In this document: positions 1-64,000 of the stretch, in pieces | Layout of the letters: each line of letters begins with the position of its first letter | How positions within the stretch are numbered: position 1 is the first letter of the stretch | Assembly: GCF_014203855.1 (NCBI RefSeq) | Contig: NZ_JACHJV010000001.1 | Span: 6,014,001-6,078,000 of the forward strand | DNA from: Kitasatospora kifunensis | GTDB taxonomy: Bacteria > Actinomycetota > Actinomycetes > Streptomycetales > Streptomycetaceae | Direction of reading: 5' to 3' | Length of the DNA: 64,000 bases | Made by a program: the position numbers and the translations under genes | Notes under the pieces: generated by a model | Told to the model about the DNA's origin: nothing | Databases searched by the model: none | What the model saw: the letters and a program-made list of their open reading frames with translations, nothing else

Positions 1-10654
<10,654 letters not shown>

Positions 10655-10665
<11 letters not shown>

Positions 10666-12019
10666 CCTGACGGACCACGATCTGTCCGACAGCGAAGTAG
10701 CGGACCGTGAAGCAGCGGACAGCGAGGCAGCGGACCGTGAAGCAGCGGACCGTGAAGTGACAGGCCGCGAGGTGACAGGCCGTGGCATGGGGCGGCTGCT
10801 GGCCGACCGGAACGTCCGCTGGTTCCTGCTGGGACAACTCGTCTCGGTACTCGGGGACACCATGCTCTGGCTGGTGGCCGGGATCTGGGTCAAGCAGCTG
10901 ACCGGGAGCAACTCGGCGGCCGCGCTCACCTTCTTCCTGGTGATCGTCGGCACGCTCTTCGCCCCGCTCGGCGGCATGGTCGCCGACCGCTACCGCCGGC
11001 GCCCGCTGCTCCTGGTGCTCAACCTGGCCACCGCCGCCGTGCTGCCGGTGCTGCTGCTGGTCCACGACAGCGGCCAGGTCTGGTTGGTCTACCTGGTGAT
11101 GCTGTTCTACGGCCTGTCCAACAGCTTCCTCGATCCGGCGCAGGCCGGCCTGCTGCGGGTGCTGGTCCCCGAGGAGCGAGTGGGCGAGGTCAACGGCCTG
11201 CTGCAGACCGCCAAGCAGTCGCTGCGGCTGGTCTCCCCGCTGGCCGGGGCCGGGCTGTTCGCCGCGGTGGGCGCCCATGCCGTGGTGCTGGTGGACACCG
11301 CTACCTTTCTGGTCGCGGTGGCCGCCCTGCTGGCTGTGAGACTGCACGAGGACGCGCCGTCCGCCAGCGGCAGCGGGTGGCGCACCGACATGACCGAGGG
11401 CATCCGGCATCTGGCGAACACCGTCGTGCTGCGGCAGCTCACCATCGGCTGCGCGCTGACCATGGTGGGGATGGGGTTGGCCGAGACGGTCGGGCTCGCC
11501 GTGGTCGGTGACGGGCTGGGGCGGCCGCCGGCCTTCCTCGGCGTGCTGCTGGTCGGCCAGGGGGTCGGAGCGGTGCTGGCCGGGCTGAGCGCGGCCCGGA
11601 TCGCCCGGCGGACCGGGGACGGCCTGCTGGTCGCGGCGGGCATGACGTCCTTCGGGCTCGGCGCGCTGCTGCAGACCGTGCCGTCGGTGGCCGTGGTGGC
11701 GACCGGGATGGTGCTGTGCGGGGCCAGCATGCCGTGGATCGCCATCGGGCTGACCACGATCGGTTTCCGCCACACGCCGCCGGAGCTGGTCGGGCGGGTC
11801 TACGCCGGGTTCACCGTCATCATGACGGTGCCGCAGGTGATGGCCATGGCCGTTGGCGCCGCACTGATCGCCGCGGTGGACTTCCGGGTGGTGCTGGTGG
11901 CAATGGCGCTCACGGTGGCCGCGGCCGCCGGGTACCTCTTCACCCGCCCGGAGCAGCGCTGGGCGAGGGCGGGCGCCGAGGCGGTGGGTGAAGCCGTGAG
12001 CGAGACGGATCCGGCGTGA
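10655..12019 (+). CDS. MFS transporter, probable product exporter
   Basis: This 454-residue protein belongs to the major facilitator superfamily. It has alternating hydrophobic segments and the loop motif [12 protein letters not shown] after the second membrane segment, as in drug and siderophore (EntS-like) exporters. The ATG lies inside the end of the NRPS gene (11-base overlap), which implies translational coupling and makes export of, or self-protection against, the NRPS product the likely role. The N-terminus is odd: before the first membrane segment there are about six pentapeptide units of the type [20 protein letters not shown], coded by 15-bp tandem DNA repeats near 10685-10785. An internal ATG at 10787 (MGRLL) would remove them, so the true start could be there. 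The gene converges on the ketosynthase at 12033 with only 13 bases between them. Confidence 0.9.
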
Positions 12020-12032
12020 CGGACCCCCGTGC

Positions 12033-13256
12033 TCAGGGAGCTCGGAACGCCAGCACGACGTTGTGGCCGCCGAAGCCGACGGAGGTGCTCAGGGCCGCGC
12101 TGACGCGCTCGTGCGCGGCGGTCTTGGTGACGAGGTTCAGGTCGAACGCCGGGTCGGGGGTGTCGAGGTTGGCGGTGGGCGGGATCAGGGAGTGCTGCAG
12201 GCTCAGGACGGTCAGGGCGGCCTCGACCGCGCCGGCCGCTCCCAAGGAGTGGCCGAGGGCTCCCTTGGTGGAGGTGACGAAGGGGCCGGCGGGCAGCAGG
12301 GTGCTGATCGCCGCCGCTTCGACGGCGTCGCCCTGCACGGTGGCGGTGCCGTGGGCGTTGACGTAGTGCACGTCGCGGTGGCTGAGTGCGGCGTCCGCCA
12401 GGGCGGCGCGGAGGGCCTGCTTGATCCCGCGGCCCTCGGGGTGGGGAGCGGTGGGGTGGTGGGCGTCGGTGGCGCTGCCGCACCCGGCGAGCAGCGCGCG
12501 CGGCGGGTGGCGGCGGGCCGCGGCGTGCTCGGCCCGCTCCAGCACCAGGACGGCGGCCGCTTCCGCCAGCACGAAGCCGTCCCGGGTCAGGTCGAAGGGC
12601 CGGGAGGCGGTGGCGGGGTCGTCGCAGCGGGTCGACAGGGCGCCGAGCTGGGCGAAGCCGGTGGTGATCAGGGGCGTGGTGCACGCTTCGGTGCCGCCGG
12701 CGAGGACGACGTCGCACTGGCCGGTGGCGAGCAGGTCACGGGCGACGGTGACGGCGCTCGCGCCGGAGGCGCAGGCGGTCGCGGTGGCCAGGGCGGGACC
12801 GTGGGCGCCGCAGGCCAGGGCGACCTCGCTGGCCGGGGTGCTCGGCCCGATCATCGAGATCAGCAGCGGTGAGATGCGCCCGGGGCCGCGCTCGCGCAGT
12901 TCCCGGCACTGGCTCTCCCAGGTGTGGGAGGCGCCCAGGCCGCTGCCGATGACGACCCCGACCCTGGTGCCGTCCCAGGCGAGCGGGTCGAGGGCGGCGT
13001 CGCGCAGGGCCTCCTCGGCGGCCAGCAGGGCGAGGTGGGTGGAGCGGTCCAGGCGGTGCGCGGTGCGGCGCCCGAGTGCCTGCGGCACGTCGAAGGCGGG
13101 CACCTTGCAGCAGAAGTCGACTGGCAGTCCGGCGAGTTGGTCGCAGCTGGCGGCCGTCGACCCGCCCGCGCAGACGCCTCGCCAGGTGGCTGCCACGTCG
13201 ATGCCGGCGGGGGTGAGCATGCCGAGGCCGGTGACGGCGATGTCGGGCCGGCTCAT
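12033..13256 (-). CDS. Beta-ketoacyl-ACP synthase (FabF-like), lipid module 1
   Basis: This is a 407-residue condensing enzyme of the FabF/type II KS family. The Cys-His-His set is complete: Cys162 in TACASG, His302 in NAHGTA and His336 in KGALGHS. It should therefore condense an acyl chain with a malonyl extender and is not a chain-length factor. I chose the ATG at 13256 because GAAGGACC stands 5 to 13 bases upstream; an ATG at 13271 would overlap the preceding gene. It is last in the leftward order acyl-AMP ligase, ACP, ACP, KS. No ketoreductase, dehydratase or enoylreductase lies nearby, so reduction would have to come from primary fatty acid synthesis or the product stays a beta-keto acid. 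It resembles the KS at 34977, which is likewise paired with a DSLSL-type ACP. Confidence 0.92.
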   Translation of the reverse strand: MSRPDIAVTGLGMLTPAGIDVAATWRGVCAGGSTAASCDQLAGLPVDFCCKVPAFDVPQALGRRTAHRLDRSTHLALLAAEEALRDAALDPLAWDGTRVGVVIGSGLGASHTWESQCRELRERGPGRISPLLISMIGPSTPASEVALACGAHGPALATATACASGASAVTVARDLLATGQCDVVLAGGTEACTTPLITTGFAQLGALSTRCDDPATASRPFDLTRDGFVLAEAAAVLVLERAEHAAARRHPPRALLAGCGSATDAHHPTAPHPEGRGIKQALRAALADAALSHRDVHYVNAHGTATVQGDAVEAAAISTLLPAGPFVTSTKGALGHSLGAAGAVEAALTVLSLQHSLIPPTANLDTPDPAFDLNLVTKTAAHERVSAALSTSVGFGGHNVVLAFRAP

Positions 13257-13267
13257 CACGTGGTCCT

Positions 13268-13495
13268 TCAACGAGGAGCCGTCGGTGGGTTAGGGGCGAG
13301 TTGCGCGGCGGCCTCGGCCAGTGTGGTGTCCAAGGTCATGCCGGTGGCGAGCGGCCCGGCCTCGTCCGCGAGCATGACCGCCAGCTCGGTCAGCGAGAGG
13401 GAGTCCATCGCCAGCTCGCGGAAGGTGGCCTGCGGGGATGCCTGTGAGGTGTCGATGCCGATCTCGAACAGCAGCTCAACGATCCTGTCGTACAA
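13268..13495 (-). CDS. Acyl carrier protein (DSLSL type), lipid module 1
   Basis: This 75-residue carrier protein has the attachment motif MDSLSLTEL, whose first serine should carry phosphopantetheine. The start is TTG, supported by GGAGAGACG eight bases upstream. It lies directly upstream of the ketosynthase (12-base gap), so it probably holds the chain during that condensation. Its DSLSL motif is the same as in the ACP at 36212 and unlike the SSLEEV motif of its other neighbour at 13530. This suggests that the two small carriers of this operon play different parts: one is loaded by the acyl-AMP ligase, the other serves the ketosynthase. Sequence beyond the motif is acidic and helical, as expected for an ACP. 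Confidence 0.88.
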   Translation of the reverse strand: MYDRIVELLFEIGIDTSQASPQATFRELAMDSLSLTELAVMLADEAGPLATGMTLDTTLAEAAAQLAPNPPTAPR

Positions 13496-13529
13496 GGCGT
13501 CTCTCCAGTTTCGTCGGGGTGGGTGTGGC

Positions 13530-13808
13530 TCAGCTGTGCGGCTCGTGCGCGGTCGGCAGGCCGGCGAGGTGGGCGGAGAGCGCCAGGATGGTGGGGTGGC
13601 GTCTCAGGTCCGTGATGGGAAGCGCCAGCCCGTACCGCGCCTCCAGGTCGGCCGTGATCGTCACCTCCTCCAAGGAGGAGACGCCGAGCGCGTCCAGCGG
13701 CACGGTCGGCTCGATCTCCTCGGCGGGGATCTCCAGCAGGGCGGCGAGGCGGCGGGTCAGCCAGTCGGCGACGTCCGAGGGGTCGGCGGGGTCGGCGGAT
13801 CGAGTCAC
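13530..13808 (-). CDS. Acyl carrier protein, probable partner of the acyl-AMP ligase
   Basis: This 92-residue carrier protein starts at a GTG that overlaps the stop codon of the acyl-AMP ligase (GTGA). The attachment motif is LGVSSLEEVTI, with the serine before Leu the likely modified residue. Translational coupling to the ligase makes it the natural acceptor of the activated acyl group. The first 18 residues are an acidic, Ala/Asp/Pro-rich lead-in. In lipopeptide loci a ligase plus free ACP hands the fatty acyl starter to the first condensation domain; the first NRPS module lies outside the window, so this cannot be checked here. Confidence 0.88.
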   Translation of the reverse strand: MTRSADPADPSDVADWLTRRLAALLEIPAEEIEPTVPLDALGVSSLEEVTITADLEARYGLALPITDLRRHPTILALSAHLAGLPTAHEPHS

Positions 13809-15610
13809 TGGGCTTCCCCGGTCTGTGTGGGCGCGGCGGTCTGCGTGGGCGCGGCCGAGCCGAGCCGGTCCGCGAGGTAGCGGTCGCGGCAGTCGCCGCG
13901 CCTGAGCTTGCCGCTGGTGGTACGCGGCAGGCTGCCGCGCCGGACCGCGAGGACGTCGTGGGGGCGAACGCCGTGGCGCTCGGCGACCGCGGCCAGGACA
14001 CGACGGCGCAGGTTGATCTCCTGGGCGCGGTGCGGGCCGGCGGCCAACTCCACCACCACGACCAGCCGGTCGCCCTCGCTGTCGGCGCCCTGCACGGCGA
14101 AGGCGGCCACCGTGCCCGCACCGGCTTCGGGGATCGCCCGGCAGACGGTGTCCTCGACATCGCCGGCCGCGTGGTTGGCACCGTTGACGATGATCACGTC
14201 CTTGAGCCGGCCGAGGACGAAGAGCTCGCCGTCGTGCAGGAACCCCAGGTCCCCGGTGCGAAGCCAGCCGCTCTGGCGGCCGTGCACGGTCTTCAGGGTG
14301 CGGTCGAACAGCTGGCCGGAGGGTGACGGCTGCCGCCAGTAGCCGGCCGCCACGTTGGGGCCGCGCACCCAGAGCTCGCCGACGAAGCCCGGTGCTTGCT
14401 CGACGCCGCTCTCGGGGTCCGCCACCCGCACGTCCTGCCCGACGGGTCGGCCGCAGCCCACCACCGTGCTCACCCGTGCCGCCGGCTCGCGGTCGGTCGC
14501 CAGGCGCACCCGCCCTGCGGCCAACGCGTCGGCGTCCAGGTCGAGTTCGCTCCACCGCCGCCCGACCCGGTTGCACGCCACCAGCACGGTGGCCTCGGCC
14601 AGACCGTAGCTGGGCTTGACCGCGTCGGGAGCCAGCCCGCAGGCGGCGAAGGCCTCGGTGAATCGGTGCAGCGTGCCGGTGCGCACCGGTTCGGCTCCGT
14701 TGGTCAGCACGCGGACGCTGCTGAGGTCCAGCCCCGAGCGGTCAGCGGCTGGGACCCGGCGGACGCACAGGTCGTAGGCGAAGTTCGGGGCGCCGCTGAA
14801 GTGCGTGCGGTGTGTGTCGAGCAACCGCAGCCAGCGCAGCGGCCGTTGGGCGAAGGCCAGGGGGGACATCAGGGCGAGGTGGGCACCCACGAGGATCGGT
14901 GCGAGCACCCCGATCGACAGGCCCATGTCGTGGAAGAGCGGCAGCCAGCTCGCGATGGGGGTACCGGAGGAGAGGCCGCAGCCGTCGGTGACCTGCCGGG
15001 TGCTGGCCACCAGGTTCCGGTGCGTGATGACGGCACCCCTGGGGTGGCCGGTGGAGCCGGAGGTGTACTGCAGATAGGCCGGCTCGGTGGGGGCGGACCG
15101 GTATCCCGAGCAGTCGGCGGCGAGGCGGGTGTCGGTCTCGTCGACCAGCCAGAGCGCAACCCGGCGATCGGTCAGTTCGCGGCAACTGCCGGCATTGCGA
15201 CCGTCGGTCAACAGGCAGACCGGGTCGGCGTCGGCCAGCACGGTCGCCAGCTGGCCGATGCGCCGGGAGTCCTCCGGCGGGAAGAGCGGCACCGCGATCA
15301 TCCCGGCGTACAGGCAGGCCAGGAACCCCAGGCCGTACTCCAGGCCTTGGGGGCAGAGCAGGGCAACGCGCGCGCCGCGTGGGAAGCGGGATTCGAGCGC
15401 GGCGGCGAGCGCCCGCGCGCGCTGGTCCACCTCGGCGAAGGTGAGCGTCTGCCAGGTACCGTCCGGATCGCGGCTGTAGTTCACGAAGCTGAGCGCCGAC
15501 CGGTCCGGGAACCGTGCCGCGTGGCCGGCCAGGACCGTCGGCAGCGGCGCCCACTCCCGGTCCGCGCGCGGCGGTGATGGGGCGAGGCCGCGAGCGGGCC
15601 GGTCGCGCAT
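13805..15610 (-). CDS. Fatty acyl-AMP ligase (FAAL-type adenylating enzyme)
   Basis: This 601-residue ANL-superfamily enzyme makes acyl-adenylates from free fatty acids and ATP and would pass the acyl group to an ACP. Visible motifs are the P-loop YTSGSTGHPRG, the FAAL-type core WLPLFHDMGL, YGLAEAT, TGDLGFL and the late GSLPRTTSGKLRR with the catalytic lysine. The arrangement and length fit FAALs rather than amino-acid adenylation domains. The ATG at 15610 is the first gene of the leftward operon and its stop overlaps the ACP start. The C-terminus has a short Thr/Gln/Pro repeat (AAPTQT twice). Together with the NRPS it points to a lipopeptide or other acylated peptide. An acyl-CoA ligase activity is possible but less likely. 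Confidence 0.9.
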   Translation of the reverse strand: MRDRPARGLAPSPPRADREWAPLPTVLAGHAARFPDRSALSFVNYSRDPDGTWQTLTFAEVDQRARALAAALESRFPRGARVALLCPQGLEYGLGFLACLYAGMIAVPLFPPEDSRRIGQLATVLADADPVCLLTDGRNAGSCRELTDRRVALWLVDETDTRLAADCSGYRSAPTEPAYLQYTSGSTGHPRGAVITHRNLVASTRQVTDGCGLSSGTPIASWLPLFHDMGLSIGVLAPILVGAHLALMSPLAFAQRPLRWLRLLDTHRTHFSGAPNFAYDLCVRRVPAADRSGLDLSSVRVLTNGAEPVRTGTLHRFTEAFAACGLAPDAVKPSYGLAEATVLVACNRVGRRWSELDLDADALAAGRVRLATDREPAARVSTVVGCGRPVGQDVRVADPESGVEQAPGFVGELWVRGPNVAAGYWRQPSPSGQLFDRTLKTVHGRQSGWLRTGDLGFLHDGELFVLGRLKDVIIVNGANHAAGDVEDTVCRAIPEAGAGTVAAFAVQGADSEGDRLVVVVELAAGPHRAQEINLRRRVLAAVAERHGVRPHDVLAVRRGSLPRTTSGKLRRGDCRDRYLADRLGSAAPTQTAAPTQTGEAQ

Positions 15611-15976
15611 GCCGAGGGGCCCCTTTCACCGGGCAGGGTCGGGTGGTTTTCGGGTGGTTGAAGACTCGCCGGGCAGTTGAGAGGAGGTGCGCGGCTGCTG
15701 GGCAAGCTGATCGCAACGTCGAAGCTCGGCGCAACCGTGTGAGGGGCGGTTGATGCATTCGGGGGAGTCTTTCCCCCGTTCGAGTGGCGAAGAGTTGACG
15801 CGCACCGCTGGCGCGTGGTGAGCCATGGCGGGGCTTGACCCGGTCGCTCTTAACCGAGCGGAGTAACCAAACCGGGCGCCGGACCGTTCGACGGGCTGAA
15901 CGCCTACGCCGTCCGGCGGTGCGGCGGAGCCTGTCGGCATTCCCAGGGGCCGGCATTCCCAGGAGGCGGAGCAGCG
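15611..15976. promoter_or_regulatory. Divergent promoter region between the FAAL operon and the acyltransferase gene
   Basis: These 366 bases have no credible gene. They must hold the promoters of the leftward acyl-AMP ligase operon and the rightward acyltransferase/SDR pair. A run GGGGGAGTCTTTCCCCC around 15761-15777 can fold on itself. I found no copy of the GTTCAACTG operator seen at 37767. The ribosome binding site AGGAGG at 15961-15966 serves the GTG at 15977. Confidence 0.6.
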
Positions 15977-17140
15977 GTGGCAGCGAGCGACCCCGGAGCG
16001 GAGCCGCACCCCGGGCAGGACCGGGGAATGCTGGAGTGGGCACGGCTGCGCCCGGACGACGGCTTCGTCGTCGGCGCGGTCCTGCGACTGCGCGGCCCCG
16101 GGCCCGCCCCCGAGCGGCTCGCGGCCGTGGTCCGCGCGCGCCTGGCCCAGGTGCCCGTACTCGCGGAGCAGCTGGACGGTCCGGTCCGTGCGGAGCGGTG
16201 GCGCCGCGCCGATGCCTTCGACGTCGCCCAGCACGTGCACCGCTTGGACGGCGTCCCCGATCCAGGGCGCTGCGCCGAACTGATGGCCAACCAACCGGTG
16301 CGGGACGACCGGCCGCGCTGGGGCCTGTGGCTGGTCGACACCGGGCGGGACGACGAGCACCTGCTCGCCTACCGGGTCCACCACGCCGCCCAGGACGGCG
16401 CGGCCGTAGCCCACACGATCAGCCGACTGCTCGACGCCCGAGCACCGGCGGTCCCGCCCTGCGACTCGCCCACCGGCCGCGGCCGCTGGGCGAGCGCCCC
16501 ACCGCGCACCGACGGCCGCCTGCTGGCCGCCGCGGACGTTCCCGTCGACCTCCTGCGCACCGTCAGCCGGGCGTCCGGCGCCTCCCTCAACGACGTCTAC
16601 CTCGCCGCCCTCGCCGGGGCCCTGCGCGGCTGGCTGGCACCCACCGAACGGGACCGACCCGTCCCCGTGCGAGTCCCGTTCAACCTGCGTGCGCGCCACG
16701 AGCGCCAGGACCGCGGCAACCGGGTCGGGTACACCCGGGTGCTGCTGCCGGTGGACGAGCGTGCTGCCGACCGGCGGCTGGCACGCGTTGCCGAGCAGAC
16801 CAGCTGCTGGCCCAGGGATCGCACCCGCCGGCTACTGGACCGCATGCCGCCCGAGTTGATGTGGGAGCACACCTCGGCCGTCGTCACTCCTGGCGACGCA
16901 CTGGCCAGCGCGACCCTGCTCAGTGTCCCCATCCCGCTGGCCTTCGACGGCGCGCCGGTCACCGGTGGCCTCGCGCTGCCCCCGCTCGCCGGCGGCCACC
17001 TGTTCTCCACCGTCCTGTTCCTGCACGGCGGGTGCGCCACCCTCTCGATCACCGCGCGGACCCAGCACCAGCACGTCCGCGACCTACCCCGCCTGTGGGC
17101 GCGCGAACTGGTCGAACTGGCCGCTGCCGCCAACCCGTGA
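15977..17140 (+). CDS. WS/DGAT-like O-acyltransferase
   Basis: The 387-residue product resembles bacterial wax ester synthase/diacylglycerol acyltransferases, which move an acyl group to an alcohol. It has the catalytic HHxxxDG as HHAAQDG near residue 135, a SLNDVYLAALAGAL segment equivalent to the ND motif, and PFNLR followed by GN. It is shorter than the usual 450 or so residues. The GTG start has AGGAGG ten bases upstream. The SDR gene follows after 13 bases and the acyl-AMP ligase operon is divergent. In this setting an esterification of a fatty or hydroxy-fatty acyl intermediate, or of the peptide itself, is a reasonable guess. Storage-lipid synthesis is less likely. HHxxxDG is shared with NRPS condensation domains, which are distant relatives. 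Confidence 0.82.
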   Translation: MAASDPGAEPHPGQDRGMLEWARLRPDDGFVVGAVLRLRGPGPAPERLAAVVRARLAQVPVLAEQLDGPVRAERWRRADAFDVAQHVHRLDGVPDPGRCAELMANQPVRDDRPRWGLWLVDTGRDDEHLLAYRVHHAAQDGAAVAHTISRLLDARAPAVPPCDSPTGRGRWASAPPRTDGRLLAAADVPVDLLRTVSRASGASLNDVYLAALAGALRGWLAPTERDRPVPVRVPFNLRARHERQDRGNRVGYTRVLLPVDERAADRRLARVAEQTSCWPRDRTRRLLDRMPPELMWEHTSAVVTPGDALASATLLSVPIPLAFDGAPVTGGLALPPLAGGHLFSTVLFLHGGCATLSITARTQHQHVRDLPRLWARELVELAAAANP

Positions 17141-17153
17141 CTCCGAGGACACC

Positions 17154-18137
17154 ATGACCGCTGCCCGTCCCACCGTCCTGCTCACCGGCGCAACCGGGGT
17201 GATCGGGACCAACCTGCTCACCTCGCTCGCCGCCCACTACGAGGTCACCGCACTGGTCCACCGCCGCAGGCCCGAGCGGGCCGGCAACTGCCTCCAGGCC
17301 GACCTCACTTCTGACGGACTTGGCCTGACCACCGGTCAGTACGGCGAGCTGGCCGCCGGAATCGACGCCATCGTGCACTGCGCGGGCCTCACCGACTTCG
17401 CCCCGCCCGACCTCACCGCCTTCGACCAGGTCAACGCCGAGGGCACCCGCCGCATCCTGGAACTCGCCGAAGCCGCACGCGTCCCCGTGCTCCTGCTCTC
17501 CTCCGCCGCAGCCGCCTTCGAGGTGCCCGGCGAGGACCTCGTCGCCCGTTCCATGCGTGCCTACAGCCGCTCCAAGCGTCGCGCCGAGGAGCTGGCCGCG
17601 CAGAGCAGTCAGTCGGTCGCCGTCGTGCGCGCGGCGCTGCTCTTCGCCGCGCGCAACGCCGTCAGGGCACCGCGCCGGCAGTTCCCGCACGCCCTGCTGA
17701 CCGCACTGCTCCAGGACCGGCCAGGGGGCCTGCCGGTCCACCCCGACCACTGGGTCGACATCCTCCCGATGGAGTCCCTCGTCGACTACCTCACCGCGCT
17801 CACGGGGGCGTTGTTGCGCGGCGATGCCACCGCACCCGGCCTGCACTGGGTCACCGCCGGTCCCGCCCGGCTGACGGCGGCCGATCTGGAGCGAGCCTGC
17901 CTCGACTTCCTCCAGGAGGCGGGTCGCCCGGCGCAGGGGCCGCTGCTCGCCGATCCCGCCACCGCCCGACCACGGACGCATGGCATGGCCCGGATCGCCC
18001 AACTCGGCTTCCTACCACCTGAACAGCCCGCACTGCCCACCCACCTGGACCGTCTTCTGCCCTCCCAGCCGACCCGCGCCGAGGTCCTGGACGCCCTCGC
18101 CCACACCGTCCGGTGCTGCGCGCCATGGGCGCCGTGA
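17154..18137 (+). CDS. Extended SDR, NAD(P)-dependent epimerase/reductase
   Basis: This is a 327-residue extended short-chain dehydrogenase. It has the Rossmann motif GATGVIG near the N-terminus, a Ser-rich strand (LLSSAAAAF), and the catalytic YSRSK. The middle and C-terminal parts, as in thioester-reductase domains and 3-beta-HSD-like enzymes, should set substrate choice, which I cannot read. The ATG at 17154 has CCGAGGAC upstream. It probably forms an operon with the acyltransferase. Plausible roles are reduction of an acyl thioester or of a keto group on the lipid part, since no other reductase is present in the locus. Confidence 0.85.
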   Translation: MTAARPTVLLTGATGVIGTNLLTSLAAHYEVTALVHRRRPERAGNCLQADLTSDGLGLTTGQYGELAAGIDAIVHCAGLTDFAPPDLTAFDQVNAEGTRRILELAEAARVPVLLLSSAAAAFEVPGEDLVARSMRAYSRSKRRAEELAAQSSQSVAVVRAALLFAARNAVRAPRRQFPHALLTALLQDRPGGLPVHPDHWVDILPMESLVDYLTALTGALLRGDATAPGLHWVTAGPARLTAADLERACLDFLQEAGRPAQGPLLADPATARPRTHGMARIAQLGFLPPEQPALPTHLDRLLPSQPTRAEVLDALAHTVRCCAPWAP

Positions 18138-18210
18138 TCGCACCTTGGGCCATTCGGGTGCGCACCGTCGACGCGGCGTTTCCCTGTGAACGGTCAGTCG
18201 TTGCCGGAGT

Positions 18211-18828
18211 ATGAAGATCTTCAATAGCAAGAAGCGCATGGTCGCACTCTCCTTCGCCGCAGCGGCAGTTGTCGGCCTCGGCGCCGTCGAGGCCGGGGCC
18301 ATCAGCCTCGACCTTCCGGTGCGCGGCACCGGTAAGCAGTGCCTGGTGCCGGACGCGGCGCAGAACCTGGCGGCCCAGCAGGTGACGATGGAACCACTCG
18401 CCCCCGCCACGGTCGCCGGCGGCTGCCTCAGCTACCCCGGCTCCGGCACGCTCTCACCGAACCTGACGGGCGGTGACATGCCGATCCAGGGAGGCGTGCG
18501 CTTCACCGGTGCAGGGCACACGCTCGACCTGACCAACCTGGTCATCCACACCCGCCTCGGCGAGGGCTACGACAGCGCGGACGTCTCCCAGGACGGCGCA
18601 CCGGCTACGAACATCCACCTCTTCCACTTCCCGGTTGCCGCGAACCTGGTCTCCTTCACACCGACCACCGTCGACACCAGGAACATCCCGCTGAGCCTCA
18701 CCGCCCCGGCGGTAGCGGCCTTCACCAATGCCTTCGGCGCCAGCCCGGTGGCAGCCGGCGACACGATGTTCACCTTCGACGGGCACGCGGAGATCACCAA
18801 CACGCCGGGCGTTCCCACGCTGCCGTAG
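18211..18828 (+). CDS. Secreted protein of unknown function
   Basis: The 205-residue product begins with KKRM and a hydrophobic stretch (VALSFAAAAVVGLGAVEAGA) that reads as a Sec signal peptide cut near residue 30. The mature part is rich in Thr, Asn, Pro and small residues. It contains two cysteines, in KQCLVP and GGCLSY, which could form a disulfide, and looks beta-rich (LDLTNLVIHTRLGEGYDSADVSQDG). I do not recognise a family. It stands alone: the gene before it ends at 18137 and the next gene converges on it. A membrane anchor or sorting signal is absent, so the protein should be released or held in the wall non-covalently. Confidence 0.75.
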   Translation: MKIFNSKKRMVALSFAAAAVVGLGAVEAGAISLDLPVRGTGKQCLVPDAAQNLAAQQVTMEPLAPATVAGGCLSYPGSGTLSPNLTGGDMPIQGGVRFTGAGHTLDLTNLVIHTRLGEGYDSADVSQDGAPATNIHLFHFPVAANLVSFTPTTVDTRNIPLSLTAPAVAAFTNAFGASPVAAGDTMFTFDGHAEITNTPGVPTLP

Positions 18829-18862
18829 CGGGCGAGGGCGAGGTCAGGGTCACTGGCCGGGG

Positions 18863-19636
18863 TCACTGTCCGGGGGTGGCGTCCGCCGAGGCGTCGGCGA
18901 CGGTGTCCGAGTACTTGCCCAGGAACGGCGACTTGACGTACGGGTTGCCGGCGCCGCCACCCTGCTCGGTGATCGGCGTGGCGACGGTGTCGGCGAGCGG
19001 CAGTTTGTCGGTGGCCATGACCGACAGCTCGTTGTACTGGCGGCCGGCCCCGGTCGTGCTGTGGCTGGGGTCGAGATCGACCACGGCGTAGGCGGTGGCG
19101 CCGGCCCGCAGCGGGTAGCCCTGCCCGTCACCGAGGTTCTTCGACACGGCAGGCTGCACGGACTGCACCGGGCCCGGACCGCTGCCGGCGCCGACGGTGC
19201 CGCTGTTGTCGATGGCCACGCTCGGGTGGAAGCTGAGGCCGCAGGCGGTGGAACCGGTGTTGATGACCTTGATCAGCCGCTTGGTCGTGCCCAACTGCGC
19301 GTCGAACCCGGTGGTGACCTTGACCTGCTCCCCGGCGCAGGGGTGCGCGTAGGCGTACTCGTCGCTGGAGGTGCCGCCGCTGCCACCCTTGGCGCCTGCG
19401 GGGGAGGGGTGGGCCGAGCCGCGGGAGGCGCCGGGGGCGGTGCCCTGCCCGCCTCCCGTGGCGGCGCCCGCCGACGACGCGGGCGAGGCGGCAACCGAGC
19501 CTGAGCCCACGGTCGGTGCCGTTGCCGGCTGGCCGGATGCCGTCGTCTCGTCGGGACCGCAGGCGCTGAGCGTCAAGGTGAGGGTGAGGGCGGCGGTGGC
19601 AAGGATGGCAATGGCGGTAAGGCGGCGAACTGGCAT
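18863..19636 (-). CDS. Lipoprotein with DUF4232-like domain
   Basis: The ATG at 19636 gives a 257-residue lipoprotein. A short basic start (MPVRRL) is followed by a hydrophobic run ending in the lipobox LSAC, cysteine at about residue 26. Next comes about 65 residues of Ala/Gly/Ser/Thr/Pro linker and then a domain with the pattern of DUF4232: HPCAGEQVKV, a middle VINTGSTACGLSF, and a closing beta-rich part with SVMATD. Many streptomycetes carry several such surface proteins of unknown role. It lies downstream of, and in the same direction as, the sensor kinase at 19800, with 163 bases between them, so co-regulation is possible but not shown. Confidence 0.85.
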   Translation of the reverse strand: MPVRRLTAIAILATAALTLTLTLSACGPDETTASGQPATAPTVGSGSVAASPASSAGAATGGGQGTAPGASRGSAHPSPAGAKGGSGGTSSDEYAYAHPCAGEQVKVTTGFDAQLGTTKRLIKVINTGSTACGLSFHPSVAIDNSGTVGAGSGPGPVQSVQPAVSKNLGDGQGYPLRAGATAYAVVDLDPSHSTTGAGRQYNELSVMATDKLPLADTVATPITEQGGGAGNPYVKSPFLGKYSDTVADASADATPGQ

Positions 19637-19799
19637 TTTGATCCCCGTGAATCGGCGGTGGTGAGCGGCACTTGCTGCCTGACACTCCGGTACACGACTG
19701 CCGGGCGAGGCGGGTTCTCCCTGTTGCCCCGCTGTGACACGGCTGAGGACGCCCGGCGACAACCAGTGCCCTCGCACCGGCCCGACACGTTCGAGGCTC

Positions 19800-21800
19800 T
19801 CAAGCGCCGTGCGTCCTCGGCAGCCGCAGGGTGAAGACCGCGCCCTGCCCGGGCGTGCTGGTCGCGGTCACCGTTCCACCGTGGGCGTGCGCGAGTTGGC
19901 GCACGATGGCCAGGCCCAGGCCGCTGCCGCCGGTCTGCCGGCTGCGGGACTTCTCGGCACGCCAGAACCGGTCGAAGACATGGGGCAGTTCGTCCGGACC
20001 GATACCCGTGCCGGTGTCCGTCACCTCGATGACCAGTTCGGCGGCCACCAGGTCGTCGCCCACCGGCTCCTCGCCCACCAGGTCGGCTCCGACCGTGACG
20101 CTCCCGCCGTGCGGGGTGTGCCGCACGGCGTTGTCCACCAGGTTCCCGACGGCTTGGCGCAGGCGCACCGGGTCGGCCACCAACTCGGCCTCCCCGTCCG
20201 CGGGCAGCACGCTCAAGCGCACGCCGGCGGCCTCGGCCCGGGCCCGGTGGGCCGCGGCGACCTGGTCGAGGAGTTCGGCGATCCGGACCGGCTCGAGGTG
20301 CAGGCGGAAGCTGCCCGCGTCGGCCGCCGCCAGGTCCCGCAGATCGTCGATGATGTGCTGCAGCAGGAGCGCCTCCTCCAGTAGCGACGCCACGAATGAC
20401 CCGTCAGGGGTGGCCACGCCGTCCTGGGCGGCCTCCAACCAGCCTCGGATGTTGCTGAGTGGCGTGCGCAGTTCGTGCGCGACATCGCTGACCATCGCCT
20501 TGCGCTGCTCCTCGATCCGCTCGCGGCGTTCGGAGAGGTCGTTGAAGGCGGCGGCCAGGTAGCCGATCTCGTCGTCGCCGGTCACCGGGACGCGGGCGTG
20601 CGGTTCGGTGGGGTGCTGGGCGGCGTCGGTCAGTGCGCGCAGCGGCCGGATCAGCCGGGTGGCGAGGAGGACCGAGAGCGCCACGGTCAGGGCCAGGACC
20701 AGGCCGGTGACGCCGGCGATGCGCAGGGTTCCGGCCCGGGTCAGGTGGAAGGCGGGGGTGGTGGTTCCGTTGCTGTCGCTGATGAACAGCAGGGCGGTGG
20801 GGGCGACATAGGGCGCGAGTTGCTGGCGGCGACTGGAGTCGACACAGGTCGCCACGGCCTGATCGTCGCTGTCGGCACTCGGGTTCGGCAGTGGGGTGGG
20901 CGTGGCCGCGGGGGAGGGCGTGGCCGTAGGGGAGGTGGGGACGGCGGGGGAGCCGGGGGAGACGACCGGGCCACCTGGGACGATGACGGAACTGGGAGGC
21001 CGCCCGGCGCTCTGCACCCGCGGGCTCGGCACGACCCCGCCGGGCCCGATGCCGAGCTTGACCGGCCCCAGCCCCTCGGGCGACAGACAGGCGTCGACCA
21101 GCTCACCGAGCTTGCCCAGGGCCTGCTGCTCGGTCGGGGTGGGAGCGGACAGTTGGGGCAGGCCACAGGCCGCGGCGGTGTCGTCGTCGGGGGCGAGCCC
21201 GGCGACGGTCACGTTCGGTCGGCCGCTCGGGTCGGTGCCGGTCTCGGCGGCGAAGCCGCGCGTGCGCAGGCAGTCGGCGGTCGCGGCGGCCGCCGAGCGC
21301 AGGTGGGCGCGTTCTTCGGGGGAGAGGGCGAACGGCCCGACGGCGCGCGGGTCGATGCGGGTGGTGCCGCCGCCCGGTGCCAGCGTCTGGTCCACGTCGA
21401 GCGGGTCGATCACCGCCGACGCGTTGGACGGGACCGCTGACGCGTTGGACGGGACCGGCGACGCGTCGGACGGGGCCGGCGACGCGTGCGGGGCGGTGGA
21501 GCCGCCGATGGGGTGGCGGCTCTGGTCGGTCAGGGCGATATGACGGCCCGTCCGCTTCGTCAGGTCCGCCAGCACGGAGTCGGCGCCGTCCCAGTTCTGG
21601 TGGGTCGCCGCGTAGCCGAGCAGGGTCTCGTAGATGCCGGCGTCGTCGGAGAGGGTCTGGACCTGTTCCTGCTGGATCTCCTGTGACGTGGTGTTCACCG
21701 CCAGCCAGGCGGTGGCCGCCACCGAGCACACGGCGACCAGGATCGAGGCGGCCAGCAGCCGGACCAGCAGGCTCTTGCGCAGCGGTACCCTACGGCGCAT
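19800..21800 (-). CDS. Sensor histidine kinase
   Basis: A 666-residue membrane kinase. It has one membrane segment near the N-terminus, a large extracytoplasmic domain of about 300 residues, a second membrane segment (VTGLVLALTVALSVLLATRL), HAMP, the H-box SDVAHELRTPLSN near residue 440, N-box LVDNAVRHT, and G-boxes DTGTGIG and GGSGLGLA. The sensor region is unusual: it contains tandem heptads of the type PSNASAV (21411-21480) and a long Pro/Ser/Thr tract, so its central part is probably disordered. The start overlaps the response regulator gene by 11 bases. It is divergent from the MacAB-like export operon at 22652, which it probably controls, as similar kinases do for envelope-stress or peptide-resistance exporters. 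Confidence 0.93.
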   Translation of the reverse strand: MRRRVPLRKSLLVRLLAASILVAVCSVAATAWLAVNTTSQEIQQEQVQTLSDDAGIYETLLGYAATHQNWDGADSVLADLTKRTGRHIALTDQSRHPIGGSTAPHASPAPSDASPVPSNASAVPSNASAVIDPLDVDQTLAPGGGTTRIDPRAVGPFALSPEERAHLRSAAAATADCLRTRGFAAETGTDPSGRPNVTVAGLAPDDDTAAACGLPQLSAPTPTEQQALGKLGELVDACLSPEGLGPVKLGIGPGGVVPSPRVQSAGRPPSSVIVPGGPVVSPGSPAVPTSPTATPSPAATPTPLPNPSADSDDQAVATCVDSSRRQQLAPYVAPTALLFISDSNGTTTPAFHLTRAGTLRIAGVTGLVLALTVALSVLLATRLIRPLRALTDAAQHPTEPHARVPVTGDDEIGYLAAAFNDLSERRERIEEQRKAMVSDVAHELRTPLSNIRGWLEAAQDGVATPDGSFVASLLEEALLLQHIIDDLRDLAAADAGSFRLHLEPVRIAELLDQVAAAHRARAEAAGVRLSVLPADGEAELVADPVRLRQAVGNLVDNAVRHTPHGGSVTVGADLVGEEPVGDDLVAAELVIEVTDTGTGIGPDELPHVFDRFWRAEKSRSRQTGGSGLGLAIVRQLAHAHGGTVTATSTPGQGAVFTLRLPRTHGA

Positions 21801-22518
21801 GGTGGCGTCCGCCCGTGCCGTCGGTGAGCTTGTAGCCGACTCCGAAAACGGTCAGCAGGCGCACCGGGTGCCGGGGGTCGGGTTCGATCTTCCTGCGCAG
21901 GTTCATGATGTGCACGTCGATGGTGCGCTCGGATATGTAGTGGCCGAACCCGCCGGTGTCCCCGCGTAGTTGCGCCCGGCTGAAGACCTGCTCGGGGTGC
22001 GCGGCCAGGGTGCGGAGCAACTCGAACTCCCCTGGGGTGCACGGCACCAGGGTGCCGGCGACGCGAACCTCGTGGCGGTCGGGGTCCACCGTCAGCTCGC
22101 CGACCCGCAGCACCGGGTCGGCCGGGGCGCTGCGCTGCACCCGCTGCGAGCGCCGGAGCAGCACGCGCACCCGGGCCATGAGCTCCCGGGGGCTGAACGG
22201 TTTGGTCATGTAGTCGTCGGCGCCCAGGTCGAGCCCGAGCAGCAGGTCGTCCTCGGCGGACCGGGCGGTCAGCACCAGGATCGGGAGTTCGGACTCGCGG
22301 CGCAGGATGCGGCACACGTCGAGGCCGTCCACCCGGGGCATCATCACATCGACGATCAGCAGGTCCGGTTCACGTCGCCGGACCTCCTCGATCGCCGCGC
22401 GTCCGTCGTGGACGACGGCGGCGGTGTGGCCCTCCCGCTCCAGGTAGCGACGGATCAGCTCGGCCTGCTTCGGGTCGTCCTCGGCCACCAGGACATATGC
22501 GCTCACGTTTTCGATCAT
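21790..22518 (-). CDS. OmpR/PhoB-family response regulator
   Basis: The 242-residue regulator has a receiver domain (acidic EDD at 13-15, phosphorylated Asp57 in LLIVDVMMP, conserved Thr in LTARS and Lys in MTKPF) followed by a winged-helix DNA-binding domain (FELLRTLAAHP, the turn SERTIDVHIMNLRRKI, VGYKL). The ATG at 22518 is the first possible start; a GTG at 22506 gives a version four residues shorter and is equally plausible. The gene overlaps the kinase gene and is divergent from the lipoprotein/exporter operon, so the 133-base gap should carry both promoters and probably the regulator's own direct-repeat operator, which I could not single out. Confidence 0.94.
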   Translation of the reverse strand: MIENVSAYVLVAEDDPKQAELIRRYLEREGHTAAVVHDGRAAIEEVRRREPDLLIVDVMMPRVDGLDVCRILRRESELPILVLTARSAEDDLLLGLDLGADDYMTKPFSPRELMARVRVLLRRSQRVQRSAPADPVLRVGELTVDPDRHEVRVAGTLVPCTPGEFELLRTLAAHPEQVFSRAQLRGDTGGFGHYISERTIDVHIMNLRRKIEPDPRHPVRLLTVFGVGYKLTDGTGGRHHAP

Positions 22519-22651
22519 AGGCGGGCCGGTGTCCCGCCTGGTGGCGTGACCTTCGATCAACTGGCCGTTACGGAGCGGCGGACAGGTCACGTCACCGGAA
22601 TCGAAAGACATCCTGACAGGTTCTAAACATCCATTGGCGATCATCGCAGCC

Positions 22652-23395
22652 ATGCCGAAGTCAACTGATGATCGCCCCCAGCACCCGGACCGCCGCAGGC
22701 TGCGGACCACGGTGCTCTGCGCTGTTCTGCTGGTCCCCCTGGGCACGCTGACGGCGTGCGGTTCCGGCTCGGGTGCGCAGAGCAGCGCACGAGGCGCCGT
22801 CGTGGCCTCGCTGCCGAGCGCCACAGCTTCGAGCTCGCCCACCGCGGGCGCGTCCCCCGCGACCGGCGCAGCCGCCGGTGACCCGGCCCCCGCGAGCGGC
22901 GCGGCCGCCGGTGACCCGGCCCCCGGGGCGAGCGCGCCCGCGGGTGCCCCGTCCTCCGCGTCCAGCGCCGACCGCCCCCAGGAGCGGCTGGACGACACCC
23001 AGGAGCACGACGGCCAGCTCTGGGACAGCTACTACGCCTGCCTGGGTGCCAACGGAGTCCCCCTGACGGGCGGGATCGCCCCGGCCGGACAGCCCATGCA
23101 CAAGATGCCGCCGCCGGGTGCCGCCATCCCCAAGGCCGCCGAAGCGGCCTGCCTGTCCAAGATGCCGCTGCCGCCGCCGCAGACGGATCCGAAGCTCAAC
23201 CCGAACTACAACGCCGATTTCAGCGCCTGGGTCAACTGCATCAACGGCAAGGGGCTGAAGGTCAAGGCCTATGGCACCCCGGGCAGCGGGGACAGCGGGT
23301 GGAGCTACGACGGGCAGCCCACGATGCCCCAGCCACAGCAGCAACAGGTGATCCAGACCTGCAAGATGGAGGCATTCAGTGGCAGCGGACACTGA
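22652..23395 (+). CDS. Lipoprotein, first gene of exporter operon
   Basis: The ATG at 22652 gives about 247 residues: a basic N-terminus, a hydrophobic stretch and the lipobox LTAC. It continues with a low-complexity Ala/Gly/Pro/Ser tract containing near-identical repeats (ASGAAAGDPAP) and a C-terminal domain with three spaced cysteines (YYACLG, AACLSK, WVNCING) and a last one in QTCKM. Four cysteines in an exported domain suggest two disulfides. A TTG at 22634 is an alternative start. The stop lies 17 bases inside the adaptor gene, so translation is coupled. I infer an accessory or substrate-binding role for the exporter behind it; the family is not one I can name. Confidence 0.82.
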   Translation: MPKSTDDRPQHPDRRRLRTTVLCAVLLVPLGTLTACGSGSGAQSSARGAVVASLPSATASSSPTAGASPATGAAAGDPAPASGAAAGDPAPGASAPAGAPSSASSADRPQERLDDTQEHDGQLWDSYYACLGANGVPLTGGIAPAGQPMHKMPPPGAAIPKAAEAACLSKMPLPPPQTDPKLNPNYNADFSAWVNCINGKGLKVKAYGTPGSGDSGWSYDGQPTMPQPQQQQVIQTCKMEAFSGSGH

Positions 23396-24794
23396 CGCCG
23401 GGAGCGCCGACCTCGACGACGTCTCCGCCACCGATCCACCCCCGCGGCGAACCCGCAGGCGGCGGGTGGCCGTGATCGTCGCCCTCGCCGTGACGGTCGG
23501 CGGCGGAGCAGCGGGCGCGGTGGGGTTGAGCAGCCAGAAGAAGCCGCACGCAGCCGCGAGCAGCGGCGCGCAGGTGCAGACGGTCGCGGTGGTCAAGACG
23601 GACCTGTCGAACAGCCAGACCATGAGCGGCTCACTGGGTTTCGGCACGGCGCAGACCTTGACGGGCGCCAAGCAGGGCATCATCACCGCGCTCCCCGCCG
23701 CCGGGACCACCGTGACCAGGAATCAGCAGCTGTACCGGGTGAACGACCAGCCGGTGCCGCTCTTCTACGGCGGGACCCCGCTGTTCCGGTCCCTCGACAA
23801 GCCCGACCTGGTGGGTCGGGACGTCCAGGTGGTCGCGAGCAACCTGCAGGCCCTCGGCTATGACATCGGTGCGCAGCCGAAGGTCGGCACCGTGATCACC
23901 CAGCCCGTGGCCGACCAGGCGTCCGGCAGCAGTACGCCCGCGCCGAAGGGCGGGGGTGGAGCGGCGGTTCCGGTCACCGGGAGCAGCCCGGGACCGTCCA
24001 CCGGGGCGAGCACGGCTGCGACCACGGGCGGCACAAGTGCGCCCAGCAGCGCGCCACCTGTGCCGCCTGCTCCACCTGCTCCGCCTGCACCACCCGCGCC
24101 GACCGCTGCCGCCAGCACGCCGGCGGCGCCGGTCCAGACCACGGTGGAATCGGGCGACGGGGTCCTCACCAGTTCCCTGATCGCCGCGATCAAGCGTTGG
24201 CAGAAGGCCGTCGGCCTGCCGCCGACGGGAAGTCTCGGTGTCGGCGACGTGGTGGTCCTGCCGGGCGCGATCCGGGTCGGCACCCTGCAGACGCAACTCG
24301 GCGAGCAGGGGACCGAGGCACTGATGTCGGTCACGCCGACCGACAAGGTGGTGACCGTGCCGGTGGATCCGGCGAACGTCGGATCGATCAAGCAAGGCGA
24401 CAAGGTCACCATCGCACTGCCCGACGGCTCGACGACACCGGGGACGGTCGGCGGCGTCGGCACCGCCGTCCAGGGAAGCGCCAAGGGCGCCGCCGGTGCG
24501 GGTGGCGGGCTCAACACCCCACCCACGGTCAATGTGACCGTGGCCATCGACGACGCCTCGGCGGTGAAGAACTTCGACTCGGCCACCGTCCAGGTGTCCT
24601 TCGTGTCGGCGACCGCGACCGGAGTCCTGGCCGTTCCGGTCGGCGCGCTCCTCGCGCTCAGCGGCGGCGGCTACGCCGTGCAACTGCGAGGCGGCGGGCT
24701 GGTGGCGGTGCAGACCGGCATGTTCGCCAAGGGCATGGTGGCGATCACCGGTAACGGCATCGCGGCGGGCACCCAGGTGGTGACCGCCGCATGA
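23379..24794 (+). CDS. Membrane-fusion/adaptor protein with a split peptidoglycan-binding domain
   Basis: 471 residues, starting at a GTG with GGAGG upstream. An Arg-rich cytoplasmic tip and one membrane anchor ([20 protein letters not shown]) lead into an HlyD/MacA-like part. A peptidoglycan-binding type 1 domain follows, but it is interrupted: its first helix ([14 protein letters not shown]) and last helix ([19 protein letters not shown]) are separated by about 100 residues of Pro/Ala/Ser/Thr/Gly tract including a [11 protein letters not shown] run. The beta-barrel part with [22 protein letters not shown] and a C-terminal segment VPVGALLAL complete the adaptor. It should link the ABC permease downstream to the cell wall. 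Its stop overlaps the ATPase start (ATGA). Confidence 0.88.
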
Positions 24795-25477
24795 CTCCGG
24801 TGCTTGTGGTGCGTGGGGCCCAGATGGCCTATCCGGGCGGGGTCAAGGCCCTGGACGACGTCTCGCTGACCATCGACGAGGGCGAACTGCTGGCCATCCT
24901 CGGCCCGTCCGGCTCGGGGAAGTCCACTCTGCTCAACATCATGGGCACCTTGGACCGGCCGACCAGCGGCACGGTGGAGATAGGCGGCCACGACATCGCA
25001 CAACTCTCCGACCGCCGACTGTCCGCGCTGCGCGGACGCTGGCTGGGCTTCGTGTTCCAGCAGTTCCACCTCACGGACGGACTCAGCGCCGTGGAGAACG
25101 TGGCCACCGGGCTGCTCTACGCCGGAGTGCCACGCCGCCGACGGCGTCCGCTGGCACTGGAGGCGCTGGGCCGGGTCGGTCTGGCCCACCGCGTCGGGCA
25201 CCTGCCGCACCAGCTCTCCGGTGGCGAGCGGCAGCGGGTGGCGATCGCCCGGGCGCTGGTCAACGAGCCTGCCCTGGTGCTCGCGGACGAGCCCACCGGC
25301 GCCCTGGACACGGCCAACGGCAGAGCGGTCCTGGCGCTGCTGACCAAGCTGAACGACGAGGGAACCACCATCGCGATCATCACCCACGACCGAGGCATCG
25401 CCGAACTGATGCCGCGCCAGATAGAGATCCTGGACGGGCACCTGGTGTCCGACCGCCGTACCGGGGTCAGCGCATGA
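24791..25477 (+). CDS. ABC transporter ATP-binding protein (MacB/LolD type)
   Basis: 228 residues with all ATPase motifs: Walker [11 protein letters not shown]-loop FVFQQFHL, signature [15 protein letters not shown], Walker [13 protein letters not shown] and the H-loop ITHD. It belongs to the group that powers FtsX-like permeases exporting peptides, lipids or drugs. The start overlaps the adaptor stop and its own stop overlaps the permease start, so adaptor, ATPase and permease are one translational unit. With the lipoprotein at 22652 and the divergent two-component system, this is a typical actinobacterial export or resistance module. The substrate is not shown by the sequence. Confidence 0.95.
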
Positions 25478-26838
25478 GCAACGGAAGCACGTACGGCGGC
25501 GGCGATCACGGCGGTGGCACGCACGGCGGTGGCACGCACGGCGGCGGCACGCACAGGTCCGGCGCGAGGTCCGCCGCGAAGCCCGGCGCGAGGTCCGCCG
25601 CGAAGCCCGGCGCGAGGTCCGCCGCGAAGTCCGTCGCGAACCGGACCAAGCCGGTGCGGTTGGCCCCGGCCGACGTTCTCGGCCTCGGACTGCTGGGCAT
25701 CCGCACCCGGAAGGCGCGGGCGGCCCTGTCGGCCCTGGGCATCTCCATCGGCATCGCCACGATGATCATCGTCATGGGCATTCCGGCGTCCAGCCAGCAG
25801 GCCCTGATGGAGCGGCTGTCGGCGCTGGGCACCAACATGCTGCAGGCCACGGCCGATTCCGGCCAGAACCCTCCGGTGGTCTTCCCACCCGAATCGCCGG
25901 ACATGGTCGCCCGGATCGGCCCGGTGACCATCGCCAGTGCGGTCGCCAACACCAACACCAACGTCGCACGCTCCGACAAGGTCGACCCCGACAACGACAC
26001 CGGCCTCGCCGTACTGGCCGGCAAACTGAACCTGCTGCAGGCGATCAACGGCAAGGTCCAGTCGGGCCGCTTCCTCGACGCGGCCACCGAGAAGTTCCCC
26101 ACCACGGTGCTGGGCTCCAAGGCCGCGTCCCGACTCGGCATCACCACCCTGCCGCCGGGTGGGCCCGGCCCGCAGGTCTACATCGACAACCACTGGTTCA
26201 CCGTCATCGGGATCCTCGCCCCGGTGCCGCTGGCTCCGGACATCGACCAGTCGGTGCTGGTCGGTTGGGACGCCGCCAAGTCCCAGCTGGGCTTCAACGG
26301 CAACCCCACCGTGATCTACGTCCAGTCCCAGGAGTCACAGATCGAAGCGGTCCGCGCGGTGATGCCCGCCACCATCTACCCGCAGGCGCCGGGCCTGGTG
26401 CAGGTCAGCCGGCCCTCCGACGCGCTGGCCGCGAAACGGGACACCCAGACCGCCTTCTCCGCGCTGTTCCTCGGCCTGGCGGGCGTGGCCCTGCTGGTCG
26501 GGGGGATCGGCGTCGCCAACACCATGGTCATCTCGGTGCTGGAGCGGCGCAAGGAGATCGGACTGCGCCGGGCGCTGGGCGCCAACCGAGGGCAGATCCG
26601 CGGTCAGTTCCTCACCGAGTCGGTGGCACTGTCCGGGCTCGGCGGTATCGCCGGCACCGCCATCGGCGCCCTCGCGACCTTCGCCTACACCACCTCACAG
26701 GGCTGGCCGCTGGTCATCCCGGTCCAGGTGCTGCTCGGCGGCATCGGCGGGGCGGTCGTGGTCGGCGTGGTGGCGGGCGTCTACCCGTCGATCCGCGCCT
26801 CACGACTCACCCCCACCGAGGCCCTGGCCTCGACCTGA
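25474..26838 (+). CDS. ABC transporter permease (MacB-like, FtsX domain) with repetitive N-terminus
   Basis: 454 residues. After an unusual cytoplasmic head come the first membrane segment ([20 protein letters not shown]), a MacB-like extracytoplasmic domain and a C-terminal FtsX domain of three segments ([21 protein letters not shown], the [13 protein letters not shown] loop, ending with [15 protein letters not shown]). The head contains four GGGTH-type units followed by three GARSAAKP units, coded by 15- and 24-bp tandem DNA repeats at about 25500-25630. It is Gly/His-rich and then Lys/Arg-rich, so metal or membrane-surface binding is conceivable; drift by repeat expansion is as likely. It is last in the operon, followed by a hairpin at 26947. 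Confidence 0.93.
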
Positions 26839-26946
26839 ACCCCGAACCGCCGTTGAAGAACCGCCCGCCGACTCGCGGCGCAGGACGGCGGCCACCGGGC
26901 CCGCGCCTGCCGCCGGCGCACTGGCCGCACCCGCCCGCCGGGCACC

Positions 26947-26971
26947 CCGGGGTGACCTCATGTCACCCCGG
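26947..26971 (+). terminator. Hairpin after the exporter operon
   Basis: A perfect 10-bp stem (CCGGGGTGAC) with a 5-base loop, 109 bases after the permease stop and 125 bases before the transglycosylase start. No T-run follows, as is usual in high-GC actinomycetes. Confidence 0.6.
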
Positions 26972-27095
26972 CGTGGTCTGATGCTGCTGCCGACTGACCG
27001 TCGTGGATCGTGTCCGAACCGTGCAACTCGCATGGAACCTGATGGGCGGTCGGTTCGTCCATGGACTGACCGCAGGATCATCGAAAGGAGTTCGC

Positions 27096-28607
27096 GTGGC
27101 CAGGTGGATACGTAAACGTGCGCTGTACCAGACAGCCGGGGCGTTCGTCGCTCTCGCTGCGGCGGCGGCGCCGTCCGCACCCCTGACCCTAGCCGCACCG
27201 GTGGCGTTCGCCGCGCCGGCGCCCGCCGCAGGTGGGGCGACGCCGGCCGGGCAGCTGCCGCTGGACGGCGGTGGCCCCCGGGTCCTGCCGCAGCCGCCGG
27301 GTGCGTTGACCGGATCGCCCTTCGCGGCACCGACCCCCGCGCTGCCGACCGGGGTGCCGAGCACCGTACCAGGGGCGCCCGCGGGGGTGCCGGACGCGTC
27401 GCTGTCGGTGGGTGGAGCCCGGCTGCCGGCCACAGTGCTCGCCGCCTACCGCAACGCCGAGGCGTCCATCGCCGTCACTGATCCCGGCTGCCACCTGCCG
27501 TGGCAACTGCTGGCCGGCATCGGCCAGGTGGAGTCCGGTCAGGCCGACGGCGGCCGGGTCGACGCCTCCGGCACGACGTACACGCCGATCCTCGGCCCGG
27601 CGCTGGACGGGACCAGCGGCTTCGCCGCGATCCCGAACACCGACGGCGGCGCCTACGGCGTCACCGGCCCCTGGGACCGGGCCGTCGGCCCGATGCAGTT
27701 CCTCCCCTCCACCTGGGCGACCTGGGGCGCCGACGGCAACGGCGACGGCAAGGCCGACCCCAACAACATCTGGGACGCGGCCCTGGGCGCCGGCCACTAC
27801 CTCTGCGCGGACGGCCGCGACCTGTCGGCGCCGGCCCAGCTCAACCAGGCGATCCTCGGCTACAACAACTCCACCGACTACCTCAACACGGTGAAGAGTT
27901 GGATGGCCTACTACCAGACGGGCGCCTCGACCGTGCCGGACCTGCCGTCCGTGCCCGGCCCGGTGGCCGCGCTGCCGGCCGACTCCGGCTCGGGCGGTAC
28001 GTCCGGGTCGTCCACGGTGCCCGGTCCGGTCACGGTGCCCACCGCCGTGCCATCGGCCTCGGCCACGCCGTCGCCCATGGCCACGCCCACGGCCCAGCCG
28101 TCCGCCAGCGCGTCGCCCACGCCGGCCGCCTCGGCCTCGCCCACGCCGGCCGCCTCGGCCTCGCCCACGCCGACCGCCTCGGCGTCGGCGTCCGCGAAGC
28201 CGTCGCCCTCGGCTTCGGCCTCTTCGTCGCCGACCGCCGGTGCGTCGCCCTCGGCCCCGGCTTCTGCTTCGCCGTCGCCGACCACGAAGCCCTCGCCGAC
28301 CCCCACCCCCAGCGCCTCGGCGACGGCCACCCCGAGCCCGACGCCGACCACCTGCCCGTCCCCGACGGCCGGTGCGTCCGCCTCCCCGAGCCCGTCGGCT
28401 TCGGCTTCCGCTTCCGCCTCGCCGTCGCCGGCGCCTTCCGCGACGCCTTCTGCGACGCAGATGCCGACGCCTTCCGCGTCCGCGTCTGCGGGCTCCCCGG
28501 CGCCCTCCGGCACCCCCTCGCCGAGCTGCGAGTCCCCCTCGCCCACCGCCGCTGCCGCCGCGCCGACGAGCTCCCCGAGCCCGTCGGCCTCCGCGACCGC
28601 CAAGTGA
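27096..28607 (+). CDS. Secreted lytic transglycosylase-like protein with Ser/Pro/Ala tail
   Basis: 503 residues from a GTG with AAAGGAG at 27084-27090. A signal peptide (RKRALYQTAGAFVALAAAAA, ending about residue 42) precedes a Pro/Gly-rich linker and an SLT-type murein transglycosylase domain at roughly residues 105-275. The catalytic Glu is in LLAGIGQVESGQ, and the signature parts AVGPMQFLPSTW and LGAGHYLCADGRDL are clear. It should cut glycan strands of peptidoglycan outside the cell. The last 220 residues are low complexity: repeats of AASASPTP type and long Ser/Pro/Thr/Ala runs, probably a disordered wall-spanning tail. A DNA repeat (21 bp) underlies part of it at 28115-28180. Confidence 0.93.
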   Translation: MARWIRKRALYQTAGAFVALAAAAAPSAPLTLAAPVAFAAPAPAAGGATPAGQLPLDGGGPRVLPQPPGALTGSPFAAPTPALPTGVPSTVPGAPAGVPDASLSVGGARLPATVLAAYRNAEASIAVTDPGCHLPWQLLAGIGQVESGQADGGRVDASGTTYTPILGPALDGTSGFAAIPNTDGGAYGVTGPWDRAVGPMQFLPSTWATWGADGNGDGKADPNNIWDAALGAGHYLCADGRDLSAPAQLNQAILGYNNSTDYLNTVKSWMAYYQTGASTVPDLPSVPGPVAALPADSGSGGTSGSSTVPGPVTVPTAVPSASATPSPMATPTAQPSASASPTPAASASPTPAASASPTPTASASASAKPSPSASASSSPTAGASPSAPASASPSPTTKPSPTPTPSASATATPSPTPTTCPSPTAGASASPSPSASASASASPSPAPSATPSATQMPTPSASASAGSPAPSGTPSPSCESPSPTAAAAAPTSSPSPSASATAK

Positions 28608-28611
28608 GCGA

Positions 28612-28653
28612 AGCGCCGGGCGCCGCGAGCAGCTGTTCGCGGCGCCCGGCGCT
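28612..28653. terminator. Strong bidirectional terminator hairpin
   Basis: A perfect 17-bp stem (28612-28628 with 28637-28653) and 8-base loop, four bases after the transglycosylase stop. It also lies 31 bases beyond the stop of the converging AlaRS-like gene, so it can serve both. Confidence 0.85.
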
Positions 28654-28683
28654 CGGCGCGGTGACCCGCGGTGAGCCGAGCCG

Positions 28684-29886
28684 TCACTCCGGTCGCAGGC
28701 TCAGGACGAGGTCGCGCGGCAGGCCGTGGGTGTCGTGGAGGTAGTGGAAGTCCTCCTCGCTCAACGGACCTTGGAACCGGCGGCGGGCCAGCACGTTCCG
28801 GCCGCGCTCCAGGAGTCGGCCGAATCCTCGCTCCTCGTCGAGCAGCACCCGGCGCACGACCTCCGGCTCCTCTTCCTGGCGGAAGCGGTCCAGGGTGTGC
28901 CGAACCAGCTCGTCCGGCAGGTCTCCCAGACCGCGCCACGGATCGTCGCGCCGCAGCACGGTGAGCACTCGCCGGATCAGCCGGCGCAGTACGTAGCCGC
29001 GGCCGGTGTTGCCCGGGCGCACTCCGTCGCCGATCACCACGACGGCCGAGCGGAGGTGGTCACAGACCAGCCGCAGCGAGGGCTCGTCCAGCTGCCACAG
29101 GGCCGGCACGAGAGTGCGCCAGGGGTCGAACACGTCGCACTCGAACACCGAGCGCCGGCCCTGCAGCAGCGAGGCCAGCCGCTCCAGGCCGAGCCCGGTG
29201 TCCACGTTGCGCTGCGGGAGCGGCACGAGTGAACCGTCGGCGAGCCGCAGATGGCGCATCATCACGTGGTTCCACACCTCGACCCAGCGGTCGTCACCCG
29301 TCGGCGTCGACTCCGGCGGGGTGTCGCCGGTCCACAGGAAGATCTCCGAGTCGGGGCCGCACGGACCGGTGGGCCCGTTGGACCACCAGTTGTCCTCGAC
29401 GGTGAGCTCCACCGGCACCCCGTGCGACTGCCACAGCTCCAGCGAGGCGGTGTCAGGACCGGTCCGGTCATCGCCGCCGAAGACCGTGGCATGGAGCAGA
29501 CCCGGATCGATGCCGAACCCCTCGGTCAGCAGCCCGTAACCCCAGTCGAGGCTGACGGGGCCCTCGTAGTCGCCGAGCGACCAGGTGCCGAGCATCTCGA
29601 AGACGGTCAGATGGGTGCGATCGCCGACCTCGTCGAGGTCCGTGGTGCGCAGGCAGCGCTGTACGTTGACCAACCGGTTGCCGAGGGGGTGTGGGCGTCC
29701 CTGGAGGTACGGGATGAGCGGGTGCATGCCCGAGGTGGTGAACAGCACCGGATCGCCGGGCGTCGGCAGCAGAGTCGAGCCGCTGATCCGGCGGTGGCCG
29801 CGCTCCTCGAAGTACTCGACGAACGTGCGGGCGATCTGATCGGTGGTCATGTCGGTGTTCACATCGGTGTTCACATCGGTGTTCAC
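28684..29886 (-). CDS. Alanyl-tRNA synthetase-like protein, catalytic part only
   Basis: 400 residues matching the N-terminal class II catalytic core of alanyl-tRNA synthetase: RTFVEYFEERGHR, LFTTSGMHPLIPYL, the motif 2 region RLVNVQRCLRTTDLDEVG, FFEMLG-like FEMLGTWSLGDY, GPCGPDSEIF, NVDTGLGLERL and motif 3 GNTGRGYVLRRLIRR. The editing, oligomerisation and C-Ala domains of the usual near-900-residue enzyme are absent and the stop looks natural. The GTG at 29886 is chosen for AAGGAG eight bases upstream; it is followed by tandem NTDV units, and an ATG at 29850 would skip them. Possible roles are a paralogue that activates alanine for something other than translation, or a resistance version. 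It lies downstream of the encapsulin/desulfurase pair but behind a terminator. Confidence 0.85.
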   Translation of the reverse strand: MNTDVNTDVNTDMTTDQIARTFVEYFEERGHRRISGSTLLPTPGDPVLFTTSGMHPLIPYLQGRPHPLGNRLVNVQRCLRTTDLDEVGDRTHLTVFEMLGTWSLGDYEGPVSLDWGYGLLTEGFGIDPGLLHATVFGGDDRTGPDTASLELWQSHGVPVELTVEDNWWSNGPTGPCGPDSEIFLWTGDTPPESTPTGDDRWVEVWNHVMMRHLRLADGSLVPLPQRNVDTGLGLERLASLLQGRRSVFECDVFDPWRTLVPALWQLDEPSLRLVCDHLRSAVVVIGDGVRPGNTGRGYVLRRLIRRVLTVLRRDDPWRGLGDLPDELVRHTLDRFRQEEEPEVVRRVLLDEERGFGRLLERGRNVLARRRFQGPLSEEDFHYLHDTHGLPRDLVLSLRPE

Positions 29887-30141
29887 GGGGTGGCTCCTTC
29901 GCGTGCAGCGGGGAGGCACCGGACAGCGGGTCCGCACCATCGTCATCGGGACCAGGGGGAGCGCCATGGAACCGTCGGCAGACCGTGTCCGGTCGCCGGC
30001 GGGAAGTGGGACGTACGTCAGGCGGCGGCAACCGGCGAGCTGGTCGCTCGCGCGGTCGCGGTGGTGCATCGGCCCATGACGTTCATGCTGCCGAGGATAG
30101 CGCGGGCGGTGCGGGTGGGCCAACCGATTTGCCGCCGAGGA

Positions 30142-30176
30142 GTCCTGGCCCGGCACGGGATGTGCCGGGCCAGGAC
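30142..30176 (-). terminator. Terminator hairpin after the desulfurase gene
   Basis: Perfect 14-bp stem (30142-30155 with 30163-30176) with a 7-base loop, 95 bases past the stop of the cysteine desulfurase in its direction of reading. It separates that operon from the AlaRS-like gene. The rest of the 384-base gap (29887-30270) holds the AlaRS-like gene's leader and the 9-bp repeat at 30231; no further gene is seen. Confidence 0.75.
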
Positions 30177-30230
30177 GTTGCCGTTCCTGGAACGGGCTGC
30201 GCTCCAACTGCCGTTCAGCCGTGGCCCATC

Positions 30231-30275
30231 GGGGCTATCGGGCCTACCGGGTCTATCAGGTCTACCGGGTCTATC
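30231..30275. repeat. 9-bp tandem repeat across a stop codon
   Basis: Five units of GGGTCTATC type (with C/T changes, and one starting AGG) run head to tail from 30231 to 30275. They include the stop codon of the cysteine desulfurase at 30271-30273. Gain or loss of units would move little in the protein but changes the distance to the terminator. Confidence 0.8.
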
Positions 30276-31704
30276 GGGCCTGGAGGTCGTGCAGGGCGGC
30301 GACCAGGGCATCCACGTCCTGAACGGTGTTGTACAGGGCCAACGAGGCCCGGACCGCACTCTGCAGGCCGAAGGAGGCCAGCGCCGGTTGCGCGCAGTGG
30401 TGTCCCGCCCGCACCGCGATGCCCTGCTGGTCGAGTGCCCGGGCCAGCGCGATCGGGTCGGTTCCGGCGAGCAGGAAGGTCAACACCCCGATCTTCCCCG
30501 GCGCGTTGCCGATCAGCTGCAGCCCGGGGACGGTTGCCAGCGCCCCCATCGCGTAGGTGGTGAGCTGCTCCTCGTACGCGGTGGCGGCCTCCCGGTCCAG
30601 CCCCGCGAGGTAGTGCAGGGCCGCCCTGAGGCCGGCGACCCCGGCGATGTGGCCGGTGCCCGCTTCGAGCCGGTGCGGGACGGGGGCGTAGGTGGTCTCC
30701 TCGAAGCTCACCGAGTCGATCATGTTGCCGCCGCCCTGCCACGGGGGCATGGCCTCCAGCAACTCACGCTTGCCGAAGAGCACGCCGATCCCGGTCGGCG
30801 CGAAGATCTTGTGCCCCGAGAACGCGTAGAAGTCGGCATCCAGCGCGGTGACGTCCACCGGGAAGTGGCTCACCGCCTGCGCGCCGTCGACCAGCACCTT
30901 GGCGCCGTACCGGTGGGCGAGCGCGGTCATCTCGGCCACCGGCGGGACGGTTCCCAGCACGTTGGAGGCATGGGTCAGCGCCACCAGCTTGGTCCGGGAG
31001 CCGAGCAGGTCCCGGTACGCGTCCTGGTCGAGCCGGCCGTCCGGCAGCAGCGGGATGGGCCGGATCCTGGCCCGGCGCTCCGCGGCGATCAACTGCCAGG
31101 GCACCAGGTTGGAGTGGTGTTCGGCCGCCGAGACCAGGACCTCGTCGCCCACGCCCAGGTTGGCGCGACCCCAGCTCTGCGCCACCAGGTTGACGGCCTC
31201 GGTCGTGCCACGGACGAAGACGATCTCGCCCTGGTCCGGCGTGCCGAGCAGGTCGGCCGCCGCCTGGCGGCCCTCCTCGTACACCTGGGTGGCCTGCTTG
31301 GCCAGGCTGTGCGCACCGCGGTGGACGTTGGAGGTGCCCATCGAGTAGTGCTCGGCGACCGCCTCGACGACCTGGCGGGGCTTGAGCGTGGTGGCGCCGT
31401 TGTCCAGCCAGACCAACGGTCGGCCGTTCACCTCCCGGTGCAGCTGCGGGAAGTCCCGCCGGACGGCCTCGACGTTGAAGGCGCCCGGGGGCGTCGAGGG
31501 CGGCGTCGAAGGGGCGGTGGGCGCCGTGGGTGTGGCTGCCGCGGGCGCCGTCGCCGTGGGAGCAGCCGTCGTGGGAGCGACGGCAGCCTGCGACGGCAGC
31601 CAGTACCGGGGGCTGCCGGCCGCGTGGGCGAGCGCCGCGGGCACGGCGGGCACGGCGGGCACGGCGGGCACGGCGGTGCGCCCGATGCCGTCAGGAGTAG
31701 TCAT
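30271..31704 (-). CDS. Cysteine desulfurase (SufS-like), probable encapsulin cargo
   Basis: 477 residues. Residues from about 76 on are a group II cysteine desulfurase: PLP lysine Lys299 in FSGHKIFAPTG, the His in EHHSNLVPW, and the active cysteine Cys437 in RAGHHCAQP. Such enzymes take sulfur from cysteine as a persulfide. The first 75 residues are an Ala/Pro/Thr-rich, presumably disordered extension with VPA repeats and an aromatic patch (SPRYWLPSQ). Family 2 encapsulin cargo proteins are known to carry disordered N-terminal extensions that direct loading. Its ATG lies 14 bases inside the end of the encapsulin gene, so shell and enzyme are made together. The SUF scaffold genes are not nearby, which argues for sulfur storage or handling over Fe-S assembly. 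Confidence 0.93.
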   Translation of the reverse strand: MTTPDGIGRTAVPAVPAVPAVPAALAHAAGSPRYWLPSQAAVAPTTAAPTATAPAAATPTAPTAPSTPPSTPPGAFNVEAVRRDFPQLHREVNGRPLVWLDNGATTLKPRQVVEAVAEHYSMGTSNVHRGAHSLAKQATQVYEEGRQAAADLLGTPDQGEIVFVRGTTEAVNLVAQSWGRANLGVGDEVLVSAAEHHSNLVPWQLIAAERRARIRPIPLLPDGRLDQDAYRDLLGSRTKLVALTHASNVLGTVPPVAEMTALAHRYGAKVLVDGAQAVSHFPVDVTALDADFYAFSGHKIFAPTGIGVLFGKRELLEAMPPWQGGGNMIDSVSFEETTYAPVPHRLEAGTGHIAGVAGLRAALHYLAGLDREAATAYEEQLTTYAMGALATVPGLQLIGNAPGKIGVLTFLLAGTDPIALARALDQQGIAVRAGHHCAQPALASFGLQSAVRASLALYNTVQDVDALVAALHDLQAR

Positions 31705-33109
31705 AGTAGTTCGACACCTCGACGTTCTGGAGGACAGCGATGGCGTCGTCCACCAGCGCGGCGGTCGAGAAGTAACTGGTCACCAGGTAGGAGGTGATGG
31801 CCTGGTGGTCGACGCCCATCGCCCGCACGGACAGCCCCGGCTCGACCTCGTCGGGAACCTTCGCCGGACGCAGACCCACCACACCCTGATCGGCCTCACC
31901 GACCCGCATCAGCAGGATGTTGGTGGTCCCGGGTGCCGACTGGGACGAGCCCTTGAGGTCCAGCTTGTCGGAGGGCAGCAGCGGCACGCCGCGCCAGGTC
32001 AGGAACGGGCTGCCGAAGAGTTCCACGATCTGCGGCGGCACCCCGCGCCGGGTGCACTCACGTCCGAAGGCGGCGATCGCCCGGGGGTGGGCCAGGAAGA
32101 ACGCGGGCTGCTTCCAGACCCGGGCGAGCAGTTCGTCCATGTCGTCCGGCGTCGGCGCGCCCTTGCGGGTGCGCACCCGCTGGCCGGCGGCGACGTTGTT
32201 GAGCAGCCCGTACTCGGGGTTGTTGAGCATCTCCCACTCCTGACGCTCGCGCAATGCCTCGGTGGTCAGCCGCAGTTGAGCCTGGACCTGGTCGATCGAC
32301 GAGTTGTAGATGTCGGAGACCCGGGTGTGCACCTTCAGCACGGTCTGCGCGATGCTCAGCTCGTACTCGCGGGGGCTCTCCTCGTAGTCCACGAAGGTCT
32401 GCGGCAGTACGGGCTCGCCACTGTGGCCCGAGGTCAGGTCGATCGGGTGCTCACGGTCGGCCGGACCCCGGCCATCGGCGGAGTACGCGTCCAGCTGGGC
32501 ATGCAACGCGGGCTCGCGGTCGGCCAGTTCGGTGAGCAGCCGCCGGTCGAGGGAGAGTACCGTACAGGGCGTGGACGCCCTGACCTGGTAGGTCATTGCC
32601 TCGCCGCGCACCCAGGCGGCAACGTCGAAGAAGTCCCCGTCCCCGAGCACGGCTAGCAGGGCGTCCTCGCCGTACTGGCCGGTGGCGCGCTTCTCGGCGC
32701 GGCCGAGCGCGATGATGTGCAACTGCCCGGCCGGGGCGTCGGCGTCGACGATGACATCGCCGGCCGCCACCTCACGCTGCACGAAGCCACCGGCGAGGGC
32801 GTTCAGCACCGGGCTCTCCAGCTCGCTGAGAAAGCCGATCTCGCGAAGGTCCTCGGCAATCACCCGGGCGACGCCGCCACCGTCGACATACGTGCTGATC
32901 AGCCCGTCGCCGAGGATGAACCCCCGGCGGCGGTTGACCCGGTAGACGCCGGCCTCCAAGTCCACCCAGGGCAGCGCGCGCAGCAGGTAGCGCGGCGTGA
33001 TCCCGAGCATCTGCGGCGCGGTCTTGGTCGTGGTGGCGAGGTTCCTGGCGGCGGAGGTACTGAGGCTCTGCTGGTTCGGCTGGTTCTGCTGAGCGGTCTC
33101 GGTGGTCAT
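31691..33109 (-). CDS. Family 2 encapsulin shell protein with cNMP-binding-like insertion
   Basis: 472 residues. After an N-terminal arm of about 45 residues, a segment with the look of a cyclic-nucleotide-binding beta-roll occupies roughly residues 80-205 (VARVIAEDLREIGFLSELES, then GDVIVDADAPAGQLHIIALGRAE, DFFDVAAWV and CTVLSLDRRLL). The rest is the HK97-type shell fold of the SrpI/family 2 group, with PREYELSIAQTVLKVHTRVSDIYN, QEWEMLNNPEYGLLNN and the C-terminal VSNYYDYS. The insertion defines the 2B-like branch as I recall it. The ATG at 33109 has AAGGGGCC upstream; the stop overlaps the cysteine desulfurase. Shell proteins self-assemble into nanocompartments enclosing cargo. Whether the insertion binds a nucleotide cannot be read; I do not see an obvious PRAA-type phosphate cassette. 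Confidence 0.92.
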   Translation of the reverse strand: MTTETAQQNQPNQQSLSTSAARNLATTTKTAPQMLGITPRYLLRALPWVDLEAGVYRVNRRRGFILGDGLISTYVDGGGVARVIAEDLREIGFLSELESPVLNALAGGFVQREVAAGDVIVDADAPAGQLHIIALGRAEKRATGQYGEDALLAVLGDGDFFDVAAWVRGEAMTYQVRASTPCTVLSLDRRLLTELADREPALHAQLDAYSADGRGPADREHPIDLTSGHSGEPVLPQTFVDYEESPREYELSIAQTVLKVHTRVSDIYNSSIDQVQAQLRLTTEALRERQEWEMLNNPEYGLLNNVAAGQRVRTRKGAPTPDDMDELLARVWKQPAFFLAHPRAIAAFGRECTRRGVPPQIVELFGSPFLTWRGVPLLPSDKLDLKGSSQSAPGTTNILLMRVGEADQGVVGLRPAKVPDEVEPGLSVRAMGVDHQAITSYLVTSYFSTAALVDDAIAVLQNVEVSNYYDYS

Positions 33110-33368
33110 GGCCGGCCCCTTGTCGTCTGTCGTCGAGGAGAGCTGATGCAACGTCAGAGCGCGTGCTGTGAGCTGGAGATGCACGCCTCGTGCGCTCGCC
33201 GGACGATTGTTGCGGCCGCATTGCGTCGATGTAAGGCATGTTCGATTGCGCCGACCGGGCGCGCGGTGCGGTGCCGGACCTGCACCCCGTGAAACTCACT
33301 CGAACGGGTTAATTGAGCTATAAGCAGGAGTGATGTGTTCGAAAGATTCTCTTGCGAACAGCCTCGAT

Positions 33369-33400
33369 CGGGGCGCCGATCGGCGCCTCGATCGGCGCCC
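33369..33400 (-). terminator. Terminator hairpin after the GNAT gene
   Basis: Perfect 13-bp stem (33369-33381 with 33388-33400) and 6-base loop, 44 bases past the GNAT stop. It shields the encapsulin promoter. The rest of the gap 33110-33443 shows no gene and should carry that promoter. Confidence 0.75.
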
Positions 33401-33443
33401 CGCCGAGGGTGCGCGGGCCGTCCCCGCCCGCGCGTGCCGAGGC

Positions 33444-34079
33444 CTACGGACGGTAGATGCAGTCCGCGAGCGCGCTGTACCGCTTCCAGTCCAGGGTCTC
33501 GTACAGGGCGCGGCCCTCGTCGGTCGCTCCCAGGATGCCGAGTGTGGCGCCTTCGGCCACGGCGTGGTCGGCGAGCGTGCGCATCACGAAGCTGCCCAGG
33601 CCGCGGCGGCGGTGCGCCTGCTCGGTGACCACCCGGTCGATGACCGCGGCCTCGCCGAGCAGGGCCAACTGCCCCTTGGCCGCAGGCGTGTGGGCCGCAT
33701 CGCGCACCTGGACGTACAGGATGCGATCGTGGATCTCCATCGACGCGGTGTAGCCCTCGGGCGGCATCGGGTTGGTGGCTCGCAGGTCCGTGGCCATCAG
33801 ATGGCCCGACTCCTCCTCGTCCGCCACCCAGCCGCCGGGCAGCCAGTGCGCCACGTCCTGCGGCTCCATGGGCAACGTGATCCAGGTATTCGGCACCGTC
33901 ACAGCGGCGGCGGCAGCGCGCAGCGCCGACTCCTCGGCCTCGGGCAGCACATGGCGTCCTACCTGCGCCGGGATACCGACATCAAGATAGAGACCCCAGG
34001 GCATGTCGACCGGCTCAGGCGTGCGCCGCGACGCGGCCCAGCCGGCCACCCATAACCTGACCAGTTCTGAAAGCATCAA
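33444..34079 (-). CDS. GNAT-family N-acetyltransferase
   Basis: 211 residues. The C-terminal half has the acetyl-CoA-binding motif A (VIDRVVTEQAHRRRGLGSFVMRTLADHAVAEGA) with the R-R-x-G-L-G pyrophosphate loop, and the closing YETLDWKRYSAL typical of the fold. The first 110 residues are a less conserved extension with several Trp and Pro that could bind the substrate. Two adjacent ATGs (34079 and 34076) are possible starts. It is a single-gene unit with its own terminator. The acyl acceptor is unknown. Confidence 0.87.
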   Translation of the reverse strand: MMLSELVRLWVAGWAASRRTPEPVDMPWGLYLDVGIPAQVGRHVLPEAEESALRAAAAAVTVPNTWITLPMEPQDVAHWLPGGWVADEEESGHLMATDLRATNPMPPEGYTASMEIHDRILYVQVRDAAHTPAAKGQLALLGEAAVIDRVVTEQAHRRRGLGSFVMRTLADHAVAEGATLGILGATDEGRALYETLDWKRYSALADCIYRP

Positions 34080-34302
34080 TCCCCCGAAGTAAGAGGCAGT
34101 CTTGGAGTGGACAGCTTACGCGACGGTGTGCGAGCGCGGCAGGAGGTCACACGATGACCCATGTCCGCAGGCAGACTTGATGCCGGTGGGCGACCTCCAC
34201 CGGAGTGGCCCCGTGCCCGTGCCCGTGCCCGTACCTGCGCCTGCGCCTGTGCGTGTGCCCGAGCCCGCAGCCGAGCACCGACACCTGAACGAAGGAGAGA
34301 CC

Positions 34303-34917
34303 GTGAACGAGAACGCCACCGTCCCCACCACCGCACTCGCCGACTTCCTCGGCCGCGAGCAGGTCATGGACCTCGGCATCCGCTCGCTGTGGGCACCGAG
34401 CCCGAGCGTGGCCGGCCCGGCCTTCACGGTGCGGTGCCCGCCCGGCGACAACCTGATGCTGCACGCCGCCATCTACCGCGCGCAGCCCGGCTCCGTGGTC
34501 GTGGTGGAGTCCGGCGATGTCGACCTCGCGCTCGCCGGCGGCAATGTCTGCGCCGTCGCCCAGCGCCGCGGGATCGCGGCGTTCGTCCTCGACGGCGTCA
34601 TCCGCGACCTCGGGGAGGTGCGCGCGATGGGCTTCCCGGTGTTCGCGCGCGGGGTCGTGCCGATCCCGGGCGGCAAGAAGGTGGTGACACCGCTCGGCGG
34701 CCCGGTGCGCTGCGGCGGTGTGCTGGTGAACGCCGGTGACCTCGTGACGGCCGACGAGGACGGCGTGCTGGTGGTGCCCGCCGCGCAGCAGGAGGACGTG
34801 CTGCGCGATGCCCGGGCCAAGCGCGCGAAGGAGGACGCGCAGTCCCTCGACGACTGGGAGGCGGCGCACCGCGCCCGCATCGAGGAGATCCTCGCCGCGC
34901 GGGGCTCCCAGGGCTGA
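34303..34917 (+). CDS. RraA-like/HMG-aldolase family protein
   Basis: 204 residues from a GTG with GAAGGAGA nine bases upstream. The family signature is present: PGDNLMLHAAI, GDVDLALAGGNVCAVAQRRGIAAFVLDG, the metal/substrate motif VIRDLGEV, and GDLVTADEDGVLVVP. Members are either 4-hydroxy-4-methyl-2-oxoglutarate/oxaloacetate-cleaving aldolases or the RNase E inhibitor RraA; the arginine-aspartate pair in IRDL fits an active aldolase-type site. It stands alone. Upstream, 34200-34265, is a run of short GTGCCC/GCGCCT repeats with no coding sense. Confidence 0.85.
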   Translation: MNENATVPTTALADFLGREQVMDLGIRSLWAPSPSVAGPAFTVRCPPGDNLMLHAAIYRAQPGSVVVVESGDVDLALAGGNVCAVAQRRGIAAFVLDGVIRDLGEVRAMGFPVFARGVVPIPGGKKVVTPLGGPVRCGGVLVNAGDLVTADEDGVLVVPAAQQEDVLRDARAKRAKEDAQSLDDWEAAHRARIEEILAARGSQG

Positions 34918-34927
34918 GCCCCGCGCG

Positions 34928-34957
34928 GGCCGGCGAAGCCCTCGGGCATCGCCGGCC
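34928..34957. terminator. Hairpin between convergent genes
   Basis: A 9-bp stem (GGCCGGCGA paired with TCGCCGGCC) and 12-base loop, between the RraA-like gene and the ketosynthase at 34977. It may serve both. Confidence 0.55.
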
Positions 34958-34976
34958 ACAGCCGCACCGGGAGCGG

Positions 34977-36215
34977 TCAGGCGCTGCCCAGCACCAGGAC
35001 CGCGTTGTGGCCGCCGAAGCCGAAGGAGTTGCTGACGGCCAGCGGCACGGGAGTTTGCCGCACGGCGCCGTGCACGATGTCGATGTCGGCGGCATCGGCG
35101 TCGCCGGAGCGGAAGTTGGCGGTGGGCGGGATCACCCCCTGCGCGACCGACAGGGCGGTGAGGGCGGCTTCGACCGCTCCCGCGGCGCCCAGCATGTGAC
35201 CGGTCACGCCCTTGGTGGAGGTGACCGCGGGGCCCCGGCCGAAGACGCGGTCGATCACTCGGGCCTCGATGGCGTCGCCCTGGGGGGTGCTGGTCGCATG
35301 GGCGTTGATGAGTGCCACGTCCGAGGCATCGACTCCCGCGTCGTCGAGTGCCTGTCGCAGTGCGAGCTCGGCCCAGTGTCCAGCGGGGTCCGGCGAGGTG
35401 AGGTGATGGGCGTCCGAGGTCGCGCCGTAGCCCAACAGCCGCGCATAGGCGCGCCTGCCCCTCGCCTCGGCGTCCGCCGCGCGCTCCAGCACCAGCACGG
35501 CCGCGCCTTCGCCCAGCACGAAGCCGTCCCGCTGCGCGTCGAACGGCCGGGAGGCGGCAGCGGGGTCGCCGGTACGCCGCGAGAGCGCCTTGAGCCGGTC
35601 GAAGGCGGTGGATACCAGGGGAGTTACGGCGGCCTCGGTGCCGCCTGCCAGTACCACGTCGCACCGGCCGGCCCGGAGCAGGTCCAGGCCGTGGCCGAGC
35701 GCGGTGGTGCCCGCCGCGCAGGCGGTGGAGACGGTGAGCGAGGGGCCGTGCAGGCCGAGGTCCATGGCGACGGACCCGGCCGCGATGTTGCCGATGGCCT
35801 TGGGGACGGTCAGCGGGTTGACCGTGCGCGGCCCCCGCTCCCGTAGCCGCTGCCCCTGCTCCTCCCAGGTCGTCTGCCCGCCGACCGCCGTGCCGAGCAG
35901 CACGGCGGTCCTGGCCCGATCCCAGGAGCCTTCGGTCAGTGCCGCGTCGGCGACGGCCGCGCGGGCCGCGGCGACGGCGAACTGGGTGAAGGGATCCATC
36001 CGGCGGGCATCGCCGCCGAGCACCAGGTCCGGGTCGAACCCGGTCGCGGCGCAGCTGAAGTCGACACCCAGGTCAGCGAGTCGAGGATCGGTCGCGGCCG
36101 CGGAGCGCCCGGCGCAGATCGCCTTCCAGGCCGTCGCGGTATCGGCTCCGGCCGGTGTGACCAGGCCGATCCCGGTGATCACGACGTCGGAGCGGCGCAA
36201 GCTCTCTCCAGTCAT
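34977..36215 (-). CDS. Beta-ketoacyl-ACP synthase (FabF-like), lipid module 2
   Basis: 412-residue type II ketosynthase with a complete catalytic set: Cys166 in STACAAG, His306 in NAHATS and His340 in KGVTGHM. It is clearly a relative of the KS at 12033: both share the N-terminal GxGxxTPAG, the DFxC region and the GFGGHN close. The ATG overlaps the ACP stop (ATGA). The order of reading is KASIII, ACP, KS, so chain initiation, carriage and elongation stand together, but no malonyl transferase, ketoreductase or dehydratase is near. A StrR-like operator sits upstream of the first gene. Confidence 0.92.
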   Translation of the reverse strand: MTGESLRRSDVVITGIGLVTPAGADTATAWKAICAGRSAAATDPRLADLGVDFSCAATGFDPDLVLGGDARRMDPFTQFAVAAARAAVADAALTEGSWDRARTAVLLGTAVGGQTTWEEQGQRLRERGPRTVNPLTVPKAIGNIAAGSVAMDLGLHGPSLTVSTACAAGTTALGHGLDLLRAGRCDVVLAGGTEAAVTPLVSTAFDRLKALSRRTGDPAAASRPFDAQRDGFVLGEGAAVLVLERAADAEARGRRAYARLLGYGATSDAHHLTSPDPAGHWAELALRQALDDAGVDASDVALINAHATSTPQGDAIEARVIDRVFGRGPAVTSTKGVTGHMLGAAGAVEAALTALSVAQGVIPPTANFRSGDADAADIDIVHGAVRQTPVPLAVSNSFGFGGHNAVLVLGSA

Positions 36216-36448
36216 GCCGGGACGACCGCCCCTTGGGCCTCCAGCAGTTCGGCGATCTCGGCCACGGTGGTCGCGGCGGTCAGGTTCTCCTCGTCGACGG
36301 TGACGCCCAGATCGTCCTCCAACTGTGCGCCGAGCTCTGCCAACGACAACGAGTCGAGCTCCAGTTCCTCGAACGACATGGTGGGCTCGATGACTCCGTC
36401 GACGTTGTAGACGGAGCTGAGAATGGTGCGGAGGTAGTCGACGAACAT
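36212..36448 (-). CDS. Acyl carrier protein (DSLSL type), lipid module 2
   Basis: 78 residues, with the phosphopantetheine site in LELDSLSLAELGAQL. GGAAAGGAAAC stands before the ATG at 36448. It overlaps the KS gene and so is translationally coupled to it. Its motif matches that of the ACP at 13268, also coupled in position to a ketosynthase, which suggests that the two ACP-KS pairs arose from one another or have interchangeable partners. Confidence 0.9.
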   Translation of the reverse strand: MFVDYLRTILSSVYNVDGVIEPTMSFEELELDSLSLAELGAQLEDDLGVTVDEENLTAATTVAEIAELLEAQGAVVPA

Positions 36449-36497
36449 CGGTGGGTTTCCTTTCCGGCGGGTCTACACAGAACTCAGAACTTAGAAC

Positions 36498-37526
36498 TCA
36501 GAACTCCGAACGAACGGCTTTCAGTTGCGGCCAGACGAGTGCGGCCGAACCCCAGCTCAGCCCACCGCCGAAAGCGGTGAGGACGGTGCGCGCACCGGGC
36601 TTGAGCTGATTCGTCGTCAGAGCGTCGGCCAGCGCCAGCGGAATGGAAGCGGCAGCCGTGTTGCCGACTCGGGCCAGCTCGCACACCGCGCTCTGCGGCG
36701 GCACGCCGAGTCGTTCGGCCACCGCCTCGATGATGCGGCTGTTCGCCTGGTGCGGCACCAGGGCGCCGATCGTCTCCGGGGCCCAGGCGCAGTCCTTCAT
36801 CACCCGTAGCGCCGAAGCGGTCATCCGCTCCACGGCCCGCAGGTACACCTTGCGGCCCGCCATGGTGAACCACCGCGGGCCTTCGGGCTGTTCACGCTCA
36901 CCGGGAACGTGGATGAGCCGATGGCCCGAGCCGTCGCTGCCGAGGTCGAAGGCGAGCAGCGCGCCCTGCTCCGCCGCCGTGCCGCGGCGCAGGACCACCG
37001 CTCCGGCACCGTCACCGAAGATCACGGCCGTGGACCGGTCCAGGGGGTCGACGATCCGCGAGTAGAGCTCGGCCGCGACGACCAGGACGCTGTCGACGAT
37101 GCCACTGGTGATCAGGCTCGCGGCCACCGTCGTGGCGTAGACGAAGCCGCTGCACACGGAGGAGATGTCGAACGCGGGGACCTGGCCCAGCCCGAGGCGC
37201 TCGGCGACCTCAGGGGCGGCGGCCGGACAGGGCCGGTCCGGTGTCGTGGTGGCCAGGACCAGGCCGCCGACCGTGTCGAGGCCCGCGGAACGCAGCGCGT
37301 TGGCGCCGGCCTCGCAGGCCAGGTCCCGCATGGACACCGAGGGGGCGGCCCGGCGCCGGGCGGCGATTCCGGTGCGAGTGCGGATCCACTCGTCATTGGT
37401 GTCCAACTGGGTCGGCAGCGAGGCGTTGTCGAACTCCGTGGTCGGCAGGCAGGTGCCGAGCCCGGCGAGCACCGCCGCCGGCTTCTCGTGACGTCCCCCA
37501 GGCGACGCTGTCTCTGCTGTGTGCAT
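36498..37526 (-). CDS. Beta-ketoacyl-ACP synthase III (FabH-like)
   Basis: 342 residues, counted from the ATG at 37526, which has AGGGGACC upstream; an ATG at 37544 would add six residues. The KASIII set is complete: Cys125 in SSVCSGFVYA, His259 in VPHQANSRI and Asn289 in RVGNTAAAS. These enzymes start a chain by joining an acyl-CoA to malonyl-ACP, or act as acyl transferases when extender binding is lost; the complete triad favours condensation. The short repeat AGAACTC occurs several times at 36478-36510 over the gene's 3' end. It leads the KASIII-ACP-KS operon and has a 29-bp operator-like site 241 bases upstream. Confidence 0.92.
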   Translation of the reverse strand: MHTAETASPGGRHEKPAAVLAGLGTCLPTTEFDNASLPTQLDTNDEWIRTRTGIAARRRAAPSVSMRDLACEAGANALRSAGLDTVGGLVLATTTPDRPCPAAAPEVAERLGLGQVPAFDISSVCSGFVYATTVAASLITSGIVDSVLVVAAELYSRIVDPLDRSTAVIFGDGAGAVVLRRGTAAEQGALLAFDLGSDGSGHRLIHVPGEREQPEGPRWFTMAGRKVYLRAVERMTASALRVMKDCAWAPETIGALVPHQANSRIIEAVAERLGVPPQSAVCELARVGNTAAASIPLALADALTTNQLKPGARTVLTAFGGGLSWGSAALVWPQLKAVRSEF

Positions 37527-37766
37527 CTGGCTGGTCCCCTGCATCCGGTCGAGCTTGAGTCCTGCCGGGCGGCCACCGTTCTGCGTGAACGCGCGACTGT
37601 GCGGCTGTGTGAATTGAGTTCCGGGTCAGCCGAGTTGACAATCGGTGGCGGCTGGAGCGGCTAATTGCGCATGCGAAGCCTCGCAGGATTCTCTGGGTGG
37701 CTTCACCGTGACATGGGGTTCACACAGCGTCAAGCAATGCCGGGCGAGCCTGCGGGCTGTTCAACT

Positions 37767-37795
37767 GTTCAACTGCCGCGCCGGCGCAGTTGAAC
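37767..37795. promoter_or_regulatory. StrR-type operator upstream of the KASIII operon
   Basis: GTTCAACTG, 11 bases, CAGTTGAAC: a perfect 9-bp inverted repeat with an 11-base spacer. This is the architecture of StrR-family operators, whose consensus I recall as GTTCGActG-N11-CagTCGAAc. An extra half-site GTTCAACTG overlaps it at 37759-37767. Two StrR-like regulators are coded at 41521 and 43679. The site is in the 405-base gap between the KASIII start and the hydrolase stop, and no gene is seen in that gap. It could also fold as a hairpin and end hydrolase transcription. Confidence 0.75.
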
Positions 37796-37931
37796 ACGTG
37801 CGGTGGTAACGGGACCGGGGGAATGGCCGAGATCCATTGCCGGGCACGCGATAATCAGCCGTCAGATGCCCGCGCGGCCGTCGGCCCGATGGCACTGCGC
37901 CTCGGTCCGACGGCCGGTTCCGCCCTGTCGG

Positions 37932-38732
37932 TCAGTACTTGTCCAGGAACTCCGTGATGGCGGCATTGACCGCCTCGGGCCGCTCCAGGTGGCCGAGGTG
38001 GCCGGCGGCGGAGATCTCGACGAAGTCGCAACCGGGGATGGCGTCGGCGACCTCCGAGACGAGGTGCGGCGGGCAGATCAGGTCGTCGGAGAAGGCGATC
38101 GCCCGGCAGGGCACGGTGATCGCGCGCAGCGCCTCGCGCCGGTCGCCGCCGTGCGAGACCCAGGCCTGGCCGTCGGCGCTGTTGCCGTTGCCGGTCAGTT
38201 CGAGAATCTCCAGCCAGGAGTCGACCGTGCTGTCGTTGTTCAGGCTGGCCGGCGAGAGCATCTCCAGCACCGTGCGGACGGCCTCGTACTTGGGTGGCAG
38301 CCGGATCCCGCTCTCCCGCATCAACTGCTCGGACTCCTGCATCGCCCGGCGCATCCTGTCGGTGCGGCCCCGGGTTGCCATCAGGACCACGGAGCGGACC
38401 AAGTGCGGTGCGACAAGGGCCAGTTCCTGGGCGATCATGGCACCCATGGAGTAGCCGACGATCCGGCAGGGCCCGAGGTCCAGCGCCTCGATCAGCCCCT
38501 TGGTGTCGGCTACCATGTCGGCCAGCGAGTACTTGCCGTCCGGCGCGTCCGAACCGCCGATGCCCCGGTTGTCGAAGATGATCGACTCGTACCCGGCCCG
38601 ATTGACGGCCGGCGTCTGATGCATCGTCCAGACGTGGCCCGCGGCCCCGGAACCCATGATGAACAGGACGGGTTCACCCCGGCCCGCGCGCTGGTAGGAG
38701 AGTCGGATTCCGTTGGTGCTCACGAAGGGCAT
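37932..38732 (-). CDS. Alpha/beta hydrolase
   Basis: 266 residues with the alpha/beta-hydrolase fold: nucleophile Ser95 in GYSMG, an oxyanion region IMGSGAAG, the acid Asp in FSDDLICPP (216/217) and His245 in AAGHLGH. FDNRGIGGSD is the usual strand 4 motif. It could be a type II thioesterase-like editing enzyme, an esterase or a C-C hydrolase; GYSMG is met in all of these. It reads in the same direction as KASIII, ACP and KS and lies upstream of them, but behind the operator region, so it may be transcribed separately. It is divergent from mbtH. Confidence 0.88.
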   Translation of the reverse strand: MPFVSTNGIRLSYQRAGRGEPVLFIMGSGAAGHVWTMHQTPAVNRAGYESIIFDNRGIGGSDAPDGKYSLADMVADTKGLIEALDLGPCRIVGYSMGAMIAQELALVAPHLVRSVVLMATRGRTDRMRRAMQESEQLMRESGIRLPPKYEAVRTVLEMLSPASLNNDSTVDSWLEILELTGNGNSADGQAWVSHGGDRREALRAITVPCRAIAFSDDLICPPHLVSEVADAIPGCDFVEISAAGHLGHLERPEAVNAAITEFLDKY

Positions 38733-38956
38733 GGCGCACCCCCGCTGGCGGTCGTCGTCTGCAAGAGGGGTCTCCAGGTCGTGATGGGGGAGACGGCCTG
38801 CGGCGCGGCTCCACTTCACTCCCACCATGGCATCGCGTCATACCGCTGATCAATGGCGATCGATGCCGGGCGATACGGGCTGACGGCCGGGGGCGGCTGG
38901 GAGCCGTTGACCCTGAACCGGGCCATGGTGAATCCTCAGGAGGCCGTCACGTTGAC

Positions 38957-39010
38957 AAGCGCAGGCAAGCGCAGGCAAGCGCAGGCAAGCGCAGGCAAGC
39001 GCAGGCAAGC
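38957..39010. repeat. 10-bp tandem repeat in the mbtH leader
   Basis: Five copies of AAGCGCAGGC plus a partial one, followed by two copies of GCCGACAAGA up to 39030. They end 13 bases before the GTG of the MbtH gene, just ahead of its ribosome binding site GAGAGGAG. The gap 38733-39042 has no gene; it should hold the promoters of the divergent hydrolase and mbtH. Confidence 0.85.
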
Positions 39011-39042
39011 GCCGACAAGAGCCGACAAGAGAGGAGCACGCG

Positions 39043-39255
39043 GTGACCAACCCGTTCGAGGATCCCGATGCCGAATACCTGGTCCTGGTCAACGAGGAGA
39101 ACCAGCACTCGCTGTGGCCGGTCTTCATCGACGTGCCCGAGGGCTGGACGTCGGTGTTCGGCAAGGCCGCGCGACAGGACTGCCTCGACTACATCGAGGC
39201 GAACTGGACCGACATGCGGCCCAAGAGCCTGATCGAGGCCATGGCGAAGAACTAG
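39043..39255 (+). CDS. MbtH-like protein
   Basis: 70 residues with the full MbtH signature: [29 protein letters not shown] and the C-terminal WTDMRPKSL. MbtH proteins bind NRPS adenylation domains and help their folding and activity. The GTG start has GAGGAG nine bases upstream. Its place 28 kb from the NRPS end suggests that both ends belong to one locus, or that it serves another synthetase. It is one gene between the divergent hydrolase and a strong terminator. Confidence 0.97.
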
Positions 39256-39267
39256 CCACGGACCGAG

Positions 39268-39309
39268 ACGACTTCGCGCCCCGACCCCACGGTCGGGGCG
39301 CGAAGTCGT
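39268..39309 (+). terminator. Terminator after mbtH
   Basis: Perfect 19-bp stem (39268-39286 with 39291-39309), 4-base loop CCAC, followed by TTTTC. It starts 12 bases after the mbtH stop and is the strongest terminator in the window. Confidence 0.92.
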
Positions 39310-39588
39310 TTTCGGGGTCCGGCGGAGTCATCCGGGGGGCCGCGTACATCTGGGGCATGACTGCCGCGCAGAGCTACATCTCCAGCCTGACGACCAGGCA
39401 GCCGCGCTGCTTCTAGCGTGAAGCCATGACGCTTGAGCGGGCGGGCACGAGCGCGCCACGGCTCCTACGGCTCCCCGCGACTCCCCACAGTGCCCTCGCC
39501 GGCGAACAGCCTCCAGACCATCCTTCCCAGGAGGCCGGCCGGTGGCCCCCGACGCCACCCCTGACCGTCGGTGCCACCGGTCGGCCCC

Positions 39589-40016
39589 ACCTCGCACGAG
39601 CCAGGTGACCTCGCCTATGATGCCGCCCTGCCGTTCCCGGTGGTGCGCGACTCCAGCCGGGTGCTGCTGTCCACGGCCAGGGTCGCCCGACGGGCCCTTC
39701 AGATCGCCGCGACCCACGGCTGCGACCGGGTCTGGTTCGGTGCGGCGGCGCCGCTGGCCCTGATGGCGCCGATGCTGCGCCGGATCGGCGGCAGCGTCAC
39801 GGTGCTGGACGGGCGGACCGGTCAGGTCGTGGACGGCGCCGACCCGGCTTCGACAGCCGCGGCACTGACCCGGATCCTGCTCGACCCGCAGTGCGCGGCG
39901 ATGGGTGCGGCGGGACGGCGGTGGGTGGAGGAGTCCTGGTCCTGGGAGGCCTCGGCGCGTCACCTCATCGACTTGCTGGCCCCTCGTCCTAAGCGTATTG
40001 GCCCGCAGGGTTGTTG
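39589..40016 (+). pseudogene. Deleted copy of the GT4 glycosyltransferase gene
   Basis: The frame reads SHEPGDLAYDAALPFPVVRD through CDRVWFGAAAPLALMAP, matching the glycosyltransferase at 46080 from its residue 39 on. After LRRIGGSVTV it jumps to DGRTGQVVDG and runs on to MGAAGRRWVEESWSWE. Relative to the intact gene the 5' end is missing, a small piece around residues 100-138 and most of the middle (about 200 residues, including the donor-binding core) are gone. The 3' end stays in frame to a stop. It cannot be an active enzyme. The 280 bases before it (39310-39588) show no gene. Confidence 0.87.
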
Positions 40017-40042
40017 ACCTGTCCGCTGCGCGTCGGGCACGT

Positions 40043-40081
40043 GCGCAGGCCGTTTTCGTGAGCCACGGAAACGGCCTGCGC
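40043..40081. terminator. Long near-perfect hairpin
   Basis: An 18-bp stem with one mismatch and a 3-base loop (GCGCAGGCCGTTTTCGTG paired with CACGGAAACGGCCTGCGC), 27 bases after the end of the glycosyltransferase remnant. It is probably an old terminator. The gap 40018-40769 has no gene; it also holds the operator-like site at 40524 and a 15-bp direct duplication near 40586-40615. Confidence 0.65.
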
Positions 40082-40523
40082 GCATCCACCCCGCCGTTCG
40101 GTGAAACCCGGGTACATCTCTGGGATGACACGGCGGCGAGCATCAGCCTGGGGGTTGATGCGCACGTACTGAATGCCCCGTAGCGTTGGTTGTGGCACTC
40201 CCCGACACACCACCGGTGGAAGTGCCGATCCCCCCGTTGTTTCCTGTGTGATTCCCGGGCCGAGCACCTGTCAGGTCTTCTCAAACGTGACGGAGTGCCA
40301 TCGCTATGACGTCCCGACAATTCTTCGGCGAACCCTCCCGATAGGGGGCGGCTGCTTCGTTCGAGCGGTCGGGGCGAGGGGCCCGGCGCGCTCTGCCCCG
40401 CTCCGGGGCCGACCGCCGAGCTGCGGTCGAACGCCTCCTCAGCTCGCCTCCCGCCCGGGGCGACCGGGTGATTGCCAAGGTGGCGGGGGTGGGGGCGAAG
40501 GGCCGTGGCGGTGATCCGGCGGC

Positions 40524-40552
40524 GTTCAACTGCGTCCTCGGAGCAGTTGAAC
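40524..40552. promoter_or_regulatory. Second StrR-type operator
   Basis: GTTCAACTG, 11 bases, CAGTTGAAC: the same half-sites and spacer length as the site at 37767, but with a different spacer. Here the repeat extends to 13 bp on each side (GGCGTTCAACTGC). It lies 218 bases before an IS630 fragment and about 970 bases before the first StrR-like regulator gene. If the IS fragment is a later insertion, the site may once have been close to that gene's promoter. Confidence 0.75.
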
Positions 40553-40769
40553 GCCCGGCGGGCGGCCACGGGCAACCGCGCCGACTCCCCGGAAGTCGAC
40601 TCCCCGGAAGTCGGGTTCCTTGCCCGAAAGCCTGTCGCGAAGCCTGTCCCGACCCGGGTCGAGGAATGCCGGAGAGCTGCTTGAGGAGGTCACCGGGTGA
40701 GGCAAATTTGAAGACTCGATGTCGTATGTGATCTGACAGGGTGGGGCTCGCGCCGCTATATCTCTCTCC

Positions 40770-41225
40770 GTGAGATATGCGCAGGGGGGTGGCCTGACCG
40801 ACGAGCGGCGGGCATTTCGGGAGCAGGTACGGAGATCGGCGGCTGAGGGATTCGCCAGGGGAGAGGACAACGCCGCCATTGCCCGGCGGCTTCGGGTCCA
40901 TGTGCGCTCGGTGCAGCGCTGGCGGCGCTCCTGGCTGCTGGGCGGGTCGCAGGCGTTGGCCTCCAAGGGCGTCGGTACGGCTCCGCTGCTGAGCGAGGAG
41001 GAGTTCGCCGAACTGGAGCAGGAACTGCACAAGGGAGCGACGGCACACGGTTGGCCCGACCCGCAGTGGACCCTTGACCGGATCCGCATTCTGATCGAAC
41101 GTCGGTTCGGTCCGGCCTACACGATCCAGGGGGTGGCCGCGTTGCTCAAGCGCCACGGCTGGAGTCGCCGACCGCTGCGAAGACGCCCCGGCGCAGGGCC
41201 GAGCGCGGGCTGGGCCAAGGGCTGA
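40770..41225 (+). pseudogene. IS630-family transposase, N-terminal fragment
   Basis: 151 residues from a GTG: MRYAQGGGLT, a helix-turn-helix (AAIARRLRVHVRSVQRWRRSW), GGSQALASKG and a winged-helix part with HGWPDPQWTLDRIRILIERRFG and YTIQGVAALLKRHGWS. This is the DNA-binding half of IS630-type transposases. After HGWS the frame degenerates and stops; another frame reads RRRAERG, which suggests a frameshift. The DDE catalytic half is missing. It is a dead remnant. The gap to the next gene (41226-41520) has an AT-rich spot AAAAATTTTT and nothing else that I can name. Confidence 0.85.
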
Positions 41226-41520
41226 GAGATCGTCAGGATCGGCCCTCATGGGCTCGCGACTTCGGCACTGGAAAAATTTTTGCTCGTAGCCGATCTGATG
41301 GCTCGACAGCTGCTGTTGCAGGAGTGACGATTGGCATCAGAGAAGACCTGGCTGAGGGCGTGATCGTGGGGGTGGCTCCTGGACCCGGGGTGGTGATCCG
41401 GGACGTCAGGGTGCCCCGATAACCGATGCCGTGGCATTGCCACGCATCGGTGCCTCTGCGTGCGCGGAGGCAAGCGCGCTCGTGCTCAGCTCGGAGCCGC
41501 ACTACAACGGGGTGAGTTCT

Positions 41521-42546
41521 TTGAGCCAAACAGTGGCTGCACCACGCGAGTCCACAACCGTGGAGATACGCTCCCTGCTTCCCGGGGAGTCGCCGCGAAG
41601 CGAGGGCAGGGACCAGGAGCACATCGCCCGACTTGCGGAACTGGAAGGTCCGCTTCCGCCGATCCTGGTCGACCGCCGCAGCATGCGGGTGATCGACGGC
41701 ATGCACCGCCTGCTCGCCGCAGTCACCAAGGGCCAGCAGACCATCGAGGTCGAGTTCTTCGAGGGCAGCAGCGAGGACGCCTTCCTGACGGCGGTCGAGG
41801 CCAACGTCCGGCACGGCCTGCCGCTGTCGCACGCCGACCGGCGGGCCGCGGCCGAGCGGATCGTGACCTCGCACCCGCACCTGTCGGACCGGGCGATCGC
41901 GCGGACCGCCGGGCTGGGCGCCAAGGCGGTGGCGGCGATCCGGCGCCGGGTGACCGAGGACGGGGCGCAGTTGCAGGCCCGGGTCGGCCGGGACGGCAAG
42001 GTCCGCCCGCTGAACAGTGTGGAGGGGCGGCTGCGGGCTGCCGAGCTGATCGCCGAGCGCCCGGACGCCTCGCTGCGGGAGGTGGCGCGACTGGCCGGGA
42101 TCTCCCCGGCGACCGTCAGCGACGTCCGTCGCCGGCTGGAGTCGGGCGAGCTGCCGACGGCGGCGCAGCAGGCCGAGCAGCAGGCTGAACAGCAGATCGA
42201 GCGCCAGGTCGACGGGCAGGTGGACCGGGAGGTCGTCGTGCCGGTCCACCGCGGCGGCCGGCGTTCGGCGCGCCGGATGCGACTGGTGCCCTCCGACCCC
42301 ACTGTCGTACTGGAGAAGCTGGTGCGCGACCCCTCGCTGCGGCACAAGGAAGAGGGGCGGCAGCTGCTGCGCCTGCTGCAGCAGAACGCGATCAGGACCA
42401 GGGAGTGGTCCGAGCTGACCGCCGCGGTGCCCGCGCACTGCGGGGCACTGGTGGTCGACCTGGCCCGGCAGTGCGCGGAGACCTGGATGGAGTTCGCGCA
42501 GGAGCTGGACGAGCGGGTGCGGACCGCCGACCGCGCGGTCGGCTGA
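41521..42546 (+). CDS. StrR-type pathway regulator with ParB-like domain (copy 1)
   Basis: 341 residues from a TTG; the paralogue at 43679 also starts TTG-AGY-CAR, which supports this choice. A ParB/sulfiredoxin-like domain opens the protein (LLPGESPRS, LPPILVDRRSMRVIDGMHRLLAA, VEFFEGSSEDAFL, VEANVRHGLPLSHADRRAAAERI). Two helix-turn-helix-like parts follow (LSDRAIARTAGLGAKAVAAIRRR and ASLREVARLAGISPATVSDVRRR). This is the layout of StrR, NovG and Tei15*-type activators of antibiotic clusters. A Gln/Glu linker (AEQQ repeats) separates a C-terminal part with the DPSLRHKEEGRQLLRLL region. Operator-like sites at 37767 and 40524 fit the family. A terminator follows at 42560. Confidence 0.9.
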   Translation: MSQTVAAPRESTTVEIRSLLPGESPRSEGRDQEHIARLAELEGPLPPILVDRRSMRVIDGMHRLLAAVTKGQQTIEVEFFEGSSEDAFLTAVEANVRHGLPLSHADRRAAAERIVTSHPHLSDRAIARTAGLGAKAVAAIRRRVTEDGAQLQARVGRDGKVRPLNSVEGRLRAAELIAERPDASLREVARLAGISPATVSDVRRRLESGELPTAAQQAEQQAEQQIERQVDGQVDREVVVPVHRGGRRSARRMRLVPSDPTVVLEKLVRDPSLRHKEEGRQLLRLLQQNAIRTREWSELTAAVPAHCGALVVDLARQCAETWMEFAQELDERVRTADRAVG

Positions 42547-42559
42547 CGGTACATGTCAG

Positions 42560-42590
42560 TGGGTCTGCGGGCAGCATGCCCGCAGACCCA
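42560..42590 (+). terminator. Terminator after regulator copy 1
   Basis: Perfect 14-bp stem (42560-42573 with 42577-42590) and 3-base loop, 13 bases after the regulator stop and 39 bases before the RNase HI start. Confidence 0.85.
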
Positions 42591-42629
42591 GCGCCGCGTC
42601 GGCCGTCCGCGTCCTGGCATGATCGGAGA

Positions 42630-43340
42630 ATGAGCGAACGAGTCATCGCAGCGTGTGACGGAGCGGCCAAGGGCAACCCGGGTCCGGCGGCCTGGGCCTA
42701 CGTGGTCGCGGACAGCGCCGGGGTTCCGCAGCGCTGGCAGGCCGGTCCGCTGGGGCACAGCACCAACAACGTCGGCGAACTGACGGCGTTGGAGCAGCTG
42801 TTGACCGCGACGGACCCCGCCGTACCGCTGGAGGTTCGCCTCGACAGCACCTACACGCGCGACGCGGCGACCAAGTGGCTCGTGGCGTGGAAGCGCAACG
42901 GTTGGAAGACCGCGGCCGGCAAGCCGGTGGCCAACCGCGAGCTGATCCAGCGCATCGACGCGCTCCTGGAGGGGCGGGACGTCACCTTCGTGTACGTTCC
43001 GGCTCACCAGGTGAACGGCGATCCGCTGAACGCGATCGCCGACAAGGCCGCCAGCGACGCTGCCCGGCTCCAGGAGGCCGCCGGCGGGACTGCCGCCGAC
43101 CTCCCGGTGGCGGACCCGGCTCCGAGCTCTTCGCCTCGCGGCGCGCGTCCCGCCGCCTCCTCCACCTCTACCTCCGCCTCCGCGCCGAAGGCGAAGCGGA
43201 GCTCCTCGGGCGGTTCGCGGACGCTGGCCGCGCGTTACGCCGGGACGTGCCCGTGCACCCGCCCGTACGCCAAGGGCGACACGATCACCAAGGTGGGCAA
43301 CAGCTGGGGGCACCCGCAGTGCGCGGTCGCGCAGGCGTGA
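42630..43340 (+). CDS. Ribonuclease HI with C-terminal Cys/His extension
   Basis: 236 residues. Residues 1-140 are RNase HI, which cuts RNA in RNA-DNA hybrids. The acidic set is present: Asp10 in ACDGAAKGNPGP, Glu50 in NVGELTAL, Asp72 in RLDSTY and a late Asp in NAIADKAA. A 45-residue Ser/Ala/Pro-rich linker leads to a C-terminal piece of about 35 residues with TCPCTRPYAKGD and GHPQC. The C-x-C and H-x-x-C pairs could bind zinc, and the piece might bind nucleic acid. This tail is not part of E. coli RNase HI. The gene is between the two StrR-like regulators, with GGAGA before the ATG. Confidence 0.92.
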   Translation: MSERVIAACDGAAKGNPGPAAWAYVVADSAGVPQRWQAGPLGHSTNNVGELTALEQLLTATDPAVPLEVRLDSTYTRDAATKWLVAWKRNGWKTAAGKPVANRELIQRIDALLEGRDVTFVYVPAHQVNGDPLNAIADKAASDAARLQEAAGGTAADLPVADPAPSSSPRGARPAASSTSTSASAPKAKRSSSGGSRTLAARYAGTCPCTRPYAKGDTITKVGNSWGHPQCAVAQA

Positions 43341-43678
43341 GCCCGGGCGCCGGCCTGTGCTGCGCCAACTCATAGGGATCGCGACTCAAAAGCTCGGTCG
43401 GTGGCAGAAACTGATCTATCGACATATCGCAGGTCAGGGGTAATGATTGGGGCGCGATCGACCTGCTGTGATCGCGTGACAGCTCCACGTCGTGGGCGAC
43501 GGCGTGGGAGGGTGCTCTCCGGTGGGCCGACGTGGCGCGGGGCTGTCCAAGAGGCGGGTCCGTGTGCACTGGGGATGCGGCATGCAGCGAGCTGCGGCGC
43601 CTCGGTCGCGCAAGCGCGGGGGCTTTGTAGATCTTGTGAAGATCGAGTTCTGAGTCGCTATCCGTACGGGGGAGAGCT
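43341..43678. other. Non-coding gap before regulator copy 2
   Basis: 338 bases with no credible gene. It should hold the promoter of the regulator at 43679, whose TTG start has GGGGGAGAG about five bases upstream. I see no copy of the GTTCAACTG operator here. Confidence 0.5.
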
Positions 43679-44815
43679 TTGAGTCAGTCAGTTGTGCTTC
43701 CAGTTGGATGTGCACAGCGCGGTACCGATGCGGAAGCGGTCACGGTTGTCAGGGCCGCTGACGTTCCGCCGGGGAACATCGTCACCGTTGCGATCTCCGC
43801 GCTCCTGCCGGGGGAGTCGCCGCGCTCGGACGGCAGGGACGAGGAGCACATCGCCCGGCTGGCGGAGCTTGAGGCTCCGCTTCCGCCGATCCTGGTCGAC
43901 CGGCGCAGCATGCGGGTGATCGACGGCATGCACCGCGTGCTGGCCGCCGTCTCCAAGGGGCAGCAGACCATCCGGGTCGAGTTCTTCGAGGGCAGTAGCG
44001 AGGACGCTTTCCTTCGAGCGGTCGAGGCCAACGTCTCGCACGGCCTGCCGCTGTCGCACGCGGATCGGCGGGTCGCGGCCGAGCGGATCGTGGCGTCCCA
44101 TCCGCATCTGTCGGACCGGGCGATCGCGCGCTCGGCCGGGTTGGGAGCCAAAGCCGTCGCGGCGATTCGGCGGAGCTCGACCGAAGTGGCGGGGCGGTTG
44201 AACGCCCGGGTCGGCCGGGACGGCAAAGTCCGCCCGCTGAACAGCCTGGAGGGTCGGCAGAAGGCTGCGGAGCTGCTCACCGAGCACCCGCAGGCTTCGC
44301 TGCGCGAGGTCGCGAGACTGGCCGGGATCTCGCCGGCGACGGTGAGCGACGTGCGCCGCCGACTGGCCTGCGGCGAACCGCCGGCGCCGGCGCAGCCGGA
44401 ACCGGCCGTAGCCTGCGAAGCCACCGTGGCTTCCGAACCGGCCGTGGCCTGCGAACCGGTTGTGGATCCTGGCCCGCTGAAGGGCGCCGACGACTGCGCG
44501 GCGCCGACCCGATCCGCCAGGCAGCGCGCCGTGCGACGGATGCGGCTGGTCCGGTCGGACCCGGCCGCGGTGCTGGAGAAGCTGGTGCGCGACCCTTCGC
44601 TGCGCCACAAGGAGGAGGGGCGGCAACTGCTGCGCCTGCTCCAGCAGAACGCCAGGGACAACCGGGAGTGGTCCGAGCTGACCGCCGTCGTGCCCGCGCA
44701 CTGCGGGGCCTTGGTGGTCGACCTCGCGCGCAAGTGCGCCGAGACCTGGCTGGAGTTCGCGCAGGAGCTGGACGAGCGCATGCGCTCGACCGGAGAGCTG
44801 GCCGTCGCCGAGTGA
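43679..44815 (+). CDS. StrR-type pathway regulator with ParB-like domain (copy 2)
   Basis: 378 residues from a TTG. It is a close paralogue of the protein at 41521: the ParB-like domain and both helix-turn-helix regions match almost residue for residue (LPPILVDRRSMRVIDGMHRVLAA, SPATVSDVRRRL), and so does the C-terminal DPSLRHKEEGRQLLRLLQQNA. The differences are an N-terminal extension of about 15 residues and a linker rebuilt from ACEP/ASEP-type repeats. The second recognition region keeps REVARLAGIS, so both copies probably read the same operators. A duplication with RNase HI caught between is the simplest history. Between 44816 and 45254 there is no gene, only the repeat at 44914 and the inverted repeat at 45144. 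Confidence 0.9.
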   Translation: MSQSVVLPVGCAQRGTDAEAVTVVRAADVPPGNIVTVAISALLPGESPRSDGRDEEHIARLAELEAPLPPILVDRRSMRVIDGMHRVLAAVSKGQQTIRVEFFEGSSEDAFLRAVEANVSHGLPLSHADRRVAAERIVASHPHLSDRAIARSAGLGAKAVAAIRRSSTEVAGRLNARVGRDGKVRPLNSLEGRQKAAELLTEHPQASLREVARLAGISPATVSDVRRRLACGEPPAPAQPEPAVACEATVASEPAVACEPVVDPGPLKGADDCAAPTRSARQRAVRRMRLVRSDPAAVLEKLVRDPSLRHKEEGRQLLRLLQQNARDNREWSELTAVVPAHCGALVVDLARKCAETWLEFAQELDERMRSTGELAVAE

Positions 44816-44913
44816 CCCGTCCGGCGGCGATGCCGTGACGGCGGTGCGGGTCCCGCCCCTGGGCCGGACCCGCCGCTCGCTCTGCGCCGTTCGCCTCCCA
44901 CACCCGTCGAGTC

Positions 44914-44960
44914 GCCGAGCTGCCGAGCTGCCGAGCTGCCGAGCTGCCGAGCTGCCGAGC
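44914..44960. repeat. 8-bp tandem repeat
   Basis: Nearly six head-to-tail copies of GCCGAGCT between regulator copy 2 and the FkbM gene. It is not coding. It is of the same kind as the other short tandem repeats in this window. Confidence 0.85.
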
Positions 44961-45143
44961 CGACGGGATGCCACGGATGGGATATTTCGGGCAAAAGCCA
45001 GAAAATCCCCGGTGACTGGGTTCCGTCGGTAGTCAGTTGATATACATGTGGGGGATTTCGAGCAGGGGGCACTTCGTCGCCGTTCCGGCGAGCACCGGTC
45101 CGTCCACGGGGCACCCGCCCCAGGGCGCCGTAGCGCACGGGTC

Positions 45144-45180
45144 GCCGCCATGACGGACCCCCGGTACCGGTCATGGCGGC
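45144..45180. promoter_or_regulatory. Inverted repeat upstream of the FkbM gene
   Basis: An 11-bp perfect inverted repeat (GCCGCCATGAC and GTCATGGCGGC) with a 15-base spacer that contains GGTACC. It ends 74 bases before the methyltransferase start. It may be an operator or a hairpin in the leader. Confidence 0.45.
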
Positions 45181-45254
45181 CGATGCTCCCGAGCATCGCT
45201 CCCACCTGGTGTCAACAGCGGCGTCGAGCGCCATCCGATGGCGGGGGGACAGGG

Positions 45255-46064
45255 ATGAACGACACGTCGGCACGCCCGATGGGGCCCACCGGCCCGCGAG
45301 AGGGCCACCGCCGCTACCCGGGTGCGCGGGTGACCTCGGTGGCGCGCGGCCTGCGTTGGGCCTCGCGGCGATGGTCCTTCGTGGAGCCGGAAGTGGCCGG
45401 CCTGCGGCCGCTGGTGCGCCCCGGCGCGGTCTGCCTCGACATCGGTGCCGAGTACGGTCTCTACACCTGGAGCCTGTCCGCGCTGGCCGGCCCCGCGGGT
45501 GCGGTGCACTGTGTCGAGCCGCTGCCGGGCCCGGCGCGGTGGCTGCGCACCGCGGCCGCCACGCTCGGCTGTGACAACGTCACCGTGCACCGGACGGCTC
45601 TTGCCGAGCGGGCGCACCAGGGCACGATGAGCCTGCCGCGCCGCCGGCTGCTGCCCGTGCACGGACGCGCCTACCTCACCGACGGCGCCTCGGGCCCCGG
45701 TCCCAACGTCGAGTTCGCCAGCTCCACCATGGTTCTCACCCCGGTGCGGACGGTGGACGGTCTCTGTCGACACGCGGGGCTGGACCGGGTCGACTTCATC
45801 AAGGCCGACGTGGAGGGGGCGGAACTGGCTGTGCTGGAGGGGGCACAGCAGACTCTGCTGGACCACCGCCCGGCCCTGCTGTTGGAGATCGAGGAGCGCC
45901 ACCTCGCCAAGTACGACATGCGGGCGACTGACCTGGTCCGCCGACTAAGCGGCCTCGACTACCGCATGTACCGCTGGAACAAAGGAAGTTGGGAGAGCGT
46001 GGCGGAGGTCACGGACGACTGCCGCAACTACCTCTTCACGGCTCGAACGATTCCCTTGATCTGA
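45255..46064 (+). CDS. FkbM-family methyltransferase
   Basis: 269 residues from the ATG at 45255, which has a GGGGGGACAGGG purine run before it. The SAM-binding loop is CLDIGAEYGLYTW, the acidic residue closing strand 2 is in VHCVEPLPG, and the FkbM signature VDFIKADVEGAELAVLEGA is clear. Such enzymes O-methylate sugars or other hydroxyls. The glycosyltransferase gene begins 15 bases after its stop, so a joint role in making or decorating a glycan or glycolipid is likely. Confidence 0.9.
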   Translation: MNDTSARPMGPTGPREGHRRYPGARVTSVARGLRWASRRWSFVEPEVAGLRPLVRPGAVCLDIGAEYGLYTWSLSALAGPAGAVHCVEPLPGPARWLRTAAATLGCDNVTVHRTALAERAHQGTMSLPRRRLLPVHGRAYLTDGASGPGPNVEFASSTMVLTPVRTVDGLCRHAGLDRVDFIKADVEGAELAVLEGAQQTLLDHRPALLLEIEERHLAKYDMRATDLVRRLSGLDYRMYRWNKGSWESVAEVTDDCRNYLFTARTIPLI

Positions 46065-46079
46065 AGGAACCACCCCTCC

Positions 46080-47243
46080 ATGGCATCCACCCTTGTCATC
46101 ACCAACGACTTCCCGCCTCGCCAGGGCGGCATCGAGACCTTCGTGCACGCCCTGGTCACGCGGATGCCCGCGGACGATGTCGTGGTCTATGCCTCACACG
46201 AGCCCGGCGACACCGCCTACGACGCGACGCTGCCCTTCCCGGTGATCCGGGATACCACCCGGATGCTGCTGCCGACCCGCCGGGTCACCGCGCGAGCCGT
46301 CGAGATAGCGCGGGAGCACGGTTGCGACCGGGTGTGGTTCGGGGCCGCCGCGCCGCTGGCGCTGATGGCGCCGACCCTGCGCCGGGCCGGCGTACGGCGG
46401 ATGGTGGCCACCACGCACGGCCACGAGATCTGGTGGGCCCGCAGCCCAGGCGCCCGCCAGCTCATGCGGCGGATCGGCGGCAACGTGGACGTCGTCACCT
46501 ACCTCGGTCAGTACACCCGGGCCCGGATCGAGCCCGCGCTCGGTCCTCGGGCCACGATGAGCCGCCTGGTGCCCGGCGTCGACGTGGAGGTGTTCCGGCC
46601 CGACGCCGCCGCCCGCGCGAAGCTGCGCGCCGAACTCGGCCTGGAGGGCAAGAAGGTGATCCTCTGCGTGGCCCGGCTGGTGCCGCGCAAGGGCCAGGAC
46701 ATGCTGATCCGGGCGCTGCCGCTGCTGCGGCGCACCGTGCCCGACGCGGTCCTGCTGATCGTCGGCAAGGGTCCGCACGAGGCCCGGCTGCGCAAGCTGG
46801 CACAGCAGCAGGCCGACGGTGCGGTCCAGTTCGTCGGTGGCATCACGCACGCGGAGACCCCGCCGTACTACGCCGCGGCGGACGTCTTCGCCATGCCGTG
46901 CCGCACCCGCAAGGCCGGGCTGGAGGCCGAAGGTCTCGGGATCGTCTTCCTGGAGGCCGCGGCGAGCGAACTGCCGGTCATCGTCGGCAACTCCGGCGGC
47001 GCCCCCGACACCGTGCGCGACGGCCGCACCGGCCACGTCGTGGACGGCACCAGCCCCGAGGCGGTCGCCGCCGCGCTGGCCCGCACGCTGCTCGACGCCG
47101 ACAACGCCGACAACGCCGCGATGGGCGCGGCCGGCCGCGAGTGGGTGCGGGACTCCTGGTCCTGGGACGGCTCGGCGCAGCGCCTGATGCGACTGCTGAA
47201 CCCCGAACAGTCGCTGCCCGCCCTGCGGGAAGAGGAGGAGTAG
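46080..47243 (+). CDS. GT4-family glycosyltransferase (PimB-like)
   Basis: 387 residues. The N-terminal lobe has TNDFPPRQGGIETFVH, as in the mannosyltransferases PimB and PimC; the C-terminal lobe has LCVARLVPRKGQDMLI, a VGKGPHEARLRKL strand, and the donor-binding EAEGLGIVFLEAAASELPVI with the E-x7-E pattern. In actinobacteria this group often moves mannose to phosphatidylinositol lipids or acts on other polyprenol or lipid acceptors. It is probably co-transcribed with the FkbM gene. A deleted copy lies at 39589. Confidence 0.9.
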   Translation: MASTLVITNDFPPRQGGIETFVHALVTRMPADDVVVYASHEPGDTAYDATLPFPVIRDTTRMLLPTRRVTARAVEIAREHGCDRVWFGAAAPLALMAPTLRRAGVRRMVATTHGHEIWWARSPGARQLMRRIGGNVDVVTYLGQYTRARIEPALGPRATMSRLVPGVDVEVFRPDAAARAKLRAELGLEGKKVILCVARLVPRKGQDMLIRALPLLRRTVPDAVLLIVGKGPHEARLRKLAQQQADGAVQFVGGITHAETPPYYAAADVFAMPCRTRKAGLEAEGLGIVFLEAAASELPVIVGNSGGAPDTVRDGRTGHVVDGTSPEAVAAALARTLLDADNADNAAMGAAGREWVRDSWSWDGSAQRLMRLLNPEQSLPALREEEE

Positions 47244-47344
47244 GGTCCGCGTCCTCGACGCGATCAGGACTCGCCGCCAGGTTCTCAAATTCCATTTGCG
47301 CCAGGCGCGTTGACGATTGTGGGCGGGCGCCTACCATCGGCCGT

Positions 47345-47737
47345 ATGACCACCCCCGCAGACTCCGGTCGAGGAGCCCAGCTTCTCGCCGCGGTGCCCGC
47401 TGTGCGGCGCCTGCCCTGCGCGCTGGCGTTCGTCGCCAGCATCGGCGTCTTCGCCACCTCGCTGCGCTCGCTGCCCGCCGCAGCGCTCGCCGTGCTCGCG
47501 TTCCTCTGGCTGCTCACCATCGTGGCCGGGGCGTTCGCGCCCCGGGGCGGACCGTTGGTGCTGACCGTGCTCGCCTCGGTGACCAAGGCGGCCACCGTGG
47601 CACTGGCGGTCTGGGCGATCACCCACCCCGACTCGCGGCTCGGTCCGCACACGGCGCTGGACTGGGTGCCGCTGGGGGCGCTCAACGCCGGTACCGGGCT
47701 GTGGCTGCTTGCGGTGATCCGGCGGCGGGCCCGATGA
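47345..47737 (+). CDS. Small membrane protein of unknown function
   Basis: 130 residues with about four hydrophobic segments (LPCALAFVASIGVFATSL, ALAVLAFLWLLTIVAGAFA, VLTVLASVTKAATVALAVWAI, LGALNAGTGLWLLAVI) and a basic end RRRAR. I know no function for it. The TetR gene start overlaps its stop (ATGA), so the two are coupled and the regulator may respond to something linked to this protein. Confidence 0.8.
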   Translation: MTTPADSGRGAQLLAAVPAVRRLPCALAFVASIGVFATSLRSLPAAALAVLAFLWLLTIVAGAFAPRGGPLVLTVLASVTKAATVALAVWAITHPDSRLGPHTALDWVPLGALNAGTGLWLLAVIRRRAR

Positions 47738-48435
47738 CGGCCGCCGGCGATCGGGCCGGCTCGACCAATGCGACCAGTACGACCGGCTCGGGTGGCCGGG
47801 GTCGGCGGCCACGCGGGTCGGCGGCCGAGCGGCGGGCGCAGATCCTGACCGCCGCTCGAACCCTCTTCGCCGAACGCGGCTTCCACGCCACCACGACCCG
47901 CGAGCTGGCGGCGAGCGCCGACCTCAACGACGCGCTGCTCTACCGGCACTTCGCCAGCAAGGAGGAGATCTTGGCGGGGCTGATGGACCAGGCCGTCGCC
48001 GTGTTCCAGGCGCTGCCCGAGCTGCCGGTGCCGCCGCCCGGAGCGGAGCCGGAGCTGCCGCTGGAGGTGCTGCTGCGGTTCGTCGGCGAGGGGTTCGTCC
48101 GGGTGGCCAGGGCCAACCTCGATCTGCTCACCATCATGATCAGTGAGCACCGCAGCCTGGCCGAGGACACCCGGTTCGTCGAGTTCGTCGACCGGGCCGC
48201 GACCGAGCTCGGCGCGCTCATCGACGGTCACCGCGGCGGCCAGGGCGAGCCGGCCGGTGCGGGCGAGGGTGCGGGCGACGCTACGGGCTACCTGACGGCG
48301 CGTACCTTCTTCGGTTCGTTGATCTCCTTCCTACTGCTGCAGGACGTCCTCGGGCTGGACCGGATCCGTCCGCTCGACCCCGCCGACTACGTCCGCGAGC
48401 TCGCGCGCACGGCCGCCGGGCGGGCGTCGGTCTGA
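47734..48435 (+). CDS. TetR-family transcriptional regulator
   Basis: 233 residues. The N-terminal helix-turn-helix is typical: AERRAQILTAARTLFAERGFHATTTRELAASADLNDALLYRHFASKEEIL. The C-terminal ligand domain has an Asp/Glu/Gly-rich insertion (GGQGEPAGAGEGAGDATG). It is coupled to the small membrane protein. It faces the convergent ABC permease across a terminator, so a direct target is not obvious; the palindrome at 52155 in front of the ABC operon is one candidate. Confidence 0.9.
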   Translation: MTAAGDRAGSTNATSTTGSGGRGRRPRGSAAERRAQILTAARTLFAERGFHATTTRELAASADLNDALLYRHFASKEEILAGLMDQAVAVFQALPELPVPPPGAEPELPLEVLLRFVGEGFVRVARANLDLLTIMISEHRSLAEDTRFVEFVDRAATELGALIDGHRGGQGEPAGAGEGAGDATGYLTARTFFGSLISFLLLQDVLGLDRIRPLDPADYVRELARTAAGRASV

Positions 48436-48445
48436 GACCGAAACG

Positions 48446-48482
48446 CCGTGGGCCGCTCACCGGATCGATGAGCGGCCCACGG
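48446..48482. terminator. Bidirectional terminator
   Basis: Perfect 14-bp stem (48446-48459 with 48469-48482) and 9-base loop, between the converging TetR gene and ABC permease gene. Confidence 0.85.
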
Positions 48483-48499
48483 TCAGTACCGGCGGTGCG

Positions 48500-51337
48500 T
48501 CAGGTTGCCCGGCGGTCCAGCTGGACGCGGGAGCGAGTGGTGGCCGCGGCCACCAGCGCGGCGGCCAGCGGCAGGATCAGCACGGTGACCAGGATCAGGG
48601 TCCAGGGGACGGAGATCGGCGAGTGCAGATCGCTGCTGCCGTAGAAGGCCAGGTCGCGGGCCCGGCGCAGGGCGACGGCGGGGACGAATCCGCAGACCGT
48701 GCCCAGCGCCGCGCCGACCACCGCGATCAGGCCGCACTGGAGGCCGGAGAGGGTGCGGCGGATCCGGGGCGGGGCGCCGACGGCGGCCAGGGTGGCCTGG
48801 TCGGGGCGGGAGTCGGCGGCGGCCAGCCCGGTGGCGATGCCGGCGGCGCCCAGCACCACCAGGGCCGCGAAGCCGGTCAGCGCCAGTGTGACCAGGTCGC
48901 TCTTGGACTGGTAGCCGCGCTCGACGCTCAGATCGGCGGACGGGTCGGTCTGGTTGACGGCGCCCGCCGCCCGCTGCTGGTTCTTGGCCGTGGGTACGGT
49001 GGCGGGCAGCCAGACCGACATCGAGGGCTGGGTGACCAGGCCCAGGCGCTGCACCAGGTCGGGGCTCACCAGCCCGGTGCCGTAGCGGGCGTCGGCGGGG
49101 TTGTCGACGAGCACGGCGTCCACACTGACCTCGCGACTGCTGGGCTCGGGCGTCTGGCCCGGCTGCACCGGTGCGCCGAGGGCGCCTTGCAGCGCGAAGG
49201 TGGCCTTGCCGTCCTTGACGTAGGTGGGGTCGAAGACCACGGCCTTGCCGGCGGCCAGCGCGGCCTCGGCAGCGGGGTCGTGCAGGGCGAAGAGGTTGTG
49301 CAGCGCGGTCGCGTCGCCGACCAGCACCCTGCTGCTGCTCCGATAAAGGTCGCCGCCCGGGGTGGGGACGGTGGGCTTGAAGTAGACGACGCTGCTGCAC
49401 TGCGCGCAGAAGATGTAAAGGGCTTGAGAGATGTCAGCGCGTTGACCCAGCTCGGGCAGCTGCTGCTCGACCGCGCTGCGCAGCCGCGGCACCATCTGGC
49501 TGTCGCGCATGACGCTGAGGGTGACCGCGCCGCTGGGTGCCGTGGCCCGGTACAGGGCCTTGTCCTGGGCGTCGGTGCTGGTGGTGTAGACGCTGACCGC
49601 CACCGCGCCGGCCACCGCCGCCATCACGGCGGCGATCGCGGGGGCGGTGCGCCCGCGGTAGCGGGCCGAGTCGCGCAGGGCGATTCGCGGGCTGAGCGGT
49701 AGCCAGCGGCCGAGCCTGCCCAGCTGGGAGACCAGCAGCGGGGTGCAGGCGAGCATGCCCAACTCGGCCGTGACCGAGCCGCCGAGGACGGTGAGGGTCT
49801 GCATGTCGTAGGAGCCGATCACCAGCCGGTTCGACTGGCCGCTGCCGGCGCCGAACAGGGCCGTCACGGCCCCGGCGATCACCAGGACCACCCCCAGCAC
49901 TGCGAGTCGTCGGCTGGCCGGCTTCGCGGTGGCCCGGCCGTTGAGCGACAGGACGACGTCCTGGCGGGCGGCCTGGACGGCCGGCAGCACGGCGGCGAGC
50001 AGCGCGGTGACCAGGCCGACCGCGGCGACCGCGAGCAGGTCGACCGGGCGCAGGTTGAAGTGCCCGAAGCGGCTGCCGGCCGTCTGCTCGATCCAGGGCC
50101 GCAGCACGGCGACCAGGCCGATGCTGAGCACCGTGCCGGTGACGGCGCCGGCCGCGCCGAGCACCACACCCGAGCCGAGCACGACCGCGCCCACCTGGCT
50201 GCGGTCGCCACCACCGGCGGCGAGCAGCGCGAGCTGGCGCCGTGAGCGGCGGGCGCCGACGGCGAAGGCCGGGCCTGCCAGCAGGACGGTCTCCAGCAGT
50301 GCCATACCGGCCACGGTGACCAGCACGACGATGGTGGCGCTGTGGCTGGTGGGGCCGAACTCGACGATGAAGCGGTCATAGGGGACGGCCGAGCGCGGCG
50401 GCGGGTCGAGTGCCACGCTGCGCGAGGTGACGGTGAAGCCGTAGCGGTTGAGCTCCTGGACCTTGTTCCAGTCGAGCGTGGCTCCCGCGGGCAACCGCAC
50501 CAGCCAGGCCGGCGCGTCGCTGCTGACGCTCGCAGCGCTCCCGGCACCGCTGCTCCCGGCACCGCTGCTCCCAGCGCTCCCAGCGCTCCCAGCGCTCCCG
50601 GAACTGGTCGGCTGCTGGTCGGCGTCCTGCGAGGGAGGCTGCACGCTCTTCAGCGGCTCGATCAGTTCGCCCGGGCGGCCGATCACGGCCACCTGCGACA
50701 GGTCGCCCGGGTACTCCACCACGGCGGTCAGCGTGTACGGCTGCTTCTCCAGGCCCTTGAGCGTGGTGGTGTCGCCGAGCGAGAGTCCCGACTGGTCGAG
50801 GAACGCCTGGGTGGCCGCCAGTTGGAACGGGGCGTTCGGGGCATGGCCCTTCACCACGTTGAGCTTGCCCGACCAGAGCGAGCCGGTGAGGTCGGCCTCG
50901 GCGGTGGCGGTGGAGAGCAGGCCCTCGCGTGAGGAGGCGCTCGCCTGGGGGCCGGAGCGTGCCGTGCTCAGCACGCTGCCGGGCGGCAGCAGGCTGGTGG
51001 CCAGCTTGGCGGGGTCGGTCGTGGCGCCCCTGAGCTGCTCGGGCGTGGGCGATTGGTCGGCCCGCTGCTGGACGGTCCGGACTCCGTCGTCGGCGAACGG
51101 CCTCTGCTGCACGGTGCTGCCCATCGCGTAGGCGGTGATCAGCGCGTCCGAGGTGCCCATGGTGCGGGCCACCCGCTCGCTCGGGTTGAGCTGGGCGCTG
51201 CGGTAGACCACGTCGGCTCCGGCCACGCCGAGCACGGGCAGGGCGACCATGGCGACGATGAGCGCGCTGCGGCCCTTGGCCCGCAGCGCGTCGCGGCGGG
51301 CGATGCGCAGGGCCAGGCGGAAGGAGGTGAGGTTCAC
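48500..51337 (-). CDS. Large FtsX-domain ABC permease
   Basis: 945 residues. One N-terminal membrane segment (RSALIVAMVALPVLGVAGADV) is followed by a large extracytoplasmic domain. The two FtsX domains then follow: about three segments near residues 330-480 and three at the C-terminal end (LVVLGAAGIATGLAAA to ILVTVLILPLAAALVAAA). This double FtsX layout is usual in actinobacterial exporters of unknown cargo. The first extracytoplasmic domain holds a Gly/Ser/Ala repeat (GSAGSAGSAG, GSSGAGS) coded by 9- to 15-bp repeats at 50535-50600. The ATPase gene overlaps its start. Confidence 0.92.
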   Translation of the reverse strand: MNLTSFRLALRIARRDALRAKGRSALIVAMVALPVLGVAGADVVYRSAQLNPSERVARTMGTSDALITAYAMGSTVQQRPFADDGVRTVQQRADQSPTPEQLRGATTDPAKLATSLLPPGSVLSTARSGPQASASSREGLLSTATAEADLTGSLWSGKLNVVKGHAPNAPFQLAATQAFLDQSGLSLGDTTTLKGLEKQPYTLTAVVEYPGDLSQVAVIGRPGELIEPLKSVQPPSQDADQQPTSSGSAGSAGSAGSSGAGSSGAGSAASVSSDAPAWLVRLPAGATLDWNKVQELNRYGFTVTSRSVALDPPPRSAVPYDRFIVEFGPTSHSATIVVLVTVAGMALLETVLLAGPAFAVGARRSRRQLALLAAGGGDRSQVGAVVLGSGVVLGAAGAVTGTVLSIGLVAVLRPWIEQTAGSRFGHFNLRPVDLLAVAAVGLVTALLAAVLPAVQAARQDVVLSLNGRATAKPASRRLAVLGVVLVIAGAVTALFGAGSGQSNRLVIGSYDMQTLTVLGGSVTAELGMLACTPLLVSQLGRLGRWLPLSPRIALRDSARYRGRTAPAIAAVMAAVAGAVAVSVYTTSTDAQDKALYRATAPSGAVTLSVMRDSQMVPRLRSAVEQQLPELGQRADISQALYIFCAQCSSVVYFKPTVPTPGGDLYRSSSRVLVGDATALHNLFALHDPAAEAALAAGKAVVFDPTYVKDGKATFALQGALGAPVQPGQTPEPSSREVSVDAVLVDNPADARYGTGLVSPDLVQRLGLVTQPSMSVWLPATVPTAKNQQRAAGAVNQTDPSADLSVERGYQSKSDLVTLALTGFAALVVLGAAGIATGLAAADSRPDQATLAAVGAPPRIRRTLSGLQCGLIAVVGAALGTVCGFVPAVALRRARDLAFYGSSDLHSPISVPWTLILVTVLILPLAAALVAAATTRSRVQLDRRAT

Positions 51338-52110
51338 TGCGTCGCCTCGAATCCGCCGGCCACCTGGGCGGCGATCTCCAGCAGCGTCGCGGCGTCCTGC
51401 TGCTGGGTCTCGTCGACCACGAGGCCGTCGCGCAGGAAGACCACCCGGTCCGCCCAGGCGGCGTGCCGGGCCTCGTGGGTGACCATCATGGCGGCCGCGC
51501 CCTCGTCGCAGCGGGCGCGCAGGACGGCCAGGACGGCCTCGCCGGTGGTGGAGTCCAGCGCGCCGGTGGGCTCGTCGGCCAGTACCAGGCGGCGCTCGCC
51601 GATCAGCGCGCGGGCGATCGCCACCCGCTGCTGCTGGCCACCGGACATGTCGTCGGGGAAGCGGTCGGCCAACTCGCCGATGCCCACCTCCTCCAGCGCC
51701 GCCAGGGCCTCGCGGCGGGCGTTGCGGGTGGCGACGCGGTCCAGTTCGCGCGGCAGCATGATGTTCTCGACCGCCGTCAGCGCCGGGATCAGGTTGTAGT
51801 CCTGGAAGACGTAGCCGATCGCGCGCCGGCGGACCGCGGCGAGCTGGCCGCGGTTCAGGTCACCCAGTGACTGGCCCTCCACCAGGACCCGGCCCTCGGT
51901 GGGGCTGTCCAGCCCGCCGGCCAGCGTGAGCAGGGTGGACTTGCCGGAGCCCGAGGGACCCATGACGGCGACGAACTCGCCCGGGTGAACCCGCAGGTCC
52001 ACGCCCCGCAGCGCATGGACCTGGGCCGCGCCCTTGCCGTGCACCCGGCTCGCTCGCTCCAGGTGCAGCACGGGTTGGGTCGCGCTCCTGGTCGGTTCGG
52101 TCTGAATCAA
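51334..52110 (-). CDS. ABC transporter ATP-binding protein
   Basis: 258 residues from a TTG preceded by AGAGGGGGAACG. Motifs: Walker [11 protein letters not shown]-loop YVFQDYNL, signature [15 protein letters not shown], Walker [13 protein letters not shown] and H-loop VTHEARHA. It is the partner of the overlapping permease. Only 44 bases separate its start from the palindrome at 52155, which is well placed to control the operon. An upstream ATG at 52167 would start inside the palindrome and is not favoured. Confidence 0.94.
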   Translation of the reverse strand: MIQTEPTRSATQPVLHLERASRVHGKGAAQVHALRGVDLRVHPGEFVAVMGPSGSGKSTLLTLAGGLDSPTEGRVLVEGQSLGDLNRGQLAAVRRRAIGYVFQDYNLIPALTAVENIMLPRELDRVATRNARREALAALEEVGIGELADRFPDDMSGGQQQRVAIARALIGERRLVLADEPTGALDSTTGEAVLAVLRARCDEGAAAMMVTHEARHAAWADRVVFLRDGLVVDETQQQDAATLLEIAAQVAGGFEATQ

Positions 52111-52154
52111 CGTTCCCCCTCTTTCCGGGATCTGCCGTGCGCCGCGCATCGCTC

Positions 52155-52200
52155 GGTGCGGCTGCATACCTGGTATGTATACCCGGTATGCAGCCGCACC
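52155..52200. promoter_or_regulatory. 46-bp palindrome with two ATACC-N-GGTAT operators
   Basis: Outer arms 52155-52170 and 52185-52200 are a perfect 16-bp inverted repeat. Nested in the middle are two 11-bp palindromes of the form ATACCNGGTAT (52166-52176 and 52179-52189), two bases apart, so their centres are 13 bp apart. It lies between the lipoprotein stop (52257, same direction) and the ABC ATPase start. It can be an operator for a dimeric repressor binding twice, a terminator hairpin, or both. Confidence 0.75.
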
Positions 52201-52256
52201 TCAAGCGGGCGCCGGCCCGGCCCCAGCCCTTGCGGGCAGGCCTGAGGCGGCCGGCC

Positions 52257-52760
52257 TTACCGTCCGTCCGATGTCGGCGGGGAAATGACGACGGTGACCG
52301 TGAAGTCGCGCTGGCCGGGGCGGCAGAGCAGGGCCTCGCCGCAGCTGCTGCGGGTGCTGGTCAGGCGCACGGTGGCGGCCGCTCGGGCGAGGAAGTCGGC
52401 GCTGACCGTGCCGCAGCCGGAGCCGGGGTGGCAGCCGGGGCCGGCCGAGGGGGAGGAGCGCGGGGCGCCGACGGCTGCGAGGCGGTCCGGGGCCGAGCTC
52501 TGCGGCGCGGCCCAGTACGTGCTGTGCAGCACCAGGCGCACGGTGGCGCCCGCCGGGACGGTGACGGTGGTGCCGTTGGCCGGCTCGCTCAGCGCGACGA
52601 GCGGCGCGGTCGACGCCGGCGGGGTTGACGCCGGCGGGGTTGACGCCGGCGGGGTCGCCATTGAGCGGATGGGCGGGGTCGGTGTGCCCACGGTCGAGCA
52701 GCCGGCCGCCGTCAGCAGCGCGGCCAGGCCCAGGACGGTGGTGCGGACTTGCCTGTTCAT
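52257..52760 (-). CDS. Small lipoprotein with Pro/Ser/Thr repeat
   Basis: 167 residues with a signal peptide and lipobox (LTAAGC, cysteine about residue 21). STPPA units repeated three times (12-15-bp DNA repeats at 52612-52660) follow. The rest is a beta-rich domain (GTTVTVPAGATVRLVLHSTYW, FTVTVVISPP) with four cysteines in GCHPGSGCG and SCGEALLC that could form two disulfides. It reads like a GTTVTVP-type cell-surface protein. I cannot assign a function. It is upstream of the ABC transporter genes in the same direction, separated from them by the palindrome. Confidence 0.8.
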   Translation of the reverse strand: MNRQVRTTVLGLAALLTAAGCSTVGTPTPPIRSMATPPASTPPASTPPASTAPLVALSEPANGTTVTVPAGATVRLVLHSTYWAAPQSSAPDRLAAVGAPRSSPSAGPGCHPGSGCGTVSADFLARAAATVRLTSTRSSCGEALLCRPGQRDFTVTVVISPPTSDGR

Positions 52761-52928
52761 GAGGCTGACTCCCTGCTCTGATGGGCCGGTTGACGACACG
52801 GCTCGGGGGCGGGAGTGGGACGCGCAACGGTGCCCCCGGGTTCCGGGGGCACCGTCATGTGGTTCTTGTGTTCGGTTGTGCTGCGGGGGCGGGCCACGGC
52901 CCCCGCCCCCGCAGGTTCCTGGGGTGGA

Positions 52929-54842
52929 TCAGCTGGTGGTGATCGCCGTGTCGTCGATCACGAAGCTGGTCTGCTGCGAGGAGGAGTTCTCGACGCCCGT
53001 GAACTTCAGGGTGACGGACTGGCCCGCGTAGCTGGAGAGGTCGAAGGTCTTCTGCACGTAGCCCGAGTTGGCGTTCACGTTGGAGTACGTGGCCAGGGTG
53101 GTGGAGTTGGCCTGGACCGTCAGCTTGTCAGCGGCGGTGGAGCCGGTCTTGGCGGTGTCGATGTGCAGCCAGAAGGTGAGCGAGGCCTTGCAGCCGGTCG
53201 GGACCTTGACGGTCTGCGACAGGGTGTCGGTGTGCGCGGCGCCGTAACCGTCCAGCCAGGCGTCCCACGAGCCGGAGTGGGCGGGCTCGGAGACGGTGTC
53301 GTTGTTGATGACACCGGCGGTGGCGGTCCACGGTGCGGCGGTGCCGGTCTCGAAGCCGGGGTTGCCGAGCAGCTGGCTGGCGGTGCAGCCGCCGCCGCCC
53401 GAGGTGGCCACGGTCCAGGAGAACGAGGTGCTGCCCGAAACGCCCGTGGAGTCCTTGGCGCTGACCGTCACGCTGGAGGTGCCCGCGGCGGTCGGGGTGC
53501 CGGAGATCAGGCCGGTCGAGGAGTTGATCGACAGGCCGGCCGGCAGGCCGGTGGCCGAGTAGGTCAGCGTCTGGCCCGAACCCGAGTCGGTGGCGCTGAT
53601 CTGCAGGCTGGCCGCCGTGCCGACGGTGCCGCTCTGGCTGCCGGGGTTGGTGACCGTCACGGTGTTGCCGGTCGAGCCGCCGCCCACGATCGGGTGCGAA
53701 ATGGCGCACGCGTTGGTGTCGTTGGACCAGCTGGCCTGCTCGGCGAAGGTGCCGGTGCCCATGGAGACCATGGCCGCGCCACCCGCGGTGCCGGGCGCGA
53801 GCCAGGCGCACTCGTCGGAGTTCTCCTGGCCGTTGAAGGAGCTGCCGCTCTGCTGGTTGGTCCAGCCGCCCGCCGGGAACTGGTCCGACATCATCTCGTG
53901 CCACTCGTGGCCCAGCGTCATGGTCCAGCCGTCAAGGGTGCCGGGGGAGTTGACGAAGCCGACCCCGCAGCCCGAGCCCGAGTCCATGTTGTACGGCTGG
54001 TTGCTGAACGCGAGGTCGCCGTAGGGCGAGCTGACCGCGCCGCCGGTCAGCGAGCTGTCCCCGGTGTAGTCGTGCCAGGCGCAGTACTGGCCCTGGTAGT
54101 TGTCCGGGTTGGTGCCGGTCGGCGACATGATCACGTAGTACGTGTGCCGGTTCGAGGCGGCGGTCGTGTTGCCGAAGTGGGCGGCCGCGTTGACGGCCTC
54201 CTGCCCGAGCTGGTTCCCGGTGGTGGCACTGGGCGAGGCCGCCGAGTTGTCGTACCAGACGCCGGAGAGCACGCCGCCCGCCTGGTAGGGGACGAAGCTC
54301 GCGTTGGAGGGACAACTGGTAGCGCCGGAGGCCACGTTCGGGCCGTCGCACCACTGGGTCAGGTCGGCCGACCAGAGCTCGTTGCCGGTGCCGATGCCCT
54401 TGAACATCTGCTGGGCGACCGGGGCGGCGCCGTCCGCGTCACCCGAGAAGGTGGCGTTGCCGTTGGAGTCGGTACCCTCGGTGCCCCACTGGGAGCCGTA
54501 GAACACCAGGTAGACCTGCGCGTGGCCGTCGTTGACGCCCACGCCGTTGACCCCGCCGCCGTAGGAGAGCGTCTCCGGGCCGGTCGCCGCGTTCGGCGTG
54601 GCCTGGGTGGTCGCCCACGACTTCATCTTGGCGTTCTGCTGGATGGTCGGGATCACACCGTGCCGATAGGCGTGCTGGTACGAGGGGTTGTACGGGTTCG
54701 CGGCGCTGGCGGCCGGTTGTGCGGCCGGTGCGGCCACCGCCGGGGGTGTGGCGGCGGCAAGGATGACGCCGGTGAACAGGGACAGCGACGCGAGGCCGGT
54801 CATGGCTGCTCGGGCCGTGCCACGGATGCGGGGGGTACCCAT
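52929..54842 (-). CDS. Large secreted protein, possible metallopeptidase, with Ig-like and jelly-roll domains
   Basis: 637 residues. A signal peptide ([21 protein letters not shown]) is followed by a domain of about 350 residues with [29 protein letters not shown] and [10 protein letters not shown]. An Ig-like domain of the He_PIG kind ([39 protein letters not shown]) and a C-terminal carbohydrate-binding-like jelly roll ([21 protein letters not shown]) follow. The first domain is shared with the divergent neighbour at 55468. The HEWHE and following acidic residue could bind zinc as in gluzincin-like peptidases, but the motif is not a standard HExxH. It probably acts outside the cell on polymers. 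Confidence 0.85.
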
Positions 54843-55467
54843 GTGTGGGGGAATCCTCTCTGCTGCAGATCGCCCGCCGCTGGTCGGCTGCGGGCGGTCG
54901 GCTTGGGGGACAGGGCAGTTGGGCGCACCGATGCCGCCAGGACACCTTGTGCGACTGGGACGGGGGGAGCGATCGCCACGAAGTGCCGTCCAGCGCGGGA
55001 GCTGCTGGCAGCGGGGGATCTTCGAGCACGGCGTAGCGATCCGCGGAGCTCTCGTCCCGCTCCGGCGGGTGGTACCAACCGTGGTGACACGCACGGTGTT
55101 TGGCGGTCTGACAGGCGGTGTGCCGTTGCTGGCGTGAAGCAAAACAGAGTTGGCATACACGGGTCAACGGCTCGCGCAGCACAAGGGCGGCGAGTGCCGA
55201 CATTCAGAGGCTGCTGAGAAGTTCTCAGAAATCGAGGCCGGATGGACTCCGGTTGGTGGACCAAGTTCAGAGGATTCTCAGAGGAAGGGAGATCTGTCGG
55301 GGCGTCGGCTGCCACGCCAGTATTGGCAGGGCCACGTCGGCCCAGGTACCGGTGCGCCGGACCGGGGCGAGGTGACCGATCGGCATCCCCTCATGCCCTG
55401 CTCCCGCAAGCTCTGCTCCACTCGCGCTCCGCTCCACTCGCGCCCTGCTCCAGGAGGCCATCCCCAC
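54843..55467. other. Long divergent gap between the two secreted proteins
   Basis: 625 bases without a credible gene, between two divergent relatives. It should hold two promoters. A ribosome binding site CAGGAGGCC stands just before the ATG at 55468. I see no clear shared operator; GAGAAGTTCTCAGA (55218-55231) and AGGATTCTCAGAGG (55270-55283) share TTCTCAGA and could be a duplicated site. Confidence 0.5.
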
Positions 55468-56415
55468 ATGCGCATTCGCCCCTTCAGCACCAAGGCTCGG
55501 GCCTTGGGCCTGCTCTCCCTCGCGGTCCTCGGCGCCGGCTCCTTCGCCGAGGCCGGTACGGCCGCCGCCTCCCCCGCGCTCGGGCACTACGGGGCCAAGC
55601 CGATCCACCAGCAGGCCCAACCCGCCGCCCGCGCCCAGGCGACGGTGAGCAACACGCTCAGCGTCGACTCGGCGGGTACCCAGGGTGTGGTGTCGCCCAA
55701 GCCCAAGGTGTACCTGGTCTTCTGGGGCTCGCAGTGGTCCAAGGACCCGGCCGGGGTGGCGCCCGACCTGCAGAACATGTTCAAGGGCCTGTACGGCAGC
55801 AAGGACACCTGGGGCACGATCCTCGACCAGTACTGCGAGGGTGTGGCCAAGGGCACCACCACCTGCGGGACTTCGGGTACCCACGTCACCCACCCGAGCA
55901 GCACGCCGCTGGCCGGCACCTGGTTCGACAAGACGGCCGCCGCGCCCACCAACGCCACCGCCGCGCAGATCGCCGCCGAGGCCACGAAGGCGGCGGCGCA
56001 CTTCGGCAACACCACCCAGGCGCCCAACCTGAACGCCCAGTACGTGGTGGTCTCGGCGACCGGCACCCACCCGGACGGCTTCCCGAGCAGCGGCTTCTGC
56101 GCCTGGCACGACTTCACCACCTCGTCCTACGGCAAGCTCGCCTACACCAACCTGCCCTACGTCCCGGACACCGGCGCGGGCGGCTGCACCACCTTCACCG
56201 ACGGCCGCCTGCTCTCGGGCCTGGAGTCCACCGAGACACACGAATACGCCGAGACGGTCACCGACTTCTGGCCCAGCATCGGCTGGAACGGCGGCAACGG
56301 TGAGATCGGTGACGAGTGCGAGAACATGGACGCCTACGTGACCCTGAGCACCGGCACCTTCGACCTGCAGGGCCTGTGGTCGAACAGCGCCAACAAGTGC
56401 GTGACCAAGGGCTGA
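55468..56415 (+). CDS. Secreted protein, short relative of the neighbour at 52929
   Basis: 315 residues. A signal peptide (TKARALGLLSLAVLGAGSFAEAGTAAA) is followed by a domain matching the first domain of the divergent protein: [38 protein letters not shown], and the motif ETHEYAETVTD in the place of [10 protein letters not shown]. The close is GEIGDECENMDAY, LWSNSANKCV. It lacks the Ig-like and jelly-roll parts. The H-E-x-x-E and following Asp are the only candidate catalytic or metal-binding residues that I see. A terminator follows at 56435. Confidence 0.87.
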   Translation: MRIRPFSTKARALGLLSLAVLGAGSFAEAGTAAASPALGHYGAKPIHQQAQPAARAQATVSNTLSVDSAGTQGVVSPKPKVYLVFWGSQWSKDPAGVAPDLQNMFKGLYGSKDTWGTILDQYCEGVAKGTTTCGTSGTHVTHPSSTPLAGTWFDKTAAAPTNATAAQIAAEATKAAAHFGNTTQAPNLNAQYVVVSATGTHPDGFPSSGFCAWHDFTTSSYGKLAYTNLPYVPDTGAGGCTTFTDGRLLSGLESTETHEYAETVTDFWPSIGWNGGNGEIGDECENMDAYVTLSTGTFDLQGLWSNSANKCVTKG

Positions 56416-56434
56416 TGGCAGTTCAGTAACACCA

Positions 56435-56467
56435 CGCTCCGCCCGGCGCGGGGGACCGGGCGGAGCG
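56435..56467 (+). terminator. Terminator after the short secreted protein
   Basis: Perfect 12-bp stem (CGCTCCGCCCGG with CCGGGCGGAGCG) and 9-base loop, 19 bases after the stop at 56415 and 34 bases before the end of the convergent lanthipeptide operon. Confidence 0.8.
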
Positions 56468-56501
56468 GGTGGAGCGGGTGTCGGGCGAGTAACGGCCGTG
56501 C

Positions 56502-56702
56502 CTACACAGCTGCTTGCGCACCTGGCTCGTCGAGGAGCCTGAACTCGCCGTTCGCGATGGCGTCGGCCAACTCTGTGCGTCGGGCGAGCTTCACTGCGTC
56601 GAGCGAGGCGGTGGTCACGGTAGCGACCTGGGTCGTGGTGCCGAACAAGCGCCGAGCCTCGGCGAGGAGGTCGTCGTCGTGGCCGAGGACGGTACGAGTC
56701 AT
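56502..56702 (-). CDS. VapB-like small protein (orphan antitoxin-like), end of lanthipeptide operon
   Basis: 66 residues: LGHDDDLLAEARRLFGTTTQVATVTTASLDAVKLARRTEL and so on. The pattern D-x-x-L-L-x-x-A-x-x-x-F-G-T-T-T followed by a T-V-x-x-A-L helix is that of VapB-type antitoxins. The start overlaps the stop of the FxLD methyltransferase (ATGA). No VapC toxin follows; the next gene converges. It may be a regulator of the cluster, or a leftover. The overlap argues for a retained role. Confidence 0.7.
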   Translation of the reverse strand: MTRTVLGHDDDLLAEARRLFGTTTQVATVTTASLDAVKLARRTELADAIANGEFRLLDEPGAQAAV

Positions 56703-57895
56703 GAGTAGGCGAAGGCCAACCGAGCTCCGGGCTTGTCCACGACGTAGACCCCGCCGAGCACCTCGTCGGCGATGCCTGCTGGGTAGGCGGTGATGACCGG
56801 CACGGCCTCGCGGTCCTTGTCCCAGGTGCGGATAGCCTCACACAGGCGGTCGGCGAGGTGCTGCCCGGTGGGTCCGTGCCAGGTGGCGGTCAGTTCCCAG
56901 CGGGGTTCGGTGGGCAGCCTCCGCTTCGTCAGGTAGACCAGCGAGTCGCCATCGACAAGGGCTGGGCTGCGTACGGGGATCGCAGGAGAGCACAGGCCGC
57001 TGTCCACGGCTGCCCGCTCGGCAGCGATCCGGCAGGTTGCCGGGTCGGTGGCGGCCAAACGGAGCCAGATCCCGTCGAAGGGGTCCATGCCGCCCACCGT
57101 CACCCCCGAGCCCTGGACCGTCCCGGGCAGTGCGAGGACACCTTGCAGTGCGTCCGGGTCAATGGCCTGGTCCTTGTCCCAGTAGAGCGTCACCAGCGCG
57201 TCCGGGTCGATGGCGCCGGTCAGTTCGCCGTCGTGGCCGATCATCGGCACGAAGCCGCACAAGATCGCCGAGTCGGACACCAGCAGGTCGCTTTGCCGGA
57301 TGAACGCGATGCTGCGGGTCTGGCCACGCCACCGCAGCGGCACCACGAGTCGGCCGCCGTCGGCGAGTTGGTCGTGCCAGGCCCAGGGGAGGTCCCACGC
57401 CCCCACGGTGACGACGATCCCGGCGAAGGGGGCGTACTCCGGGCTTCCCAGCGAGCCGTCACGGCTCAGGACGCGCACGCGCTGGTAGCCAGTGGCGTCC
57501 AGCCTGCGGCGGGCGTGGGCAGTCACGTCCAGGTCGATGTCGATGGTCGTCATGTCGCCTTCGGGGCCGACGATGTGAGCCAGCAGCGCGGCGTTGTAGC
57601 CGGTCCCGGCGCCGATCTCCGCCACCCGGTCGCCGGGCCGGGCGTCGAGCTGGACCAGCATGTCCCCGACCAGGGACGGCACCGAAGCACAACTGAGTGC
57701 CAGGCCGCCGGCAGGGTTCTCCTTGATGGTCACGGCCTCATCGGCGTACGCCTTTTCGATCGTGGCTCCGGGGACGAACTCGTGGCGCGGGACGGTCCGC
57801 ATGGCCTCTTCCACGGCCGGGGTCAGGTGATGTCCAGTCAGGATGCTGTCCACCATGCGGTTGCGCACGTCTTCCGGTGATGAGGCAGTGGTCAC
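56699..57895 (-). CDS. FxLD-system methyltransferase (isoaspartate methyltransferase-like)
   Basis: 398 residues from a GTG with AAAGGACC upstream. The first 200 residues are a protein-L-isoaspartate methyltransferase domain: VPRHEFVPG, the SAM loop VAEIGAGTGYNAALLA, an acidic end in TTIDIDLDVT, and HDQLADGGRLVVPL. The C-terminal 190 residues are an extension found in the methyltransferases of FxLD lanthipeptide clusters. Relatives in lanthipeptide loci methylate aspartate and lead to aspartimide/isoaspartate, so a similar change of an acidic residue in the precursor is likely. It follows the LanC-like gene by 27 bases. Confidence 0.9.
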   Translation of the reverse strand: MTTASSPEDVRNRMVDSILTGHHLTPAVEEAMRTVPRHEFVPGATIEKAYADEAVTIKENPAGGLALSCASVPSLVGDMLVQLDARPGDRVAEIGAGTGYNAALLAHIVGPEGDMTTIDIDLDVTAHARRRLDATGYQRVRVLSRDGSLGSPEYAPFAGIVVTVGAWDLPWAWHDQLADGGRLVVPLRWRGQTRSIAFIRQSDLLVSDSAILCGFVPMIGHDGELTGAIDPDALVTLYWDKDQAIDPDALQGVLALPGTVQGSGVTVGGMDPFDGIWLRLAATDPATCRIAAERAAVDSGLCSPAIPVRSPALVDGDSLVYLTKRRLPTEPRWELTATWHGPTGQHLADRLCEAIRTWDKDREAVPVITAYPAGIADEVLGGVYVVDKPGARLAFAYS

Positions 57896-57922
57896 TTCGG
57901 TCCTTTCGGGGGCGGGGCGGGA

Positions 57923-59098
57923 TCAGCCGGCCAGCAGGAGGCAGGTGTCCCAGGTGTGAGGGGCCGCGGAGGTGGCCGCGGTGGCGAGCTGGGCCAGGTC
58001 GAGTCCGGCGGTGCCTTCCAGCAGCCCGGAGCCTTCCAGCGAGGGGCCGTCCAGGGCGACCCGGTCCAGCAGCGCGGTCAGACGGGGCAGTTGGTCGCAA
58101 AGCCGGCCGTCGTCGCTGTCGGCCGCAGAGCGCCGCACCGTCTGGACGACTCCGGCCAGGCCGTGGCAGAGCGACAGGTCGGTGAGCTGGTCCAGCTGTG
58201 CGGGGTCGCTGACGCACTGGGCGAGCGTGTCCTGTGCCGCGCGCTGGCGCATGGTGTCGCCCAGGGCCAGAGCGGCGAGTTGCTGGGCGCGAGCCAGCCC
58301 GGGGGTTCCGTAGCACCAGGACGGCCGTTGGGGGCCGCGCTGGCGGACCCCTCCGGCACGCCACTCCGGCAACGAGATCATGCCCGGCCACCAACGGTGT
58401 ACGGAGCTGTCGCAGACCCACAAGTCGAGCCATGCGCAGACCCGTTCGACCGCTTCTGGCTGCCCGCCTACGACGACATTGTGTCTCATCGCAGTTGACA
58501 GTAGTGCCAGCGGACCGGCGATTCCGTGGGCCATGCCGATGTTGCCGTGCCCACCGGGCCAGCGGTGGTCCGGCCGGTCGGCCGGTCCGTTGCGGGACCA
58601 CCAGCCGGGCAGTAACTCGCCCTCGTCTTTCACGGGTTCGGTCAGGCGGACCAGGTAGGCGAGTACGTCCCGCAGCAGGTTGCCGCCGCCGTAGCGGTGC
58701 AGCAAGTAGACGCCGATCCCGGTCAGCCCGCTGATCAGGTCCCACTCTCGAAGCTCCGGCAGGCGTCCGGCGTCGAGCCGCTGGTACGCGCGCTCCAGCC
58801 GCTGGCTGGTGAGGGTATCGACGGTGGTGTCCAGCGTGGCCATGGCCTGTGCTGCGCCCTGTCCGGCGCTGTGCAGGGCGAACGCGACGGCCGGGGCGCC
58901 CCGGAAGAGGCCGCAGTCGGCGGGATCGGCGGTAACCGGACTGCGGAGCATGGCGGCGGCCCACTGCCGAGCGCTCGCCCACTCACCGCGACCGGCGCGG
59001 GCGTACATGATGTGGCGCAGGATGATGCCGGGGGCCCCAGCGGCCAGGTTCTCGTTCCACCGGGGCTCGGGGTCGAGTGACGGCGGCGCGGTGATCAC
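57923..59098 (-). CDS. LanC-like lanthipeptide cyclase
   Basis: 391 residues from a GTG that overlaps the stop of the dehydratase gene. The alpha-barrel LanC motifs are present: GLTGIGVYLL, GMAHGIAGPLALL, the zinc ligands in SWCYGTPG and SLCHGLAG, and the last GSGLLEGTAGLDLA. It should join cysteine thiols of the precursor to dehydrated Ser/Thr, making lanthionine rings. Position, direction and overlap place it between dehydratase and methyltransferase in the same operon. Confidence 0.92.
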   Translation of the reverse strand: MITAPPSLDPEPRWNENLAAGAPGIILRHIMYARAGRGEWASARQWAAAMLRSPVTADPADCGLFRGAPAVAFALHSAGQGAAQAMATLDTTVDTLTSQRLERAYQRLDAGRLPELREWDLISGLTGIGVYLLHRYGGGNLLRDVLAYLVRLTEPVKDEGELLPGWWSRNGPADRPDHRWPGGHGNIGMAHGIAGPLALLSTAMRHNVVVGGQPEAVERVCAWLDLWVCDSSVHRWWPGMISLPEWRAGGVRQRGPQRPSWCYGTPGLARAQQLAALALGDTMRQRAAQDTLAQCVSDPAQLDQLTDLSLCHGLAGVVQTVRRSAADSDDGRLCDQLPRLTALLDRVALDGPSLEGSGLLEGTAGLDLAQLATAATSAAPHTWDTCLLLAG

Positions 59099-62088
59099 GG
59101 CCGCGCTCCGGCCTGCGCGCGGCAGGCGCGGGCCGCCTGGCGGGCCAAGTAGCGGGCCGCCGTCTCGCTGTCCGAGTTGATGCCGACCATCCGGTTGTGG
59201 TGCATGTGCAGCAGGCACTCAAGGACCGAGCCGGCATCCATGTGCTCGGGGAGCTGGCGGCGGTAGGCGGCCAGGGCTTCGGTACGGGCCCGCCTGGCGT
59301 CGGCGATACCCGCCCAGCCGGGCAGGTCTTCCATACCCCTGGAGAAGGCCAGACGGACGGCTTGGTTCGCCGTCTCCCGGTCCACCACAGTCCCCGGCAC
59401 GGGCCGCTCGGAGAGCCAGTCCAGCAAGCCATCAGGACCGAGGAACCCGTTCGTGATGTCCAGCATGTTGACCGCGACCAAGGCGGTCGGCCGGATGAGG
59501 GCCGGAGCAATGTAGCGAAGTTGGGCAGCGGCTACCTTGGAGTCAGCGACGAACACGGCCTCCGCCGCATCCATGGCCGGGCCCTCGCCGTAGCGGCCGT
59601 TCTCGGGGCGGTAGGCGTCGAAGAGCAGCCCACCGGCCACACCGGCGGACCGCATCACCTGGGCCCATCGGGCGAGCACCTGCAGGTACTCACCCAGCCG
59701 GTCGGGTTCGGGGGCTCGGAGACGTAGCCGCAGGTGGTCGCTCTCGTGCGCGCTGCGGTAGCGGATGAACCAGGAAGGCGGTTCGTCGAGAGCGGCCAGC
59801 AGGCGGGGCAGGTACAGGGTGATGATCTCGCCGAACCGCTCGGGGTGGGTGGGGATCTTCACATTGAGCCAGCGGGCCTCGGGAGCTCCGGGAAGCGGGC
59901 CGTGCTCGCGGGGGTGGGTCTGCGACAGCGGCCAGGCCAGAGTCTGCGGCTCCGCTGGGCCGATTGCGGCCAAGGGCATGGCGATCTCGTGGGCGTGGCC
60001 GCCGATCCAGCCGTAATGGTCCGGCTCCGCAGTCTCCGTCAACAGGGCGTCGCCGTGGCGCGCGAGGTGGGCGCGCAGGATCTCCAGGTGGATCGGCTCG
60101 GTCAGGGTCAGCCGTAAGGTGCGGTCGTCGTCGCGCAGTTCGACCGTGGCGGGGCACCGCCACCGCTCGCGCCACCGGTCGAAGTCGGGCAGGTCGGCGG
60201 CGGTCAGGAACCAGCGAGCCGGGCTCAGGATCGCGCGTCCGTAGCGCACCCGGGGCAGGTACGGCAGACGCATCGCAAGTGGCCCCCAGTCGAAGCCGGT
60301 CCACGACGCGGTGAAGGCGCGCGGTAGGTGTGCGAGGAACCGCGCGATCGGGGAGGTCTGCTTGTCTAGGGCCAGCGCGTGGAACACCTGCGGTTCGACC
60401 ACGCGGCGCCGCGAGACGCTGACCAGGTGCAGGCGGTCGCGGGTCGCGGTGACCGCCAGGTCATCCACCGGGATGTTCTGGGCGTCCTGCGCTGGGCGGT
60501 GCTCGCCCAGCGAGATGATGTGCGGCAGGTAGGCCGGGATGCGGACGACGTTCTCGGCGTGGGGGTAGAGCGGTGGGAAGGTCAGTTGCGCGGGCAGTGC
60601 GCCTTCCACGGCAGTCGGCACGGCCTGGTAGACCTCGGCGAGGCCCGACCCGGTGGCGGCAGTGGTGAAGCGGGAGGTGAGGGTTCCGGCGGAGCGGGCC
60701 GGGGCGATGCTCAGCGTGTACTCGCCGCTGTCCAGGGTCTGTGTGCTGGTCGCGTGGATGCGTGCGGCCATCTCCACGTGCGGCGGGATTCGGCTCTCAT
60801 CGAAGCGGCTGCCCGCGGTCAGCGCGGTGATCTTCTCGTCCGTCAGGACGATCTCCCGGGTGTCGTCGGCCATGGCTTGCCAGGCCAGGGCCAGCAGTCG
60901 GGCGTCCCGCTCGGACGCCGGCCGAGTCGGTGGGGCCATGGTGCTGCCCGGGTAGTCGGCCGGGTAGCCCAGACCGGTGGCCGGGTCCAGCAGGTCGGTC
61001 AGGGGCACGAGTGTGCCCGTGCTGTAGCGCTCCCAGAACGCCGTCAGGTAGTCCTGCCAGACGGGGTCCCCGGTCGGTTGCCGGGTAAGCCTTACGAGGG
61101 CGTCGGCGGCCCGCTCCAGTTCACCGGCGACGTGGCTGGGCACCTGCACGTCGCAGTCGAGTTCGAGGTCCACCGCCAGCGGCGTACGTCCCGCGTGGGA
61201 CATGTCCCGCATGCGGTGCGCGATCTCGGCCCGGCCGCTGCCGGCGCGGTCGTTGTGGCGGAGGAGGTCATCGCGGACCGCTTCGATGCCGTGCAGGGGT
61301 GCCGCGACATCGGGAAGGTCGGCGGCCCCGGCCCGGGTGAGCCGGTCGATCACGTGGGCCAGGGGATCGGTCACGGTGAGCGGGGCCCGCAGGCAGGTGA
61401 TCAGGAATCCCTGCTGCACCAACTCGGTCAGCAGGGTGGCGACTTTTACCCGGTCGGTCCGGAGGGACTCGGCGAGCTTGTCGGCCAAGTCGCCGAAGAC
61501 GACCGGCGACTCGGCCATCTCGCGCACGGAGCGGACCACGGTGCTGTGCCGGATGCTGACCCGGTTCGGGCCTCCGCTCGGGATTTGGAGCCGGTGGCCG
61601 CGCTGGGAGGCCAGGTTGTTGAACACCACTGCCAGCCGCTCCAGTAACTCGGGGCATGCTTCCATCGCGTCAACGATGCTCGCCAGCCATTGCGTGTCGA
61701 CCCGGGCCACCGGGCGGTGGTCGCTGCCCCACCGCACCCGGCTGGCTGATCCGGTCGTCGCGCGGGCGACTCCGGCGAACAAGCCGAACGGCGTGGGACG
61801 GCCGGTGGAGCGAAGCAGGTAGCGGGTCAGCGAGACAGTGGCGCGGCGAACCTGCTTGGGCGAGCCGCCGCCCTGCCCGATGGTGTCGATGCGGTCGGCC
61901 AGTGCACAACTCGCGTCGCGGACCGCATCGGCCGTGCCGGGGCGCGACCAGGCCGTTCGGAGCCAGTCGTAGCACGCCTTCGTGTCGGACAGGTTAGGCC
62001 AGTGATCGGGGGTGCTGGTCATCGGAGCGACCGCTGCCCGCAGCAGGGCGGCGCCGGAGTGCTGGTAGAGCGTGATTCTGTCGGGCAC
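59095..62088 (-). CDS. LanB-like lantibiotic dehydratase
   Basis: 997 residues from a GTG with GGAGGAAC upstream. The N-terminal glutamylation domain shows LTRYLLRSTGRPTPFGLFAGVA (the R-P-T-P-F-G-L signature) and a long middle domain including FLAHLPRAFTA. The C-terminal elimination domain has WFIRYRSAHESDHLRLRL and GLLFDAYRPENGRYGEG. Such enzymes glutamylate Ser/Thr with Glu-tRNA and eliminate it to give Dha/Dhb. It is full length and intact. It follows the precursor gene behind a hairpin at 62119 that may lower its expression. Confidence 0.93.
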   Translation of the reverse strand: MPDRITLYQHSGAALLRAAVAPMTSTPDHWPNLSDTKACYDWLRTAWSRPGTADAVRDASCALADRIDTIGQGGGSPKQVRRATVSLTRYLLRSTGRPTPFGLFAGVARATTGSASRVRWGSDHRPVARVDTQWLASIVDAMEACPELLERLAVVFNNLASQRGHRLQIPSGGPNRVSIRHSTVVRSVREMAESPVVFGDLADKLAESLRTDRVKVATLLTELVQQGFLITCLRAPLTVTDPLAHVIDRLTRAGAADLPDVAAPLHGIEAVRDDLLRHNDRAGSGRAEIAHRMRDMSHAGRTPLAVDLELDCDVQVPSHVAGELERAADALVRLTRQPTGDPVWQDYLTAFWERYSTGTLVPLTDLLDPATGLGYPADYPGSTMAPPTRPASERDARLLALAWQAMADDTREIVLTDEKITALTAGSRFDESRIPPHVEMAARIHATSTQTLDSGEYTLSIAPARSAGTLTSRFTTAATGSGLAEVYQAVPTAVEGALPAQLTFPPLYPHAENVVRIPAYLPHIISLGEHRPAQDAQNIPVDDLAVTATRDRLHLVSVSRRRVVEPQVFHALALDKQTSPIARFLAHLPRAFTASWTGFDWGPLAMRLPYLPRVRYGRAILSPARWFLTAADLPDFDRWRERWRCPATVELRDDDRTLRLTLTEPIHLEILRAHLARHGDALLTETAEPDHYGWIGGHAHEIAMPLAAIGPAEPQTLAWPLSQTHPREHGPLPGAPEARWLNVKIPTHPERFGEIITLYLPRLLAALDEPPSWFIRYRSAHESDHLRLRLRAPEPDRLGEYLQVLARWAQVMRSAGVAGGLLFDAYRPENGRYGEGPAMDAAEAVFVADSKVAAAQLRYIAPALIRPTALVAVNMLDITNGFLGPDGLLDWLSERPVPGTVVDRETANQAVRLAFSRGMEDLPGWAGIADARRARTEALAAYRRQLPEHMDAGSVLECLLHMHHNRMVGINSDSETAARYLARQAARACRAQAGARP

Positions 62089-62118
62089 GTGCGTTCCTCC
62101 GCCGTTCGGCAACGGGTG

Positions 62119-62145
62119 GGGCTGGGGAAGCGAGTTCCCCAGCCC
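62119..62145 (-). terminator. Attenuator hairpin between precursor and dehydratase genes
   Basis: Perfect 11-bp stem (62119-62129 with 62135-62145) and 5-base loop, in the 73-base gap after the precursor stop. In lanthipeptide operons such partial terminators let the precursor be made in excess over the enzymes. Confidence 0.7.
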
Positions 62146-62161
62146 TGGGTGAAGCGGTGCG

Positions 62162-62344
62162 TCAGACAGCACTCGTGCACGCGGACGCGCAGGTCGAGCC
62201 GCAGCCGTCCGAGGACCCGCACCCGGCGGCCATGCGGTCCGCCCCGATCTCGGTGATGACCTCAACACCGAGGTCGAAGAGGTCGAACTGCCCATCTGCC
62301 AGCTCGAAGCCCTGGTCCTTGGTGATCGTTGCGGTGTTGCTCAC
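62162..62344 (-). CDS. FxLD-family lanthipeptide precursor
   Basis: 60 residues. The leader is acidic and holds the docking-type motif FDLFDLGVEVITEIG, a variant of the FxLD signature with Gly in place of the last Asp. The core follows a MAAG segment and has four cysteines (42, 48, 52, 56) and seven Ser/Thr (44, 45, 50, 51, 54, 57, 58), ending SAV. Up to four thioether rings are possible. The gene leads the operon with dehydratase, cyclase and methyltransferase. Confidence 0.92.
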   Translation of the reverse strand: MSNTATITKDQGFELADGQFDLFDLGVEVITEIGADRMAAGCGSSDGCGSTCASACTSAV

Positions 62345-62403
62345 AGACTCTCCATGTGCTCGAACGGGCCGCCGGGCATCGTTGCCTGGCGGTGACTCAA
62401 GAC

Positions 62404-62432
62404 GGCGGCGGCACCGGCCGTATGCCGCCGCC
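62404..62432 (-). terminator. Hairpin before the precursor gene
   Basis: 10-bp stem (GGCGGCGGCA with TGCCGCCGCC) and 9-base loop, 60 bases past the stop of the ATP-binding protein gene. It would separate that gene from the precursor promoter, which must lie between here and 62345. Confidence 0.6.
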
Positions 62433-62491
62433 GGACCCCGTCCCGGTCGTTCCTTCCCCAGGTGGCCGGTCGGGGGGCTTGTGGTAGGCCG

Positions 62492-63145
62492 TCAGACGGC
62501 CGAGCGCAGGCCGGGCACGAGAGGTCCGGTCAGCCCGTGGACGACGGGGGTTGGTCTCGCGGCGCGCACTCGCTCGGCGAGGGCTTCGGCCCGGTGCTGG
62601 GCGGGCGACTTCGTGGCGGTGAGTTCGACGGTGGCGCGAACGGCCTTCCCACCGCAGGGCTCCTGGCGCCAGGACCAGGCCATGGTCTCGTTCGCCACGA
62701 CGTGCAGGCCCCGGCCCCGGGTGTCGTCGTCGTAGGGCTCGCGCGGCACGGGCGGGACTGGAGACGGGTCGGTGACCACGACAGCCAGGTTTCTCCGAGG
62801 CGTGATCCACAGCTCCACGCTGATCGGTGCCTTGCCGACATGCTGGACCGCGTTGGCGACCAGTTCGCCGACGACTTGCTGGACCCGGTCCATGCACTCC
62901 TCCGGCAGGTCGGGTACCCACTGCCGGACCAGGGAGACCGCCAGGTGTCGGGACTGTCCGATGGCCTGAGGCTGGGGTTCCACGGGCCAGTTGGCTTGGC
63001 GGAGTTCATTCTGCTGGGCGGGCATGCGCTGGTCCTGCTCGACGCCGGACATGTCCCAGACCCGCATCTGCTGGCGGGCGGGCTGGGGGCGGTGGGTGCT
63101 GGTGCAGATGTCGGCGAGGATCGCCGTGACGAGGGTGTGGTCCAC
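62492..63145 (-). CDS. ATP-binding protein, anti-sigma-factor-like kinase domain
   Basis: 217 residues from the GTG at 63145, chosen for GGAGCCCC upstream; the frame is open further up and an ATG at 63054 is an alternative. The domain is a GHKL ATPase of the RsbW/SpoIIAB kind: RVQQVVGELVANAVQHVG (N-box), AVVVTDPSPVPP (G1) and DTRGRGLHVVANETMAWSWR (G2). Such small kinase-like proteins are very common in streptomycetes and often accompany FxLD clusters; they probably act as regulators. It lies upstream of the precursor in the same direction. Confidence 0.85.
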   Translation of the reverse strand: MDHTLVTAILADICTSTHRPQPARQQMRVWDMSGVEQDQRMPAQQNELRQANWPVEPQPQAIGQSRHLAVSLVRQWVPDLPEECMDRVQQVVGELVANAVQHVGKAPISVELWITPRRNLAVVVTDPSPVPPVPREPYDDDTRGRGLHVVANETMAWSWRQEPCGGKAVRATVELTATKSPAQHRAEALAERVRAARPTPVVHGLTGPLVPGLRSAV

Positions 63146-63243
63146 GGTGGGGCTCCAGGGCGTTTCGTGGTCGGTGCGGGTGGTGCCGCCCGGGTCCGGG
63201 ACGGCGGCGCCTGCCGCCCCGGCCCTGTTGGTCAACTGGCCGG

Positions 63244-63775
63244 TCAGGCCGGCGTCACGCGGTGGGAGTAGACCTGGGTGATCCACTCGCCCCGCAGCTG
63301 TGTCAGTTCCTCGTTGAACGCGGCCATGGTGGTGCCGTAGGGGGCGACGACGCCGCCGGACTGGCTGGGCTTGGACTGGCAGCCGTGCACCAGCCGCCGT
63401 GGTAGACCTCGTCGAGCATCTCGCCCATGTCGGTGTCCAGGTCGAAGACGACGCTGGTCGCGGCAGGGAAGAACCAGCACGGGCCGACGTTGGAGATGTG
63501 CCCGTCCAACTCGACCTTGTTGAGGGCCATGAAGACCGCCGCCTCGCGGAGCATCTTCAGGTGCTCGGCGGTGATCTGCGGCAGGCCCAGCCCGGCCAGG
63601 TGCTCTTCGCGGAAGAGGTAGGCGTACACGTCGTAGGCGATCGTGAGGACCTTCGCCGCGTCGCCGGTGCTGGTGGCGTGGGCCTTCACGAAGTCCAGGG
63701 CCAGCTGCTCCAGCGCGGGTCGAACGCCTGCGGCAGTTCGACCTTGATCGTCGCGGTGTCGATGGTGGTGGTCAC
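63244..63775 (-). pseudogene. Conserved small protein gene with two frameshifts
   Basis: Three pieces in different frames read as one protein. From a GTG at 63775 with GGAGACCC upstream: TTTIDTATIKVELPQAFDP. After a shift near 63715: LEQLALDFVKAHATSTGDAAKVL, FREEHLAGLGLPQITAEHL, DMGEMLDEVYHGG. After a shift near 63395: LVHGCQSKPSQSGGVV, FNEELTQLRGEWI and the end YSHRVTPA. Each join is repaired by adding one base in a G/C run. Either the gene is decaying or the sequence has two small errors. I do not recognise the family. Its place upstream of the ATP-binding protein suggests a link with the lanthipeptide cluster. Confidence 0.7.
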
Positions 63776-63917
63776 CTGGGTCTCCGTTCCGGGTCGGGCA
63801 CCCCGGCCAGCGGGGTGCCGTTCGGCTTGGTCAGCCGCCCGGCGGAGGTCCTGTCCTCACCTCGGACGGCTGACTCTCAGTCAACAGCCGTGCACGCTCG
63901 TGAATAAGGTGCCAGGG

Positions 63918-63968
63918 TGTAGGCCAGATGTCGGCCAGTTGTGGGCCACTGTCGGCCGGCTGTAGGCC
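63918..63968. repeat. Five TGTNGGCC repeats one helical turn apart
   Basis: TGTNGGCC starts at 63918, 63929, 63940, 63950 and 63961, with steps of 11, 11, 10 and 11 bp, so all copies face the same side of the helix. They lie 143-193 bases upstream of the first gene of the leftward cluster. This is the pattern of a cooperative regulator site; an origin-like iteron is less likely. No gene is seen in 63776-64000, though one may start beyond the edge. Confidence 0.7.
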
Positions 63969-64000
63969 ATGGGCGGCCGAGGGAGGGCGCCGTGTCAGGG

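Follow-up and report, generated by a model that had tools for sequence, protein, structure and literature searches.

A predicted StrR-type operator before a lipid operon of Kitasatospora kifunensis, a probable split lipopeptide pathway and putative operators inside strR-family genes

Introduction

In the passages of the literature available to us, the StrR-family regulators StrR, Bbr, AoStrR1 and End22 are described as activators. For the streptomycin clusters of Streptomyces griseus and S. glaucescens, in which the operators of StrR lie upstream of biosynthetic operons, the accessible part of one source gives the consensus GTTCGActG(N)11CagTcGAAc (PMC8306873). The glycopeptide regulators Bbr, Dbv4, Tei15* and AoStrR1 have operators of the form GTCCAR-N17-TTGGAC, and Bbr and AoStrR1 also bind upstream of their own genes, as far as the available passages of two sources go (PMC6022936, PMC7852140). 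StrR-like regulators (Ramo5, Chers28, End22/End24) are likewise named for ramoplanin-like lipodepsipeptide clusters in the accessible text of a further source (PMC10886168).

Here we consider a predicted operator, S1, in a stretch of 64,000 nucleotides of Kitasatospora kifunensis DNA (the window), together with a large distant nonribosomal peptide synthetase (NRPS) cluster of the same genome. S1 resembles the streptomycin-cluster operators in consensus, in the activator family of its putative regulators and in its place upstream of a biosynthetic operon, and differs in having A at arm position 5, in a predicted regulon that extends over two distant loci and in its association with probable lipopeptide genes. 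With the glycopeptide systems, so far as these are covered by the passages at hand, it shares StrR-family regulators, a 29-base span and Dpg/Hpg pathways. The outer hexamers of S1 are GTTCAA/TTGAAC instead of GTCCAR/TTGGAC, however, which rules it out as an operator of the GTCCAR-N17-TTGGAC type. The NovG operator of the novobiocin cluster, whose consensus we take to be GTTCRACTG(N)11CRGTYGAAC, covers S1 fully through the R at position 5 and has the same spacing. NovG serves an aminocoumarin pathway, in contrast to the predicted lipopeptide genes at S1, and we know of no split cluster for it.

Ramoplanin and enduracidin each have 17 residues and 17 modules, whereas the distant cluster has 22 adenylation motifs. 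Ramoplanin-like clusters are similar to the system described here in their Hpg/Dpg and lipid tail genes and, for enduracidin, in having two StrR-like genes, according to the accessible passages (PMC10886168). There the regulators are cluster members, whereas here they map to a distant locus and none is present at C1:110-230 kb.

Results

S1 reads GTTCAACTG-CCGCGCCGGCG-CAGTTGAAC, and its palindrome extends to 10 bases per side. The earlier note, made from the letters of the window, had seen in it the 9-bp arms and 11-base spacer of a StrR operator, and both arms are indeed perfect. As the note had stated, the sole departure from the StrR consensus in the available part of PMC8306873 is A for G at arm position 5 (T for C opposite). 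More generally, the site has the inverted half-sites GTTCRACYG and the 11-base spacer of the StrR/NovG-type pattern. The further overlapping half-site that had been noticed before S1 could also be located (GTTCAACTG, with one base in common with the first arm); it is absent from the printed flanks of the KASIII operators of five relatives. S1 lies upstream of the KASIII-ACP-KS operon, as had been stated: all three genes are confirmed by Pfam and point leftward, with 223-295 bases between S1 and the possible KASIII start codons (37544, 37526 and 37472). The two StrR-like genes said to lie 4-6 kb away have starts ~3.6 and ~5.9 kb from S1. Coordinates are given in Table 1.

Table 1. Features of the window around S1, in window positions.
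Feature	Position	Strand	Remarks
Ketoacyl synthase (KS), lipid operon	34977..36215	-	Pfam ketoacyl-synt
Acyl carrier protein (ACP), lipid operon	36212..36448	-	Pfam PP-binding
KASIII (ketoacyl-ACP synthase III), leads lipid operon	36498..37544	-	Pfam ACP_syn_III, ACP_syn_III_C
Extra half-site	37759..37767	+	1 base in common with first S1 arm
S1, StrR-type operator (predicted)	37767..37795	.	perfect 9-base arms, 11-base spacer
Alpha/beta hydrolase or thioesterase-like gene	37932..38828	-	Pfam Abhydrolase; relatives also within Hpg/Dpg clusters
MbtH-like gene	39043..39255	+	Pfam MbtH; 85% identity to MbtH of distant cluster
Third strR, remnant	40378..40558	+	tblastn and blastn self-comparison
S2, perfect operator	40524..40552	.	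at the position where strR-family genes have an intragenic operator
strR1, StrR-family regulator	41431..42546	+	internal site lost (5 mismatches)
strR2, StrR-family regulator	43679..44815	+	carries internal operator
Operator inside strR2	44175..44203	.	1 mismatch to symmetric consensus; codons of SSTEVAGRLN
FkbM-type methyltransferase	45381..46064	+	66% identical copy in distant cluster
GT4-type glycosyltransferase	46080..47243	+	relatives elsewhere in same cluster type

Several other features of the window may be recorded. A decayed GT4 copy at 39571-40017 has residues 39-104 fused to 307-375 by an internal deletion, tandem repeats of ~10 bases occur at ~38970-39030 just 5' of the MbtH start, and a gene with an RNase H fold (42630-43340) separates strR1 from strR2. 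An open reading frame (ORF) of 400 amino acids at 28684-29886 has a start that by eye resembles alanyl-tRNA synthetase. Positions 10787-15610 and the DNA upstream belong to another NRPS, operator-free, which is accompanied by a KS, two ACPs and a FAAL-like gene of its own. Relatives have an operator between the hydrolase and MbtH genes; the best match there in the window has 6 mismatches.

The motif is far too rare to have arisen by chance, an origin that is ruled out by counts against controls in the window, the genome and 200 family genomes. With up to 3 mismatches to the pattern first proposed, the window holds three matches where 0.05 are expected, a number reached in 0 of 100 shuffles. 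Two of these, the perfect S2 (40524-40552) and the one-mismatch copy at 44175-44203, are additional to S1; the latter, inside strR2, has 3 mismatches to the first pattern and 1 to the symmetric consensus GTTCRACYG-N11-CRGTYGAAC that was used genome-wide, with the reversed pattern as control. Across the 9.57 Mb genome, eight places match this consensus with at most one mismatch, six perfectly and two with one mismatch, against base-composition expectations of 0.0013 and 0.072, and the reversed pattern gives no place at the same threshold. A genome scan had been proposed in the earlier note, for which copies spread at random would have spoken against the reading. The eight places fall without exception into two loci: the window has three of them (S1, S2 and the site inside strR2) and the distant NRPS cluster five, so no such scatter occurred. 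With up to 2 mismatches to the first pattern, one additional place lies outside both loci (C1:4821535). In the 200 family genomes the perfect motif is found at 69 places in 41 genomes, and the reversed control at one.

The five distant operators (C1:125175, 128731, 160353, 183519 and 216943) belong to a cluster at C1:125-217 kb. They adjoin an ABC transporter with a two-component system, an HPPD-type dioxygenase with another ABC transporter, two large NRPS units, and a CmlA-type hydroxylase unit running towards aminotransferase and dpg genes; the distances to the starts, as set by a simple gene caller, are 122-658 bases. The 22 adenylation motifs are distributed over four NRPS genes (7, 7, 3 and 5), and a terminal thioesterase-like motif is present. 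DpgA and DpgC score 640 and 739 bits against NCBIfam cut-offs of 425 and 530, and the CmlA-type hydroxylase, the HPPD-type dioxygenase (HmaS-like) and the aminotransferase are accompanied by a P450. The cluster thus combines Hpg and Dpg pathway genes with a large NRPS, as ramoplanin-like clusters do. No operator precedes MbtH and the first NRPS unit in the 110-230 kb scanned, and strR and KAS genes were not found in the cluster (the StrR search covered C1:110-230 kb). The genome has another Dpg/Hpg NRPS cluster, at C2:325-344 kb (DpgA, 661 bits), and a 40 kb scan there allowing up to 3 mismatches detected no site; the operators therefore mark one Dpg cluster and not Dpg genes in general.

As assembled, the window locus and the distant cluster are 5.8 Mb apart on the contig, or at least 1.8 Mb if the contig ends are joined. 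Their gene contents scarcely overlap. When the window genes of 34-49 kb were searched for in C1:110-230 kb, only MbtH and FkbM had matches, and a search with 15 distant-cluster genes in 124 kb around the window returned only MbtH, FkbM and common ABC-transporter and two-component types. In relatives the two sets lie together. KASIII is present in 6 of 31 StrR neighbourhoods (L022, L024, L142, L143, L144 and L155, the last from a genome of the same genus), and genes of the distant cluster type lie within 20 kb in all six; for L024 these are, over 20 kb, an ABC transporter, MbtH and an NRPS of the set, with no Dpg/Hpg genes. An operator with 0-1 mismatch precedes KASIII in five of the six loci, the sixth (L144) having none with up to 2 mismatches near KASIII. 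The claim that the lipid genes are tied to a pathway-specific regulator is borne out to this extent. Two genomes of the genus have 14 and 11 StrR matches, several of them in one stretch, although some of these are pieces of one gene.

Taken together, the shared operator, the complementary gene content and the contiguous layout in relatives indicate that S1 is most likely the operator of a StrR-type activator in a split pathway. We conclude that a single biosynthetic pathway, contiguous in relatives, would here be divided between two far-apart chromosomal loci, at least as the genome is assembled.

Two other accounts of the lipid operon have to be weighed. The window locus might be what is left of a second Hpg/Dpg lipopeptide cluster after loss of its NRPS, with the operator-bearing KAS operon no longer used. 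Decayed copies of strR and GT4 at 39.5-40.6 kb are what such a relic would contain, as are MbtH and FkbM genes doubled between the two loci. We nevertheless regard it as unlikely: KASIII, ACP, KS, strR1 and strR2 are all intact open frames, S1 is perfect, the two gene sets are largely complementary, and the genome yielded no further StrR gene for the five distant operators. The presence of an NRPS nearby and of the C2 Dpg cluster also means that the KAS operon could serve another product. In particular, the NRPS that extends from about -14160 to 10665 in window coordinates starts within ~50 kb and is probably a lipopeptide maker too, judging from its FAAL-like, ACP and KS genes; this KS and the KS of the operon are 51% identical, and the motif shared by the two loci would then reflect shared regulator ancestry only. 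This NRPS, however, has its own KS-ACP-ACP-FAAL set, the KAS operon of relatives sits with genes of the distant cluster type, and a search of 124 kb around it with up to 3 mismatches finds only S1, S2 and the site inside strR2. Service to this neighbour is thus quite unlikely, and a pathway split between the window and the 22-module cluster remains the reading we prefer.

The StrR-family genes of the genome are found in the window only (two genes and one fragment). StrR1 and StrR2 are nearly identical in their helix-turn-helix stretches, and StrR2 has 44.8% identity, over 96% of its length, to a 'streptomycin biosynthesis protein' of Streptomyces sp. NBC_00853. Pfam assigns helix-turn-helix families and no ParB family to the two proteins, and an NCBIfam search assigned no StrR family to either. 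In an AlphaFold model of StrR2 (mean pLDDT 82.6, pTM 0.60) the N-terminal part is ParB-like and there are two helix-turn-helix-like units; the top Foldseek matches of the model are ParB/Noc proteins, with E ~5e-6 but TM-scores of only 0.2-0.3 on the query. Residues 166-175, which the internal operator encodes, form in the model the end of a helix (157-168) and a loop before a strand (176-178). This loop is placed between the two helix-turn-helix-like units and has the lowest confidence within the folded core, a position that would fit a place tolerating a protein sequence imposed by the DNA.

Operators inside strR-family genes are not peculiar to this genome. We aligned 174 distinct StrR-like ORFs that had been gathered by protein similarity and not by motif, and scored the intragenic site by whichever of eleven registers about the aligned column matched best. 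A perfect site stands at one fixed codon position in 23 ORFs; 11 have one mismatch there, 15 two and 12 three, and 110 have at least 5. Three loci found by the motif also hold strR genes, two of them duplicates of similarity-found genes and the third with 10 mismatches at the place of the motif. In an earlier set of 148 ORFs the best match had up to 3 mismatches in 45, of which 44 were at that position and frame, and no match elsewhere within the same strR genes was better than 3 mismatches. Clustering at 70% protein identity sorts the 23 genes with a perfect site into 18 groups, and on a FastTree tree computed without the operator columns the site changes between presence and absence at least 17 times.

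It could be argued that these sites are no operators at all, being instead a by-product of protein conservation or a rare-codon pause. The sites do encode a recurring motif, [RSC]-S-T-x4-Q-[LS]-N; third-position GC is low there (0.69, versus 0.83 in the gene), and the 110 ORFs with at least 5 mismatches could be held against an operator. The codons tell otherwise. Among the 22 of 148 ORFs chosen by the amino acids of this motif alone, the first codon is xGT in every one, although the residue varies between R, S and C: Arg is CGT in 15/15 (6.6% elsewhere in these genes), Ser is AGT in 3/3 (4.7%) and Cys is TGT in 4/4 (18%). Ser-2 is TCA or TCG in 22/22 (39.6% elsewhere), Leu-9 is TTG in 15/15 (6.1%) and Ser-9 is TCG in 7/7 (35%). 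The variable residues are those that the free bases of the operator allow, with the Leu/Ser swap following its Y base, whereas neighbouring conserved Arg residues in operator-bearing genes use CGT in only 4/21 and 5/25. In a tree-corrected test, CGT was associated with an intact right half (median p 0.031, range 0.008-0.375); the corresponding association of TTG with an intact left half was not significant (median p 0.63). A mere by-product is accordingly very unlikely. That the palindrome functions as an RNA hairpin is hardly credible and was rejected: the arms are able to pair, but among 28 intragenic sites with 0-1 mismatch, 17 have a C-A mispair at position 8 and 4 have an A-C mispair at position 5, so that each half obeys the half-site code and pairing is not conserved.

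The arrangement of genes around the intragenic operators was also compared. Mutual exclusion of upstream and intragenic operators found no significant support in the 173 ORFs for which 900 or more upstream bases were at hand (Fisher p 0.47-1.0 at five of six cut-offs, 0.10 at the sixth). The sole gene with a perfect intragenic and a perfect upstream site (L026) has the latter inside a preceding strR gene. A co-directional next gene follows 27/31 operator-bearing and 76/101 operator-free ORFs, leaving out 8 ORFs of these two classes without a called next gene and 30 with 2-4 mismatches; the difference is not significant (p 0.22) and gives no support to the intragenic site as an operator of the next gene. 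Two examples resemble the streptomycin system. On a Streptomyces plasmid (L228), a 'streptomycin biosynthesis protein' gene adjoining an inosamine-phosphate amidinotransferase gene contains a perfect internal site; no other StrR-type site occurs in its 9 kb when up to 3 mismatches are allowed. A second strR with a perfect internal site (L231) has neighbours resembling strD, aphD and strB1, of which strB1 was named by tblastn (70%) and the other two by eye. The only strong operators at this locus (up to 3 mismatches, 20 kb) are an intergenic one and the one inside strR, at 2471-2499 and 9179-9207. In Nonomuraea gerenzanensis, by contrast, the intragenic site is lacking from a StrR-like gene that adjoins vanY and is probably dbv4, whose known operator is of the other, glycopeptide type.

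S2 corresponds to this intragenic position in a third strR that has decayed. Residues 125-166 match by tblastn at 40378-40503, and blastn aligns 40482-40558 with 44134-44209 of strR2. In the frame of the operator the flanks read by eye as VAVIRRR-STASSEQLN-AR; this frame is shifted relative to that of 40378-40503, the break falling after 40503 and ahead of the operator. A disrupted gene thus retains an undamaged operator. The remnant was placed by these searches together with by-eye codon reading, since a MAFFT alignment misplaced the operator. Judged by its sequence, S2 is an intragenic operator that has survived in a decayed strR copy. At least 879 bases separate it from the first possible start of strR1.

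Discussion

The locations of the sites, their rarity, their confinement to two loci, their conservation and the complementary gene content of these loci are computed observations. Regulator binding, activation, the role of the lipid genes and the product are read from them, and we consider the resulting account of operator, regulon and split pathway, taken as a whole, to be likely. StrR1, StrR2 or both, encoded in the window, would recognise the pair of 9-base half-sites in S1 and thereby activate the KASIII-ACP-KS operon, which begins ~220-300 bases further downstream; the operon would in turn provide the acyl chain of a lipopeptide or alter it. These regulators may also act in trans on the five operators of the 22-module Hpg/Dpg NRPS cluster. 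That they activate from S1 and from the distant operators is inferred from the family, in which StrR, Bbr, AoStrR1 and End22 have this role. S2 could serve auto-control of strR1, and the internal sites may feed back on the regulator gene in which they lie or influence the gene that follows.

A more inclusive reading joins widespread strR-internal operators, a switch left by a decayed gene and a split lipopeptide pathway, and we give this combination about an even chance of being correct. Under it, an operator lying between two helix-turn-helix units would shape the protein (R/S/C-S-T...Q-L/S-N) and would provide built-in auto-control of the regulator or putative control of the next gene; where one regulator gene decayed and its operator stayed perfect, the dead gene may have been kept as a switch. 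The passages of the literature available to us hold no mention of an operator inside strR. An earlier description is quite possible, given that the title of Retzlaff and Distler 1995 speaks of 'multiple recognition sites'.

If these interpretations hold, the lipid genes can be assigned to a cryptic 22-module Hpg/Dpg lipopeptide, for which cluster-finding based on proximity would miss both the regulators and the tail genes. From a rare 18-base signature alone, with no experiment, the regulon could be traced to one pair of regulators and eight sites at two loci in 9.6 Mb. This points to genes that could be expressed for waking the cryptic cluster. For the family as a whole, an intragenic operator would make StrR-type auto-control testable by recoding a few codons with the protein unchanged, and strR genes cloned on plasmids would carry along an extra operator.
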